A stretch of DNA of 64,000 nucleotides, taken from contig CM027378.1 in NCBI GenBank assembly GCA_015680905.1, positions 9,405,001 through 9,469,000 on the forward strand. The letters run 5' to 3'. The translations under genes and the position numbers were made by a program. The stretch comes from Coptis chinensis (taxonomy: Eukaryota; Streptophyta; Magnoliopsida; Ranunculales; Ranunculaceae). Shown here piece by piece: positions 1 through 64,000 of this stretch (its first letter is position 1; every line of letters starts with the position of its first letter). The notes under the pieces are model-generated. The model was not told the origin of the DNA, searched no databases, and worked only from the letters and a program-made list of their open reading frames with translations.

Positions 1-2090
1 TAGGGATGATCTTAATGTTTTATTATTGTTTATTTGTTAAAGGATGTGTTGAATAGGGAAATGATTGTCGACCTTATGGTATATTCTATACGGTGCTACC
101 TATTATAAAGCAGAAGAAGAGGGAGAATAGGTACAACCCTGAAAGGAATTGAACAAGCACAAATACGAGGTATGTGAAAATGAATTCTACACTGATGGTT
201 TTATAAATTGTTTAATTAATGGGATAAACATTTGATTGCAATATATGGTATTACCTTGAATGTTCGAAATTGAAGTTTTGGTTTTTGACGTTTTCAGTGG
301 CTAGATTGTTTTTTTTTAATGATGAATTATGTTCAAATTCCAACTGTTTTTTTCCCAACTATTCCAAGTTCCACATTAGCTTATTGTTCACTAATAGTAT
401 AGGCATTGCATGGTGAATATAATAGGCACTAGATAGGGCTACATAATATGTTTTTGCACCCTTAATCCCTTTCAGAAACAAATTATGATTCATTTTCTTT
501 CTTCCTTCATTTTTTGGGGACCAACTCGGCCTTGATTTTGATAATGGCCACAAGCGAGCGGTGAAGGGGGCTACTAACAGAAGACAATGACTGAGCTTCT
601 ACCATGAAGCTTAAGTACACTAACAGACCAAGGGGGATGTATAATTCAAATACATCAAAATGTTTATATTGAGAGGCGTCACTTTGCTGATAAAAATGTC
701 TCACATATTGTTACAGACATCTCTTTCGTCATTTTAAGTGTAATGAGATAAGGGTAAACTTTAGAAGTTTTGAAGAGAACGAATTCGTTTCCTAAATTGG
801 GGGTTTTCAAGAGAACAAATTCTTTAATTGAATCGAAACAAGTTCAGAGATGAATTTACTAAAACTCTTCAATTCCCTTCTTTCCTTCTTTATTATCTTT
901 TTTTTTGGCAGAATAAACATTTTTCTTGGGCACCAACTCCACCAATCAGCACTTGCTACCTTGTGGACTGCAAATAGTAGCTTGTCCACAAAGTTAATCT
1001 GTTGAATCTTCCGTTGCCCTTACCCCAAAGACTCCAAGTGTTCGATATTTACACAATTTTTGAAATGATTTCTTATTTGTTTTTTTTATCTTTAATTGGT
1101 TGAAAGAGCAATAAAATCGAATGAAATCTTATGTAATAGACGACCCATAAATATCGTTGTGTAGTTACTGCCCCAATGAAGTCGTCCAAAAGGAGCTAGG
1201 GCGACATTGTTGAGTCGTTTCGAAGTAAGTGATCGGCATGTGAGAGTCGGTCGAAAAGTTTGCTGAAATTTGGGCTAGGGCGACAGTGGCTAAGTCGTTT
1301 CAAAGTAGGTGATTCAACTTGAGGGAGTCTCTCAAAATGTTACACTGTCAATTGAGTCACTGGTGTAGTCTCCATTCGACATCACCAAGTCGTCTGGGAG
1401 GACTATAAAGCGGCACCACCAGGTCATTAGTAATGGTGTTCAAAGAGGTCATTTCTACAAAAGAAACATCTTGTTTCAAAGAGGGTTACAAGCTTCAATG
1501 AGCTAACATTGCAACTTCAAATGAGAAGTCTAATTCGACTTTTACAAGCTTCAAACGGAGAAGCCTGTATTGAAACTTCTGGTTACAAAGAGAGAGTATT
1601 GATACTCAATTCTTGTGCAGTTAAATCAGTGGAGTACTTGTACTCACCGGGTTATCGCTAGTCGTCACTTAGCCAATCTGTATTACCAACTACTCCCCAA
1701 ACAAATTAGGTCCTAAAGTCACAAATTAATCTGCCGATTACCCAATTAATCATTTCCAACACAACAACTTTTATTTTGTGTCGATTATCCAAAGATGGGT
1801 AAACAAACTTTAATAGAAGTGATACTCTAAAGTCGGTGGTGTGCGGTCAGTCATTCAGTTTGAAGGAAGAAACACAAAAGGGAAGATGCAAGAAATAAGA
1901 AGCGTAAAAGAGAAGAAAGAGAAAAAACTTGTTTTCTCCGGTTTTTCTGGTTTCTTAAGAAATGAGTTATTTTTTTTTTTGGGGTTTGCCCAACACAATT
2001 TGGAGTTTGTGAATAACCCAAAAAAAAACACGCAAAAAACTGCCAACCGCCAGACACCATCTTCTTCTTGTTACATCGCCAATACCACCA
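1..2090. other. Intergenic, no gene recognised
   Basis: No open frame here has a recognisable domain; short frames at 359-989 and 1841-2137 look like chance frames in AT-rich DNA. The only structure I see is an imperfect two-copy direct repeat of about 70 bp, 1193-1260 and 1272-1341, both containing the motif gctagggcgaca followed by agtcgttt. Homopolymer T runs are frequent. No RNA gene was recognised. Confidence 0.5.
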
Positions 2091-2253
2091 CTAGCCAAGC
2101 CGCATTTTTTTTTTTTTTTTTTTTTGCTAAAAGATAATTGATTCAAATGAATAAAAGGTTACAAGAAAAAAGAATATGAAGTGGTAAGAACTGTTTAGTA
2201 TGGGTATCATCAGTTGTGTACCCACCTATTACATCCAAAATTTAGCTAATGAA

Positions 2254-5200
2254 TCAGAAGTAAGTAGTAAAATGGTTCTCCAAATTTCTCACAAAAGGAA
2301 GTTTATTATCCCACCATTTACTTTCTCCTTTGTGCAATGTTGCACCATGTCTCGCACAACTGTCCGCACCTGAGTTTGTTTCTCTCCATGTAGCTGATAC
2401 ATTGATCCATGATGCTTTCTCTCTAAGTTGCTTCCATTTTGTTCTTACTCTCCAATGCAGTATGTCATTATGAAAAGCTTTGACCACCGATGAAGAGTCT
2501 GATTCCACCCAAATATATCTCCAGTCCCGATCCAGTGCTCTCTGAATTCCTTCTATAATAGCAAAGGCTTCTGCCATATAGTTGGTTGTTACTCCAAGTC
2601 CTCCTTCTGCTCGCACCCAAAATGTTACCCATGTAATCCCGGAGAATCACTCCCACTCCCCAACCTGCCATACTTGGGTTTCCACGTGAACTTCCATCCA
2701 CGTTAATTTTTATGATGCCAGGAGGTGGGAGAAGCCAATAACATTCTAGAATTTTGGGTGCTCTTCTTAGTTTGTGATGGAGATTGAATGTGTGAATAAT
2801 TTTCATATCTGTCATTGTGTTGTTCATGGTACCTGATAATTTGTGGTATGCTCTGATGATGGCTCTTCTAGTCTGAAAGCAAATGTTAGAGAAACTGGAT
2901 GTCTTCTGGTTATAGAGCACCTTATTTATGTTCTTCCATAAGCTTACCAAACTTGTCAGTGTGCAAGCTTTCCACATGTCTAGAATCGAAGAGTTGTGGT
3001 GTTTATCCTGTTGCATTATGTCATTGAAGGATTCAATATGTGATTGAATGCTGAAAATATGTCTAGCATGATCCTATACTCTCTTGGCCAACTCATCACA
3101 CTGATAGAGAATATGATCAAGATTTTCTTCTTCCTGCTTACATATATAACATCGAGATGCCAGTTATGTCTTCCTTTTTTGCAACATGTCATATGTTCTG
3201 GAAACCCCCCGGATTAATTTCCATGCTATACCTTGTGTCTAAGGAAGAATTTTAGAGCTCTAGATGAACTTGCATCCTTTTTGCTTAGGTGCTTTTTTCC
3301 TAATATCCTTATGCGCTGCTGAAACTGAGAATTTCCCTTTGTCGTCTGATAACCAAATTCTCTCATCTTCCTTTGTATTGTCAGGTTGTTGCAGAGAAGT
3401 AGGATCAATACCAATTAGACATAGTACTTGTGGTATGTTGCTGGAGAAGTCCCAGTGGTTACCTTGTATGAATTCATTGAGTCGGCCTTGGAGCTTCTTG
3501 ATGTCTTTACTTTCTTCCTGGAAAAAATCACAAATCGGTTTTTGGTGAAACCAATTCTCTCTCCAAACATTAATTGATGTACCATTTCCCACCACCCATC
3601 CATGTAGGTTATTCATTTCTTTGAGAGCCCATCTAATTCCCTTCCAAACTGTCAAGGTCTTGTAATTAGTCCATGTGCCTAACCTGTTTGTGTATTTGCC
3701 TATCATAAAGGCAGACCAATCACTTTCCTCAGTGACCACGCACTAAGATTGTTTCATGAGCATTGAGAGGTTGATATCTTTGAGTCTCCATATGCCCAAT
3801 CCTCCCTCCTCCAAAGGTTTGCATGTTTTTTCCCATGATATCGTAAAAGATTTCCTTTCCGCAGGGTTGCCACTCCAGATGAAATTCCTAATGATGCTTT
3901 CACATTCTTTTATCAATGAGTTTGGCCATTTGTAGATTCCCATGTTGTGGACTGGTATGTTATTAAGAACATATTGTGCTAATATTACTCTTCCTTGAAA
4001 ATATAACATTTTGCCAACCCACCCTGCAGCTCTTTTACTGATCTTGTGTACTAATGGTTCTAACGCAACTTTAGTCACTCTGCCCATGATCAATGGAACC
4101 CCGAGATATTTTTCAGGTAACATGCCTACTTTTATGCCGACCCATAACCTCTTGGATCAAAAGTTTTCTCCTGTTATTCATTGGACTAAGAAAAAGCTTA
4201 CACTTCTCCTTATTTATGAGTTGTCCAAAGGTGTCCTAATATCTGCTGAGAAGTTTGACAAGTTGTTTGATGCACCTTATGTAGCATTGCAGAAATGGGA
4301 AATATCATCCGCAAACAATAAGTGGGAAGGACTGCAATATTTGGAGCTTACCACCATGTGTTGAATTTTCTTATCTAGAACCAATCTGCTGATGCTTTTA
4401 CTTAGACAGTCTTCCGCAAGAGCAAAGAGCATAGGGGATAGAGGATCTCCTTGTTTCAATCCTCTTCCTGCTGAAAAATATCCCTGAGGACCTCCATTGA
4501 GCATGATTGACATTGTATTACTTTGATATACTGCTTGCAACCATCTGATCCATCTCTCATTGAATCCCACATGCTGCAAAATTGCCGAAAGAAAGTTCCA
4601 GTCCATAGTATCAAAGGCTTGAGAGGTGTCAAGTCTGATTCCAATACTTCCACCATGTCTGGGTGTTTGCAATTCATTCAATAACTCTGAAGTTAGTCCA
4701 ATGGCTTGTTGGGAGATTCTGTTGGGAATGAAGCCATATTGTTCCTTACTGATAATTCCTTCTACTATTAGACACAACCTTGTGGCAAGAATCTTGGTAA
4801 TGACCTTGAAAACGAAGTTTGAGAGGCATATTGGTCGAAACTTTCCCAGATGATTTGCATTTTTCTCTTTTTGGATAAGAACAATGAAGTTGGAGTTAAA
4901 TCCAAGGGGCAATCTAGATTTGATAATGAAATATCTAATAGCTCGTACTAAATCATGCCCTACTATATCCCAACAGTGATGAAAGAAATACCCAGAGAAT
5001 CCATCTGGTCCTGGAGAGCTATCTAGATTAAGGTGAAAAACTACCGCTTTCATTTCCTCTGTTGAAGGAATAGTGATGAGAAAGTCATTATCCTCCGATT
5101 GCAGATCTTGAGGCATATTATGAATGAGTTCCCAATCCATGATGTGATCCACCTTCCTGAATTTGTTAGAATAGTGTTTGACAATATGTTTCCCAATTTC

Positions 5201-6385
5201 TTCTTGAGTATCTAGAGTGATGCCTTCATCAGTCTTCATTTATGTAATCAATGGCTTGCTTCTGTTTCTATTGGCCATAGCATGAAAGAATTTTGTACTC
5301 CTATCATTGCCATTATCCCATTTTGTTCTTGATTTCTGTTTCCAGAACATTTGCTCTTGCTATAATAGAAGCTCCAATTGATTTTCTTGATCCACCATTT
5401 GTATAGCGAAATCTTCTGTTACATTTCCCTTCTCGAATTGTTCCCTGCATCTATTCCAATTTTTTAGATTCTTCCTCCACTTTGACTTTGATATTGCCAA
5501 AAGTGTCTTTATTCCACTTCTTCAGGACACCCTTCAACCTTTTTAGTTTCTGTGTAAGAATAAAGATGGAATTTCCCAGAAGTGGTTTCTGCCAACTGTC
5601 AAGAACTACATCTCTGAAGGTAGGATGGGAACACCACATATTGAAGAATTTAAAGGGCATGTTCTTGGGTTGAGGAATGCTGATATTTCCACTCAGAAGA
5701 GGAAAGTGATCATAACAAATTTTGCTAGACACCTGGTACTTCCAACCAGGGAATAAGGAACCCCATTTTGCATTACATAAAACTCTGTCTAACTTGCCTA
5801 GAATTTTGAAACTCCCTACTTGTTTATTCCACCAAGTGAGCTGATAACCACTGCTAGGAACTTCCATCAGTTGGTTATTTCTTATAAAGTTCCTGAAGTC
5901 ATTCATGGAGAATGAAGTAGGATTGTTTCCACCTTTCTTTTCAGAAATACTCGAGTGGACATTGAAGCCCCCAATAATCAGCCATGCCAAATTAAGTGGA
6001 TTATATTGATGTTGGACAGTTCTAGCCAGAGCTGCCTTCTTTGAACAGAGATACAGTGAGCATGAACTATGGTAATGAGAACACTGTCAACCACCACTGT
6101 AATGTGTTGATTTGAAAAAATAAATCAAAGTAGGAGTGGGAATCGAAGCTTTCCAGATAAGCCAGAGATTGGGAACTCGATTTGGATTAGAACTAGGATT
6201 ATAGTAAGAGGCATTGTTCATTCCTAGTGAGTGGAGAAAATTGATGGGAAAATCATTGCGATGTATTTTAGGTTCTGCGATACCCACAATATCTGGTTCC
6301 TATTTAATGACAAGTTTGGATAAACGGTTCTACGATTTGTCCTTTGCAATACCTCTAATATTCTAATAAATGTACCTCATTGTGA
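2254..6385 (-). pseudogene. LINE-1 ORF2: endonuclease, reverse transcriptase, zf-RVT, RNase H
   Basis: Broken ORF2 polyprotein of the LINE. The start near 6385 carries NIRG and AEPK motifs of the exonuclease-endonuclease-phosphatase fold (AEPK near 6280). Nuclease pieces continue at 5990-5451. Reverse transcriptase lies at 5239-4277, with SSPGPDGFSG, GLKQGDPLSPMLFA and LLFADDI, the last being the catalytic FADD box. The thumb region is at 4123-3743. A CxxC finger of the zf-RVT type is near 3150, and RNase H is at 3016-2254 with NVDGSSRGNP and a VESDSSS motif. Several frameshifts and stops (about 5990, 5240, 4130, 3740, 2616) separate the pieces, so it cannot make one protein. The domain order is normal for plant L1 elements. 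Confidence 0.88.
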
Positions 6386-6934
6386 AGATTGGAGATTTAT
6401 TGATGGAAATGGTGAGAGTCACCTTATTCTTCCCTACTACCAGTCCTAGATCGGGATCTGGATCTGGTGGTGGGTAGATTTGTTTTATGTTGTTACCACT
6501 GTGGTTTGTAAGTGCCTTTGTTAGGAAGGACTTGTTCCCCAGCTTCCCCTTCTATCACATCAGCCCAACTCGAGGATTATGGATAGTTTGCATCAGGTGG
6601 TTTATCCTCTAAGTCTCGAATCTGTTTTTTTTTAACCATAAGATGTAGAACTTGTTCCATCTGTTTCAGAGTATGCTATTATTATTCCTACTGCGGTGGT
6701 ATGAATCCGAGAGACAGAGCTTCCCCCATTACGAGAGATTAATAAAGTCTCCTATCTGGAATTTGTTGGAGAATCAATTGCTTCTGTTTGATCCTTTTGA
6801 AATCCCACAACTTCCTCTATATTCTTATCACATTCAGGGATTTCTCTTCCTGTACTTCGAGTTGCCTGGTCAATGACATGGATTGGTGAAGCATTTTGTT
6901 TTCCTTAATCTACATTTTGTTCCAATCCTAGATT

Positions 6935-8005
6935 TTGTGTATGATTCGCTTCCTTCCTAGTGATAATCTCTTGAATTTCTTCCTGATCAGCTACATGATG
7001 GTCCTGGTCCTCAATAGTGTTTTTCTATGTTTTTTGCTATCCAAATGGTTTCCCCTTGTTTACTTAATTATTTCTCCTGAGTTCCTTTTCTTTCCATGTC
7101 TTCTAAAAGTTTTTTCATCCATAAGTTCCAAGGGGAGGAGGGCATCCACTACAACCTCCTTATCTTTGTTTCCTTTATCCTTGTTAGTCTGCATATCACT
7201 TCGGAGCTTCCTGCACTCCGTGACTAAATACCCCAGAATTTTACAATGTGTGCGCATTTTTGGAAGTTTGCCCACCTCCACTATTTGCCAGAAGTTGATG
7301 CTCTTTGTCCTGACATAAATTTGATCTGAAATTGGTTCAGAGAGGCCCACATCCACCAAAATATTAGCATAGTATCCATACTCTCTATTGAGAGTTTTCT
7401 CATCGATTTGCGTAGGGTACCCCACTCCACGAGCAATGGACATTAGTGATTCTGGTTCCTAATATTCCTGACCTAGGCCAGGTAATCTGATCCAAACCAG
7501 GCCATGAGATTGTCGTTGGCTGTCAAGATTGAAATTTGGAGTCCATTGACTGATTCTCATAGGAATTTTATCAAAGTCCCATGATCCTTTGGCCCAAACT
7601 CTGTTAAGATCTTCTACATTCGAAAATCTTAGAAAAAGAAAACCTTCGCTAATAGGGGTAATAATCCATTCACCTGCTGGCTTCCAAATTTGTGTTGCAA
7701 TTACCCGAACTCTCTCCAGTGAAATTTTTTGTAAATCTATTCTTCCAACCAAACATTGTTTGCAGTAAAGCAAACCATTTTCATAAGCTTTTTCTAGAAT
7801 TGAGCTGGATACTCCCCCATTTTTTCTGGAATAGGTAGTTACTAGAATTCAACCGGTTGCCGCAATTGTTGTTTCGCTGCATCCACATAGGAAATTTTCG
7901 TAACACCTTTTTGTGAATCTTGAGCAGTTTTCTCATTGAGAGTTGATTGCTTATCTTGTAGCTGTGTTTCCTTATTAGTTTTGCTTGGATTCTCAAACTC
8001 ATAAA
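6935..8005 (-). pseudogene. LINE-1 ORF1, DUF4283 / zinc-knuckle protein
   Basis: Remnant of the RNA-binding ORF1 of the LINE at 2106-8386. The middle piece (7773-7459) has the DUF4283-like pattern LVGRIDLQ, then FLFLRFSN, then WAKGSWDF, which also occurs in the better preserved ORF1 at 14209-15530. The next piece (7443-7060) should hold the CCHC knuckle, but the second LINE's CSHCKGIGHLVSEC corresponds here to RTHCKILGYLVTEC: the first cysteine and the histidine are lost, so the finger cannot bind zinc. Frames change at about 7780 and 7450. Confidence 0.7.
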
Positions 8006-8030
8006 GATCTGTCTTTGAATACCTTTTCAG

Positions 8031-8225
8031 AACTCACACTATAAAGCAATGTAGGATTTTACCCTAAAAGAAATGGAACATGAGAGGGTTGCGAAGCAAT
8101 GCCTTGTATTCCAATCTCTCCATAACTCACACTGTAAATTAAAGCAGTGGAGGATTTTACCCAAGAAGAAGGAAGAGGCACCCAAATTTCAGAACTCACA
8201 TTGTTGATCAATGGAGGATTTTACC
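8031..8225 (-). repeat. Three 5' UTR repeat units of LINE-1
   Basis: Three copies of a motif beginning aactcaca and ending aggattttacc (plus strand) start at 8031, 8124 and 8193, spaced 93 and 69 bp. The same motif occurs once at 15582-15612, in the matching 5' leader of the second LINE. The arrangement resembles the 5' UTR monomers of mammalian L1, which carry promoter activity; a promoter role here is inference. Confidence 0.7.
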
Positions 8226-8386
8226 CTAAATGGAAGGGGAAGTATGAAGATGAGAAGATAAGATTATTTCACCAAACTTATTTCTGACTAAAAGCAGCAA
8301 AAAAAGGAGTAATGTATCATTTAAACAACTTATGTTATGTCATTCACAGTCACCCAGTAATTGGTCCCTATTTTTTATCCCCAGTC

Positions 8387-8901
8387 AGCCAAGTCGCCTT
8401 CACATTCATCATCTCTCTCATTTTTTATGTTTCTTTCCATCTCAAACAACAAACACCCAAAGTCAATAAATTTGTAGTAGAATCAAAACAAGTTGTAGAG
8501 ATTACTTTAAAAATCATAAATTGAAGTATGCTCTCTTAGTATTATTACACTTAATCCCCATACAATTAAACTTTTTATTTATTTATAACCCATCTCTAAA
8601 AAAATTGGAGGTGGTCGGGGTGAATGTGCAATGGTAATTCTAATGGAAGATTATGAAGGAATAAGAAAATGGAGGAGATGAGAGAGGGAGGTCCCATTTT
8701 AGTTGGCGTGGCTAGTATCTGTGGGGGGTTTATTGTGGTGGAAAAGGAAATACCTTTTACTTTTCTCCGTTTGTTTACCACCTAATCCAGTTGCAAATAA
8801 AGGTTGTTTAACATGTGTGGTCTTCTCATTGGACTGTGTTACAATTGAAGTGTAACACATTGTTACCCTATAATTTCCCTTGAAAGGCAATCACACATTG
8901 T
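8387..8901. other. Intergenic, no gene recognised
   Basis: AT-rich spacer between the 5' end of the first LINE and the left end of the PIF/Harbinger element. I see no coding frame, RNA gene or clear repeat. Confidence 0.4.
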
Positions 8902-9490
8902 TAAGGCTAAGTCCAATGGTGCGGCAAAACACCAACCATGACAAAAATTGTGATCCAATGGTGCGTCAAAACGCTAACTTACCAACGCTATTGGTATAAG
9001 TTTACCTATCTATACCGCCAATTTTAATGATATAGCGTATGCTCTGCACGCCAGTACAAGTGGCGGCCAGAGAAATCTAATCTACACACCTCTCTGTGTG
9101 GTGGCTAGAATTTTGGTTCATGTTTCCACCCACCACTCATAGTAGCGGCTAGAACTAAATTTGACCCTACCAAAGTTATTTAAATTATTTTAAGAAATTA
9201 GTTTGTGCAATTACCTTTCTATCCTACCCTTTTATATTTTTGTGCTTTAGTTGTATTTCTATAATTTTATTTACGCTTGATATGTCCTAAGTTCTATTTT
9301 AAGATTAAATTAATTTCGATTTGCAACAACTTAATTATTGAAATAAAACTTTTATTGAAAATAAGAAAACAACTTATATACACAGAATATAAATAGGGAA
9401 AAATTAAAGCATAATACACACAACAAGTTAAAAGGAAATACATTAAAAATGCATCAAATAGGTACGAAGCATTTAAAATACTTAATCAAA

Positions 9491-9772
9491 TTAATCAATC
9501 GCTTTCTTCGCAGTATTCTTCGAAGTGCAAATTTCTTGAAACAGTTCGTGCATTGCAAAGAGTTTGATCTTTCAAGATTTGTTTCTTTGTGTTTTTATAC
9601 CATTATTTTCCTTGAGGTGTCATAGTCGAGGTATTTGTGCTCATGATCTCCTTTTCCCACATCAATGTCTCACACAATTTTGTTTTCTACAAGTTTAACC
9701 CTTGAAGGATTAGGCACTTCATTTTCATAGAATTTTTTCCCACGGTCAATCGCTACCTCAATGGCCTCCATT
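9491..9772 (-). pseudogene. PIF-1 Myb-like protein, C-terminal part
   Basis: C-terminal end of the Myb/SANT-like partner protein of PIF-1, cut off from its N-terminal part (15746-16447) by the LINE at 9773-15745. The readable piece contains KLFAMHELFQE, the lysine-rich end typical of this family, and ends at a TAA at 9493-9491. The flanking 18 bp (9755-9772) are the LINE's target duplication. Confidence 0.6.
9755..9772. repeat. Target site duplication, left copy (LINE-2)
   Basis: The 18 bp acctcaatggcctccatt are repeated perfectly at 15746-15763, directly outside the poly(A) tail and the 5' end of the second LINE. A long exact duplication is the mark of target-primed LINE insertion. Confidence 0.92.
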
Positions 9773-9862
9773 TTTTTTTTGCTAAGTAAGTTAAAAATTC
9801 TATTAAAGAAAAGGATTATACAAGTACATTAACAGGACATCACTCCCCCTAATCTACTTGGT

Positions 9863-10495
9863 TCAAGCAAATCGCGTAAAGGTTTGATAAGGCACCTCCC
9901 ATTTGTGAATCCATGGGGGTTTCTCATTACAAACAATTAACTGATCTTTCTCTAGGTTTGAGGCTTTTTTGGCTATGGCATCCGCCACGGTATTCCCTTC
10001 CCTCCATATGTGAGAGAGGTAAAAGAAATGTAGTCTCTTCATGCAATTCTGCCATCTGTACTTCATCTGCCACGGCATTGAATTGGAAGTGTAAGCAGAA
10101 ACCGCAGTAGCCGCATCTGATTCCACCCACACATTCAGCCATCCTTTCTCAATAGCGATTTCCACACTTTCCAAGATACCAATGCTCTCTGCCCAATAAC
10201 TTGTAGCTTCGCCCAGCCCTTTTCCACGAATTAGCAGAAAATTCCCATCCTGATCCCTAAAGGCTGACCCATACCCCGCCTGACCTGGATTACCTTTAGC
10301 AGCACCATCGGTATTAATTTTGATCTGACCATAGGCCGGCGGTAGCCAAATGCCCTGCTGGACCCTCGGGGCTGCTGTGGGTCTCATGCTCAATCCCCAA
10401 GTTCGGGTAATCTCCAGTTCTTGTAAAGAGTTATGGGTGTGAGTCGTCGAGAGTAGCCGTAATATGGATCTCTTTTTTGAATCTGATTGAAGCAA
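9863..10495 (-). CDS. LINE-2 ORF2, C-terminal RNase H domain
   Basis: A 210-residue open frame forming the end of ORF2. It matches the plant RVT_3/RNase H fold: INTDGAAKGNPG gives the first catalytic Asp, SYWAESIG the Glu, VESDAATAV the second Asp and NTVADAIAKK the last Asp. The role is removal of the RNA strand after reverse transcription. It is separated from the reverse-transcriptase frame (10655-13387) by frameshifts between 10655 and 10495. The domain itself is uninterrupted. Confidence 0.85.
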   Translation of the reverse strand: MLQSDSKKRSILRLLSTTHTHNSLQELEITRTWGLSMRPTAAPRVQQGIWLPPAYGQIKINTDGAAKGNPGQAGYGSAFRDQDGNFLLIRGKGLGEATSYWAESIGILESVEIAIEKGWLNVWVESDAATAVSAYTSNSMPWQMKYRWQNCMKRLHFFYLSHIWREGNTVADAIAKKASNLEKDQLIVCNEKPPWIHKWEVPYQTFTRFA

Positions 10496-10654
10496 TATTG
10501 AAGTGTGGGAGTTCTTCCTTCAAAGTCGCCCTATTTCGACTTTCCAAATAGCAACCATGCCACCACTAACTGCCACCGTCCACAACTGTTTGAAAAGGGA
10601 CTCACTTGTTGGGACCGACTTATTGCATCTCTGGCTTTGTTTCTAAAGCCTGCT

Positions 10655-13600
10655 CTAAATTTGAACTTTCCCCACCCAATTCCAAGTCTTATCGGCAAAA
10701 TCACATTGCCACAAGAGATGGTTCAGTCCTCTTCTTGTCTGTCCACATAGCTTACATTTTGACGCTAGCTGGATGCCCTTCTTCTTAGCTGCTAAATCTG
10801 TCGCTGCTCTTCCACTATAAAGTTTCCAAGCATTAGCCGCTAGCTTGGGATGAGTAAAGCGATTCCAAACAGCTCCATGCCAATGAACCCTTACTCCTTT
10901 ATTTCTAATAGCTTCAAAAGCCGAGGCTGTAGAGAAATCACCCTTTAACTCAGGTAGCCATATTAGTGTATCCTCCTCAGCCCTCTTCATGTCGTTAATG
11001 CTTAGACCAGCTCTTTGTATCAGCTCCAGGATAGCAGGTGGGCAATATATGTGACCGTTACCAATGATAGCGCTTACTCTAGAGGAGTAGCCTCTGAGTT
11101 CCTTGTCGGTAAGATGGAGTGCTTCCTGGATCGAGCGTGTGCCTGCCCATCTGTCCCTCCAAAAATCAATCCTACTGCCTGACCCCACTACCCATTGGCT
11201 TCTTGAATCGATATCATTCAGTGCTCTCCTGATCCTAGGCCAAATGGAAGAGTACTTGTGGTAACCAATTTGGGCTCCATCCGTCGTTAGGTACTTGAGT
11301 CGCATGAACTTTGCAAAATCATCCGAACCACATTTAAAGTTCCAGGCAAGTTTCATCAACATGGCAAGGTTGATTTCTTTAAGCTTTTTTATCCCCAAGC
11401 CTCCTTCCTCAACTGGTTTACAAACCTGTTCCCATTTCACTGTGATTGCCATCTTTTTACTCGATTCCCCTGACCACAAGAAGTTTCTCATAGCTTGCTC
11501 CGCTTCTTTAATGATACTCGCTGGCCATTTGTACAAAGCCATGTTATGTATAGGTATACTGGAAAGCACTGCCTTGATCATGATGCTTCTCCCTTGAAAG
11601 GACAGTAGCCTTCCCCTCTAATTGGCCATTTTCGATCTGATTTTATCAAGCAGTATGTGAACCCCTGCTCTAGTAACTCTTCCTTTTGACAACGGTACAC
11701 CCAAATATTTCTCTGGAAGAGCCCCTTCTACTATACCAAACTCCTCAGATATAGCCCTTCTCCGCGCAAGTGTGATGCCACCCAAGATGAGCTTGCATTT
11801 GGCCTTGTTGAGAAACTGCCCCGCTGTTTGTTGGTATCTAACAAGCAAATCTGAAATATGTCTCAGCCCTCGGATCTTACCATTCGCAAAGATGATTATG
11901 TCGTCCGCAAAGAGTAGGTGTGAAGGCCCCATCTGCCCCCTGTTAATCACCATCGATCCTACCAGTCTCTTGTTTCTCAATTCTAGGATATTTCTACTCA
12001 GAACCTCTTCAGCTAATGCAAAGAGGAGCGGTGATAAGGGATCTCCTTGCCTTAGACCCCTTTCCACTGAAAAGAAGCCGCAAGGCCCACCATTGATAAG
12101 GACCGACATTTTAGCTGACTTTAGAATACAGTGAATCCAGTTGATAAATCTAATTGGGAAACCAAATCTGGCGAGAACTTGAAATAAGAATTCCCAACTT
12201 AGAGTATCGAAGGCTTGAGAGATATCAATCTTCATCACCACATTCCCTCCAAATCTGTTTATATCCAGCTCATTCACCATTTCTGATGCAAACCCTATAT
12301 TGGAGTGCACACTTCTCCCTGGAATAAAACCTGCTTGCTGTGGAGATATGATCCCCCCAATGAACTTATTTAGTCTAACTTGGAGGATCTTAGAAATAAT
12401 CTTCATGTTGAAGTTACTCAAACATATTGGCCTGAAATGGATCAGTTTGACCGCGTTTCTCTCCTTCAGGATAAGTGACAAGAAGTTAGAGTTGAAACCT
12501 TGTGGGATTCTTGGATCCACAAAAAAGGACTGTATAGCAAAACACACATCGATCCTAATAATAGACCAACAAGCATGGTAGAAGCCCCCTGAGAATCCAT
12601 CTGGCCCTGGAGAGCTGTTCGGGTTCATCATAAACACCACTTGTTGAATTTCTTCGTAAGTGGGGGTTTGGGACAAGAGCATTACATCCATAGCCGAAAG
12701 AGAAGGCTGGATGGGTTCCAGTAGAGCATCATCCTGAATCATCGGATTTTTCAAGAATTTTTGTGTATACGATTTCACCGCATATTCTTGAATTTGAGTT
12801 TGTGTAGACATTAGCACCCCTTCCTCGTTTTGCAGCTCGTGAATCATAGCTTTACTCTGTCGAGATTTATACAGGGCATGAAAGTAGGCCGAATTTCTTT
12901 CGCCTTCTCCAACCCATTTGTCTTTGCTTTTAGTTCTCCACAGTTGCTGGTGGTCGGACATAGCTTGACAGAGTTGGGCTTCTTTAAGTATAACTTGGTT
13001 CACTGCTTGGCTATCCTCCAAGTTCATATCCACTTCTTGTTGAGCCTGACTCAGTTCCTCCTGGGCTTTGGTGAGATTTATTTCGACATTCCCGAACACT
13101 TCAAGGTTCCAAATCTTAAGATCTTTTTTGAGTCTTTGAAGCTTTTTCATGAGCACTACCATTGGGGTTCCATGCAAGGCCTGATTCCAGCTGGTGAAGA
13201 CAGTCTGCAGGAAGGTTGGGTGAGAAATCCAAAATTTATTGAATCTAAAGGGAGCGTTACCTGGTCTGGGAATCTGTACAAAATCACCACAAAGGGGGGA
13301 GTGATCAGACGCCACTCTGCTGAGCACTTTGTACCTCCAGCCCGTGAACTTACAGTTCCAAGCATTGTTAACTGAATGCGCGGTCAAGCATAGACACTAT
13401 TCTCGCCAACTCGGCTTTTGATTATTACACCAAGTGAAAGTTTGGCCCTGGGAATTGGCTTGCATAAGGCAACAATCATTGATCATATTGTGGAATTCTT
13501 CCATTGCCAGTCTCATCGGAAGTCTCCCTCCCCTTTTCTCTGAGTAGTTTAGGACACAGTTGAAGTCGCCTGCAACCAACCATGGCAAATCCGTCTTCAT

Positions 13601-13849
13601 AGCCACCAATTCAGCCCAGAGTTGTCTTCTGTGGAGCATTAGGCTGTGGGCATGAACAAAAGACATGACAACTCCTTCTACCTCAATCGTTATTTGCTGC
13701 CTTGAGGCGTGTACAAGGTTTATTTGCAGTCCTCTCTTATACAATATCCAAAGGTTGCCTGTTCTGTCGACTTCATCATTGTGGAAGAAGCACTCATCAT
13801 AGTCAGGCAACCCCATTTTCAAAACTGAATCTGTCTTCGGCTTTACCAA
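10655..13849 (-). pseudogene. LINE-2 ORF2: endonuclease and reverse transcriptase
   Basis: Central part of ORF2. The endonuclease piece (13849-13397) contains LVAGDFNCVL, a conserved nuclease strand. The frame is then lost and regained within about 25 bp (13397 to 13375), as if by two compensating one-base changes. The next frame (13387-11618) has SSPGPDGFSGGFYHA, GLRQGDPLSPLLFALAEE and HLLFADDIIIF, the reverse-transcriptase active site. An in-frame TAG at 11620-11618 stands where the family has Trp (context MAN-stop-RGRLLSFQG), after which the same frame continues to 10655 with the thumb and zf-RVT finger (CKLCGQTRRGLNHLLWQC). Only a few lesions separate it from an intact ORF2. Confidence 0.9.
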
Positions 13850-14088
13850 AGCTCGTTCTTTACCGAAAGTACAGGTGCAAAAATCTAAACTAGCCCATTA
13901 ATGACGCCACTCTATTGGAACATTAGGGGACTTATAAAGGATCAAGCCATGGAGAGGAGAAATTTTTTCACCATGCTACGTATCCTCTCCATGGCTTGAT
14001 CCTTTATAAGTCCCCTAATGTTCCAATAGAGTGGGCGCCATTAATGGGCTAGTTTAGATTTTGCACTTGTACGGTAAAAGAACGAGCT
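13850..14088. repeat. Inverted duplication of the start of LINE-2 ORF2
   Basis: Two arms of about 108 bp, 13850-13958 and 13982-14088, are near-perfect reverse complements around a 23-bp spacer. Each carries the ORF2 start peptide LYWNIRGLIKDQAMER, once on each strand. In the element's sense direction the right arm is the real ORF2 start; the left arm is an inverted copy replacing roughly the next part of the endonuclease. The transcript would fold into a strong hairpin. Confidence 0.9.
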
Positions 14089-14208
14089 TGTGAACTCGCA
14101 CCTTCCCCTTTTTGGTCTTCCCTACCTCTTTTCACGGTAGTAGCGGACTGGGTCGGTTTCAACTTGATCACCCCACCTCCCGACACGAGGCCGGCTTCTC
14201 TAACCAAC

Positions 14209-15530
14209 TCATCCCCGCATCTTGGGAACGTTGTCCTCGATTATCAAAGTAATCGGGTTGTTACTAATGTTCACTTCACACCTTAGCGGTACCTCTGCGA
14301 CAAAAGGTACAATGGCAGTTACTAACTCTTCGTTAACTCTCGATTCCTGGTGATCTAGATCCTCTGAAGCTTCCCCGTCAGACTGATGTTGTGGCTCTGG
14401 CTGTGCATCTTCAAAGAGTTCAGTAGAATCCTCATCTTGTTCCGGAGTCGTCTCTTGCTGTTCGTTATCCCTCTCAGAGTCAGGCACCTGATGAACTTCT
14501 TGTACCTCCTCATGCTCTCCTGACGTCTCACCATGTTCCTTTGTTCCTTGTTGCCTCTGTTTTCTCTTTAGTTTTTTCCTCTGGCTTTTTGAGATATGCT
14601 GGGTAAACTCCGCCCCCTCACCCCGAGTTGACGCCTCCTTAGCTGATTTTCCTTTGTCGGGAACCTGAGCTTGGACAGGTGGGTTGGTATTGTTGGTTTT
14701 CTCTTTACCCAGTGCAACTTTAAGATGTCTGCACTCCGAGACGAGATGCCCAATACCCTTACAATGAGAACAAAATTTGGGCATCTTTTTGACTTCCACT
14801 TTTTGCCAGAACTGGATGTCAGAGTCCTCTACTTCCACCCAGATTCTCTCGTGTCGGGCTTTGATAGATCCATGTCACAAAGGACCATGGCGTAAAACCC
14901 ATTAGTTCTATTTGCAGTGGTATCATCGATATGCAATGGTCTACCCACCGTCTTGCCCAGAGCCATCAGGGTTTTGACCTCCCAATACTCCATGCTTAGC
15001 CCAGGGAATTTAACCCATACTAAGGCATTAGGACTGAGTTTTGCTTGTCTCAGAAAAATTTGGGCTCCATTTGTTGAGGCGCTGACACCTGTTTGTCAAA
15101 AAGCCAAGAGCCTTGTCCCCAAATGAGCTTGAAATCTTCCTCCTCTGAAAATTTAAACATTAGGTAGCCTCTTCCTAAGGGTGTGATTTTTACCTCCCCT
15201 TTAGTTGGCCATTTTTGCGAAAAACGACTCACATACTCTGTCAAACTTCAGAAGTTGAAGATCGATTCTGCCCACTAATGCTAACTTGCAGTAGTCCAAG
15301 CCTTTCTGAACTTCTGCTTTAGGTAGCTTGATAGTGGGAAACTCACCATGCCAACCTGGTGCAGGTAGAGTTGCGCTATCAATATCTCTTCCCACCTTGG
15401 TCTGAGCTGCCATGGCATAAGACCGTGTAGCCTGCGCTGGTTGTTGATTAGTTTCCACTCTTAAAGACGTCTCACTAGAGTAGCAGCACTGATGCCTGCC
15501 TTTCTCGAATCCAAATGGTGTAGTCGCCAT
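14209..15530 (-). pseudogene. LINE-2 ORF1, DUF4283 and CCHC zinc knuckle protein
   Basis: Nucleic-acid-binding ORF1. It starts at the Met at 15530, in a piece to 15201 with LALVGRIDLQ. A frameshift moves it to 15244-15050, with RGYLMFKFSEEEDFKLIWGQ of the DUF4283 fold. Another disrupted stretch leads to 14838-14209, where CSHCKGIGHLVSEC is an intact CX2CX4HX4C knuckle followed by a Glu/Gln/Asp-rich acidic tail. Two frameshifts make it a pseudogene, but all domains remain. Confidence 0.85.
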
Positions 15531-15581
15531 CTAATAGATCTCAAGACACACTAGAGTTTTACTTGTTTGCTTCCACTTATG

Positions 15582-15745
15582 AACTCACACTGTTGACAAT
15601 GGAGGATTTTACCAAAAGTAGAAAGAAACATGTAAGGGTAATGGATAAGGAGATTCTACCTAATATTTTTTGCTGTTTAGGGAAAGAGAATAGAGCACTG
15701 GATCAGAAATGCAACCTAAGTTATCTCGCTGCAAGTCTCCTCTAA
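15582..15745 (-). promoter_or_regulatory. LINE-2 5' leader with one repeat unit
   Basis: The unit aactcacac...aggattttacc at 15582-15612 matches the three units at 8031-8225 of LINE-1. The rest of the leader runs to the target duplication at 15746. By position it is the place for the internal promoter of a LINE; promoter activity is inferred, not seen. Confidence 0.5.
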
Positions 15746-16447
15746 ACCTCAATGGCCTCCATTGCCTGTTAATATTGTCGCGTTAATTCTTTGAGAGAAG
15801 ATTCGTTTTAACTTTCAACTTTTTTTTTTTTTTTTTTTTGATTTGTCTCTTCCATAATCCGATTTTTTTGATGAACCAGGTCCTTGCATTTCAAAATCAG
15901 GTGTTCCTCCCATGCCAACTTGTTCGTTTAATGGAGTTGAATTAGTTTGAGAGAAACTAGGTGTAGTTGTAATTGAATGACGAGCCCATTTTTCGTAGTC
16001 TTTCAAAATAAACCACGCATGATCAAATTTGGAAGGTTTAATTATTATCTGAAGACCTCGTGACATACAACTTTCTTGCTTGCTCCATCTGTAAAAATAA
16101 ATAAATATTAGTTTGAGTTTAATCAATTCTAGCTAAATAATTTATATATATATATAAAAAGTAATAACTTACAATGTCAATTTCGTTAGTTCCTGATCTG
16201 TTCATATCATCGGCTTGATATAAACAACTTTATTTATCAGCTGCCAATGACTTGTAACACTTCTCATAGTTCATGCCTCTGTAAAACCCCGCATCATCCT
16301 CTGATTGTCAAATTGTTCTTTAATTTTATCTTACAACATGTTGCCTGATTTATTTGTTCCGGTAATTGGATCAATTGAATTATCCAACCATGCGTAGCAT
16401 AATACTGTATCTTCATCAATCCTAAAGGATGCTCCCCTGCTTGACAT
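15746..16447 (-). pseudogene. PIF-1 Myb/SANT-like protein, N-terminal part
   Basis: N-terminal part of the PIF/Harbinger ORF1 protein, often annotated in plants as glutathione S-transferase T3-like or NAM-associated. Starting at the Met at 16447 it reads FRIDEDTVLCYAWLDNS followed by DPITGTN, the trihelix-like signature of the family. FDHAWFILKDYEKW appears at about 16030-15990. Stops occur near 16340 and 16290. A lysine run from the T run at 15822-15839 precedes the LINE insertion point. The C-terminal part is at 9491-9772. Family role: it binds the element ends and partners the transposase. Confidence 0.75.
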
Positions 16448-16644
16448 TGCTACTAAAAGACAATGGTAATGTATTATGAGAAAAAAATATAAAGATATAC
16501 ATAAAAATGTATTATTGATGTTTGTGGGAATGAGAGAGATGAAGACAATCTTTTTATATCTGCAAAGTTGATAAGATTGAATTATTGGATTTTATTTTCT
16601 TGTACGTGGTTATCAAGACAACCTTTATATAACAAGAAAGTGGA

Positions 16645-16814
16645 CTATACACTATTTATTGGGGTCTATACACTATTTATTAGGGTCATTGGGTTGTGGG
16701 CAAGATTGAAATGAATAATGTCAAACATGTACTATTTATTGGGTTGTGAGCAAGATTGAAATGAATAATGTACACTATTTATTGGGTTGTGTGCAAGATT
16801 GAATTGAATAGTGT
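16645..16814. repeat. Tandem repeat, about 54-bp unit
   Basis: About three copies of a unit with actatttattgggttgtg followed by gcaagattgaaatgaata lie between the two divergent PIF-1 genes. Direct repeats between divergent PIF genes could be transposase or Myb-like binding sites or simply a minisatellite. Confidence 0.75.
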
Positions 16815-17030
16815 AGAGTGATTCAAATGAATAATTGTTGGCTAAGAAATTCCGTTGTATACCAAGGGTAGAGTCTATTTTTAGAAGTAGTTAAGAAGTA
16901 TAAAATTATGAAGGATAAAATTTTGGATATCAACTGTCTTTATATATAACACAAACCAATTTGCTCTATCACACAACTTAACTTCTCTGAATATTTTTAA
17001 TCTTTCTTTCATAATTTATTTTCTAGCAAA

Positions 17031-18386
17031 ATGAATTATGATAGTGATAGTGATTACAATTCTGATGATTCCCAGAGAAGACGACGTATTGAACGACACT
17101 TCATGTATGAACAAAAAGTGTTGACAACAGCTGCACTCGCAATTTAATTAAATCTAGCTACATCGGTTCATATCATTGAAAACTCCAATCAGCCAACTCT
17201 CTATATTGGGTCTATCCCAGGACACGCTTATAGGAACTGTAATAGGGCAATGGGTAATGCTTTCTTAAAGGTCGATTATTTCGGTGTCAATTCCACATTT
17301 GATGAAGTTCTATTTTGAAAGCGCAACAGAATGAGCAGTCACCTATTCTTGAGGATTAGGAGCGGTCTTAAAGAACACAATGATTTCTAGATGAAGAAAT
17401 ATGATGCAGCCAATAAACCTAGTTTGTCGTCACACGACAAAATATTGTGTGCATTGCAATTGCTAGCAAACGGAAGCCCAACTGATTCAATGTATCAGTA
17501 TTTTCGTATTGCACAATCAACAACACTTTTATTTGTTAAAATATTTTGCAAACATGTGGTGGAGAGATTTGGTGCACAATATCTGAGATCTCCAAATGAA
17601 CAAGGCGTTGCTAGATTGCTTTGTGTTGCTGAGTTAATAGGTTTTCTTGGCATGCTTCACAGCCTAGATTGTATCCATTGGACGTGGCAAATATGTCCAA
17701 TGGAGTGGGTAGGACAATATAGTGGACGACATGGATCAACAACTCTCGTACTCGAGGCAGTTGCTTCTTTCGACATGTCAATATGGCATGCTTACTTCGG
17801 TTTACTAGGTACTAATAATGATGTTAATGTTTTGTGGCGCTCTAATCTTTTCCACAAACTAACATTAGGTTTGACCCTTCTGGCAAACTATTCTCTCATA
17901 GGTAAGGACTATACTGTCGGTCACTACTTGGCTGATGGTATATATCATCAGTTGTCTACACTAGTGAAAACGAAAAAGAATCCCAAATCAAGAAGAGATA
18001 AATTTTTTACACTGATGCAAGAATCATACAGAAAAGACGTTGAACGAGCATTTGGGGTTCTTTAATCTTGTTTTGCAATTGTTAGAGGCAAAGCTCGCTT
18101 GGGGGACAAAGATGTGCTTCATGATGTTATTTTGGCGTGCATTATTTTGCATAACATGATTGTTGAGGAAGAACGACATAACTATTTGAACACTTACGTT
18201 TATAGAGACTTTGAGCCTATCTATCATTAACCATGATTACTTTCAAAATTCTTAGCAGAAATTGTTCCCAACAAAAACCCCAATTCAGTTGAATTTCGCA
18301 GAGTCTTGCAACGCGTGGCGTATGTGCATAATAGGCACGAGCATGTGGAATTAGAGCAGCGTCTTATTAACCATTTATTGGAATGA
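17031..18386 (+). pseudogene. PIF/Harbinger DDE transposase, six stops, no frameshift
   Basis: A single 451-codon frame from ATG 17031 to TGA 18384 encodes a plant PIF transposase (Plant_tran / ALP1-like family), which cuts and pastes the element. Catalytic positions are seen in context: SLDCIHW (first Asp), GTNNDVNVL (second Asp) and YRKDVERAFGVL (third acidic residue), followed by ACIILHNMIVE. Six in-frame stops interrupt it (17145, 17316, 17388, 18063, 18228, 18234), but there is no frameshift. At 18063 the family has Gln (GVLQ), so TAA is a simple C-to-T change. The pattern looks like point-mutation decay. Confidence 0.9.
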
Positions 18387-18389
18387 CAC

Positions 18390-18902
18390 GATCACAATTA
18401 AGATGCTTTTATGTTTTGTATTTGTTTTATGTTTCCAGTGTTTACGTTTAAAGTTCTATGTTGTATGTTGTGCTATAATTTCAATCTTGTATTTTTCTTA
18501 TTGTCAGTTCTACTTTGAATAATGTGTGTTTTAAGAATGTGAATTAAAAGAACATCAAATCACCCATTCGTTTTGTAAAGATCAAGTTGCTACTGTATGA
18601 TTTACAAGAATGTGAAAAGATTATTAAAACAATCTTTTAATTTTCTTATGTGACTAAAACATATTTTCTCAGATTGATCTTCAACCAAATTAAGCATTTG
18701 GAACTTTGTAGTATTAACTATCAACCAAAGGTTTCAGAGCAATTTGTAAAACTTGCTAAAGTTAATATTCATACAAAGTATAAGTACTACCTTACGTCTA
18801 CAATCCACCACTTAAAAGCTGAAGACAAAATGAATCAAGTGCTAGTGCATGATTAAAACACACATTTATACACGTTTTGGTTTTCAGTTACTTATTTTCT
18901 TA
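18390..18902. other. 3' flank of PIF-1, no gene
   Basis: AT-rich sequence after the transposase stop. I expected the right terminal inverted repeat (reading ccattggact) but did not find it here. The short open frame at 18650-18856 has no recognisable features. Confidence 0.4.
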
Positions 18903-18970
18903 AGTCCGAAGTCCACAGTCCAAAGTCCGAAGTCCAAAGACCCAAGTCCAAAGTCCAAATTCCAACGTCC
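18903..18970. repeat. 7-bp minisatellite, unit agtccaa
   Basis: About 9.7 tandem copies of a heptamer with consensus agtccaa (variants agtccga, agtccac, agaccca, attccaa). The unit differs from the plant telomere heptamer tttaggg. Confidence 0.9.
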
Positions 18971-20204
18971 GTATAGTCGTACGTTTTAGTCAAGTTACCT
19001 TACTCACGTGGGTTTGGTGGGATAGGTCGAGTAAAGGATCGTCCAAACCTTAGGGCTCGGATAGGTTCACAACTGGAATTACAACTTTTAGTGAGTAGGA
19101 TTTTTAGGTTTTTTTAATTGGTTTAATAAATTTTACGGTAATGCAATTAATGTAAATTACTACGGTGATTTTTATGTAGGTAAACAAAGGTGGAGAAATA
19201 GGGAGAGAGTTAATCATGCTCATGCAAAAATCATTTTTCAACAGTTTACTATTACATCACTACATCTCTAATTCGTCTCGTGTTCGGAGACGACGTCGAG
19301 TATTGATCCCTAGTGCATGCCCACATCTCTAGGTCGCATTTCACTAGCATAAGGAGTTTCAATAATATCTCATCTCCGTATATTATTTCAGCTCCCCGCT
19401 CGATTTCACATCACCGGACGATTGGAGAGTCGTCGACACCAGAGAGAGTCGCAGACATTTTTAGGTCGCTGACCGGTCCCTGAGCATCAACAATTCCAAC
19501 TTTGTACAATCTCAGTCATTTTGGGACTGGATATCAAATCTAAGACTAATTCCTAAGTAGTGACTCTAGAATATTAAAGAGTCAATCCAGATTTTTTCAC
19601 GAGCAGCATAACCCTCCCCCTGAGGGGGGGGGGGGATTAGCTCATGGTCATAGAAGGAATAATAAAACTTGATGTATACATTAAGTAAATAAATGCAGGA
19701 CAGGAATTAAACTAGAAAAGAAATTACTGTTATAAGGGTAAAATAACTTACAGTATTTAAGCTGCTGGAATGGAAATGGCAGAATGTAAGTACTGAAAAA
19801 AATCTAACTAGGCGGAAGCTAAAGCATTAATATGCTGAAGGGGTAATAATGAAGGCGACCCCCTCATATATATAGGCTGGAGACTGAAGGCTATCCGTGA
19901 ATGTTTTAATTTAGATTTGGCTTTATGCTAATTGAATGGTTCAAAACAAAGTTTTGTTTTAACTGTTTTAATTTTTGTCTTTTTGCTTTTTAAGTTTCGT
20001 CTTGTAGCTTATTTCAATTCAAACCACCTTTTGCCAGGTGGTACCCAATTGAAACCATCTTTTGCCACCTACCTATACTGACTCGTCATGCCTTTTGGGC
20101 CCGTAGAGTGGGTCCACTTAGTGTGTCCAGTGGCTGCGCCGATTTTGGCGTTTTTACGACTTTTTGTCCTTGTGCGAGTTCAATTAAGTCGCCCGGGTCG
20201 TTAT
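18971..20204. other. Non-coding, CG-rich patches and a G run
   Basis: No coding frame recognised. 19240-19510 is relatively CG-rich with repeated gacgacgtcg-like words, and a 12-base G run follows at 19625. It may be degraded LTR or UTR sequence; I see no termini. Confidence 0.3.
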
Positions 20205-20579
20205 GGCAGCTTCACTAGCCAACGTCGGCATCTAGATTTATCCAATTTGAGCTTCGAAAGTTTGCTACTTCTTTATATGTGGACCCGTTCTGCACTGGTT
20301 TTGTTCTTTTGGAAACTTCGGCTCTAGTCAGGCTCTGTTGGGCTTCATGGGGGTTGAGTGGGAAACTTCAAATATTCCCGTATTCCCGTACTTGGCAGCT
20401 TCACTAGCCAACATCGGCATCTAGATTTATCCGATTTGAGCTTCGAAGTTTGCTTTCTTTATATGTGGACCCGCTTCAGACCGGTTTTGTTCTTTTGGAA
20501 ACTTCGGCTTTAGTCGGGCTTTGTTGGGCTTCACGGGGATCGAGTGGGAAACTTCAAATATTCCCGTATTCCCGTACTT
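20205..20579. repeat. Tandem duplication of about 188 bp
   Basis: Two head-to-tail copies, 20205-20393 and 20394-20579, both start ggcagcttcactagccaac and end with two copies of attcccgta. They differ by scattered substitutions and small indels. The short open frame 20088-20327 overlaps the first copy and is not conserved in the second, so it is not a gene. Confidence 0.9.
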
Positions 20580-22244
20580 CGATGCATGTTTTATCACTAT
20601 ATTTATTTTAATTGCGGAATCTTGAAAAAGTACGAAAATATAATTATTACATGATTATTAAACACATAATCGACCAAAATGCTATGTCTCTCGGGGTTTA
20701 ATATTACAGTTTTGGGTGCTTATCAGTGCACTAGAACTTAAGCAGCATCAACTCTTATGTCACGCTGTCCAATTTCATAATGAATTACTTTTTCATGTAG
20801 AACTCAAAGTCCCAATCTCAGCCCATTTAGAAGTAAGCTTAGGTCGAAAACGGCAAAACTCCTAATTTTCATTCAGCAAACTAAATTTCTGACGGGTTTC
20901 TTCCAGATAGCACTACATTTTCCACAGATATCCAAAAGCAACGAGGCTTTTTGCGTTGTATAGATAACACACAGACCTTACTTCCTTACGTTTTACAAAA
21001 AAACTCAATCTCATTCTAAACATACTAAAACTAGGTTCGAACAGTGTACAAAAACTGATTTCTGACGCACTATTTTCTGCCAACCAAACTTTGCGATACC
21101 ATATCTATCTCCACAAGACTCTGAATGTGTCGAGGCCAATTGGGTTGGAAAGCTAGCACACTGGTCTTACCTTTTCATTTTTTAGCATGGGTTTGAATCT
21201 GAACCAAACTATGTGAAAATGTGGCTCCAAAATTGACGCAGATCCTGATTTCAGCAGTCAAAGAATTCTGACGTCCAAAGTTGTGGAAACCACAACTCTC
21301 TCCTCATAAATCCAAATTGAGCGAGGCTCGCTACTTTGGATAGAGACCCACTAAACTTTCATTCTGATTTGGATTCAATGAAAATGAGTAACGTTCAATT
21401 TTATACGTAATATCAAAGATAGAGGCAGAAACATAGAATTTCAGTTTTTGAAACCAATTTCCAGTTCGCAAATAACACCAAACAATTAAACTTACACTCA
21501 ATTTGAATTCAACAATCACACAACATAATCAATATGATCTTAAACATGTTCAACCAATACAAAAACATATGTAAATTAAGTTACTCATAAATTCCAAGCA
21601 AATTCAAAAATACCCGCGACCAATCGAACTTTGATTTCAAAAATGCCCACCGTGCAAATCAACACCACCAACAATTCCAGCACGATCAATACGACAATTG
21701 AATTTATGCACACTAGTCCACTCCACCACCAGTTTATGAATTTAAAATTTATAATAGTCTTACAATAAAATCGGAGATAACCTCCTTTGTAATATGGACA
21801 TTAAATCATATCTCAAATTCTGTCAAAACTTGTAAATCTCACATATATAACAAGCCAACACTTATTACTAATTCCAATAGATAATTATAAGTCTAGCATT
21901 ATTACAAATATGTATTGAACAATGAAATACTAAAGAAACAATAACTGGTACTTCCTCCTCCATGGGAGCTCGTGTAACGCATGGATGGATCAGCTGATTC
22001 ACCCATAAAATGAGGGACATATACAGCCTCCCTTGAGATAGATGGTCGAGTCTGAACTTGGGGGTTGAGTCTCAACTACTTGAGACGGGGGAAGAATATG
22101 GAATGTGATTACTACTCAATTCTTGACGAACGAATTCATAAATATCATCCACATTAGTGCACAACCCATGATTCCTTTTGCTAATGATACTAGCCATAGG
22201 TGCCATGCATGTAGTCCTCTAACATCGTCTTCAACTATGCCTAA
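20580..22244. other. Non-coding, unidentified repeat-like sequence
   Basis: No gene recognised. 20820-21500 has a run of loosely similar segments containing ttctgac and cca-aact words, suggesting old internal duplication, but boundaries cannot be set by eye. Confidence 0.3.
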
Positions 22245-22333
22245 ATTGATACCATAGTTAAATAAATTAAATGTTGATACAAAAAAATAAAATAAACATT
22301 TAATTTATTTATTGGTGTCAAGTTGGTATCAAT
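22245..22333. repeat. Small foldback element
   Basis: Inverted outer arms attgatacca (22245-22254) and tggtatcaat (22324-22333) enclose a second inverted pair, aaataaattaaatgtt and aacatttaatttattt. The whole 89 bp can form an imperfect hairpin, the size and shape of a very small MITE. No target duplication was confirmed. Confidence 0.55.
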
Positions 22334-22394
22334 AAGGAGATGTGGCACCAAATCTTTGTCAATTGGTGGAACAGGGAAATTATAGATTTCGCCA

Positions 22395-23275
22395 TTACGA
22401 CAAGTAATAGGGATAACCCAATTGCGGCAGGAGTAACAACTGCCTCAACCTGTGATAGTGGGGGAGATGATGAGCAAGTAAAGGTTGCCCCATCGGCTGT
22501 AAGATACCTACATCATCCCCAAGACCGGCTGCACCAACAAAGTCCATATTCACACCACTGTAAGTTGGGGGTAGAAGCATCCCCACTGAGACATGAGCCC
22601 AATAGTCAGTGTATTGCTGCTCACTAACATGTCTAATCAAGGCATCAACAGAAATGCCGCCACTATTGTACCACCAGAGCAATATATTAATTTGGCATCC
22701 GTTAAGATTCATATGGGAAGGGGGATCACAAGGAACTGAAGGAACGCCAGTGACTTGGTGACAACAACGTTATCCTAAATACCAAACATTAACTAACGGT
22801 CCAAACAAGATGCATTGCTGACTAGTCAACTCTAATGCTTTTTGAATATATGGATGGTTTATGCGTATGCATGTGGAATCTGCCCATGAAAGCCATATAA
22901 TATAACTCCGAATATGAGACTCTACCTGCTCTCGCGCTAGAGTTAGATTACAATGAGCTTCACCTACAACCTTATGACGGTAAGTTGGACCCTAATTATT
23001 TATAGCAGGAAATTAGTCGGGCTCTTCAAGTTTCCGAACGTGCATGCCATTTTGAAAATAGGAATAATACCAGTACTGAACATAAACAAAAATATTAGCA
23101 CATAATTAACTAATCAAGTCCATTTAAAAAATAATTAACTTTAATTACTTCAATGACTTGCCGCATCCCCACTATAATTCTACTACCCTTACCAATGCTA
23201 AAATGACATACCAAGTCCAAAGACCCGATCAGATGCGTATATGCAGCTCCTCCCCAGTCATAACTTGAAGTAGTT
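22395..23275 (-). pseudogene. Plant mobile domain (PMD) pseudogene, C-terminal part
   Basis: Decayed PMD (MAIN-like) protein. Directly inside the insertion point the frame reads SYDWGGAAYTHLIGSLD, matching the family's YxWGxAxLAxLYRxL core. It continues with RIIVGMRQVIEV, then QVESHIRSYIIWLSWAD, CILFGP and a Pro-rich C-terminus ending near 22395. Several stops and frameshifts lie between 23110 and 22740. PMD proteins occur as host genes and inside MULE and other transposons. The missing N-terminal part is at 53703-53830, outside the other end of the 30-kb gypsy stack: IGS on that side joins YDWGG here in frame. Confidence 0.7.
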
Positions 23276-24126
23276 TTAGTGTTGAGTATTTCAAAGTTGT
23301 TGATGTGGTTCACCATAAATTGTTTGGAGCTTGAATGATAGGGAGTTTTGGAATAAAAGAAGGTAGTTTTTTTTAGTTTAGGACTTGTACTGGTTAACTC
23401 TATTTGTATTGAACAAACATGAAAGAGCTTAAGTTGTTTAAGTAATTAAAAGAACACAAACTTGAAAGAAATGAATTGAAATGACTGATTGAAACAAAGA
23501 ACAACAAATAAGAAATGATTGATTGATTGAAGAACATAAAGTAAATAACAAGATTGAAAATGAAGAACAAAAGTAAATGACTTGAATGAAAAATGACTAG
23601 AAAATAAATTCTATATGACACTAGAATAAGTCTAGGTGCATTCTCTCTCCCTAACTTTTAGGTCTTATACCCCTACTTTATGCAAATGACTGATTTGCCC
23701 TCTTCCATTACATTTGAGAAACATCACCATCTGCTTTATGCTTTTGTTTTTTTCCTTTTGATTTTTGATTTCTTCTTGATCAAGAATGGTTTTAGAGAAA
23801 GCCTTCTTTTGTGTTAAGGACATCTATCTCTAGTCTTCGAGTTGAGGACTTAACTTTTAGCTATTTGGTTATGAGTCCTTTGACCTTTGACTTTGATATT
23901 TTACTTTGACTTTTTCAGCACTTTTTCATAGTAGCTTTGAGTTTTCATAATAAGCGTAGATAAGACTCCTTTTGGTGCTAAGGCGCAACTTTTATGATAA
24001 GTGGTCTGAATTGCTCTGTAACCTGGAAAAGGCAATAAAAGCTATAAGTTATCTTTTCATTTTGCGTAAGAATGGCTGTAATGCAGTAATGTAAGGGTAA
24101 TAAAATGCACATTTGGGAGCTGATCA
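23276..24126 (-). repeat. Gypsy 3' LTR (851 bp)
   Basis: Plus-strand ends tgaagtag and tgatca. It aligns along its whole length with 52601-53702 apart from a 270-bp MITE plus target duplication there. It holds the unoccupied site for that MITE (caaaagtaaatgac near 23565). The two copies differ at many sites, so the insertion is old. On its internal side is the purine-rich tract 24127-24138. Confidence 0.75.
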
Positions 24127-26460
24127 CCACCCCTAAATAGCATCTTGCTTGTCCTTAAGCAAGGATAAGATAAAAAACTAAGATCACAAATGTGTGATTT
24201 TTTTATTAATTATATTAATCTCGTTTTGCGGAGTTTGATTGCATTGACCATATGCAACAAGGCTTTAAACAGTTAGGAATTCCCTAGTGGAGGAGCTTTA
24301 AGCCTCATGAGAGTTTTCTAGTGGTACTCACAAACTTCTTCCATCTAGTACAAAGGGTCTTGTTCTCTTATTTATTCTCAGAAGTCTATACATCTCATTA
24401 GCGGGGAATAAGGACAAGCTCCTTTGAACTTAGAATAACATATGTATAGTAATTTAATCATCTAAAGATAAATGTGTAAAACATGAGCAATGGAATGCAA
24501 AAGCAGAGTCATTTCTGATAGATTCACTCAAGTTTCATTCTCTTAAATGCAGTAGGCATTTATATTTCTCACATACACGAATGACATCCAAAGGAAACCG
24601 AGGTTGATTAATCACAATTTTGCCACTTACTATCACACCATCCTATTTCTAATTGAGCTAGAGGTCTTTTATTAGGAGTTACTGGGCTAGGGTGATGATT
24701 TAGAAAGAAAATGAAGGGAAAAACAAAAATCTGATAAGTTGAGAAACTGGGTCTTCAAGATACTTGTAACCAGAGAAGAACCTCATTTTGTTCTTTGCTT
24801 TCAAATTGTGATTTATTCTTTTAGCCCTTTGGCTTTGTGACTCCATATGATTTGAAATTTTGGGAGTTCTAACTTTGCTTTTGTTTGTTTTTGTTTTTAT
24901 TTCTGATATCATCTCATTTTTTATTTTGAACAATTGGGAGATTCGATTTGGGACTCCTTTGATTTTTTTGGAGTTTTGCTTTTTTATGGGTCTTTTTTTT
25001 ATTCTCTTTCTTTTCGAAGCAACTAACTGATCTATTTTTGTACAAGATCTTCTCTTCTCTTTTTTTGATATCTATCTAATTCTCTACTTATCAGTTGGGT
25101 AAGTTTTTTATTGTGTGTTGTAACGGGTCAAGAATTTATGGCGAATAATAAAAAGGCTTTTAGAAAATGGTGAAAGCTCAAAAGGGGTAACTAGAGGAAA
25201 ACTATCTTTTTGGGTTTTTAACATTTATTGGCTATATCGATCCAAAAAGGACCTAAATTCTCTCCTAGGATATGGCATGGTGATCAAGCAAGTGGACGTG
25301 TGGTTTTTCTATCCAAACATCATTTGTGTCATCACTCAATAATCATTCAAATGAGGCTTTCAGCTAGATTCTCACAGGATATGGAACTTAATTGTTCTAA
25401 CCTTGGTCTCGGAAACTCACTGCTATATACGATCAAATGTTGATACATGCCATTCATGAAAATATGTAGAAACTATTGTACGCATATTAGTCTAAGTTCG
25501 AAGAACGAATCCTTACTATATTGCTATAATGAGACTTATGAACTTTTTATTCATCATAGAAAAGGGAAGCAAGACTTTTTAATACTAAACAGAAAAATAT
25601 TTTTGGACTTTTTTGAAATATTTTTTAGAAAGAAAGAATTATATTATTATATCTACTATAGAATATTGTCTAGTTTTTGCAAAATGTTACTATACCACCC
25701 CCAAATAGAAATATGTTTTGTTCTCAAAGTATGAAGAGATAAGGAAAGAGATTACCGTAGAAACATGAGCAAAAATGGTGATACACCTATATTTTGTTCT
25801 TCAAGATATAGAACGAGAAATGCATGGTTTATTGTACTAAAGATAATTATTCTACTATGAATTTTTTTTTGGATTTTTGTATTTTTGAAAACATATGGAA
25901 TGCATGAAAGAAAAATGGAAAATTTTGGCATGATGTATTTGTATTACCTTCTACTCATATACCAAATTCCACAATAAAAAAATAAAACAAGCAGACAATA
26001 TTAAAATTATACTACCAGTTATAATTATACATAAATGAGGAAAGAAAATAAACATCAGACTAAAGATAAAACATAAACTATAAACTATTTATACGGATAC
26101 TAGGGAGCTGCCTAGTCATAATCCGTGCGTGATTCATCATGACGTCGAGAAGATCCTTCTCCTTGATGATGTCGGGTCCTAGCGTGTCTATAACTACGCG
26201 GGAGCACATCTCTAATGCTTTGCTGTGTTCTAATGACACTGTGCTAGAAACGGCACTGCTCCTGTTAGAAAGTCTGCTGCTCCTCTCTGAAGGTCTGCTG
26301 TGCCGCTAAAATGACTCCCTGTGTTTTCTTGAGCTGGTGGATGTGCTGGTGTAGAATCCTCTGGCCTCCATGGAGAAAGTGAATTCCGTCCATGGGCTAA
26401 GTGAACTGTCGAGTGGCACTTTCAGCGAAGTAGTCTACTTGCTCGGTAGGGCGTGCTTGC
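24127..26460. other. Gypsy internal region, no coding frame recognised
   Basis: AT-rich internal sequence between the 3' LTR and the plant-transposon-protein ORF. The start contains atcttgcttgtccttaagca, a phrase I associate with this part of plant gypsy elements. Open frames at 24700-25734 have no recognisable domain. Confidence 0.4.
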
Positions 26461-27168
26461 TCAGCGGCTCTGACAGCAGGTGGATACTAGAATTTCTGGA
26501 CGCAGTGGGCATAGATAGGACCTGTGGCAGCGTCCTTGACCTCCATTAGAGCGTCTGTAGCATTGAACCCCCAGTGCTGCATGATCAGCACTGGTAGAGG
26601 GGCGGTGGACTTCTTGGGTTTGTAGAGTTGCTCCCAAACGAAGGAGACGATGCAGAAGTTGTTCCTCTGCTCTTGAAGTATCCATAAACTATGGAGCATC
26701 GCCTTACATATATTATAAGGCTTGACTGAGCCTACCAGGTTGAAGGCTATCCATTGAGATACCGCCAAATGATTCCTTCGCAGCGAACTCTGAAATGCGC
26801 AGTGTGACTTGGGGGTTTTTCACCCCCTCGAGATGAGTCTTTGCCATCATCACATCGATGGTCTTGTGGTCTAGGGACTATTTTGTCTGAGCATAGACCT
26901 TCAGAGGAATCCCCAGAACCTCACTCACCACCTCCTTAGTGAGCTCAAGCGTGTGACCATCCTTGACAACCGTGATGCGGTCATCCCCCCTAAGCATATG
27001 GTTATAAAACGCAAGAGTAAGAGAGGGAGAATAACTTGCACCTTCCAACAAAACCAATGGTTCCCATCCTTTTTTTCTAATCTCAGCCTTGAAGTGCACT
27101 TCAAATAGATCAGAATTGAAGAGGTTTTGAAAATTTTGCTCCAGCATGATTTTTAGAACTTGTACCAT
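26461..27168 (-). pseudogene. Putative plant transposon protein (PF20167-like)
   Basis: Two overlapping minus-strand pieces. The upstream piece (27168-26878) reads EIRKKGWEPLVLL, then LTLAFYNHMLRGDD and LTKEVVSEVLGIPL, which fits the pattern of the domain named putative plant transposon protein (RGWE..., FYANL..., I..VLG.P). The downstream piece (26768-26487) reads LHSLWILQEQRNNFCIVSF. A stop near 26878 and frameshifts near 26770 break it. This ORF is found in plant gypsy-type elements; its function is not known to me. Confidence 0.55.
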
Positions 27169-28423
27169 TTAGAGTAGGAATTGATGAAATTGGGTTTTCT
27201 GGTTGGAATGGGGGTTGAAAATGAAGCAGGCTGTAAAAAAAATTAGGTGGTAGTGTGTATGAGTGAGCGGGCGGTCGCATGCTTATGAGGGGCAGATGCG
27301 GCTAAGGTTAGGGATTTTGGGGAAAATGAAGACTGTCAAGCGGTCGCGTGGCTTATAAAGGATTTTATGGCACGTACCTCTTTCGTTGTTTTGAAATTTC
27401 GGCCGAAGCCCAAATGAAATCAGGTAATTCCGATCTTGTCCTTAGTGCCTTACCAACTTCAAAAGCTGGATCCGAACTTCGCTACTCATCCGATATTGAC
27501 TCGTGAGGTACCAAAACGATCAGCATTGAAAATTCTACGCAACAGTATATGGTACATTCACATCCAATGGTGAATAAAAAACAAATGAGGAAAAGAAACG
27601 AAAAAGAACTATAAGGAAATATGTACAAACAAAAGAAGGAAAATTTTAATTAATTTTTTTGGGTTTTGAATAAGTTTGACTGAATTTTTTTAAAAAAGGT
27701 GGGTCATTTTAAGTCAGATTCACATGACTTGGAAGTTTTTGAAAACTTGAGTCAATCCCAACCAGATGGTTGGATTACTCTCCTAAGTTGTGCTCAATGA
27801 GCAGGTGGCTGGCACATGAAAACCTTGAAAACTGAATTTTCACTATGAGGTTAAAGACTGGAGCAAGTTGGCATTTGACAATTCGAGCACCAGCCTTCTC
27901 TCATAGCTCATCTCTTACGTGCGTATGAACTCTTACCTAAACCAGGAATGATTTTCGGTATATGTGTCAATATCTTTAGCTGCAGTTATCTAGGAAGTGC
28001 TTGAACACGATCATTGAAACTTATCCATCTAGTTTTGCTAGGTGGAGGGTTTTTGTTCATACAGAAGACATTTTTTATAGTTTTTGAAAGTTTTTAGAAA
28101 GAGAGAGATTGAGAAGGGGAAAGATTTTTAGAAGAAAGAGAGTTTTTTTGAAAATTTTGTACAAGTTTGAGTCTTTTAACGTCAGATTTTCGAGACAATT
28201 AGAGAGGTGGAGGCAAAAGATAGAATTAAACAAAGAATAGTATCACTTTGGGTTACTCTATTTATTTAATTCTCGTTTGGAGACGCCTCGTCTTTTGTTT
28301 TTTTTTTTAAGGTTTTCTCAAGTAAAAGATATCTCTAACCATATAGAGATTTTGACAAGAAAATAAAATTATACATTAATCTGGTATCATTTTGGTTACA
28401 CCAGGGTGTATAATTTTCATTTT
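27169..28423. other. Gypsy internal region, no gene
   Basis: Non-coding sequence between the plant-transposon-protein ORF and the Pack-MULE insertion. No frame or RNA gene was recognised. Confidence 0.4.
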
Positions 28424-28432
28424 TATATCCTC

Positions 28433-28547
28433 GAAAAAATAAACATTTTGTACCAAGAAATTTGTTGTTTTTATTATCAATTTAGGCCAAAAACATTTTT
28501 TTTAGCAAATTGGGCCATGTCATTTTTTTTTATTAAGTTAGACCACC
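28433..28547 (+). repeat. Pack-MULE left terminal inverted repeat
   Basis: 115 bp pairing with the reverse complement of 29971-30086 at roughly 80 percent by eye. The outermost bases are gaaaaaataaac on the left and gaaaaaatggac on the right. Confidence 0.85.
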
Positions 28548-28920
28548 ATTACCATTCCATTACTTCACATGCTTATGTGGCGTGTCGGATGTATATATGT
28601 CCGGCCAAATGCTCATTTGGGGCTATTAAAGTGCACACCTAATAAGCCAACTATTTTTACTATTTTTTTTTGTTTCTAGAAAAAAGTGACGAAAAAGCCC
28701 TTGTCCTTTTATTTCTAAAATGCCACCAACTAATGGGCCCATGAACACTTAAGTTAGTGCCACATGTTGTTATCAGAAAGACAGATGACCCACGATCCGA
28801 CGACTACAATTTAGTCTAATCTGACGGTCCTTGTTCATCTTCTTTATCTAATAAACAACTACTTACACCACCACCATCCCTAATAACCAACTCAATTGAT
28901 AATTTAACGTCATCACAGTC

Positions 28921-29577
28921 CTAAAGACTAAGCGTCTCAAGGCTCTTCAATTTCTCAACCGGAGATACATTTTTCGGATGACCACAGTTTTCCAAACAAA
29001 GGGTACAGAGGTTCTCAAGAAAAAGTAATGACTGTGGAAGGGATACAATACGAGTGTGACTCAAATCTAGATTCAAAAGGTTTTTCATTTCTTTGAAAAA
29101 ATCATCAGGGAATTCACTAAAATCCTTATTTCCACTTAGGGACAAGGTTAATAGGTGTGGAACTTGAATTTGATAGGATGGGTCGTGCCTGAGTTTGTTA
29201 GCTATTAAGGACAATCTCCTACATTTACCCAAATCAATATTTGGCCAGTGACTCAATCCTATGGTAGCTTTCACAATAAACTCCTTGCTATCTTCGTGTG
29301 CAATTGATATGGCTGCATCACAAACAAGGTCATGCATCTTTATAAATTGCTCATCTCTTAGTAACAGACACGAAGATACAAGTTCATCAACAATTACATA
29401 ATACTTTCTCCTTGCAACCAATATGGTGTCTCCATCTCCCAGGAGTTTTTCACCCGTCAAATAGCAAAACAATTCTTCCATGTCGATCTTAAAATCTTTC
29501 GGAAATAAGCTACAAAATAAAAAACATATTTTGTGCTCTTCACTTTGCATGTAATTAATTGTAACTCATTTTGATGG
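28921..29577 (-). pseudogene. Captured CC-NB-LRR resistance gene fragment
   Basis: Fragment of an intracellular immune receptor of the RPS2-like coiled-coil NB-LRR class. From the Met at 29550 a 209-residue open frame contains CFLFCSLFPKDF (winged-helix end of NB-ARC), FIKMHDLVCDAAISIA (the MHD motif that controls the nucleotide state), then leucine-rich repeats such as NLLNLDLSHTRIVSLPQS. The same frame extends upstream as SIKMSYN to about 29577 past one stop. P-loop, kinase-2 and most LRRs are absent, so it cannot act as a receptor. It lies wholly between MULE inverted repeats, which indicates capture by the transposon. Confidence 0.9.
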
Positions 29578-29645
29578 AGGAGAAAACCGGCGGCACTGTA
29601 AATGAAATATGGTAGCACAGTAAGTAAGAGACATATTTTGTTTTT

Positions 29646-29736
29646 GGGTTAACTAGTATTACCCCAAGTACACAAAAAAAGGGGGGGGAGAGACCCTAAT
29701 TTCCCATCTAGTTGGGGGTGTAACACTAACTAACCC
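29646..29736. mobile_element. 91-bp MULE-type MITE nested in the Pack-MULE
   Basis: Ends gggttaactagtattacccc and, inverted, gggttagttagtgttacacc. Flanked by a perfect 9-bp duplication tttgttttt (29637-29645 and 29737-29745). The same terminal family is seen in the 239-bp element at 57102-57340. Confidence 0.85.
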
Positions 29737-29970
29737 TTTGTTTTTTATTGTTTTTTTCATTATGCAAACTTTTCATTTTACTGTTGGCACTAAACTTCTC
29801 GTATTTGGGAAGGAGATAACATCACATGCAACAAGAGTGATGTTGCTTGTCACGTAAGCGCCACATTAGATTTTGTTAGCTGTTCATTTGAATACCGACA
29901 TGTCATCTTCCGTTAGCACACATAGGCAGCCGTTTATACACATAGGCAAATCTTCTAACAGAACTACACT

Positions 29971-30086
29971 GGTGGCCCAAACTGATACAGAAAAGAAATG
30001 TCATGGCCCAATTTGCTCAAAAAAAAAGTTATTGGCCTAAATTGATAAAAACAATAAAGTTCATGGTACAAAACGTCCATTTTTTC
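29971..30086 (-). repeat. Pack-MULE right terminal inverted repeat
   Basis: Inverted partner of 28433-28547, followed by the 9-bp duplication tatatcctc at 30087-30095. Confidence 0.85.
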
Positions 30087-30095
30087 TATATCCTC

Positions 30096-31144
30096 TAGTT
30101 TTGAAAATTATTGAGAGATATTTTAAGATACTCGTACTCAAAAGCTATGATTCTAGATGCTAATACGTTTTCTAAAAAAAAACAAACCATAACAGGAATC
30201 TTAGGCAACTTTCGTGTAGGTTCTGGGGTGAACCCAATCTAGACAGACAGAGCTTCAGCTATGCGAGTTGGGGGATTTATTGCGCAAGACATGGAATGCC
30301 CTTACCCGTCGAATAGCTCGGTGATATAGGCAACCCTTAGTAAGCAAAACTGATCTCAAACCGCCCCTAGATTGTGTTGTTCTAGGGGTTGGCCTTTGTA
30401 AAATCTATTGTCCGGTTTTGTTTTTGAAAAATCACATGACTATTGATGTATCGAGAATCTTACATTAAAAAATAGAGAAAACAATTGTTTTTGAAAAAGA
30501 AATGTAAAATAAAGAAAGGAAAAATTGTATACTCGCTCTACAGGTTCACACATACTTAAACGATGAGTAAAAAATATTTTACAAAGAATATGTGAGATAT
30601 ACATGGACTAAAGCTCCGACACTTACAACCACACACTCCAAGTGGAGTGGTCCGGTTACCTTATTGATATATTCCTTTTAAAGCAAAAGGTGGAATAGAA
30701 TGGGGAAGGAATATATCAAGGAAAAGAGGATTTAATCCTCGTAGATGGGATGATCATGAAAGAGCTTTTAGCACTCCAGCTTCGTTCACATCACTTGTTA
30801 CTTCAAAAGCTGTGTTTGTTGGTTTAGGGTTTGGAATAGCTTGACCTGGGAACACCTTTTTGGATTTTATCTTGGGCTAACAAATTAGAAATTGTTGCAT
30901 GGATGATAGGATTTGGGTTTGTTGTTGCATGCAAGATAGCATTATTTCGGTGGGCTTATCTGTTTGGAAACTAGTTGATGGTGTAATGGGAACTAGGTCT
31001 CCTTGGTTGTTGATAGGTGGGTTTTGATAGTTCTGGTTAAAATGAGATAGAACCAATGCTCTGTTCGGATTGTTAAAGGTACCTTGTCCTTGTCTGAATG
31101 CATTTGGTGGTTTATTGAAACATATAGGTGGATGGGTTTGTGGA
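30096..31144. other. Gypsy internal region, with a hairpin
   Basis: No coding frame recognised. 30660-30722 holds an inverted repeat with arms ttgatatattcctt and aaggaatatatcaa separated by about 33 bp. 30364-30392 has a short inverted cccctag/ctagggg pair. Confidence 0.45.
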
Positions 31145-32226
31145 TTATTGGTTCATGTGAAGTTTGGGTGTTGTCTCCATGGTGCATTTGGTACATTGAA
31201 AGCACACACTTCTTCTAGTTGGAGTGATGATAGGTTTGTGATTAAGGGACAAGCAGCATCTATATGATTTAAGCTTAAACAGAAATTGCATGGTGAGGTA
31301 TTTATGTTCATGACAGGATGAAGATTTTTGTCTTTTGGTTTGGTTGTGAGGGCATCTATCTTTCTTGTGAGGGTTAATTTCGATTAAAGTTTTGATATAT
31401 GGATCTGATTTCACCTCAAAAATACCACTAGCCTTAGATGTACTGGGTTGAGCTATTCTAGAATTGTTTATGTCGCCCCAATGGGTACTCTTTTCATCTT
31501 GATTTTCAAGAAAGGTTAAAGCTTCGGTTGCACCTCTATCCAAAAAATTACCATTACTCATAATGTCAAAGGTTACTTTGTGTTCATGGAGAAGACCTTG
31601 GAAGAAACATTGGACAAGAGTGGATTTTTCTAGTTTACGGTGAGGACATGAATGGAGTAGGTAAGAGAATCTATCCATGCTTCAGAAAATGTCTCACTCC
31701 GGCTCTGTCTGAAGAACTATATCTGACTTCTTATCTCTTCTGCTTTCTTCGACGGTAAGTACTTCTTCATGAAGAAGAACACAATCTTTTCCCATATATC
31801 GAAAGAATCGGGCTTCTGAGAAAGAAGACATGCCTGACTCTTACTAGCTAGGGTGAAAGGAAACACTCGTAACTTTACTTGATTGTCGATGACGCCCGGA
31901 TGGTGGAAAGTATTGCATAGTTCATGTATCCGGCGTAGATGTTCGTACAGTAACTTATGTTTTAACCCATGAAAGATGGGTAGAAGATTGAACACATTCG
32001 GTGGAATGCAAAAATCGCTCGTGAGCGGTGTGAGTCGTATACAAGATGGAGGTCCATCTTGCAATGGCGTGTAGAAGTTGGAGAGAGGTTCTTTAGCTTG
32101 CACTACTTCGTCAGCGATCTTAATAGGTGGAGGACTAGAATTCAGAGATTGTCTTGGATGACGTGCTCTCCTACATGAGTAAGTTTTATTCTTGCTAATA
32201 CTTGAAGTGCCTGAACCTAGTATCAT
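31145..32226 (-). pseudogene. Gypsy gag protein (Retrotrans_gag)
   Basis: Capsid-like protein of the gypsy element. The first piece (32226-31717) has FDIWEKIVFFFMKKYLPSKK, the Retrotrans_gag core. After a frameshift and stop near 31700 the next piece (31678-31145) has HSCPHRKLEKSTLVQCFFQG, GNFLDRGATEAL and later low-similarity sequence; no zinc knuckle is visible. In a minus-strand element this is the first ORF, about 1.9 kb from the 5' LTR once the CACTA insertion is removed. It is disrupted and non-functional. Confidence 0.8.
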
Positions 32227-32882
32227 GCACTTTTAGCAAGAAAGCAAAATTATCCTAACATGAGCAAACGATGCAAAGTATGCTCAAACAATCGAAATTC
32301 GTTTTTGCAAGTTTGGAGTTTTGAAAACTTTTCTTGGTTTATGATTTACTATGCCTTATTCAGAGGAACAATTGGGCGTAAGACTAGGATAGCTCTACTA
32401 CACGGCTCAGAAGAGCAAGCAGTCACGTCACCAAGTGGTGTGCTACAAAGAATCTCACTTGCGATGAATCTGGGGGAGGGGAGTGAGGAAAGTAGTTGGT
32501 CCACCGGAATCTGGTAACTGATTACTATAAATCCTCGTGGTTATATTTTTGTCCTTTTCTAGATAATCGTGACTACTTTAGGCTCTAGTTGATTGATTTT
32601 AATTTAGTTATTTGGTCTAGGGCTTCAAAAATCAAGCATCGTCTGATGTATCTACATTAGGGAATGACTTCCCAATGGTTGTTATGTGGCTCGGGTTCAG
32701 CCTTATGTGTGAATGTAAATTGCAGTGTGGAAATTAAATTTCAAACAATCACATAAGTATGATGAACACAAAATGTATCATCTTAAATGGGCTTCGAGGG
32801 GGTTTAGAATTTACCTCTCAAGCTGTGCTTACACGTTGCTTGAGGAGAAGGGTACGTTAGTTGGCACATGATCTGAGATCAT
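32227..32882. other. Gypsy leader, part next to gag
   Basis: Non-coding sequence between gag and the CACTA insertion point; it should continue beyond the CACTA at 51380. The open frame at 32260-32517 has no recognisable domain. Confidence 0.4.
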
Positions 32883-32942
32883 CATTACAAGAAAATGGGC
32901 CTTTAGCCACGGATGACCCAGAACATTTGCCACGACTCCAAG
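32883..32942 (+). repeat. CACTA left terminus
   Basis: Starts cattacaagaaaatgggcc, then gccacgg and gccacga subterminal units. Preceded by cat, the target duplication. Confidence 0.85.
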
Positions 32943-34666
32943 CTATAGAATCATTTCCTTTGGTTGATAGCTGTTGGTATACTGTAACTTTGTAGAGTTA
33001 GTTTGCTATGTATTGCTCACCTTAGCGCCTTAAGAGGTAATGAAGACTGGCCAAGAGTGGCCGACCTTGTCTGGAACTTAGGATATTGGTTTCATCCATA
33101 TACTATCTTTACTATTTCTCCTCTCCATTTATTAAATAATATTGTACAGATAACAAGAAGAAGAAACTAAAAGTTTAAAGTAGGCTTCAACTTTTAAGTG
33201 TTAGTGTGTTACAAATGGTGCTCATGTGAGAGTTTAAACCCAATCAATAGTCTAGTTTCACTTGAAGAATTGGTATGGTTGATCTTTAACATGTGACAAT
33301 TTTTAATTTTTATTACTCCCTGAAGGTTCTGACAAAATGTTTGTTGATAGTTATGCTTAAGTATTATAAAATATCTAAGGAGGATGCCATTTCCAAAACA
33401 CAACAAACTATTATTAGAACTTTAAATAGCATTAATTTTCTATCTCAACTTTAAATAGGATTTTCCATCGCCAAACTATCAACAAGTTAATATTCACCAA
33501 ACCAAATTATTAGAACGATAAGATTTTTGTTAATGGGTGTGATTGTTTGTCTGTAACGTTATTCAAGTGAAATTGAGCTAGAATAAGGTATTATTTTGAA
33601 GTAGAATATGCTATATTTTAGGTTTTTTGGTAGGTGTTTCTGCTACAATTTTCTTATCGAAGAGATGCAATTATAAAAGATTGTTTTTTGAGTAGTTTTA
33701 AAATGGTTTCGTTGTTTTTCATCTCCTAATTGCTCTGTTGCTTCTTTCTCTTTGGTTTTAACCTATTGTCCTTTAATTTTATTATTTTTCTATTTTGGAA
33801 AAATCAAATTTTAATAGTTGTATATGCTTTACAAAACATTATTTGCTAGGTTTGAGGGGATGAGTTTCACTATGAATTCAATTGGAGGTTTAATTTGTGT
33901 GTTTTCGGAATTGGGAGTATCGACAATATTTCTATTGTGTTTGTATTGTCGTCATTAGTGAATTTGTATGTGCCAAAACACAAATTTTGCTTGGTTTGCC
34001 ACTTACTTTTTTGGTTTGAACTTTAAACTGTATAGTCATAATATATAACTATTAAAATACAGATTCTTTGTTGCTTTGAAATATATTGCTAAAAATATAT
34101 TTATTTGTTACGCTTTTTTTAGCTCAAGAAGGTGACGCCTCAGTGCTCATAGGGTTCTCTTGTAGGTGTTTTACTTACTACGGAGGTGAGTTGCCAAATT
34201 ATTAAATGTATTTTGTTATTGGTTGTATGTGTGGATAAAACAACTATGTAAAATGGATTTATTTCATTTCAATATAGCTCATTTGGATATGCTCACTTAA
34301 TATATATTTGTTTTCAATCAATGTGACCTCCCTGGATGGTTGAGTTTTAGTTTTCTTAGTTGGAGCATATATATTGCACACATATTCCTTTTAAAAAAAT
34401 GGATTTACATTGATCTTTAATTTGTTTTGTTATTGTCTCCTTTGCTTTATCATTTACAAATATTTTTCTTTTTCATTACAATTATTGCTTAGGTTTTAAA
34501 TATAGATTTATGTCCATTAAAATAATTCATGTTTAGAGATTTTGTTAATTTGGTTAGACATTTTTGCTTGAGATGAGGGCTTGGGATAGGTGTATTCATG
34601 AATGGATCATGCTATTTATCTTGTATATAGTTTGAACTTGTGCGCTTGTTTATTTGTAGATACGTC
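32943..34666. other. CACTA 5' region, probable leader of the transposase gene
   Basis: No coding frame recognised. An AT-rich region of this length ahead of the transposase start fits a promoter and 5' intron; a likely splice acceptor (tttgtag) is at 34652-34658, just before the ATG at 34667. Confidence 0.4.
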
Positions 34667-36690
34667 ATGGAGGGTTTTTCTCCAAATGATAGAAGTAGTT
34701 GGGTGAATTTAGACTACCATGACACCCAGTTTATAAATGTTATGAACTTTGTGGTAAAAAACTACTGTAACAAGATCTTCATGCCGTGTTCTTGTCGTGT
34801 GTGTAAAAATGGAGGGAAAGCAAAAACCTACGAACTTGTGAGGTATCACATCTATAAAAACCAATTCGACCCAACATATTTAAACTGGATATTTTATGGT
34901 GAAGAAAGACATGATCTCAATGCACGCAAAGACTTGAAACTTTTGGGGATAAAGAAGAAGTATTGGGTGATAGACAATAATCGTAAAAAGCGTGGAGTGT
35001 TCTGTCTTACACCTGCCGAGAAGTCTTTGTTTTTTACCACTTTAAGAAACATGCGCGTACCTGTTGGTTTTAGTAGCAATTGGAGGATTATTGTCAAGGA
35101 GGGGTCCATGGAACTCAAAGGGATGAAGTCTCATGACTATCACATTCTAATGCAACATTTGCTTCCTGTATTGATCCAACACGCATATAAAGATCGGAAG
35201 GAGGCCCAGGGTATTATATTGAGTTTTTGTACTTTTTTTCGTGCTCTATGCTCAAGGAGAATTGAAGTTGATGCGTTGGTTATACTTGAGATGGGTATGG
35301 CCAGAACCTTATGTGAGCTTGAGAAGATGTGTCCTCCATCGCTTTTTGTCATAATGATACATCTTCCCATTCATTTAGCCTATGATGCCCGCGTGTTAGG
35401 ACCAGTGTTCTATCGGTGGATGTATGTCTTTGAAAGGTATACTTAGATAAAAAAAACTTTTCACATAATTATTTGGTTTTATTTCTCGTACTTTCTATTT
35501 AAGTTTTGTTATTTAAAGGTTAATGAAGCAGTACAAGGATTATGTTACTAATAAAGCACGTCCAGAAGGTTACATTGCTGAGCGATACTTGAAGGAGGAG
35601 ACAATGATATACTGTGGAGGATACGAATGAGGGGGTGGCCTCCTTCGAAAGCTAGAAGTGTGCACCTTGGGTTTTGAGGTGACAATGCCTCCTGGTTTGC
35701 TTGATGAAGTTGACAAAGTAGGTCCTCTTGGTCCAAGTAAACGTTACCTTTTAGAGGGTGTTGAGTGGGAGCAAGCACGTAAGTGGATATTGAAAAGTCA
35801 TCCAAAGTATGAAATGTGGGAGAAGTAAGTCTATTGTAGTTTACGTGTATGTATTTTTCAATTACCAAATAGACATTTTTATATTATTTATTGTGCTTTT
35901 ATTAATGATATTGAACAGAGAGTACAATAACTTCCTCGAGGTCTGCAAGAGAAACACAGGAAGAAAGTCTGGCCAGTTCAAAGTACCTGAAAAAGACGAG
36001 TTCATGCCATGGTTAAGGAGACAACTTGATGTTCAAAACCCGAAAGATGACGAGCTTATAGAAATAGCAAGGGGACCAGCACGTTTTGCCATAACATATG
36101 AGAAGTATACAGTCAATGGATTTTTATTTGTCACAAAAGATTATGCGTTGACTAAAAGAAACCAAAACAGTGGAGTTTGTACCAAGTGCCCAACTACCTT
36201 TCGCTCAAGTGCTAAGGATAAAAATCCTATAGAAGCATCTGCTAAATACTACGGTGTTCTTAGGAAAATTGTTCAATTGGAGTACCGAAATATTGATTAC
36301 AAACCAGTGTTATTCAAGTGTGATTGGGTTAAGCTCCCGAACGGTGTGAAGGTGGATAACAAGTCAAAAATGTTGTTGGTCAATCTATCCAATATGCTTG
36401 GTTCATCTCAAATGAATGACGAGCCATTCATTCTTACTGAGCATGTATCCCAGGTCTTTTACTGTAAAGACCCAGTGAATCTTGATTGGCATGTGGTTAT
36501 TGAGGTTCCAAGAAAGGTTTATTCTGATCTGGACTCAACAAGAGTAGTGTCAGAAAATATAGTTGTGGATGAATCGTTCGCGAGGCCTATCATTCCAGAA
36601 CGTATGGAGGATGAGTTGATCTTTAATGAAGAGAATATAGTTGCTGCTGTTGAGGTTATCAACCAAAGAAAAAGACCTAGAAAGAAATAA
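34667..36690 (+). pseudogene. CACTA transposase gene lacking the catalytic domain
   Basis: TNPD/TNP2-type gene in three exons. Exon 1 (34667-35436) starts with a Transpos_assoc domain (MPCSCRVCKNGG, then YLNWIFYGEE), runs at about 34920 straight into the region after the catalytic domain (ARKDLKLLG), then DUF4218 (GMKSHDYHILMQHLLPVLIQ, HLPIHLAYDARVLGPVFYRW). The whole Transposase_21 catalytic domain, several hundred residues, is missing in frame. Exon 2 (35519-35824, GT-AG introns) continues ARPEGYIAERYLKEE and has a stop at the TGA near 35628. Exon 3 (35919-36690) is DUF4216 (QNSGV, KDKNPIEASAKYYG, VLFKCDWVKL) and ends in a basic RKRPRKK. It cannot cut DNA; movement would need a partner element. 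Confidence 0.88.
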
Positions 36691-36883
36691 GATGGTATAT
36701 TATTATATGAAATCTTTTGTTCCGAGAATTACATATTTAAACCTGTTTTGATGCTTGTTATGAATTCATATTTAAATTAGTGGTTCACGTTTTTAAATTA
36801 GTGTTTCACATTTTGACTAATTTTTGAATTCGTTTTTTGTTATTTGTACGTTGATCCTTATTGTATTGATCATTAACTTAAAT

Positions 36884-36986
36884 ATATATGCAAGTGCTTG
36901 TTTAATTTGCAGAGTCTAGTTGTCGCTCTGTACTATGGCTAACATTATATATGCAAGTGCTTGTTTAATTTGCAGAGTCTAGTTGT
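36884..36986 (+). repeat. 40-bp direct duplication over a splice-acceptor-like site
   Basis: Copies at 36884-36923 and 36947-36986 both contain caagtgcttgtttaatttgc followed by agagtctagttgt. Each includes a pyrimidine-rich tract and AG that could act as a 3' splice site for the downstream Transposase_24-like gene. Confidence 0.8.
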
Positions 36987-37130
36987 AGCACATCTCCAAA
37001 TTCAGCTCACCCACTAGAGGACTCCCCCAACACTAACATTGGTAATTAGTTTATAATTCATTATTATCTGATTAAGTTAATTATTTCCATTTCATCCTTG
37101 TATAACATCATCAGTTTTTGCATTATCAGG

Positions 37131-38869
37131 TGGGTCTGCTACTTCACGACCGCACTCAGATAACACTAGAGGTCCTACTCTACCTATATCCGATCATTTG
37201 GAAGAGGGGCAAATAACCAACCTGATTTTCCTAAAGAAGGTGTCAATAGACTATCTAGTGAAGTTGCTCGCCTTGCGGACCGTGAGATCCCATGCTTTTA
37301 TAAGGATTGGCCAACTATGATGAAACTCAATAAAGGAACTCACTATACCAACATCATTAAAAGCTTGAACGACACTTTTGTATTTGTTAATGGTGACGAA
37401 GACAAGGGGGTAGACTGTAAGTATGTTCGGGATAAAGTCATGGCCGCTTGGAGGAGCCACAAAGGTGAATTGAAAAAGAAATAGGTTGTTGGTAAGGATC
37501 CAGAAATTGTGAAAATGAAGGCACCAGACGGAATCCCTTTGGAGGATTGGAAAGCTTTTGTGAATCATTGTAATTCAAATGAATTTAAGGTACTGTCTTA
37601 GACATTCTAACGATATACTATACGATATGCCCTGCCTTTACTAGCTTATAAGATGCAAAGCAAACTGTAACTTAATTTGTGTATGTTATGTAGGCATTAA
37701 GTGCGAGAAATGTTCAGAACCGTGCAATGCAAATTGAACCAAACTGTGGGGGGAGGACACCAACACAAGTTTATCGCCATAAAATTGCAAATGAACAAGG
37801 TGTGTCGGTGGAAGAAGTTGATCGGGGTGATATGTACGTAGAAATGCACACACTTAAAAAAAGTGGTACACCCCAACGACAAAGTTTGGCAGTAAGTCTT
37901 TATTTTATATGCTTTTTTCTTGGATGCTTAGTCAATGCATCACTTATATATATATATATATATATATACTATTTAAAAGTGTATGCTTCCTCAGTGATAC
38001 ATCTGTGTTATCTATATGATTTTAGAATGTTTTTATGTTTTCCATTAAATAGGATAAGATTTCTCAACGTTCCCCTTTGAACTCTAACACGACCTCCAAC
38101 TCCGACTTTGAAGCATGCGACAATGATGTTGTGACAGAGGTATGAATTATACTTTGCTCAATTTTTTTTTACTCCTCGAATTAAAATCTCCAAGTACACA
38201 GGTTGTTGGTAAAGACTCAAGAGGGAACATGCGGGTCATGGGTTCTGGTGTTTCTAAATCTTCATTTAAGCATTCGACTCCTTATAGGAAGAGATATCAT
38301 AAACAGATTAAGGTCACTGAGAAGTGAAAAAATCAGTTTGAAAAGAAAATTGATGAGCTGAAGGACTCATTTGATGGAAAAGTAAATCAGATTAATGAAA
38401 CGGTGCAGAATCTTGTCCGCCATATGCCACCCACATGTAATTCCCCTGCTGGACCCTCTTCTTCTGGATCACATGATATATTCTCTTAGGTACGAATACG
38501 TATGACTTTATTTTATTCTCATAGTAATAGTAAAGATTAATGGTTTATGTATTTGAACTTTTAACTAATGTTATTTTATTTTATTTTTTATCTATTTTTA
38601 AAGGGACCCGATTACATGAATGCAGAAGTCAATGTGAGAGCCTTTTGGCCCTTGAGAAAGGTTGCATCTAGGAGGGTGAAACAAGTTGATCCAACATTTA
38701 GGGTTGGAGATAGAACTTTGGGGGATGGAAAATTCTTGGTTTACATTGAGGCGATTACTATAGGTTCTTGCGAATTGCCTGAGCCCTATAATCACTTTCG
38801 TTCCCTTGGTTAAGTTGGGCAGGAATATGTTATTTGGCCTAAGGAATTTCTGCAATCCCCCCCCCCCCC
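37131..38869 (+). pseudogene. CACTA second gene, Transposase_24-like
   Basis: Multi-exon gene typical of the second CACTA protein. Inferred exons with GT-AG borders: 37131-37589, 37694-37891, 38053-38139, 38202-38489, 38604-38869. Readable motifs are EVARLADREIPCFYKDWPTM, PLEDWKAFVNHC, GRTPTQVYRHKIANEQG and a coiled coil FEKKIDELKDSFDGKVNQI. The last exon holds FWPLRKVASRRVKQVDPTFR and ends near VIWPKEFL. In-frame stops occur after ELKKK, after KVTEK and after DIFS, so it is decayed. A (TA)n run at 37949-37970 and a C run at 38858-38870 are in or next to it. Confidence 0.75.
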
Positions 38870-39647
38870 CACCCTCGTTGTTAAAGGCCATTTCTCCTCT
38901 TTTAGTAGACACATAGTGTCATTTTCATCTTGGACTTGGAATTATTTTATTTTGTATTAGTCAAGCCAGGATTTTGGACGTGTTACTTTACTTTTTGGAT
39001 ATATTGTTTTGTTATGGATACTTTCGATGTGTTATTTTGTTTTATGGATATTTTGGCTGTGTTATATGTTGGATGAGCTTGTTTTATAGATATTTTGATT
39101 GTGCCGTACTTGCAATTGTGTGGTTGTTTGCTTACTTTTTCAGGTGATGGGATTCACTGTACTAATCTAACCCCTTTTTAGCTCTGCCAACGCAAACTAG
39201 ATATTTGCATTGCTGGTCCCAAGCCCAGATAAAGGAGGAGGGAAAAGGCAAAACTGATTGGTTTTTGCAGGTTATAAAGTGAGAGAAACCTCACCCTGTC
39301 CCTTGAAGCACAAGAATATGTAGATTTAGTTGCCGAGTTGAATAATATAGTGTCTGTAATTCAAGTGTTATTGGTAAGTTATTCTGTATAGCCCTGTTAC
39401 TTTGATACTTATCCATTTTTTTTCTCCCAACGAACACTGAATCTCTTGATAATTTCTTGAAGGTGAGAATTGTTCGTAGCCTAAGAGGTTTGAGTTTTCT
39501 GGAGGTTCTTCTTGGAATAACAAGCATTAGGAAGGTAGAGCCTTACATGCCCTGATTCCTCCGTTCTCACAAAGGAAGGTAGAGCCTTACATGCAATCCC
39601 TACTTTATGACGTTTTAAGGTAAACCCTTATATTTCTTGGTATGTAG
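38870..39647. other. CACTA internal, possible unidentified exons
   Basis: No gene recognised with confidence. 39300-39373 reads in one frame as AQEYVDLVAELNNIVSVIQ and is followed by GTAAG, and 39463-39537 reads VRIVRSLRGLSFLEVLLGI; these look like exons of a further captured gene that I cannot name. A 22-bp direct duplication with aggaaggtagagccttacat is at 39532 and 39573. Confidence 0.4.
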
Positions 39648-40330
39648 GCTCAACAAAAGTTACAACCACTGGCCCTCCAGCAGTAAATGGGTATTCGAGG
39701 CGTCAAAATCCAAAAGCAAGCTTCAGAGTGGTTCAACCAGAAGTTGTACCAAGGTATCTATATCAGTTTCAGAATTTTAAGGACTTAATAGAAATGTCTG
39801 TCAGTATTGATGCTAGTTTCTACATTTATGCCTTGAATACTAATTTTATCTTGCTACATTTAAAAACATAAAAACTAATTTTAAGCCATGCTACATTTAT
39901 CTTGCTCTTCAGATCTACTAGTTTTGAACGCTGAAGAGTCCATATTGATTGTTCCCTGCTTTTAATACAGGAAACCTTAGACTCTGTTGTAGATGAGCAG
40001 ACTAACAATCATGGTAGCTCACATGATGGAAATCATGAGTTGGCTGTATATTATTTTATAGCTACATTTTTAATTATCATACTTCTTTCTATTTTTCTCT
40101 TGTTTCAAGGTCTTGAATACTAAACCTAGAATAATGTGTTTGCTATTTTTTGAATAAATGCAGAATCTCTTAGTGGATTGGATCAGCTCGAGCAAAATCC
40201 CGAGCATAAGCCCATTTCTATCGAGAAGGCGCATGAGTAGACAAGAGGGTAAGCATATATTGTAGAAGAAGAAGCATGTCTACCAAAGGTTCAAAATCCT
40301 TTAGTTTTTGCAAATCGTCTAACGCCTTTC
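39648..40330 (+). pseudogene. Captured GTE bromodomain factor fragment, part 1
   Basis: Three probable exons ahead of the Copia insertion: 39648-39753 (AVNGYSRRQNPKAS), 39971-40045 and 40164-40330 (SLSGLDQLEQNPEHKP, then a TAG). The LDQLEQ segment resembles the low-complexity linker before the C-terminal region of plant GTE8/GTE10-type factors, and what follows the Copia (45837-46528) is that region. GTE proteins bind acetylated histones through a bromodomain, which is not present here. Assignment of the first two exons is by position and weak similarity. Confidence 0.5.
40326..40330. repeat. Copia target site duplication, left
   Basis: ctttc, repeated at 45837-45841. Confidence 0.9.
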
Positions 40331-40998
40331 TGTTGGAGTTATCCCTCATATGAGGAGAGAAACTGGAGCTGGAGAGAAACGGGCGAATTCGCATCGCGAT
40401 AAGTCGAGCGCTAGCGGCCAGATGAGCGCGCCAGCCGAGTTCCAAAGAGAATAGAGGCGACCAGCTCAAAGTGAAGCGCCAGCCACTCCAGCTTCCAGTC
40501 TTCAGCGACTCGCCAGAGGGAGAGCGCCAGCCTCGGCCATAATTTTGTGGGCCTTGCTACAAGATACCCTGAAATTTGGTTTTTGGAGATAAAACCAAAA
40601 TCAAGGTTTTGGAAAACCTAACCAAAACAAGTCAGAAGGATTGGAATCTAGACTAAAGCAAAGAGAGATAACCTTTACAGAGATACAACCCGGTAAAAAG
40701 ATAAGAGTGATCTAGTAAGGTGAGAGACTGAAAAGGAGAGATTGTAATCTTCCTTCCCACTTTATTAAGAACTGGCTCTTGTGGAAGTAGGCATCATTGG
40801 CCGAACCACGGTAAATCTTTGTGTTGTGGTTTGCTTTTACTGCTTTACATTATTATCTGTTGTTAATAGTTATTTAGCGAGTTGGGCATGTTAGTATAGG
40901 TTGTAGTTGATATTTGAGATTTATCTGGAGTTGAAGTGTGTTCATACAAGTTATCTGTGTAGTGGGGGAACCGATTGGTATTGGTGTAATCCCCAACA
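40331..40998 (+). repeat. Copia 5' LTR
   Basis: Starts tgttggagttatccc and ends taatccccaaca. The last 420 bp or so differ from the 3' LTR by only a few bases, while the first 230 bp differ by many small indels. Confidence 0.93.
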
Positions 40999-41000
40999 AG

Positions 41001-41012
41001 TGGTATCAGAGC
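41001..41012 (+). other. Copia primer-binding site (initiator Met tRNA)
   Basis: tggtatcagagc, two bases after the 5' LTR, complementary to the 3' end of plant initiator tRNA-Met. Confidence 0.93.
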
Positions 41013-41108
41013 CCAGGTTAGAATAGCCTAGGGTATTATCCGAATCTTGGTCAGAAGGTGTTTGACGAAATTCCTGAGAGAAGATTTGAGGTTAAATAAC
41101 TTGTAGAG

Positions 41109-44100
41109 ATGGACCATTCCGTGAACACTCGTATGATGAGTCTGAATAGGAAGAACTACACCATCCGGAAAGCCAAGATGGAAGACTTGCTATACCGCAA
41201 GGACTTGGCACTTCCCATTGAGAATGAGGGAGTAAAACCGAAAAGACCCGATGAGGCCGAAAAAAAAGCTTGACGAAAAGCTATTGGGTACATTCGATAA
41301 TGGATAGACGATGGTGTCTTTCACCATGTGGCCTAAGAGACTACAGCCTTCACCGTGGAAGAAACTCAAGACTGTATGAGAGGAAGTCGGTGGAAACAAA
41401 GTACTACTAGTTAAGAAGTTTGCGCACACACGGCACCAAGAAGGTTCTTCAATGTCCGAGCATCTTAATGAAGTACGTAATATCATCAATCGATGCATTT
41501 GATGAAGATCAATTTGGGAGACGAAGTTGAGGCTTTGTTTCTATTAGGCTCTCTACCCGAGTTGGGAGACATTAGCGCTTCTCTACATGGAGCAGCCAAG
41601 GATGGAATTGTTACCATGGAGATGGCTACCACGCCTTTGTTGAATGAGGAGACTAGAAGGAGTGCAAGAAGCAGCTCTTCTAACTCGCAGGTCCTTTTCA
41701 CGAGAAACGGGGAGAGGTCGGCGAAAACCATCTCGCTCTAGAGGTGATGACGTATAAATCTAGGGGTGAAGCTAGAACTCCTAAGGCGAGAGGCAATGTT
41801 ACTATTGTGCCACCAAAGGTCACTTCAGATATGAGTCGTGAGAACAATCAAGAGGGATGAGAAGAATAACCGTGTACATGAAGACATGGTGCGAGGAACG
41901 GAAACACAAAGGAGATACTACCGCACTAGTCGACGACCTAGTGGGAATTGTGTCGATTGTGGTGTGTCTTTGTCTTAGTACCTCATGTCGATACGAGTGG
42001 GTGATAGATACGGGGAGCATCCTATCACGCCACAATCGCACGAGGGATTCTTCACTACCTACAAACCGTGGTGAATATGGTGAAGTGAGGATGGGTAACG
42101 ATGGAGTCTCAAGATTATAGGCATTGGAGATGTTCATGTAGAAACCAATGTCGGCTACACCTTGACACTCAAGGATGTAAGACATGTCCCCGACATACGG
42201 CTAAGCCTAATTTCGGCCGGGGAAATTAGATGACGATGGCTTTGTAAACTCGCTTGGTAACGGGTATGGAAACCGAAAGCGCAGGTTCCATTGTAGCCGC
42301 CAGAGGAAAGAAAAAACTTGCTCTCTTTACAAAACACGCTAGTTTGTGTAAAGCGAAGCGAATGCAGCAGAAGAAGCTTCATCCGAATCGTGGCACAAGA
42401 GACCGTCACATGGGCATAAAAGGGATGGAAGTTCTTGCTAAGCAAAAGGCCATGCCGGACATTAAAGGTACACATTTAAATACATGTACTCATTGTTTGG
42501 TAGGAAAGCAACACGGGTGTCTTTCCAAAGATTCCCGCCTCACGAAAGGACATTGTCCTTGAGCTAGTGCAATACCGCACTTATGTGGTCCTATGAGAGT
42601 GAAGTCCCACCGTGGAGCTTCAGACTTCTTGACATTCATTGATGATGCATCAAGAAAGATATGGGCCTATAGTCCGAAGACCAAGGATGAAGTACTTGGC
42701 GTGTTTGAGAAATTCCACAAAGATGGTGGAAAGAGAGACCGGGAAGTTGTTGAAGTGTATTCGCCGATAATGGGGTGAGTACATTGGGCCATTTGAAGAG
42801 TATTGCCGAGTCATGGGATTTGTCATGAGCGCACCGCCCCAAGACACCGCAAATGAAATGGAATAGCAGAAAGAATGAACCGCACCATTGTAGAGAGGAT
42901 AAGATGCATGTTATCTCACTCTAAGCTACCTAGAAGCTACCGGGTAGAAGCAATGCGCATACCCGTGCATGTAATCAACCTGTCACCAAAGAAAGCCTCC
43001 GAATAGTGATTATCCGAGAGAGTATGGTCGCAGAGATGTTGATTATGGATACTTGAGGGTATTTGGGTGCGTGGCATTTGTGCATATTCCGAAGGATGAG
43101 AGATCAAAGCTTGATGACAAAGCCAAGCAAATGCATTTTTCTGGGTTATGGAGATGAAAAGTTTGGTTACAAACTCTATGATCCGATTAACAAGAAGGTA
43201 ATCCGAAGTCGAGATGTTGTGTTCTTAGAAGACCAAACCATAGCAGACTTTGAGGAGGGTGAGAAGCTGAGGGCTTTCACCAATGATCTTGTTGATTCAT
43301 AACCAGAAGTTCCTACTGTGGAACGTGCAGAAGGCATTGAGAATGCAGAGAACCATGAGTTTGAAGCTCATGATGAGAATCATATTGCTCATGATGGGAT
43401 AGAACCTATTGGTATAGAAGATGCGATGAGATGCATGAACCACCACCGAGCAGCGGAAGTGCATCCTCCCGAGGCACCGCCAGATGGGGCAAGGAGGTCC
43501 GACAGGGAGAATAACTTCAACCAGGTATCCACCACATACGTCGCATTACTACTATCCGATGGTGGAGAACCTATGTACTATCAAGAGGCACTTGAAGGTA
43601 CGCACAAAAAGAAAAGTGGTTGAAGGCCATGCATGACGAGATGGATTCTTTGCATAAGAATCACACTTATGAAGTTAGTTGAGAAACCCACAGGGAGAAA
43701 AGTTCTCAAGAATAAGTGGATATACAAAGTCAAGCATGAGGAGAACAATCCTCACCCAAGGCACAAAGCTCGCCTTTGTTGTGAAGGGATTCGGTCAAAG
43801 GAAATGGATTGACTTTGATGAGATTTTCTCTCTAGAAGTGAAGATGACTTCTATCCGGTGGTATTGGGTATGGCCGCAAGTATGAACCTAGAGGTTGAAC
43901 AGCTAGATGTTAAGACAGCTTTTCTTCATGGAGACCTTGAAGAAGATGTCTACATGGACCAGCCAGAGGGGTTTGAGGTCAAAGGCAAGGAGCACCTAGT
44001 ATGCAAGCTGATAAAGAGCTTGTATGGGTTGGCAAGCACCGAGAGGGTACATAAAGTTTGACTCCTTTATGGTGAAGCAAGGATACAAGAAGTCTGCTTC

Positions 44101-44884
44101 CGATCATTGTGCGTTTGTTCAGAGATTTCCAGATGGGGATTTCATAGTGCTATTGCTGTATGTGGATGATATGTTGATAGTTGGCCCAAACATCAACAAG
44201 ATATCCAAGCTGAAGAAAGACTTGAGTAAGTCCTTTGAGATGAAGGATTTGGGTCAAGCAAAGCAGATACTTGGGATGGATCATCACTCGTGACAGAAAG
44301 AGTGGGAAGTTGTGGCTTTCAAGAAAGCTACATTGAGAAGGTGTTGAAGAGATTCAACATGGATCAAGCGCCCGGTCGGTTATTGTCCGCTTGGTGGCCA
44401 GTTCCGCATGACCAAAGAGATGTGTCCTAAGGGTGAGCATGAGCAGAGTCAGATGGAAAAGATTCCTTATGCATCCGCAGTGGGCAGTTTGATGTATGCC
44501 ATGGTGTGTACTAGACCGGATATTGCTTTCGCCGTTGGGGTTGTAAGCAGATTTCAGTCAAATCGGGTAAAGAACATTGGGAAGGTGTTAAGTGGATATT
44601 GAGATATCTCAAAGGCACTTCCAAATCATGTTTGTGCTTTGGTGGAAGTAAGCCCTTACTTGAAGGCTACACTGATGCAGACATGGCAGGTGATGTTGAC
44701 TCGATGAAGTCCACCTCCGGTTATCCGGTTACTTTTGCGGGGGAGCGGTGTCTTGGCAATCTAAGTTGCAAAAGTGTGTTGCCCTCTCCACTACGTAAGC
44801 CGAAAGTATATTGCAGCCACCGAAAGTGTTGCAAAAGAGTTGCTATGGATGAAGAGGTTCTTCGACGAACTAGGGCTAAAGCGT
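41109..44884 (+). pseudogene. Copia gag-pol polyprotein, many frameshifts
   Basis: Domains in order across frames: gag from ATG 41109, with HLMKINLGDEVEALFLLGSL (41492-41551); a zinc knuckle near 41795 (CYYCATKGHFRYES, last Cys changed to Ser); protease WVIDTGS at about 42000; integrase with CTHCLVGKQH (42487), FLTFIDDASRKIWAY (about 42630) and FLGYGDEKFGYKLYD (43140); reverse transcriptase with VEQLDVKTAFLHGDLEEDVY (about 43892) and the YVDD active site at about 44158; RNase H with SLMYAMVCTRPDIAFAVG (about 44480) and LEGYTDADMAGD (about 44660). At least ten frameshifts or stops make it inactive. It would supply cDNA synthesis and integration if intact. Confidence 0.92.
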
Positions 44885-45172
44885 AAACAGTTTGTAGTTC
44901 TATGTGACCGGTCGGAGCCATCCACTTGAGCAAGAATCCGAAGTTTTCATTCTAGATCCAAGCACATACACGCATGCGTTATCATTGATTAGAGAAGTAC
45001 TTTCAAGACAAGCATTTGTGTATCGAGAAGATCCATACCGACAAGAACGGGTCGGATATGATGACCAAAGTCTTACCGAAAGGGTAAGTTTGATGTTTGT
45101 TGTGCTATTGCCGAATGGCGAAAGACACTCCTCCCGCTGATTTGGCAATTGCATGGAGGTATCCCCCTCACC

Positions 45173-45186
45173 GCTCGGGGGGAGAT
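45173..45186 (+). other. Copia polypurine tract
   Basis: ctcggggggagat directly before the 3' LTR; primes plus-strand synthesis. Confidence 0.8.
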
Positions 45187-45836
45187 TGTTGGAGTTATCC
45201 CTCACATGAGGAGAGAAACCGGAGCCGAGAGAAACGGGCTTAATTCGCATCGCACAAGTCGAGCGCCCGCCTCGAGTTCCATAGAATAGGGCGACCAGCT
45301 CAAAGTGCCAAAGCCAGCGCCAAATTTCCAAAAGTCTTCAAATTTACTTCGCTTCCAGAGGGAGCGCCACCGCCGGCATAATTTTGTGGGCCTTGCTACA
45401 GTACCCGCGAAATTTGGTTTTTGGAGATAAAACCAAAATCAAGGTTTTGGAAAACCTAACCAAAACAAGTCAGAAGGATTGGAATCCAGACTAAAGCAAA
45501 GAGAGATAACCTTTACAGAGATACAACCCGGTAAAGAGATAAGAGTGATCTAGTAAGGTGAGAGACTGAAAAGGAGAGATTGTAATCTTCCTTCCCACTT
45601 TATTAAGAACTGGCTCTTGTGGAAGTAGGCATCATTGGCCGAACCACGGTAAATCTTTGTGTTGTGGTTTGCTTTTACTGCTTTACATTATTATCTGTTG
45701 TTAATAGTTGTTTAGCGAGTTGGGCATGTTAGTATAGGTTGTAGTTGATATTTGAGATTTATCTGGAGTTGAAGTGTGTTCATACAAGTTATCTGTGTAG
45801 TGGGGGAACCGATTGGTATTGGTGTAATCCCCAACA
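45187..45836 (+). repeat. Copia 3' LTR
   Basis: Partner of 40331-40998, followed by the duplication ctttc at 45837-45841. Confidence 0.93.
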
Positions 45837-46528
45837 CTTTCCTGCCCAACTTAGAGGAAAATGCTCAACCTGAGAGGCAAGTCTCCCCAGAAAAGCTTTA
45901 TCGAGCAACTTTGTTGAGAGACCGGTTTGCTGATACTATACTCAAAGCTCGACAGAAGACTCTCGATCAGGTTGGTTACAAATTTAGGCTGGGTATTGAA
46001 ATTTACCATGTTCGTACCTATCCATTTTCTTAGTGTTTTATGCTCCGGATGTGATTGGGTACAATTTGATTTGCTGAGGTTAGGGTGAAAAGGGAGATCC
46101 TGAGAAACTGTAGCGTGAGCGAGAGGAGCTTGAAAGGAAACAAAGGGAAGGTTTGGACTTCTAACCTGTTGCATGGAAACTTTGATTTCTTAAAGGTTGT
46201 TTACTTAGTTACTAACATCTTTGCGTTAATGGTGATTAATTATAAGTCGTGTTTTTATGAGATCAGAAAAAGCTCGGTTGCGGGCAGAGGCCAAAGCTGC
46301 AGAAAATGCTCGGAGGCAAGCTGATGCAGAGGCTGCAGTTGAAGCCAAAAGAAAGAGGGAGCTTGAGAGAGAAGCTGCACACCAGGCTTTACAAAATGTA
46401 AATAACCAGAATTCTTACTTCAATTTCCGTTTAGTAGATCTGTACTGAAAGCGTTCGTTGAAATTATCCTCTTGTTGTATGCAGATGGAAAAGACGGTTG
46501 AAATCAATGAAAACTACCAATTTCTGGA
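45837..46528 (+). pseudogene. Captured GTE bromodomain factor fragment, part 2 (C-terminal region)
   Basis: Four exons with conserved GT-AG borders: 45837-45970 (QVSPEKLYRATLLRDRFADT, then ILKARQKTLDQ), 46084-46150 (GEKGDPEKL, TAG, then REREELERKQRE), 46267-46397 ([20 protein letters not shown] and [17 protein letters not shown]) and 46485-46528 (MEKTVEINENYQFLE). This is the conserved charged coiled-coil region of plant GTE8/GTE10-type transcription factors, downstream of bromodomain and NET domain, neither of which is here. One nonsense codon is at 46111. The last exon runs without an intron into ARF2 sequence. Host role of the family: chromatin-reading transcriptional regulators. Confidence 0.85.
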
Positions 46529-46931
46529 ATGATGAACTGCTCACTAAATTAGACCATATGTTTGATTTTAATGGGGAGTTGATGGCTCATGGAAAAAATT
46601 GGCAAGTTATCTACACTGATAATGAAGGAGATACGATGTTCGTGGGAGATGGCCCTTGGCAGTAATTACTCATTTTTTTTCTTTATATTTTTTACTACGA
46701 AATTAAAGCAAAAGTTGCATTTATGTTCAATCTCTCCCATTATTTGTCTACAGGGAATTCTGTAGCATGGTTCGCAAGATCTTCATCTACACAAGGGAAG
46801 AACAGAAAATGAACCCAGGGACTTTGAACTCAAAGGTTGACGAAAATCCTGTGATTGCAGAGGAAATAACAAGGGCTAAGGAAACTATTTCATTGCCGGT
46901 GCCCTCTGCAACTAGTCCTGAGAACTGCTAA
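46528..46931 (+). pseudogene. ARF2: Captured ARF2-like auxin response factor C-terminus (PB1 domain)
   Basis: Two exons, 46528-46661 and 46754-46931, with a GT-AG intron at the position usual for ARF genes. The first reads NDELLTKLDHMFDFNGELMA and VIYTDNEGDTMFVGDGPWQ; the second EFCSMVRKIFIYTREEQKMN, PGTLNSK, and a native-looking stop after SPENC. This is the C-terminal PB1 domain (acidic OPCA motif DNEGD...GD) of ARF2, through which ARFs and Aux/IAA proteins pair. The DNA-binding B3 domain is absent. Both exons are open, so an isolated PB1 peptide could be encoded if fused to an upstream frame. Confidence 0.9.
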
Positions 46932-47054
46932 GCTTCTCTCACATGGCTAGCTTGGTTAGTAAGTTGTTGGGATCCTTTCACATGACAATGTCGATGATTT
47001 AACAGTCTATGGAAGGGATAATTAGTGGTTGTGTGGTTTGAACTCCTGCTTCAG

Positions 47055-47192
47055 GTGATGAACTTAAGGAGTCAGATTGCAAAGGTCAAGTGGATTATGT
47101 GCTTCCATCGTCAGAGGAAGAAGTTGAACCCTCGAAGTTGAGTGAGTCATTGTCCGTAATAGAAGAAGAAGATTTCCCTATCTGTCTTGAAG
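47055..47192 (+). pseudogene. Captured RING-type E3 ligase fragment (one exon)
   Basis: Exon bordered by tcag and a GT donor. It reads YVLPSSEEEVEPSKLSESLS and then EEEDFPICLEG, resembling the acidic stretch and first RING residues (CPICLEE) of a group of small plant RING E3 ligases. The first zinc-binding Cys is Phe here and the rest of the RING is absent, so it cannot bind E2. The assignment rests on a short match. Confidence 0.45.
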
Positions 47193-47818
47193 GTACCATT
47201 CTTATTTCTAGATTAAGTAGACTTCCACTGCCCTTTTCATTTTTATTTGGTCTTTGTAGTATTGGGTTTGCATGTGCTCTATTAGTTGGTACTCTACACT
47301 GGTACACAGCATATAAATGATCATTCAAGACGGCAACTCTTCAGTTGAAAGGCTCTACGTAACGAATGCAACTATGTTTCCATATTGTGATCGCAGCTCG
47401 ATAAGGGAGGGTTTTGCATTTGGTAGCATGGGTCAGACTGCGGATACCTTTAAAATGCCTTATTACATATTCCTCCTAGAGGTTGTTTACTTGCTTTGGA
47501 GTAAAGTGGTTTTCAACAGAAACTAAAGCTAGACGTTAGAATTATTGACATATATCGTTCTCATGGTATTGCATTATATTTCCCTTGACACATTTTTTTT
47601 TATCAAATACTCATTTTCGTATTCTTTTTACAATCAAGGAAGCCTAAACTATAAGCAAATATTGCAGATAAATGTACAAAATGTTTGCGATCCTTGGTAT
47701 GTTTTATCAGATAATTTCTTTTTTTTTATCGGTCAATGTTATGTCTGTAGTAAATTGCCAATTAGTACGTTTTTTTTTTCCTTATTGATTTATCCATCTT
47801 CTTAAACTACTTTTAAGA
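47193..47818. other. CACTA internal, intron-like
   Basis: T-rich, intron-like sequence between the RING and DSE1 fragments. The open frame at 47317-47526 could include exon sequence (FGSMGQTADTF) from an unknown gene, but I recognise no family. Confidence 0.35.
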
Positions 47819-48051
47819 CTTTGTGCCTACTGAAGGAACACAATATATAGCTATAGCTGGAGAGAAATCTTCTGGGGTGAGTACATAAATCTAATGATTT
47901 CGGCGTTTTGATTGCTCGTATTATTACCTTATATTACTATTTGATGGATATCCAAAGGTTGAGATTTGGGATCTCAATAGTGCAGAGCGGCTAGCACGAT
48001 TACCTCAGTCTTGCAATGGAAGCTCCTTGGATCATGGTACAAAGGCAAGAG
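47819..48051 (+). pseudogene. DSE1: Captured DSE1-like WD40 protein, two exons
   Basis: Exons 47819-47875 (PTEGTQYIAIAGEKSSG) and 47958-48051 ([25 protein letters not shown]) separated by an intron with AG border. They match the middle of the plant WD40 protein DECREASED SIZE EXCLUSION LIMIT 1 (GNB1L-like), which affects plasmodesmatal transport. The next exon of the same gene is at 50096-50161, and the exon phase (AGA G / GG ATG) fits, so the SEUSS fragment sits inside this gene's intron. Recognised from memory of the family; a search should confirm it. Confidence 0.7.
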
Positions 48052-48689
48052 GTTTGTGTTTATGCTTATACCATTTTTTACTATTTATGTAGCCCTTCTC
48101 ACAATTGGTTACCAATATACTCAACAGTTATGCTGCATATCGAACATTCAACTCCTTCTATTTATACACATGATGAATTTGCTTTTCCCATTTGCGTATG
48201 TCATTGAATCATGGCAGACATGTAAACCACATTCATCGTAGAGTAGATTTTGGCATATGTTCATTTTGATACTCAGTATTGGCCATGGGGCAGTAGTTTA
48301 ACTGCTCTAAACTGCATTTTGATGATTCTAATCTATTCTTCGTTGGTGGTTTTGTAAGTCTTATTTTTGTATAATATGCCTGGCCATTGTAGTGAATTAT
48401 CTGTAATGGGTTTGTGCCTTTGTCGCATAATTTCTCTTTGCATTTCAGTACTTGCAGTTTAATTGTATCTATAACGCTGTTTTCATTAACAGAAATAATG
48501 AGAAGAAAAAAAAGAAAAGAAAAACAGCATTGCTTTTTGATTACCAGTCCACATCTTGTTTTAAATGATAAACATCGGTTGACTTCATTCTAGTGTCCAT
48601 ATCTAGTAGTGCATCTTTATTTAAGTAAATATTTGCTATTCAGTGATTAGTTATTTTCTATGCATAATTATGATACTGAATGCATAATT

Positions 48690-49889
48690 ATGATACTGAA
48701 TCTTACATGCGATTACCTACTTCACCTATGTCATTCTCTTCCAATAACATCAGCATTTCAGGTTCTTCAGTGATGGATGGATCGTCTATAGTGCAACAAG
48801 GCTCTCATCAGGATCAGAGTCCTCAGCAAGGTCAAAAGAGGCAACATGGGGCTTCTACAGCTTCCTCTCAGCTGGCATCACGAACAGGTCAAGTTTCATT
48901 TCTAAATGGCCAGGTCCCCAGCTCCTCAAATCTAGAGGTGAACTATTTGACTCAAATATAGAAAAAGCCTAGATTAGACATCAAGTAGGAAGATATTTTC
49001 CAACAGCAGGTCATGCAGCAGCTGCTTCAGAGACAGGACACAATCCCCAAATTCAAGCCTTAATTTAGCAGTAGAGACTTTTACAGTGGCATCAACAACA
49101 GTCGCAACAGATTTTGCAATCTATGCCATAGATGCAACGAGTGCAATTGCAACAACAGTAGCAACAACAACAACAGCAGCAACAACTGAGGCAGCAAATG
49201 CAACAACAAGGTCTGCAATCTGTATATGGAGTTAAGCGCCCCTATGAGAGTGGTGTATGTGCTTGCTGATTAATGCAGTACATTTATCATCAACGCCATC
49301 GCCCTCCTGTAAGTTACCTGTACATTGATCTTAAGCATACTGTTTCTCTGCTCCTTTACCAACTTTTCAATCTTTGCCAAGTCAAAACTTTTTATATGGT
49401 GTTTTTTTTATATATGTTGCTTGGTGAATTCACGTAAAAAATTCTTCATTCAGTTACACAAGTAATCTCTATTTGTGTGCTCTTTCCTTTGTAGGAGAAT
49501 ACAATTGTTTATTGGAGGAAATTTGTAGCAGAATATTTCTCCCCTCGTGCCAAGAAAATGTCGTGTTTATCTTTATATGATAATGTTGGACAACATGCGC
49601 TAGGGGTATTCCCTCAGGCAATGAAGGTTAGTTTTATTGGCCAGTGTCATATCATTGAAGTTAATGACATCAAAGACCTCTCGGTCATTTGTTCAAGAAA
49701 ATCATTTGAACGTGTAAATTTTCATGCGAATATGTTCACTGTATAGATCATCACAATACCGATTTTTTTTTTCTCTTTGGTATCCTATCTTACTCATTCT
49801 ATTTTGTGTTACCTCATGAACTATATCATGTTTGTTTCAGGATGCATGGCATTGCGACATCTGTGGTTCTAAATCAGGAATGGGGTTCG
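48690..49889 (+). pseudogene. SEU: Captured SEUSS-like co-regulator fragment
   Basis: Three exons. The first (about 48690-49308) reads SPMSFSSNNISISGSSVMDG, GSHQDQSPQQGQKRQHGAS, KKPRLDIK, a Gln-rich stretch (49085-49215) and LMQYIYHQRHRPP. The second (49495-49626) reads NTIVYWRKFVAEYFSPRAKK and CLSLYDNVGQHALGVFPQA. The third (49841-49889) reads DAWHCDICGSKSGMGF. This is the Gln-rich region and the start of the Ldb1-like domain of SEUSS, the partner of LEUNIG in transcriptional repression. A frameshift near 49050 and six TAG codons at Gln positions (48959, 48986, 49066, 49072, 49129, 49159) break it. An (ATT)n run follows at 49903-49927. Confidence 0.93.
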
Positions 49890-50095
49890 GTAAGACTATT
49901 AATATTATTATTATTATTATTATTATTGTTTATTTATTTTTTAAATTAAATTGCAAAGTTTGATCATTTTCGTATCATGCTAGAGTCTCCAACCCATCCG
50001 TCAATTATTGTCTTTATAAGCTTATGAGTTTATAATTGTGTTTTGCTACTTTTTTTTTTTGCATTAGTTGACTTTACCTTGTGATGTTATGGCAG

Positions 50096-50161
50096 GGATG
50101 TGCATGGCTATTCAGGCTTTTGTACCATCTGAATCTTAGGGGTTTTTGAATGTTTTGGCTG
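50096..50161 (+). pseudogene. DSE1: Captured DSE1-like WD40 protein, later exon
   Basis: Exon after ggcag reading GMCMAIQAFVPSES, stop, GFLNVLAG. It continues the protein of 47958-48051 in phase. The TAG at 50137 replaces the Gln of the family (SESQGF). About 2 kb of SEUSS-bearing sequence separates it from its neighbour exon. Confidence 0.7.
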
Positions 50162-50435
50162 GGTTTGTTCTAAAATATTTTGTCCGTTACATATCAGCAA
50201 TATTATTAGTATGTTTATTCTGTTCTGCATTTGCAAATACTACTCTTTTATTAGTATGTGTGACTTTTATATGTTTTTTTTGCTTAGGGAGCATTGTTTC
50301 ACTCACACAAGATTAATTTGTTTGAACTAGTTCTAACTTAGTTGTTTTTAATTAATCCTAGTTTTTTTTTTCTTTTAAGGCATTCAGATTGTGACTTCAT
50401 TTTTTTGTAACTAAGAATTAAATTGACCTTTACAG

Positions 50436-50870
50436 AGGAAAACACGTACACCTTCCAGTAGCCTCAAGTGTATTCTGCTCATCTTGAAGGAAACATTGAC
50501 GCAGCTTAGCAAGCATACTTCGTCTTTGGGATTTGAAACTGGATTGTGAGCAACAATTTATATATGATGTACTAACTAGTGATACGAATTTGTGTGTCTT
50601 ATTTGAGTTGCAGGTACTTGAAGAGTAGCCTTGGGACTCTTGAAAAAGATGTTGAGAGGAGATTCAATTATGCTCCAAGTAGAGAAGATATCAAGAATGT
50701 CATACTTAGAGACCATAAATATAGCCATAAGTCCTGACCCAGTTTATTAAAGTTTCGGTGGATGCTCATGAAAAGGTTAAGGCTAGAGTTCTAAAAAGCT
50801 AGGACTTCAAATCATTTCCGAAAGTATTCGAGTGCATGGCAATGATAAAACGTAACGGAGAAGCATGCAC
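50436..50870 (+). pseudogene. Unidentified captured coding fragment
   Basis: Coding-like sequence on plus in at least two exons. 50436-50547 reads in one frame VYSAHLEGNIDAA, stop, QAYFVFGI. 50613-50742 reads LEKDVERRFNYAPSREDIKN then VILRDHKYS; after a one-base shift it continues FIKVSVDAHEKVKARVLK, DFKSFPKVFECMAMIKRNGE to about 50870. The amino-acid composition and residual frame suggest a real protein, but I do not recognise the family. It would be a sixth captured gene. Confidence 0.45.
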
Positions 50871-51027
50871 GAGGTGAATTTTTATTAGGAAATATTTGGA
50901 AATTCATATTTATATTGAGCTTGGATAGTAAATTCTACAATTTTTTTTTTTTACTTGTATGAATATTAATCTCTTTATCATCTGTTTTTCAGTAAAGGAA
51001 TACTGATTGGGAATATGTGTCTTCTTA

Positions 51028-51379
51028 TGCCACGGCTTTTATCCCTTGTAAATTTTGAATGCTACGGCTTCTACCACAGCCCTCATTAGTGGAACTAGCA
51101 ACGGCTTATGCCACGGTCGCCCTCTGTAGAAATTGCTATGGCTGTTGCCACGGCCATTAGCACTAGCAATTGCTACGGCTATTCCCACGGACCTTATCAG
51201 TGGCAAGTTGCAACGGCTTGAGCTGTCGGGTGGACCGTCGCATGTACCCACAGTCTTATGCTGTAGCTAAACCTTTAGCGACAAGTCAAAACCCCACGGT
51301 CTTGCATCAGTCAATATCCTTAGCAAAAGAGCTTTACCACGGACTTGGGTCATGGCTAAAAGTCTGCTTTCTTGTAGTG
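51028..51379 (-). repeat. CACTA right terminus with subterminal repeats
   Basis: About a dozen imperfect units of gccacggct / gctacggct type occupy 51028-51350, ending with cttgtagtg, the inverted CACTA terminus, and the duplication cat. Such arrays are the binding sites for the TNPA-type protein in CACTA elements. Confidence 0.85.
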
Positions 51380-51382
51380 CAT

Positions 51383-51860
51383 GCCCAACCGTTCGAGCAT
51401 TTCCCTGTTTTATGTTACAAAAAAGGTCCACTGAAAAAGCAATCGGATTGTGGGCTTTTTAATAATTAAACAACTTTGCCTTCAAAAGCTCAAAATATAA
51501 AAGTAAACTAACATTAAAACTAATCTAATAGATTAACTAGTTTAGATAGATCATCTAGATTAACTAGAGCTAAACTTTGTTAAAGTGTTGATTACCATGT
51601 TGATTCAAAGTGTGTGAGCGTATGATTCACGACTCACCTCGCACACTTAAACTTCTCAAGGCAATAAAAACTCTAATCTCTTGGTAAGTTTAGAACTTAA
51701 ACCAAGTGTTCACTCATGTTCATCCACATAATCAATCAGAAACTCATTTTTTTTCTTTGTTTTTTGTTTTTTTATTTTACTTTTATTTTTTTATTTTTTA
51801 TTTATTTTTTATTTATTTAAGTGGAAATTTTATTGATACTGATAAGGAATTTTACAAATA
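51383..51860. other. Gypsy leader remainder and T-rich tract
   Basis: Continuation of the gypsy leader interrupted by the CACTA. 51747-51830 is very T-rich, reading as a poly(A)-like tail of the minus-strand fragment that follows. Confidence 0.4.
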
Positions 51861-51861
51861 A

Positions 51862-52149
51862 TTAGGTCAAGCGTGCAACAAGCTGCGCCGCAAGTCCTTT
51901 CTGAATAGCAAATCTTATTATTCTAAAAACAAACTCATTAGAACCAGTTGTCATAACGTTACTGTCCATAACTTTCTGAAGTCTCTTGAGAAGCTCAACA
52001 GACTGTTGTTCCAAGAAACCGAAATTGTCGAAACTAAACGGAATGAAACAATGTTGGTTAGCCGTGCAAGCTCCCTCATGCTTCTCCATATTCCCTGTCG
52101 CTGCTCTCTTAGCTGCTTCTCCCACCTCAAAGGCTCCATTCCCTACCAA
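51862..52149 (-). pseudogene. Retroelement-associated ORF fragment, class uncertain
   Basis: A 95-residue minus-strand frame with HCFIPFSFDNFGFLEQQSVE and IIRFAIQKGLAAQLVARLT. I associate the pattern FVPFAFDTFGFL ... FAIQKGLAAQLVARLP with a dispersed plant retroelement protein C-terminus, but cannot name the class. A T-rich tract at 51747-51830 on its 3' side suggests an integrated poly(A)-tailed copy. Confidence 0.4.
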
Positions 52150-52446
52150 CAGAGAGGCTCAACAAACTGTTTTTTATTTTTTTAATCTATCTATACAAAC
52201 AAGGTCCACTGATTTATATTACTCTATTACAAAATCCAGATCTGTAGATCAACTAAACATTACAAAACAACTGAACTATGAAAAAACGGGATGCTGGTCT
52301 GCTAAGGTGGCTGGGCGGTCGCGCTCCAAGGGTGGCTCGGTCGCCCATCTGGTTCTGACCAATTTCAACCGGCTTCTGTCAGCAGCTTCAGTCCATCTCT
52401 ATCCGTCGAATTTTGAACCTAGATTTGCAAAAAAAAGTAACTCAAT

Positions 52447-52476
52447 AATGAAAAATAAAAAAAAAAAAAAAAAAAA

Positions 52477-52510
<34 letters not shown>

Positions 52511-52520
52511 AACAAGAAAT
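52447..52520 (+). repeat. Poly(A) followed by (AAC)n microsatellite
   Basis: A run of about 32 A followed by about eleven AAC units. The open frame running through it (51986-52522) is an artefact of the repeat. Confidence 0.85.
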
Positions 52521-52581
52521 GAAATGGTGAGAGTGATACTTCCCTCCTTAAATGCTTAACCAAAGTTCATGCTCCTCCAAT

Positions 52582-52598
52582 CCATGACGGCGGCGCCA
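52582..52598 (-). other. Gypsy primer-binding site
   Basis: The minus strand just inside the 5' LTR reads TGGCGCCGCCGTCATGG; TGGCGCCG is the common start of the Ty3/gypsy leader in plants. Confidence 0.65.
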
Positions 52599-52600
52599 TT

Positions 52601-53702
52601 TGAAGTAGTTTTAGTTATGAGTATTTCAAAGTTGTTGATGTGGTTCACCATAAATTGTTTGGAGCTTGAATGATAGGGACTTTTGGAAGAAAAGAAGGTA
52701 GTTTTCTTTAGTTTAGAACTTGTATTGGTTAACTTTATTTGTATTAAACAAACTTGAAAGAGCATACGTTGTTTAAGTGATTGAAAGAACACAAACTTGA
52801 AAGAAATGAATTGAAATGATTGATTGATTGAAGAACATAAAGTAAATAATAAGATTGAAAATGAAGAACAAAAAGTAAAGGGCTTTTTAGACTTTGGTCC
52901 TACGCGTAGTTGGTTTGTTAGACTTAGGTGCAGAAAAGCTTGAATATTATACTTTAGTTCTAATTTTGTTTGTTCACCGTTAGGTTGACTAACAGTCAAC
53001 GTGGTCAATCTGCTTACATACGACTGAGTTGACTGTTAGTCAGTGAACAAACAAAACTAGGACTAAAGTCTAATATTCAAGCTTTTCTAGACCAAAGTCT
53101 AATAAACCAACTATACGTAGGACCAAAGTCTAAAAAACCCAAAAGTAAATGACTTGAATGAAAAATGAGTAGAAAATAAATCCCACATGACATTAGAATA
53201 AGTCTAGGTGCATTCTCTCTCCCTAACTTTTAGTTCGTATACCCCTACTTTATGCAAATGACTGATTTGCTCTCTTCCATTACATTTGAGACACCTCACC
53301 ATTTGCTTTATGCTTTTGTTTTTTCCTTTTGCTTTTTCATTTCTTATTGATCAAGATAGGTGTGAGAGAAAACCTTCTTTTGTGTTAAGGACATCTATCT
53401 CTGGTATTTTGAGTTGAGGACTTGACTTTTAGCTCTTTGGTTATGAGTCCTTGACTTTTTACCTTTGACCTATGACTTTAGCTTTTTCAGCACTTTTTCA
53501 TAGTAGCTTCGAGTCTTCATAATAAGTGTAGCTAGATAAGACTCCTTTTGGTGCTAAGACGCAGCTTTTATGATAAGTGGCTGGAATTGCACTGTAACCT
53601 GAAAAATGCAATAAAAGCTATGAGTTGTCTTTTTATTATGCGTAAGAAGGAATGTAATGCAGTAATGTAAGGGTAATAAAACGCATATTTAGAAGTTGAT
53701 CA
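52601..53702 (-). repeat. Gypsy 5' LTR with a nested MITE
   Basis: Aligns with 23276-24126 from tgaagtag to tgatca, except for 270 bp at 52880-53149 that is a MITE and its duplication. Confidence 0.75.
52880..53140. mobile_element. 261-bp MULE-type foldback MITE
   Basis: Perfect 9-bp duplication aaaagtaaa (52871-52879 and 53141-53149). Arms are near-perfect inverted repeats of about 120 bp: the left starts gggctttttagactttggtc, the right (inverted) gggttttttagactttggtc. The matching LTR copy near 23565 has a single caaaagtaaatgac, the empty site, which proves insertion. Confidence 0.95.
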
Positions 53703-54023
53703 ACTACCAATCTAATCTATCTGAGTAAGACTAACTAGATATTCCAAAAGAACCTTGCTGTGGGAGTTTGCTAACAATATATTTCCAAGAACAACAATAT
53801 GAAAACATGAATGAAAATTTATTTCTCTTTCATTAACTCCATCTTGCACTATATAAGCTGTATACATCTCTAAATGACTCAGTTTGATACTGCCGTTATA
53901 AATCTTACATTTCGTTAAAAAAGGTAAATATTTGACAGCCTTATCAGCCTTATCAAATAACCCATATTTCGAATCAAAAGCTACGTACAATCTTTCCTCT
54001 CCAACACGTAACCCTATAAGCAT
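53703..54023 (-). pseudogene. Plant mobile domain (PMD) pseudogene, N-terminal part
   Basis: Frame 54023-53712 ends FHIVVLGNILLANSHSKVLL, then EYLVSLTQID, stop, IGS, and stops at the gypsy LTR. In PMD proteins a segment of the form LLG.TLF...S...YL..L.D.D precedes the YxWGxA core, and that core is found in frame at 23275 beyond the other LTR. The upstream portion (GEERLYVAFDSKYGLFDKAD) I cannot match to PMD and may be a fusion or another gene. Confidence 0.6.
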
Positions 54024-54860
54024 CTCTCTTCAATCTTTTGCCACATGTTACTGATTTGCACAAATTCTGTGGGATAGAACCACATAACAAAACCTCCACA
54101 ACATGGCTACAAAACAATGCTGATAAACATTGTAGAACTGTAAATTCAGTAACATGTATGCATTAGACTCTGCCACTTTCCTGAACGCTAAGTTTACCAC
54201 CTTGAATTATTTTGTAGAAAAAAAACAAAGCAAAAAATTACTTCCTCGTGTCCAATCCATAAGACAAGGTCTTTACAAACCGAAGCTTCAACTTATCTAC
54301 TAAACAAACAAAGTTCCAAAGACACAAAGAACAAGCCGGGTTCGATTCGATGTCAGATTGTGATGTGGTCCTCTTGAAATCAATCTTGTCGACTTTCACC
54401 TCTCCGTCAATGAGTTCATCTAATGAACCTGTTAGTAATAAAATCCATCACTTGAGTCCATAAAACCACGAGAATTTCAAACTCAGAACAATGTTTCCGA
54501 ATCGACTCGACAAGCATTTCAAACTCGACTCGACAAAGCATTTCAAGTCTGTACAAAGTGGCTTGAGCGTTTTCTTCTAGAAGCATGACAAAAGGTGGTT
54601 CCACACTTGCATCACCAACACATATGAATGAGCAAGGAAGAACCTGATCTGAAATATAAGAAACTGAAGGCAGTTGTGTATGTGGAGAATTGAGAATAGT
54701 AGTCCTAGAGAAATAGACAAGAAAATCACTAGCAAATAAAAATTGGACATCACTAATAGAAGTGCTTGTTTCCTATCTAGAGCCTAGAAGGCAACATTAG
54801 ATACTATCCAATGGACATAATGATGCAATAGAACACAACCCTCGACATAGTTCTACTTAA
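54024..54860. other. Possible unidentified minus-strand coding remnant
   Basis: A minus-strand frame at 54604-54416 (CRVEFEMLVESIRKHCSEFE, VLWTQVMDFITN) and, in another frame at about 54420-54310, SLDELIDGEVKVDKIDFKRT look protein-like but match nothing I know. Their closeness to the PMD N-terminal part suggests they could be upstream exons of the same locus. Confidence 0.3.
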
Positions 54861-54930
54861 AACTCTGACAGAGTTCACCGAATATGCTAGTTCACCGAAC
54901 TCTGACAGAGTTCACCGAATATGCTAGTTC
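54861..54930. repeat. 33-bp tandem duplication
   Basis: aactctgacagagttcaccg followed by aatatgctagttc occurs at 54861 and again at 54898. A second short pair, caaacttcaatcttgt, is at about 54980 and 55024. Confidence 0.85.
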
Positions 54931-55091
54931 CAAACTGATAATCCAGCAGTTTACTCATTATTGTTACTTTACGACATACTTCAAACTTCAATCTTGTTAC
55001 TTTAAGGTTGAAGTAAACACCATTCAAACTTCAATCTTGTCTTTAAAAACTAGCTCCTCCTCCTACTTACTACCTTTAGAAACAAGGAGTC

Positions 55092-55386
55092 ATGGTTACA
55101 GATTCAAGTAGTCCTAAAAACCCCGGTAATACTATCAAGTTTCTAATCAGCTATGGTGGCAAAATACTTCCCCATTTCACTGATGGTAAACTCCGATATC
55201 ACGGAGGTGAAACTCGTGTTGTTACAATTGAGCGTTCAATAACGTTTATGGAGTTGTTGATTAAATTGGGTGAATTGAATGGTTCGCCGAGAAGTTTTGC
55301 GTTGTCAATTGGCAGATGAAGATTTAGATGCAATGATTTTAATTCAGTTGTTACTGATGAAGATTTATCAAATATTATTGAATAAT
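55092..55386 (+). pseudogene. PB1-domain protein, frameshifted
   Basis: Starts at ATG 55092 and reads KFLISYGGKILPHFTDGKLR, then YHGGETRVVTIERSITFMEL, the start of a PB1 domain as in the plant PB1-only and PB1-kinase families (Lys in the basic cluster, YGGKI..R..DG.LRY.GG). After ELNGSP the frame shifts by one (LRCQLADEDLDAM in the next frame), then shifts back to VVTDEDLSNIIE, the acidic OPCA-like end, stopping at 55384. Two compensating indels therefore wreck only about 25 residues. Family role: protein pairing. Confidence 0.8.
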
Positions 55387-56317
55387 ACGACATTAAACAA
55401 AACCCAAACTAATTAAATGAAAATCAAACGAATTAAAAGTGGTTGCTACCTTAATCTAGAAGCTTGGTTGGGAGTGGAGAAGAGGAAGCCGAGAGAGAGA
55501 GTTTTCCAATTTCGCGTTTTTGGTTTCTTTCTTTTTTTGGATTTTGAAATATTATGAAATTTTGAAATATCAGATTTTTTGAGTGAATTAGATCATTAGA
55601 TCTTGAGGTGAGATCGGACGGTTGAGGAGAAATGTGAGATAAGAGTGGCAGTATTAGAGTGGCACTCTAGCCAAACCGATATATATATATATAGTCGAGA
55701 AAATTTCAATCCCAAAAGGGTAAAAAAGGAAATAAGATAAAATGGTAAATATAAACAGACTAGATTTTATCTCTTTTTTGGAAAGCAGGGAGGTTATTTA
55801 ACGAGACCTAAATAATAGGGAGGTTATATGATATGGGCCAATGGGAGGGAGTTTATACTCAATTGAGTTAAAACCAAGGGGCTGAGCCCCATTTCTTGCT
55901 TATCAAAGTAAAAGAGCAATACATTATCATTTATCAAATACATTCATTAAATTAAGCAAAAAGTGGATCCCTTGTATTCATTCCTTTAATAATTTAATAC
56001 ACGGTCCAATAACATGGTTCTTAGTTGTTTCGCAAAAGTAAATATAATCAGATTAAACTTGTAGCCCAAGTAAGCAATCGATCTTGAATTCTCAATCCAA
56101 TTTTCTATTTCCAAAATTAAATTTCAAGAAAAAAGACAAAAAAGAAAAACGAGGGGTTATTGGCTCAAACCTGTAAGAACTAGAAGAGCAGAAATTGATG
56201 GTGATAGTACATCCAATTGAGTGGGGACAAATTGTTGTTGCTTACATGTTGTTGTGTTGGTGGGTGGGTTAGTGGGTGTGGGACAAAACGTATTGTAAAG
56301 GATCGTGTAGAACATAA
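55387..56317. other. Non-coding
   Basis: No gene recognised. A short (TA)n run is at 55679-55693. The open frame at 56157-56516 (minus) overlaps the MITE and is not a gene. Confidence 0.4.
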
Positions 56318-56320
56318 TAA

Positions 56321-56733
56321 GGATGGGTCCAATGGCTCCGCATTCCCTCAAAATCGGTGGGAGTTGCGGCGGTTTTCTCTCCCTATCCATATTTAACTCT
56401 CTATATAGAGATAGTATTATTGATGAATGGAGAGTGCATTCCACGGGAGTTGAAATGGCATGGTTTGTAAAAACCCAAATGCCGCCACTTGAGGTGGCGC
56501 GGAATGTAAAATACAACTCTCTATCCGTTGGTCAAAGTGGTTTTTTACTATTATTTTTTTTTTCATTCTGCGCTGGTCGAAGTGGCGTTGAAAAAAACAT
56601 GGGTTTCAAACAGCTCCACTTCAAGTGGTGTAGTATTGTTCAGATCATTGATTCAACAAAACCTATTCTCTATCCGTATAACACTGTTTTTTTAGGGATA
56701 AAGATGGAGAGTGTAGAGCCATTGGACTCAGCC
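56321..56733. mobile_element. 413-bp PIF/Harbinger MITE (Tourist-like)
   Basis: Flanked by TAA on both sides (56318-56320 and 56734-56736). Inverted ends: left ggatgggtccaatggctc, right (inverted) ggctgagtccaatggctc. The core gtccaatgg is shared with PIF-1 (8905) and PIF-2 (59214). No coding capacity; the open frame at 56323-56736 is incidental. Confidence 0.88.
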
Positions 56734-57101
56734 TAAGAGAGAAGGAAAAGGGAAGTACGAGTACGTGTCCTATTTGTTTGGGTTTCCTTTTTACGTTTTT
56801 GGTGCTACGTGTGCACTTCTTAGTTGTTGTTTGTTTGTGGTTTTTTTTTTAGGTTTGAGTGATGCTAAGTGATAAGAGTCATAACTATATAATTTTTTTT
56901 TTAAAGAAAGTTGAGGATATGCCCGGGTGTACCCTAGGACCCCCCTGGCTTCGCCAGTGGTGTCAGTGTATACCACACCACTAGCAAGGCCGGCTATGAG
57001 TTTATGGGGCCCTAGGCGAGTTTTTAAAATCGGGCCTTTGTAAAATCCAAAATATCTAGTGAAAAATCATATGCATATTGCTTATAGAGTAATAACTAAT
57101 T

Positions 57102-57340
57102 GGGTTAGTTAGACTTACCCCATTAATAGTTGCAATTAGTGTTACCCCCCCATTTTCAAAAATATTAGTGATACCCCCCCAATTGCAAGATCCAACGGCT
57201 ACGAGTACGAGATGATTTTTTTTTTTCAGATGAAGAAATCTGACCGTTGGATTTTACAAATGGGGGGGTATCACTAATATTTTGAAAAGGGGTAACACTA
57301 ATTGGCAACTAGTAATTGGGGGTGTAACTCTATCTAACCC
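57102..57340. mobile_element. 239-bp MULE-type foldback MITE
   Basis: Perfect 9-bp duplication taactaatt (57093-57101 and 57341-57349). Arms of about 95 bp: left gggttagttagacttacccc, right (inverted) gggttagatagagttacacc. Same terminal family as the 91-bp element at 29646-29736. Confidence 0.93.
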
Positions 57341-57648
57341 TAACTAATTTTAAGGCTCTCTTAACATCAAAATGTCAGTGACCTACTACTTTACATTTTC
57401 TTTATTCCTACCCAAGTTCGACTCTAGGTAGAGGCATTTTTCAGAAATTGAACACAAAACTGGACCTAGTGTAATATTGGTCACATCAAGTGGGGGCCTT
57501 TTTAGTAGGCTATTTCGCGATGCGTAGACGGGTTGCTTACCCCTCAAAACTGGCTCTTACTGCTAGGCACAAAAAAGCTTTAAATAGGTAATTTCTAATT
57601 ATCTGTAAGTACATATATTCATCCAACATTTAGCAACCAATCACAGGA

Positions 57649-58857
57649 TGACACGTGGAAGACAAGTCAGCAGCATATCAGGTCAAGCCATCATCACAAG
57701 TATAAGGTGATACTCCCTACGCTCAGCACCGCTTTACTTACATATGGAAGATATGTCCCTCAGTCACCCAAGCTACGACTCTCGTACTACGCCCTATACT
57801 CTGAGCCGTTCCATCTATCAACACCACAATCATCTAATCGACCCATAGACCATGACACATGTGCAAAGCACCAGGTTGTTCTCTTCCACCATACACATAA
57901 GGTACATGCCTCCAACTGCTACCTTTGTGCCACTGCTTCTTTACCATGCTCTACGCAATCATCACACTTTCACCAACTACAATGACTATACTTCTCCACT
58001 AACTACACTATTCAGCCATATCACTCCGTACTATTCAACCACATTGATCTACTTCCAAAAGTCATCATAACTCAAAACCTTACACCAGATCTATAAAAGC
58101 CAACCCTAGAACTACATTGGCTTGATTTTAGATCCATCTCTCTAACCGGATATGGAGGCATCTTTCGCAAATAAGAGCAACCATTACCAAACACTCAAAA
58201 CCTCCCCCATTCATCACAGATTAGCTTAGTTTAGTTCTAATCCCATTTGGTGTAATATTAGAATGAATCTTAAATAGACTCATTTTGGTATTTACATTTG
58301 GCGTCGTCATGTGGGTGATTATACAAATCATCTAACCCATTCCTCTCCCACCAAAGTCCCGATGACAACAGACAATATCGCTACTTGGTTACTTCAATGG
58401 AGAATTACAGATTAGCAAATGAAGCACTTCAAGCCCAAATTGCACAAATTCAAGCTCAACTACTTGCAACCAGACCTGCACAATTAGCAATTCCTTCCAC
58501 CCCCCACAACACCAATAATGCTCACTTTTACCCTCAACAATGGCCTCTAATCCGGTCACATAGTAGCATCATAAACCCATAACGAGGAGCCATCACCACA
58601 CGTGAACACAACGTGACCACCAATACACATTTTCACTCCACTTACTCGCAATCCTTCCTACATCCTCGACCAAATTTGCGACTACCGATGGTTCAAACTA
58701 GATGTCCAACAAATCTAAGAGGTGAAAGGGCAGCAATACTGCAACTTTCATCAAGTATGCAATCACCCAATGGATAAATGCGGTGCACTGCAAAACTACA
58801 TTCAAGACCAACTCGAAGAAGGAAATTTAAGGGACTTCACTGCATTACGACATTGAT
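57649..58857 (+). mobile_element. Gypsy-type remnant with gag only (TR-GAG-like)
   Basis: A probable LTR 57649-58296 (tgacacgtgg to tttaca, TATA-like ctataaaagcc at 58091) is followed directly by tttggcgtcgtcatgtggg, the gypsy leader and primer-binding motif, then a short gag. No protease or polymerase follows and I did not find a second LTR. Elements of this form are described as terminal-repeat elements with a gag domain only. Confidence 0.65.
58397..58857 (+). pseudogene. Truncated gag of the gypsy remnant
   Basis: N-terminal coiled piece from ATG 58397 (MENYRLANEALQAQIAQIQA) stopping at 58582. In another frame near 58727-58850 is GQQYCNFHQVCNHPMDKCGA followed by LEEGNLRDF, matching the CxxH...H...C region after the Retrotrans_gag core in plant gypsy elements. 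The core itself (W..F...) is missing, so this is an internally deleted gag. Confidence 0.7.
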
Positions 58858-58892
58858 GACTTGCGACACAGATTGACAACCCAATAGGCACC

Positions 58893-58998
58893 GACACACA
58901 TACACACACACACACTAGACATCAGTGTTCTAGAACCCCATCAAGGCACAACACACACACACACTAGATGTCAGCGTTCCCCAACCCCATCAAGGCAT
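58893..58998 (+). repeat. Tandem repeat with (AC)n
   Basis: Two copies of a unit with acacacactaga, tcagtgttc or tcagcgttc, and accccatcaaggca, about 55 bp apart. Confidence 0.8.
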
Positions 58999-59547
58999 AA
59001 CGGTTTTGCTATGCCACGACCATGACAATTCGTCTTTTTACATCTCACTATCTACTTATTATCACTTTTATATCAATAAACAACATATATCTCACATTTC
59101 TATCTGCATGCCACCTCATGTATGCATCTCATGCATGCACCACCTCCCTTCATCCATACAGCGCATTCTAACATAAACATGATAGGCCGCACTTATGAGG
59201 ACGACCTAAATAAGAGCAAGTCCAATGGGGAGCTGCTAAAAGGTGTCATATCGGCCTTTTAGCTTGCCCAGCCAAATTTTGTTTCCCAAAATAAATAAAT
59301 AAATAAACCCCATTCCAATCACGTTGTTTAGCAGTTGTTAAGTTCGGAAGACGGACGACGTCTGTTAAGTTGTAACGAACAGTAGAATCTTTGCCTTATG
59401 TATAGTCTAAACCATTCCAACGGCTAGTTTTTATGAATTGCATATTTATATACAACTACTTCACACAACTCTCTTACCATTTGCTCACAATTCTCACAAA
59501 ATTTCTATCTACTCCAACTACAACAATCACTACTCTAACTACAATAA

Positions 59548-60463
59548 TGGATACAAATAAACAACCAACCACATCAAAAGGAAAAAAAATCTACTACAAG
59601 GTTCGCAAATTTCTCGATTAAAGAAGACGAGGCTCTTTGCAAGACATGGATATATGTTAATGAATATCCAATTGTTGGTGCGGGACAACGGGTCACACAC
59701 ATTGAAAGAGAATATGTGAGAATTTTCGAGAGAGAGTTGACGAAAACAACAAGAGAACCAAGGATTCAGTGTCCACTCGATTTGGACACATCCAACAAGC
59801 TTACAACTGGTGGGTGGAAATTATCTCCACTTTGGAGAGGACCACAAGAAGTGGCACAACGATTCAATATCAGTTAGCCGATGGAAAATCAGCATATTTG
59901 TTGGCTCATAACTCATACTTTCAATTTGAGCATTACTAGGTCCTCCTTAAGGAAAGTCCAAAATGGAATGAAGAATTAGAGAGCCGGTCCACACTACAAC
60001 GAGGAGACGGGCCAACATCATTCTCGATGTAGATGACGAAGTCGTGCCTTCTACACCTATAACATAACGCCATCGGCAACTCTTGGTAGTGGTCCAATTG
60101 ATCCATTTCCTACACAAGTTGGGGATGGAAGTGGAACCAAGAAAAAATGACTACCGGGAACAAGTGTTGACAAAGAAAGGTTGAAGAAAAGAAGAGAAAA
60201 TTACAAGATGATGGAGAAGTATTTGGCACAAATGACGAATGCCGCCATCGATAGGGTAAAGTTGATGGAGCTCAAGAAGTGGAAATAAGGCAACAAAATA
60301 TTAGCACAAGATACTTCGACTCTTGAGCCAGAAGTTGCTAAATACTTCAAGATGATGAAATTGGAGATAATTAGCCAAAGGAGAGAGAGTGGAACATTTT
60401 GAACTCCAAGTGGTGCTTGTAGTGGTGGAGATGCTTCTAGTGAGAGTGGTGCTTCTACTATTT
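59548..60463 (+). pseudogene. PIF-2 Myb/SANT-like protein
   Basis: ATG 59548 begins MDTNKQPTTSKGKK. After a shift near 59600 the frame reads FANFSIKEDEALCKTWIYVN, then REYVRIFERELT, and further on FQFEHYW and LKESPKWNEEL, the signature of PIF ORF1 proteins (SxEED..LC.AW, then W..LK..PKW). A Lys/Met-rich coiled region follows to the TAG at about 60463. Stops and frameshifts at about 59600, 59875 and 59940 break it. Confidence 0.75.
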
Positions 60464-60717
60464 AGATTAATTTCAATGTTGTTAGTTGTTTCATTTCCAT
60501 TGTTGTTGTTAGTTCATTTCCAATATTATTGTAATTTCAATTTTAAGTTTTAATGTAATTTTAATTTGAATTGTCTTGAAAGAACATGAAGTCAAACAAA
60601 GATAATACTCAAAGTATAGAACAAACATAGATATTACTCACTAATAACATAGATAACTCTCATACTATATTCCTTGATCCGCATGATATTGCCAAAGGTG
60701 ATTGGTGAGGTCAACTC

Positions 60718-60990
60718 TTAGTTGAATATTATATTAGTTTCTTTGCTATGAATACGATGAAGTGTATTGAGTCTTCTTGCAATTTTCTCATGTCGATTTC
60801 CTACAATATGCAATGCAACTGAGGGATCCCAAGAAATGTCAATTTGCCAATCTTCGATATCAATCTCTTGTTTATCCTCAATAATGATAATATGTAAAAT
60901 GATATACGTCTTTATTATCCGATCAATATCATCGCTACTCCACATTCGCGCCGGCTCTTGAGTATCCCCCACCTAGTTTGTAAGCTATAT
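60718..60990 (-). pseudogene. PIF-2 transposase C-terminal remnant
   Basis: Reads WGILKSR (for FGVLQSR), then after a shift RMWSSDDIDRIIKTYIILHI and IIIEDKQEID, matching the ACIILHNMIVEDE end of PIF transposases. The catalytic portion is absent. Confidence 0.65.
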
Positions 60991-62207
60991 ATTTGGAAAT
61001 TCTTGATTTCGTGCATATACAACCTTTCTTATCAACAATCAAAATAGGTCAAGCTAGAAACGAAAAATCAAATTTAAACAATAAAGATGTTAAAATATCA
61101 TGCCATGGTGTAGTCACATGTAAACAACCTCTCAAAACTAATAAGATAAAATTTAGTGTGCCATAAATGTGTAATAGATTCTAATTAGCCAAACAATGCA
61201 CACAACTGAACATACCAAAATAATACGCACGCATCAATAAAACTTCATAGAAAAAAAGTTTTAACTTCGGAAACTTTAATACAACAAATTTTTTGTATTC
61301 TAGCCCACGCACACCATAAGATTCATATACTCCCACACACCCATTCTAGAATTTTCAGGCTTGTACCAACTGTTCTTGTACTTCAAGGAAGAAATGCAAT
61401 AGAGTATATAACCTTTGATGGCTCACGTATTCTAGAATTTTTGGGCTTGTACCAACTAATCTCGTACTTCAACGAAGAACTATAGAAGAGTATATAGCCT
61501 TTGAGGGTCAAACTATATTAGAAATTTTAGCTGCTTGATTTCTTGTTGGTGATGTATTGATTTTGAGCTCTCCGTATCACCCTGTATAGAGCAAAAGGCA
61601 ATCAATTCCAAATGGTTTGTAGCTATTGTGTTTGGCTAGACTATATAAATAACATATAAAAACTAGCATAACATTAATTTGTAGTGAAAAACTAACATAC
61701 ATAGCATAGAAAGTTTTGTGGTAGAAGCTGGTTAAAAAGGAGTGAAAGGCACAACATGTTAATGCATGCACATATAAAAAAGATAACTGCTGGATTATTT
61801 TAAGCATTTTTTTTCCCTCGATTCTTTTCTTTTTGACTTTCAATGTAAAGAAACTGTGAGATACAAACCAAGCACAAAGTGGTGGTCGAAATTAACTAAT
61901 AATGTTATGATGAAGTAAAAAATCTACACATACCATCATCAGCAAGCAATACATCTGATGAATCATCAAAAGAAATGCATCTTAATGTTAGGTGACACAC
62001 ACATTTATTTATGTTGTACTACGCACACTTTAATTTTAAAAAAAAATTTGCAGGAATTTATAGGTATAATTTAAATGAAATCTTAGATACTCAAATAGTT
62101 TATATATATGCTTTTGTAACACATATACATGAAACTTACTAACCGGGGATAAGTAGTCATGTGTTAGAATAGGTTACTTGCAGCACAAACTAACTATAGG
62201 CTGCATC
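60991..62207. other. Non-coding with a tandem repeat
   Basis: No gene recognised. 61343-61428 and 61429-61516 are tandem copies of an 86-88 bp unit starting attctagaatttt, followed by a partial third. The minus-strand frame 61577-61843 has no known domain. Confidence 0.5.
61343..61516 (+). repeat. Tandem duplication of an 86-88 bp unit
   Basis: Both copies contain ggcttgtaccaact, gtacttcaa and agagtatata followed by cctttga. Confidence 0.85.
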
Positions 62208-62212
62208 CTTAT

Positions 62213-63469
62213 TGATAGGGTTATATACTAAAAACATTACTTTTATAATAACTCCAATTCTTTATATTTTGAATGAGAATCATATGGGCAAATGTTATGC
62301 ATATTATATATGTTATTAGTTATATGCATGTGTCTAATATTTTATGTTGTAGATGATATGGCGTGAACACATAGAAGATCATATCATCAGTACCTTATAA
62401 AGTATAAGTAATCGTTCACAACCTAGATGGATTTGGACAAACCATTGGTACGGTTGTAGTATAATCTGGTATTAGTCTATCTTGACTACAGGATTACACT
62501 AGTACACTTTGTGTGTATTGAACAAGACCAAGTGAGGTTGTTTCTCTTTATACTGACTATATAAGAGAACAAACACTTCTGTTATTATGGATGCTTGTCC
62601 TCTTAATCCGGATATAATAATGGGCAGTTACGTGCATTATACATTGCTTTAAATTATCAATGAGTGAGATTCATTTGTGAATTAACAAATTTGATGGATT
62701 GGGTAATGACATTGTATGTAAGGTGTGTTGTTAATTATAGAAGGAATCCGTGACCCGCAGGAAGTCGGGTTGATGGTGTCCCCTTGAGGAGCTCATAAGG
62801 ATTGTCATGTAAACCCTGCAGATGGATTTAATCCGACATGACAATGAGGTTGAGTAGTACTACTTAAGGACATAAGAAGTTGATTAATGTAGTTATCAGT
62901 AACTTGACTTAATCAACGGGCATTCGATATCTTAAACACGGGGAGATCAACGAGCATATAATATGGAGCCTATAAACGTAACACATAATTTGGGATTAGG
63001 GTGGTAGTGCAACAATGGCCTTTAGTGGAATAAGCCATTTGTTGACGGACTTGGGCCGTGTGTTCTGGGCGAACATGGGAAGCCCAAGCCCGTCAGGAAA
63101 CCTAACCCTGATTTCTCCTCATGGTCCCTGTTGTAGCCTATAAATAGAAACCTTTCTTCTTGGCCGAAATTCATTATTCATCTTGATTGAAAAGAGAGAC
63201 AAGAAAAGATAGATCCAAATCGGTTCTAGCTTTGTGAGAAAGAAAGGGGTTGGTAGATCGTTGCCCACACAACGTCCAATCTATTGAAAGGAATACAATA
63301 AAAGATCAAGGGCTTGATTTCAGATTTTATAAAGCTGGGATTCTCAGAGATATCAAGAAGTTGATTCAAATGTATGTTTTCTATCCAAAATCGTGAGAAC
63401 CCATTAATTTCGCTGCGCGTGGTTTTCACGATTTGTAGAAATTTGCATTCTGAAATAACGGTTCCTACA
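62213..63469 (+). mobile_element. Solo LTR (1257 bp), probably Copia
   Basis: TG...CA ends (tgatagggttata and gttcctaca) with a perfect 5-bp duplication cttat (62208-62212 and 63470-63474). No internal sequence or second LTR is present, so it was left by recombination between two LTRs. A TATA box, tataaata, lies at 63139-63146, followed by a likely transcribed R/U5 region. Confidence 0.88.
63139..63146 (+). promoter_or_regulatory. TATA box of the solo LTR
   Basis: tataaata within ctataaatagaaacc, at the expected place in the 3' third of an LTR. Confidence 0.6.
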
Positions 63470-63474
63470 CTTAT

Positions 63475-64000
63475 ACCTCTAGTTTGCATGCATCAGCATT
63501 TGCCATCAACTAAAGAAAGCTTTAATGGATCAAAATCTTCAAAGTAGCTATTAAGATGTCATACATATTTCCTTTAAAAAATGGCAGGATGGCAATGGTC
63601 TATTTTATTATTAAGAAGAATCCTAGCATTTTATAAGTGCAAATAGAAAAGTATAATATGTACTTACCGATTTCTGAAGATTGAGCAACTCCATTATAAG
63701 ATTCTTGAGACGATTCAATTAGTTCATGTAGAGACAATTAATAGTACAAACAATTAACAGTGTATATTTAGCATCATTTGATACTTCCTTAAGAAGATAT
63801 AATCATCGATCCCACTCCAAACAAAATAATTTATAGCTTATATTTACCTAACAATGAAGTCATGTTTCTAATTCCCAAACTATGTGAAAGTTGTATTGGA
63901 TGCCAACTTTTTTAGTAAGAGCTTGATGTCCATCTTTGGTTTCACTATGAGATTCCAACGAAACAAGGATGGTACCCAATGTCTTCGTGTCCTCATAGTT
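63475..64000. other. Non-coding to window end
   Basis: AT-rich sequence; nothing recognised. Confidence 0.4.

Follow-up and report, generated by a model that had tools for sequence, protein, structure and literature searches.

Two competing models address how plant TIR transposons acquire pieces of genes, a matter not yet settled. The locus described here asks how a single element came to hold pieces of six host genes, two of them lodged inside pieces that were taken up before. It lies in a window of 64,000 nucleotides of Coptis chinensis (contig CM027378.1, positions 9,405,001 to 9,469,000). Where filled and unfilled states of one site survive together with the source gene, the joints, the target loss and the templating are directly readable, and capture models become testable across 14 or more family copies. 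Our sequence comparisons suggest that a non-autonomous Pack-CACTA element quite probably gained its host DNA in steps, when breaks within it were repaired aberrantly.

A defective CACTA element and its family

The element occupies 32883-51379 on the plus strand and is a defective CACTA transposon of the Pack-CACTA type. It is flanked by the 3-bp target site duplication (TSD) CAT at 32880-32882 and 51380-51382, and both termini were located, bearing out the boundaries proposed in the initial annotation. The right end is an exact CACTACAAGAAA on the minus strand (51368-51379), and the left end, CATTACAAGAAA at 32883, has one mismatch to CACTACAAGAAA. The left terminus, CATTACAAG, carries one substitution and is intact in a duplicate copy at C2:4.58 Mb, whose left end reads CACTACAAG and which has the identical CAT TSD. 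The CACTA...TAGTG terminal inverted repeats place the element in the CACTA (En/Spm) superfamily. Subterminal repeats had been described at both ends. At the right end they are clear, with CCACGG-type repeats at 51028-51344 on the minus strand and six CCACGG in 356 bp, spaced by about 37 bp. The left 318 bp hold a single CCACGG, because about 0.7 kb (relative to the copy on C3) to 0.9 kb (relative to that at C2:24.89 Mb) is absent beside the left end, at a deletion point at 32978-32981; most of the left subterminal region is thus gone. Judged by eye, the promoter would be expected in the deleted region.

Remnant transposase domains persist on the plus strand without the catalytic core. Transpos_assoc is joined to DUF4218 (34631-35446), about 1.5 kb including Transposase_21 having been lost at about 34911-34922 across the 6-bp repeat ATGATC, and a DUF4216 open frame (35794-36690) and a weak Transposase_24 match (37694-38080; 20.8 bits, below the cut-off of 28.7) lie further right. 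A Pfam search found no Transposase_21 (TNPD) core in the window copy and did find one in the copy at C4:79.75 Mb. Since the window copy lacks this core, it is a non-autonomous member of the CACTA group, defined by its ends and its kin. Most of the transposase region is missing from two short kin of about 7.8 kb, on C8 and C5.

Seven further copies were taken, and both termini were located in five of them, confirming that the two ends are paired elsewhere; in four of these five the 3-bp TSDs at the two ends are identical and particular to the copy, and the fifth has CCG/CTG. No 12-bp terminus matching exactly was found in the stretch examined for the copy at C2:75.89 Mb, and at C3:71.43 Mb the stretch examined ends before the right end of the copy. 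The cargo-bearing copies on C4, C8, C5 and at C2:24.89 Mb have their own TSDs, showing that they have transposed. The window region is also duplicated at C2:4.55-4.60 Mb, with 92-97% identity over most of window positions 1-57531 and a K2P distance of 0.043 in the flank. The copy at C2:4.58 Mb has both flanks and the TSD in common with the window copy; we therefore rejected independent transposition as its origin, which leaves a segmental duplication or a haplotig placed wrongly in the assembly.

Captured gene pieces and their candidate sources

At least five unrelated host genes had been proposed inside the element. We found six pieces, each matching a locus elsewhere in the genome and all, as previously noted, in one orientation (plus strand, sense): ARF2-like, GTE bromodomain, RING, DSE1, SEUSS and a DUF3143 gene. 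Introns are kept in the alignments to the source loci, in agreement with the earlier proposal of capture at the DNA level, and it is these internal fragments, with sources elsewhere in the genome, that make the element a Pack-CACTA. The captured host DNA totals about 5.7 kb rather than the 12 kb first supposed, as 5.5 kb of that stretch is a plus-strand Ty1/copia LTR retrotransposon (40331-45836). Its LTRs (40331-40998 and 45187-45836), 5-bp TSD CTTTC (40326-40330 and 45837-45841) and RVT_2 domain identify it as Ty1/copia, and on these grounds we rejected a reading of 40331-45836 as extra host exons. The retrotransposon sits within the GTE piece; neither the C2:4.58 Mb copy nor the GTE source contains it. 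Whole-LTR identity is 90.3% with 25 gap openings; dating used the 3′ part only, the first 210-230 bp being rich in small indels and dropped, and gave a K2P of 0.007 (3 differences in 428 sites).

The captured pieces can be aligned, introns included, to loci at C2:24.40 Mb (ARF2), C5:18.12 Mb (GTE), C3:117.02 Mb (RING), C2:50.50 Mb (DSE1) and C3:119.62 Mb (SEUSS); the source is unique for GTE and SEUSS and ambiguous for ARF2, RING and DSE1. The ARF2 fragment has an internally deleted first part (39529-39822) and a second part with PB1 and the last exon (46526-46980), where Pfam places the AUX_IAA/PB1 domain of ARF at 46462-46662 (25.2 bits, cut-off 22.7). In our judgement of the alignments C2:24.40 Mb is the likely source, although the last exon is nearer to C1:23.25 Mb (95%) than to C2:24.40 Mb (92%). 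The GTE fragment is likewise in two parts, 39862-40330 (96% to C5:18.12 Mb) and 45837-46529. The GTE name is supported by a bromodomain at C5:18.11 Mb, about 6 kb upstream of the source and on its strand, and one lies likewise upstream at the GTE paralogue at C6:59.47 Mb. The RING E3 fragment (46983-47342), with one stop and a Cys to Phe change at ED(C/F)PICLE, has two candidate sources: it is nearer to the C3 locus by substitutions (0.061 vs 0.081 for C9:17.98 Mb), and the match to C9:17.98 Mb extends further to the left by 16 bp and includes 20 bp of perfect identity. As the RING source may be C9:17.98 Mb, we dropped local capture from a cluster of three sources on C3 (116.7-119.6 Mb).

The DSE1 fragment (47333-48676 and 49985-50253) has three similar loci and is split by the SEUSS fragment (48695-49991), in which LIM_bind at 49495 scores marginally below its Pfam cut-off (24.1 against 24.2 bits). 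To the right are a plus-strand segment with matches at five other loci (50257-50550) and the gene fragment previously left unnamed (50575-50734), which can now be called a DUF3143 gene by its Pfam domain (50576-50734; 25.3 bits, cut-off 25) and which matches C3:116.69 Mb over 143 bp. The same Pfam search gave no match for the GTE, RING and DSE1 pieces. We take the SEUSS name from the LIM_bind match and a general resemblance, and ARF2 (as against another ARF), the RING type and DSE1 are presumptive names, carried over from the initial annotation. Five other copies have a 1-kb stretch between RING and SEUSS.

Nested captures and the structure of the joints

Not all of the pieces are arranged side by side: GTE splits ARF2 and itself contains the copia insertion, and SEUSS splits DSE1. 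Both nested sites exist in an unfilled state. ARF2 is uninterrupted in two element copies without GTE (C4:15.72 and C4:48.99 Mb), which retain the bases lost in the window, where the GTE insert replaced about 72 bp of its ARF2 target. DSE1 is uninterrupted across the SEUSS site in the C9:18.26 Mb copy and at the C2:50.50 Mb locus, and both retain the 4 bp that the SEUSS insert replaced. All 18 of 18 candidates for the GTE piece were scored, and it occurs at 14 family loci, besides its source at C5:18.12 Mb and a single paralogue of 68% identity; DNA was read for nine of the 14, and each of the other five has a family left-end match upstream. The ARF2-RING joint is found at 15 loci, 13 of them with GTE (26 of 26 candidates scored).

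The joint between element body and captured ARF2 (39519-39528) is marked by two element-only copies (L019 and L020) that diverge at 39518, and a 22-bp ARF2 word occurs twice just after it. Target loss and templated filler are strong at the ARF2-GTE joint, where a plus-strand filler of 39 bp (39823-39861) is for the most part a patchwork of 10-12-bp words that occur in the GTE source. Of its 39 bp, 30 are covered by 10-mers of that source and 0 by 10-mers of four other sources on either strand. Coverage of 30 bp was reached by none of 6272 flank 39-mers, none of 5000 shuffles and none of 5258 AT-rich 39-mers (maximum 23), and the filler was found in all eight GTE copies inspected for the joint. 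At the DSE1-SEUSS joint, a 20-bp tandem repeat (48660-48699, plus strand) accompanies the 4-bp loss; a search for the exact string gave no match in the C2:4.58 Mb copy. The GTE-ARF2, RING-DSE1 and SEUSS-DSE1 joints have microhomology or overlap, the short overlaps being 1-5 bp and often expected by chance. Divergence from the source, taken from the top local match with gaps excluded, drops with nesting, from a K2P of 0.073 for ARF2 to 0.031-0.034 for GTE and to the copia LTR value above; the values for DSE1 (0.038-0.047) and SEUSS (0.042) give no order.

Assembly of the cargo and competing explanations

Un-nested copies, together with scrambled source words at a joint, favour break repair with template switching. 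We hypothesize that a break in already captured DNA would have been repaired by copying another gene, that repeated false starts on the GTE template would have left the patchwork filler, and that closure would have occurred at short homology, through polymerase-theta-like or SDSA repair. Ordinary CACTA transposition, provided in trans, may account for the spread of the family copies. Later, the window copy would have lost its transposase core and left subterminal region, passed through a segmental duplication and taken the copia insertion. We also speculate, while thinking it rather unlikely, that in this family captured gene DNA is the preferred entry site for further capture, so that the cargo grows from inside and with a polarity. 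Breaks in captured introns would then be filled by copying another gene with orientation unchanged; left joints would record false starts (the filler and the words repeated where ARF2, GTE and SEUSS enter) and right joints simple short homology. Such growth might be linked to the element's own transcription or replication.

A different route would be fusion of neighbours, in which two elements close to each other transpose as a unit, together with the intervening DNA; this model for Pack-CACTA is reportedly Catoni's. We consider it quite unlikely as the account of the cargo, though the first capture (ARF2 at 39518), between the element body and the right end, could have arisen in this way. Fusion predicts element ends next to new DNA, but inside the element sequences close to the TIR are no more frequent than chance predicts (10 against an expected 9.9 in the window), and the 12-bp TIR pattern was not seen at the nested joints, where longer subterminal remnants may persist. 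In the regions examined, five kin copies have exact termini only at their own two ends. Nor does fusion predict target loss, patchwork filler or a gene piece in a captured intron, and it is disfavoured for the GTE and SEUSS steps. The mosaic might also have been built by recombination or template switching among Pack-CACTA copies that each held single captured genes, which we regard as possible but not probable. At C1:81.06 and C1:81.08 Mb the copies contain DSE1-SEUSS, starting at 47401, with no ARF2-RING match, and that at C9:18.26 Mb has DSE1-DUF3143 without SEUSS. Recombination between copies may well explain the joining of the ARF2-RING and DSE1 halves. However, none of the nine family copies read has GTE without its ARF2 neighbours, so no GTE donor element was seen, and the filler words derive from the GTE sequence itself.

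That the locus is an assembly artefact or a set of ordinary native loci is scarcely credible. The duplicate at C2:4.55-4.60 Mb could be a misplaced haplotig, and the many small indels in the copia body resemble consensus errors; against this, copies on C4, C8, C5, C6 and at C2:24.89 Mb have the same joints with their own flanks, and the flank has diverged from the duplicate. The native-locus reading was rejected, as the sources and additional copies are found at other places in the genome and each transposed copy is flanked by a TSD of its own. It is also very unlikely that selection maintains the cargo as a chimeric gene, or as a source of trans-acting small RNAs regulating ARF2, SEUSS and GTE. 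The six pieces all share the sense of the transposase and the cargo has spread to 14 GTE-bearing loci, but dN/dS of the GTE coding parts against the source is 0.42-1.70 in nine copies, five of which have stops. The lowest values are 0.42 (C6) and 0.48 (C5), and the C5 copy has three stops. Several features of the window copy speak against a chimeric protein: the GTE frame runs into a TGA exactly where GTE meets ARF2, after a stop further up in that exon, GTE and ARF2 are out of frame, the RING piece is broken by its stop, and the deletion beside the left end has taken the presumed promoter region. The frames of the captured pieces are decaying, the cargo is most likely without protein function, and the captured auxin and chromatin regulator genes add no shown function. 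Window pieces and sources differ by 85 C>T/G>A and 29 T>C/A>G changes (unpolarised); since the GTE pieces of five other copies give 43 and 50, we make no claim of family-wide methylation decay.

The combination of genes was initially thought unusual; for the kind of combination, this finds no support. Tgm-Express1, a 5.7-kb soybean CACTA in the wp allele with transcripts shown, is also non-autonomous and carries intron-bearing fragments of five unrelated host genes; the excerpted text mentions no transposase genes, in contrast to the six pieces, remnant transposase genes and multi-copy family found here, where nested captures with un-nested relatives are known from sequence alone (PMC1947982). 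Multi-fragment Pack-CACTAs are already known, and the notable part here is the readable before/after record. In the excerpts of PMC8903248, Pack-CACTAs of Arabidopsis, rice and maize likewise combine CACTA ends with captured coding DNA, those of maize often from several loci per element, and a Pack-PIF cluster gained internal insertions stepwise (163 bp, then 58 bp). Neighbour fusion is the favoured model for plant Pack-TYPE elements in the available parts of PMC8903248 and PMC13317346; its inference for Pack-CACTA (PMC8903248) differs from our case, where the missing target bases and the copied filler point rather to template-switch repair in the nested steps. Gap-filling/FoSTeST in animal Pack-TIR elements, as excerpted, resembles our case in within-element capture, breakpoint microhomology and before/after states, but concerns TIR elements with single captures rather than capture inside capture in a plant CACTA (PMC8277862). 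CACTA-like elements of Chenopodium also captured host gene fragments, including flower-development genes; those in the excerpt are single short fragments 5′ of the transposase, unlike the cargo here (PMC8978399).

Element ends, kind and family

The element (32883-51379) was compared with the whole genome (935.6 Mb in 116 contigs; the window lies at C2:9405001-9469000). As the initial annotation had proposed, its CACTA ends are paired and flanked by a 3-bp TSD, CAT; one substitution in the left end is absent from the duplicate copy. The subterminal repeats claimed for both ends are clear on the right, but on the left they are mostly lost with ~0.7-0.9 kb of DNA, which two kin copies keep and which in one of them resembles, on visual inspection, a promoter with a 5′ leader. 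Within the window, near matches to the 12-bp TIR were in no excess over chance.

Other copies of the element were found, and their termini are likewise paired: both ends were located in five of the seven further copies fetched (window element and duplicate not counted), with TSDs, in element orientation, of AGG, ATC, AAC and AAT, and CCG/CTG in the fifth. The GTE piece occurs at 14 family loci (16 of 18 rows); the DNA of nine was read, and the other five were recognised by a family left-end match upstream. A search with the last ARF2 exon plus RING gave 26 rows; the joint is spanned at 15 loci, with GTE present in 13. The element-only copies L019 and L020 diverge from the window at 39518 and then run into shared element DNA. 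Five kin copies carry ~1 kb of other DNA, well conserved from copy to copy, between the RING and SEUSS pieces (L031:3275-4270 and four more).

The transposase of the window element is defective: Transpos_assoc is fused straight to DUF4218 in a single frame, followed by DUF4216 and a sub-threshold Transposase_24. The deletion spans a 6-bp repeat; kin on C3, C4 and at C2:24.89 Mb retain ~1.5 kb at this junction, which in the C4:79.75 Mb copy scores as Transposase_21 (150 and 121 bits).

The element belongs to a known kind, Pack-CACTA, and the view that its combination of genes is unusual as a kind is not supported, as a CACTA with five host-gene fragments is described in PMC1947982. What is added here is a readable stepwise, nested record with copied filler.

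Cargo and its sources

The 12-kb span first assigned to captured DNA (38.9-51.0 kb) shrinks to ~5.7 kb (39519-40330 and 45842-50740, of which ~0.3 kb, 50257-50550, has no named source), because 40331-45836 is a copia retrotransposon with LTRs, a 5-bp TSD (CTTTC) and RVT_2. It is absent from the copy at C2:4.58 Mb and from the GTE source L045, where the GTE halves meet (428-892 and 888-1582). The 3′ parts of its LTRs show 3 differences in 428 sites. The copia body has many small deletions, as do the LTRs over their first 230 bp, whereas the 3′ parts are 99% identical; this looks like consensus error of the assembly.

With all 18 candidates scored, the GTE source lies at C5:18.12 Mb (96%); outside the family, the next match is a paralogue at 68%. 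Both loci have a same-strand bromodomain 6-7 kb upstream. SEUSS derives from C3:119.62 Mb and DUF3143 from C3:116.69 Mb, the sole native locus found with DUF3143 (the third row is the element copy at C2:4.59 Mb). For ARF2 we chose C2:24.40 Mb as the putative source, on the strength of a matching PB1 exon (87%) and of ARF_AD exons found in order upstream; for the last exon, however, C1:23.25 Mb is nearer (95% vs 92%). In the PDB, the PB1 piece has ARF5 and ARF7 as its relatives. Candidates for RING are C3:117.02 and C9:17.98 Mb, and for DSE1 three about equally near loci (C2:50.50, C2:108.74 and C2:108.83 Mb).

The six pieces and the transposase all share one sense orientation, as annotated, which has a chance of 1 in 64 if the pieces are independent, although nested pieces may not be. 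The GTE coding parts have dN/dS of 0.42-1.70, with stops in 5/9 copies; a TGA ends GTE at the ARF2 joint, and RING carries a stop.

Nested captures and their joints

Two element copies without GTE, L016 (C4:15.72 Mb) and L015 (C4:48.99 Mb), have ARF2 uninterrupted across the GTE site and keep ~72 bp of ARF2 missing from the window. Since clean loss of GTE cannot restore these ~72 bp, GTE was gained. Similarly, DSE1 is uninterrupted across the SEUSS site in L050 (C9:18.26 Mb) and at C2:50.50 Mb, with 4 bp absent from the window; beyond this, L050 continues with the element's right part, and a family left-end match lies ~15 kb away in the same orientation. Substitution divergence drops from the outside in for the first stack (ARF2 0.073, GTE 0.031-0.034, LTR 0.007) but not for the second (DSE1 0.038-0.047, SEUSS 0.042); we read these values as ranks, not dates, because source genes are partly constrained. 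In an element copy at C1:16.016 Mb the ARF2 piece is longer and takes in part of ARF_AD; this copy is probably near the first state of ARF2 capture.

Between ARF2 and GTE stand 39 bp that contain five exact, overlapping 10-12-bp words also present in the GTE source on the same strand. In L045, four of the words fall within 439-472 and the fifth at 362 or 677, while capture begins at 428. GTE-source 10-mers cover 30/39 positions and those of the other four sources none. Coverage of 30 was reached by 0/6272 flank 39-mers, 0/5000 shuffles and 0/5258 AT-rich 39-mers, the last with a maximum of 23 and 17 at ≥20. The filler is common to all eight GTE copies compared, with few substitutions, and therefore reflects a single event. 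At the ARF2 entry, a 22-bp word is doubled in five of the nine copies read there and single in four (a tenth locus has no match); the SEUSS entry joint is spanned by a 20-bp tandem repeat, and at the exit joints the pieces simply overlap by a few bases, which may be due to chance. For the nested steps, this record with its copied filler favours repair by template switching, a mechanism put forward for animal Pack-TIRs (PMC8277862), over the movement of two neighbouring elements as one with the DNA between them, which PMC8903248 prefers for plant Pack-TYPE elements.

Surrounding DNA

Most of window 1-57531 also occurs at C2:4.55-4.60 Mb on the same contig (~92-97%), which is either a segmental duplication or a misplaced haplotig and is without several window insertions (e.g. 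9773-15745 and 18850-20726). Elsewhere in the window are LINE-like reverse transcriptase frames on the minus strand (4280-5239 and 9866-13396; RVT_1, RVT_3), a PIF/Harbinger-type transposase frame on the plus strand (17391-18062; Plant_tran, 200 bits) and, on the minus strand, a leucine-rich-repeat frame resembling an NB-LRR fragment (28924-29565).
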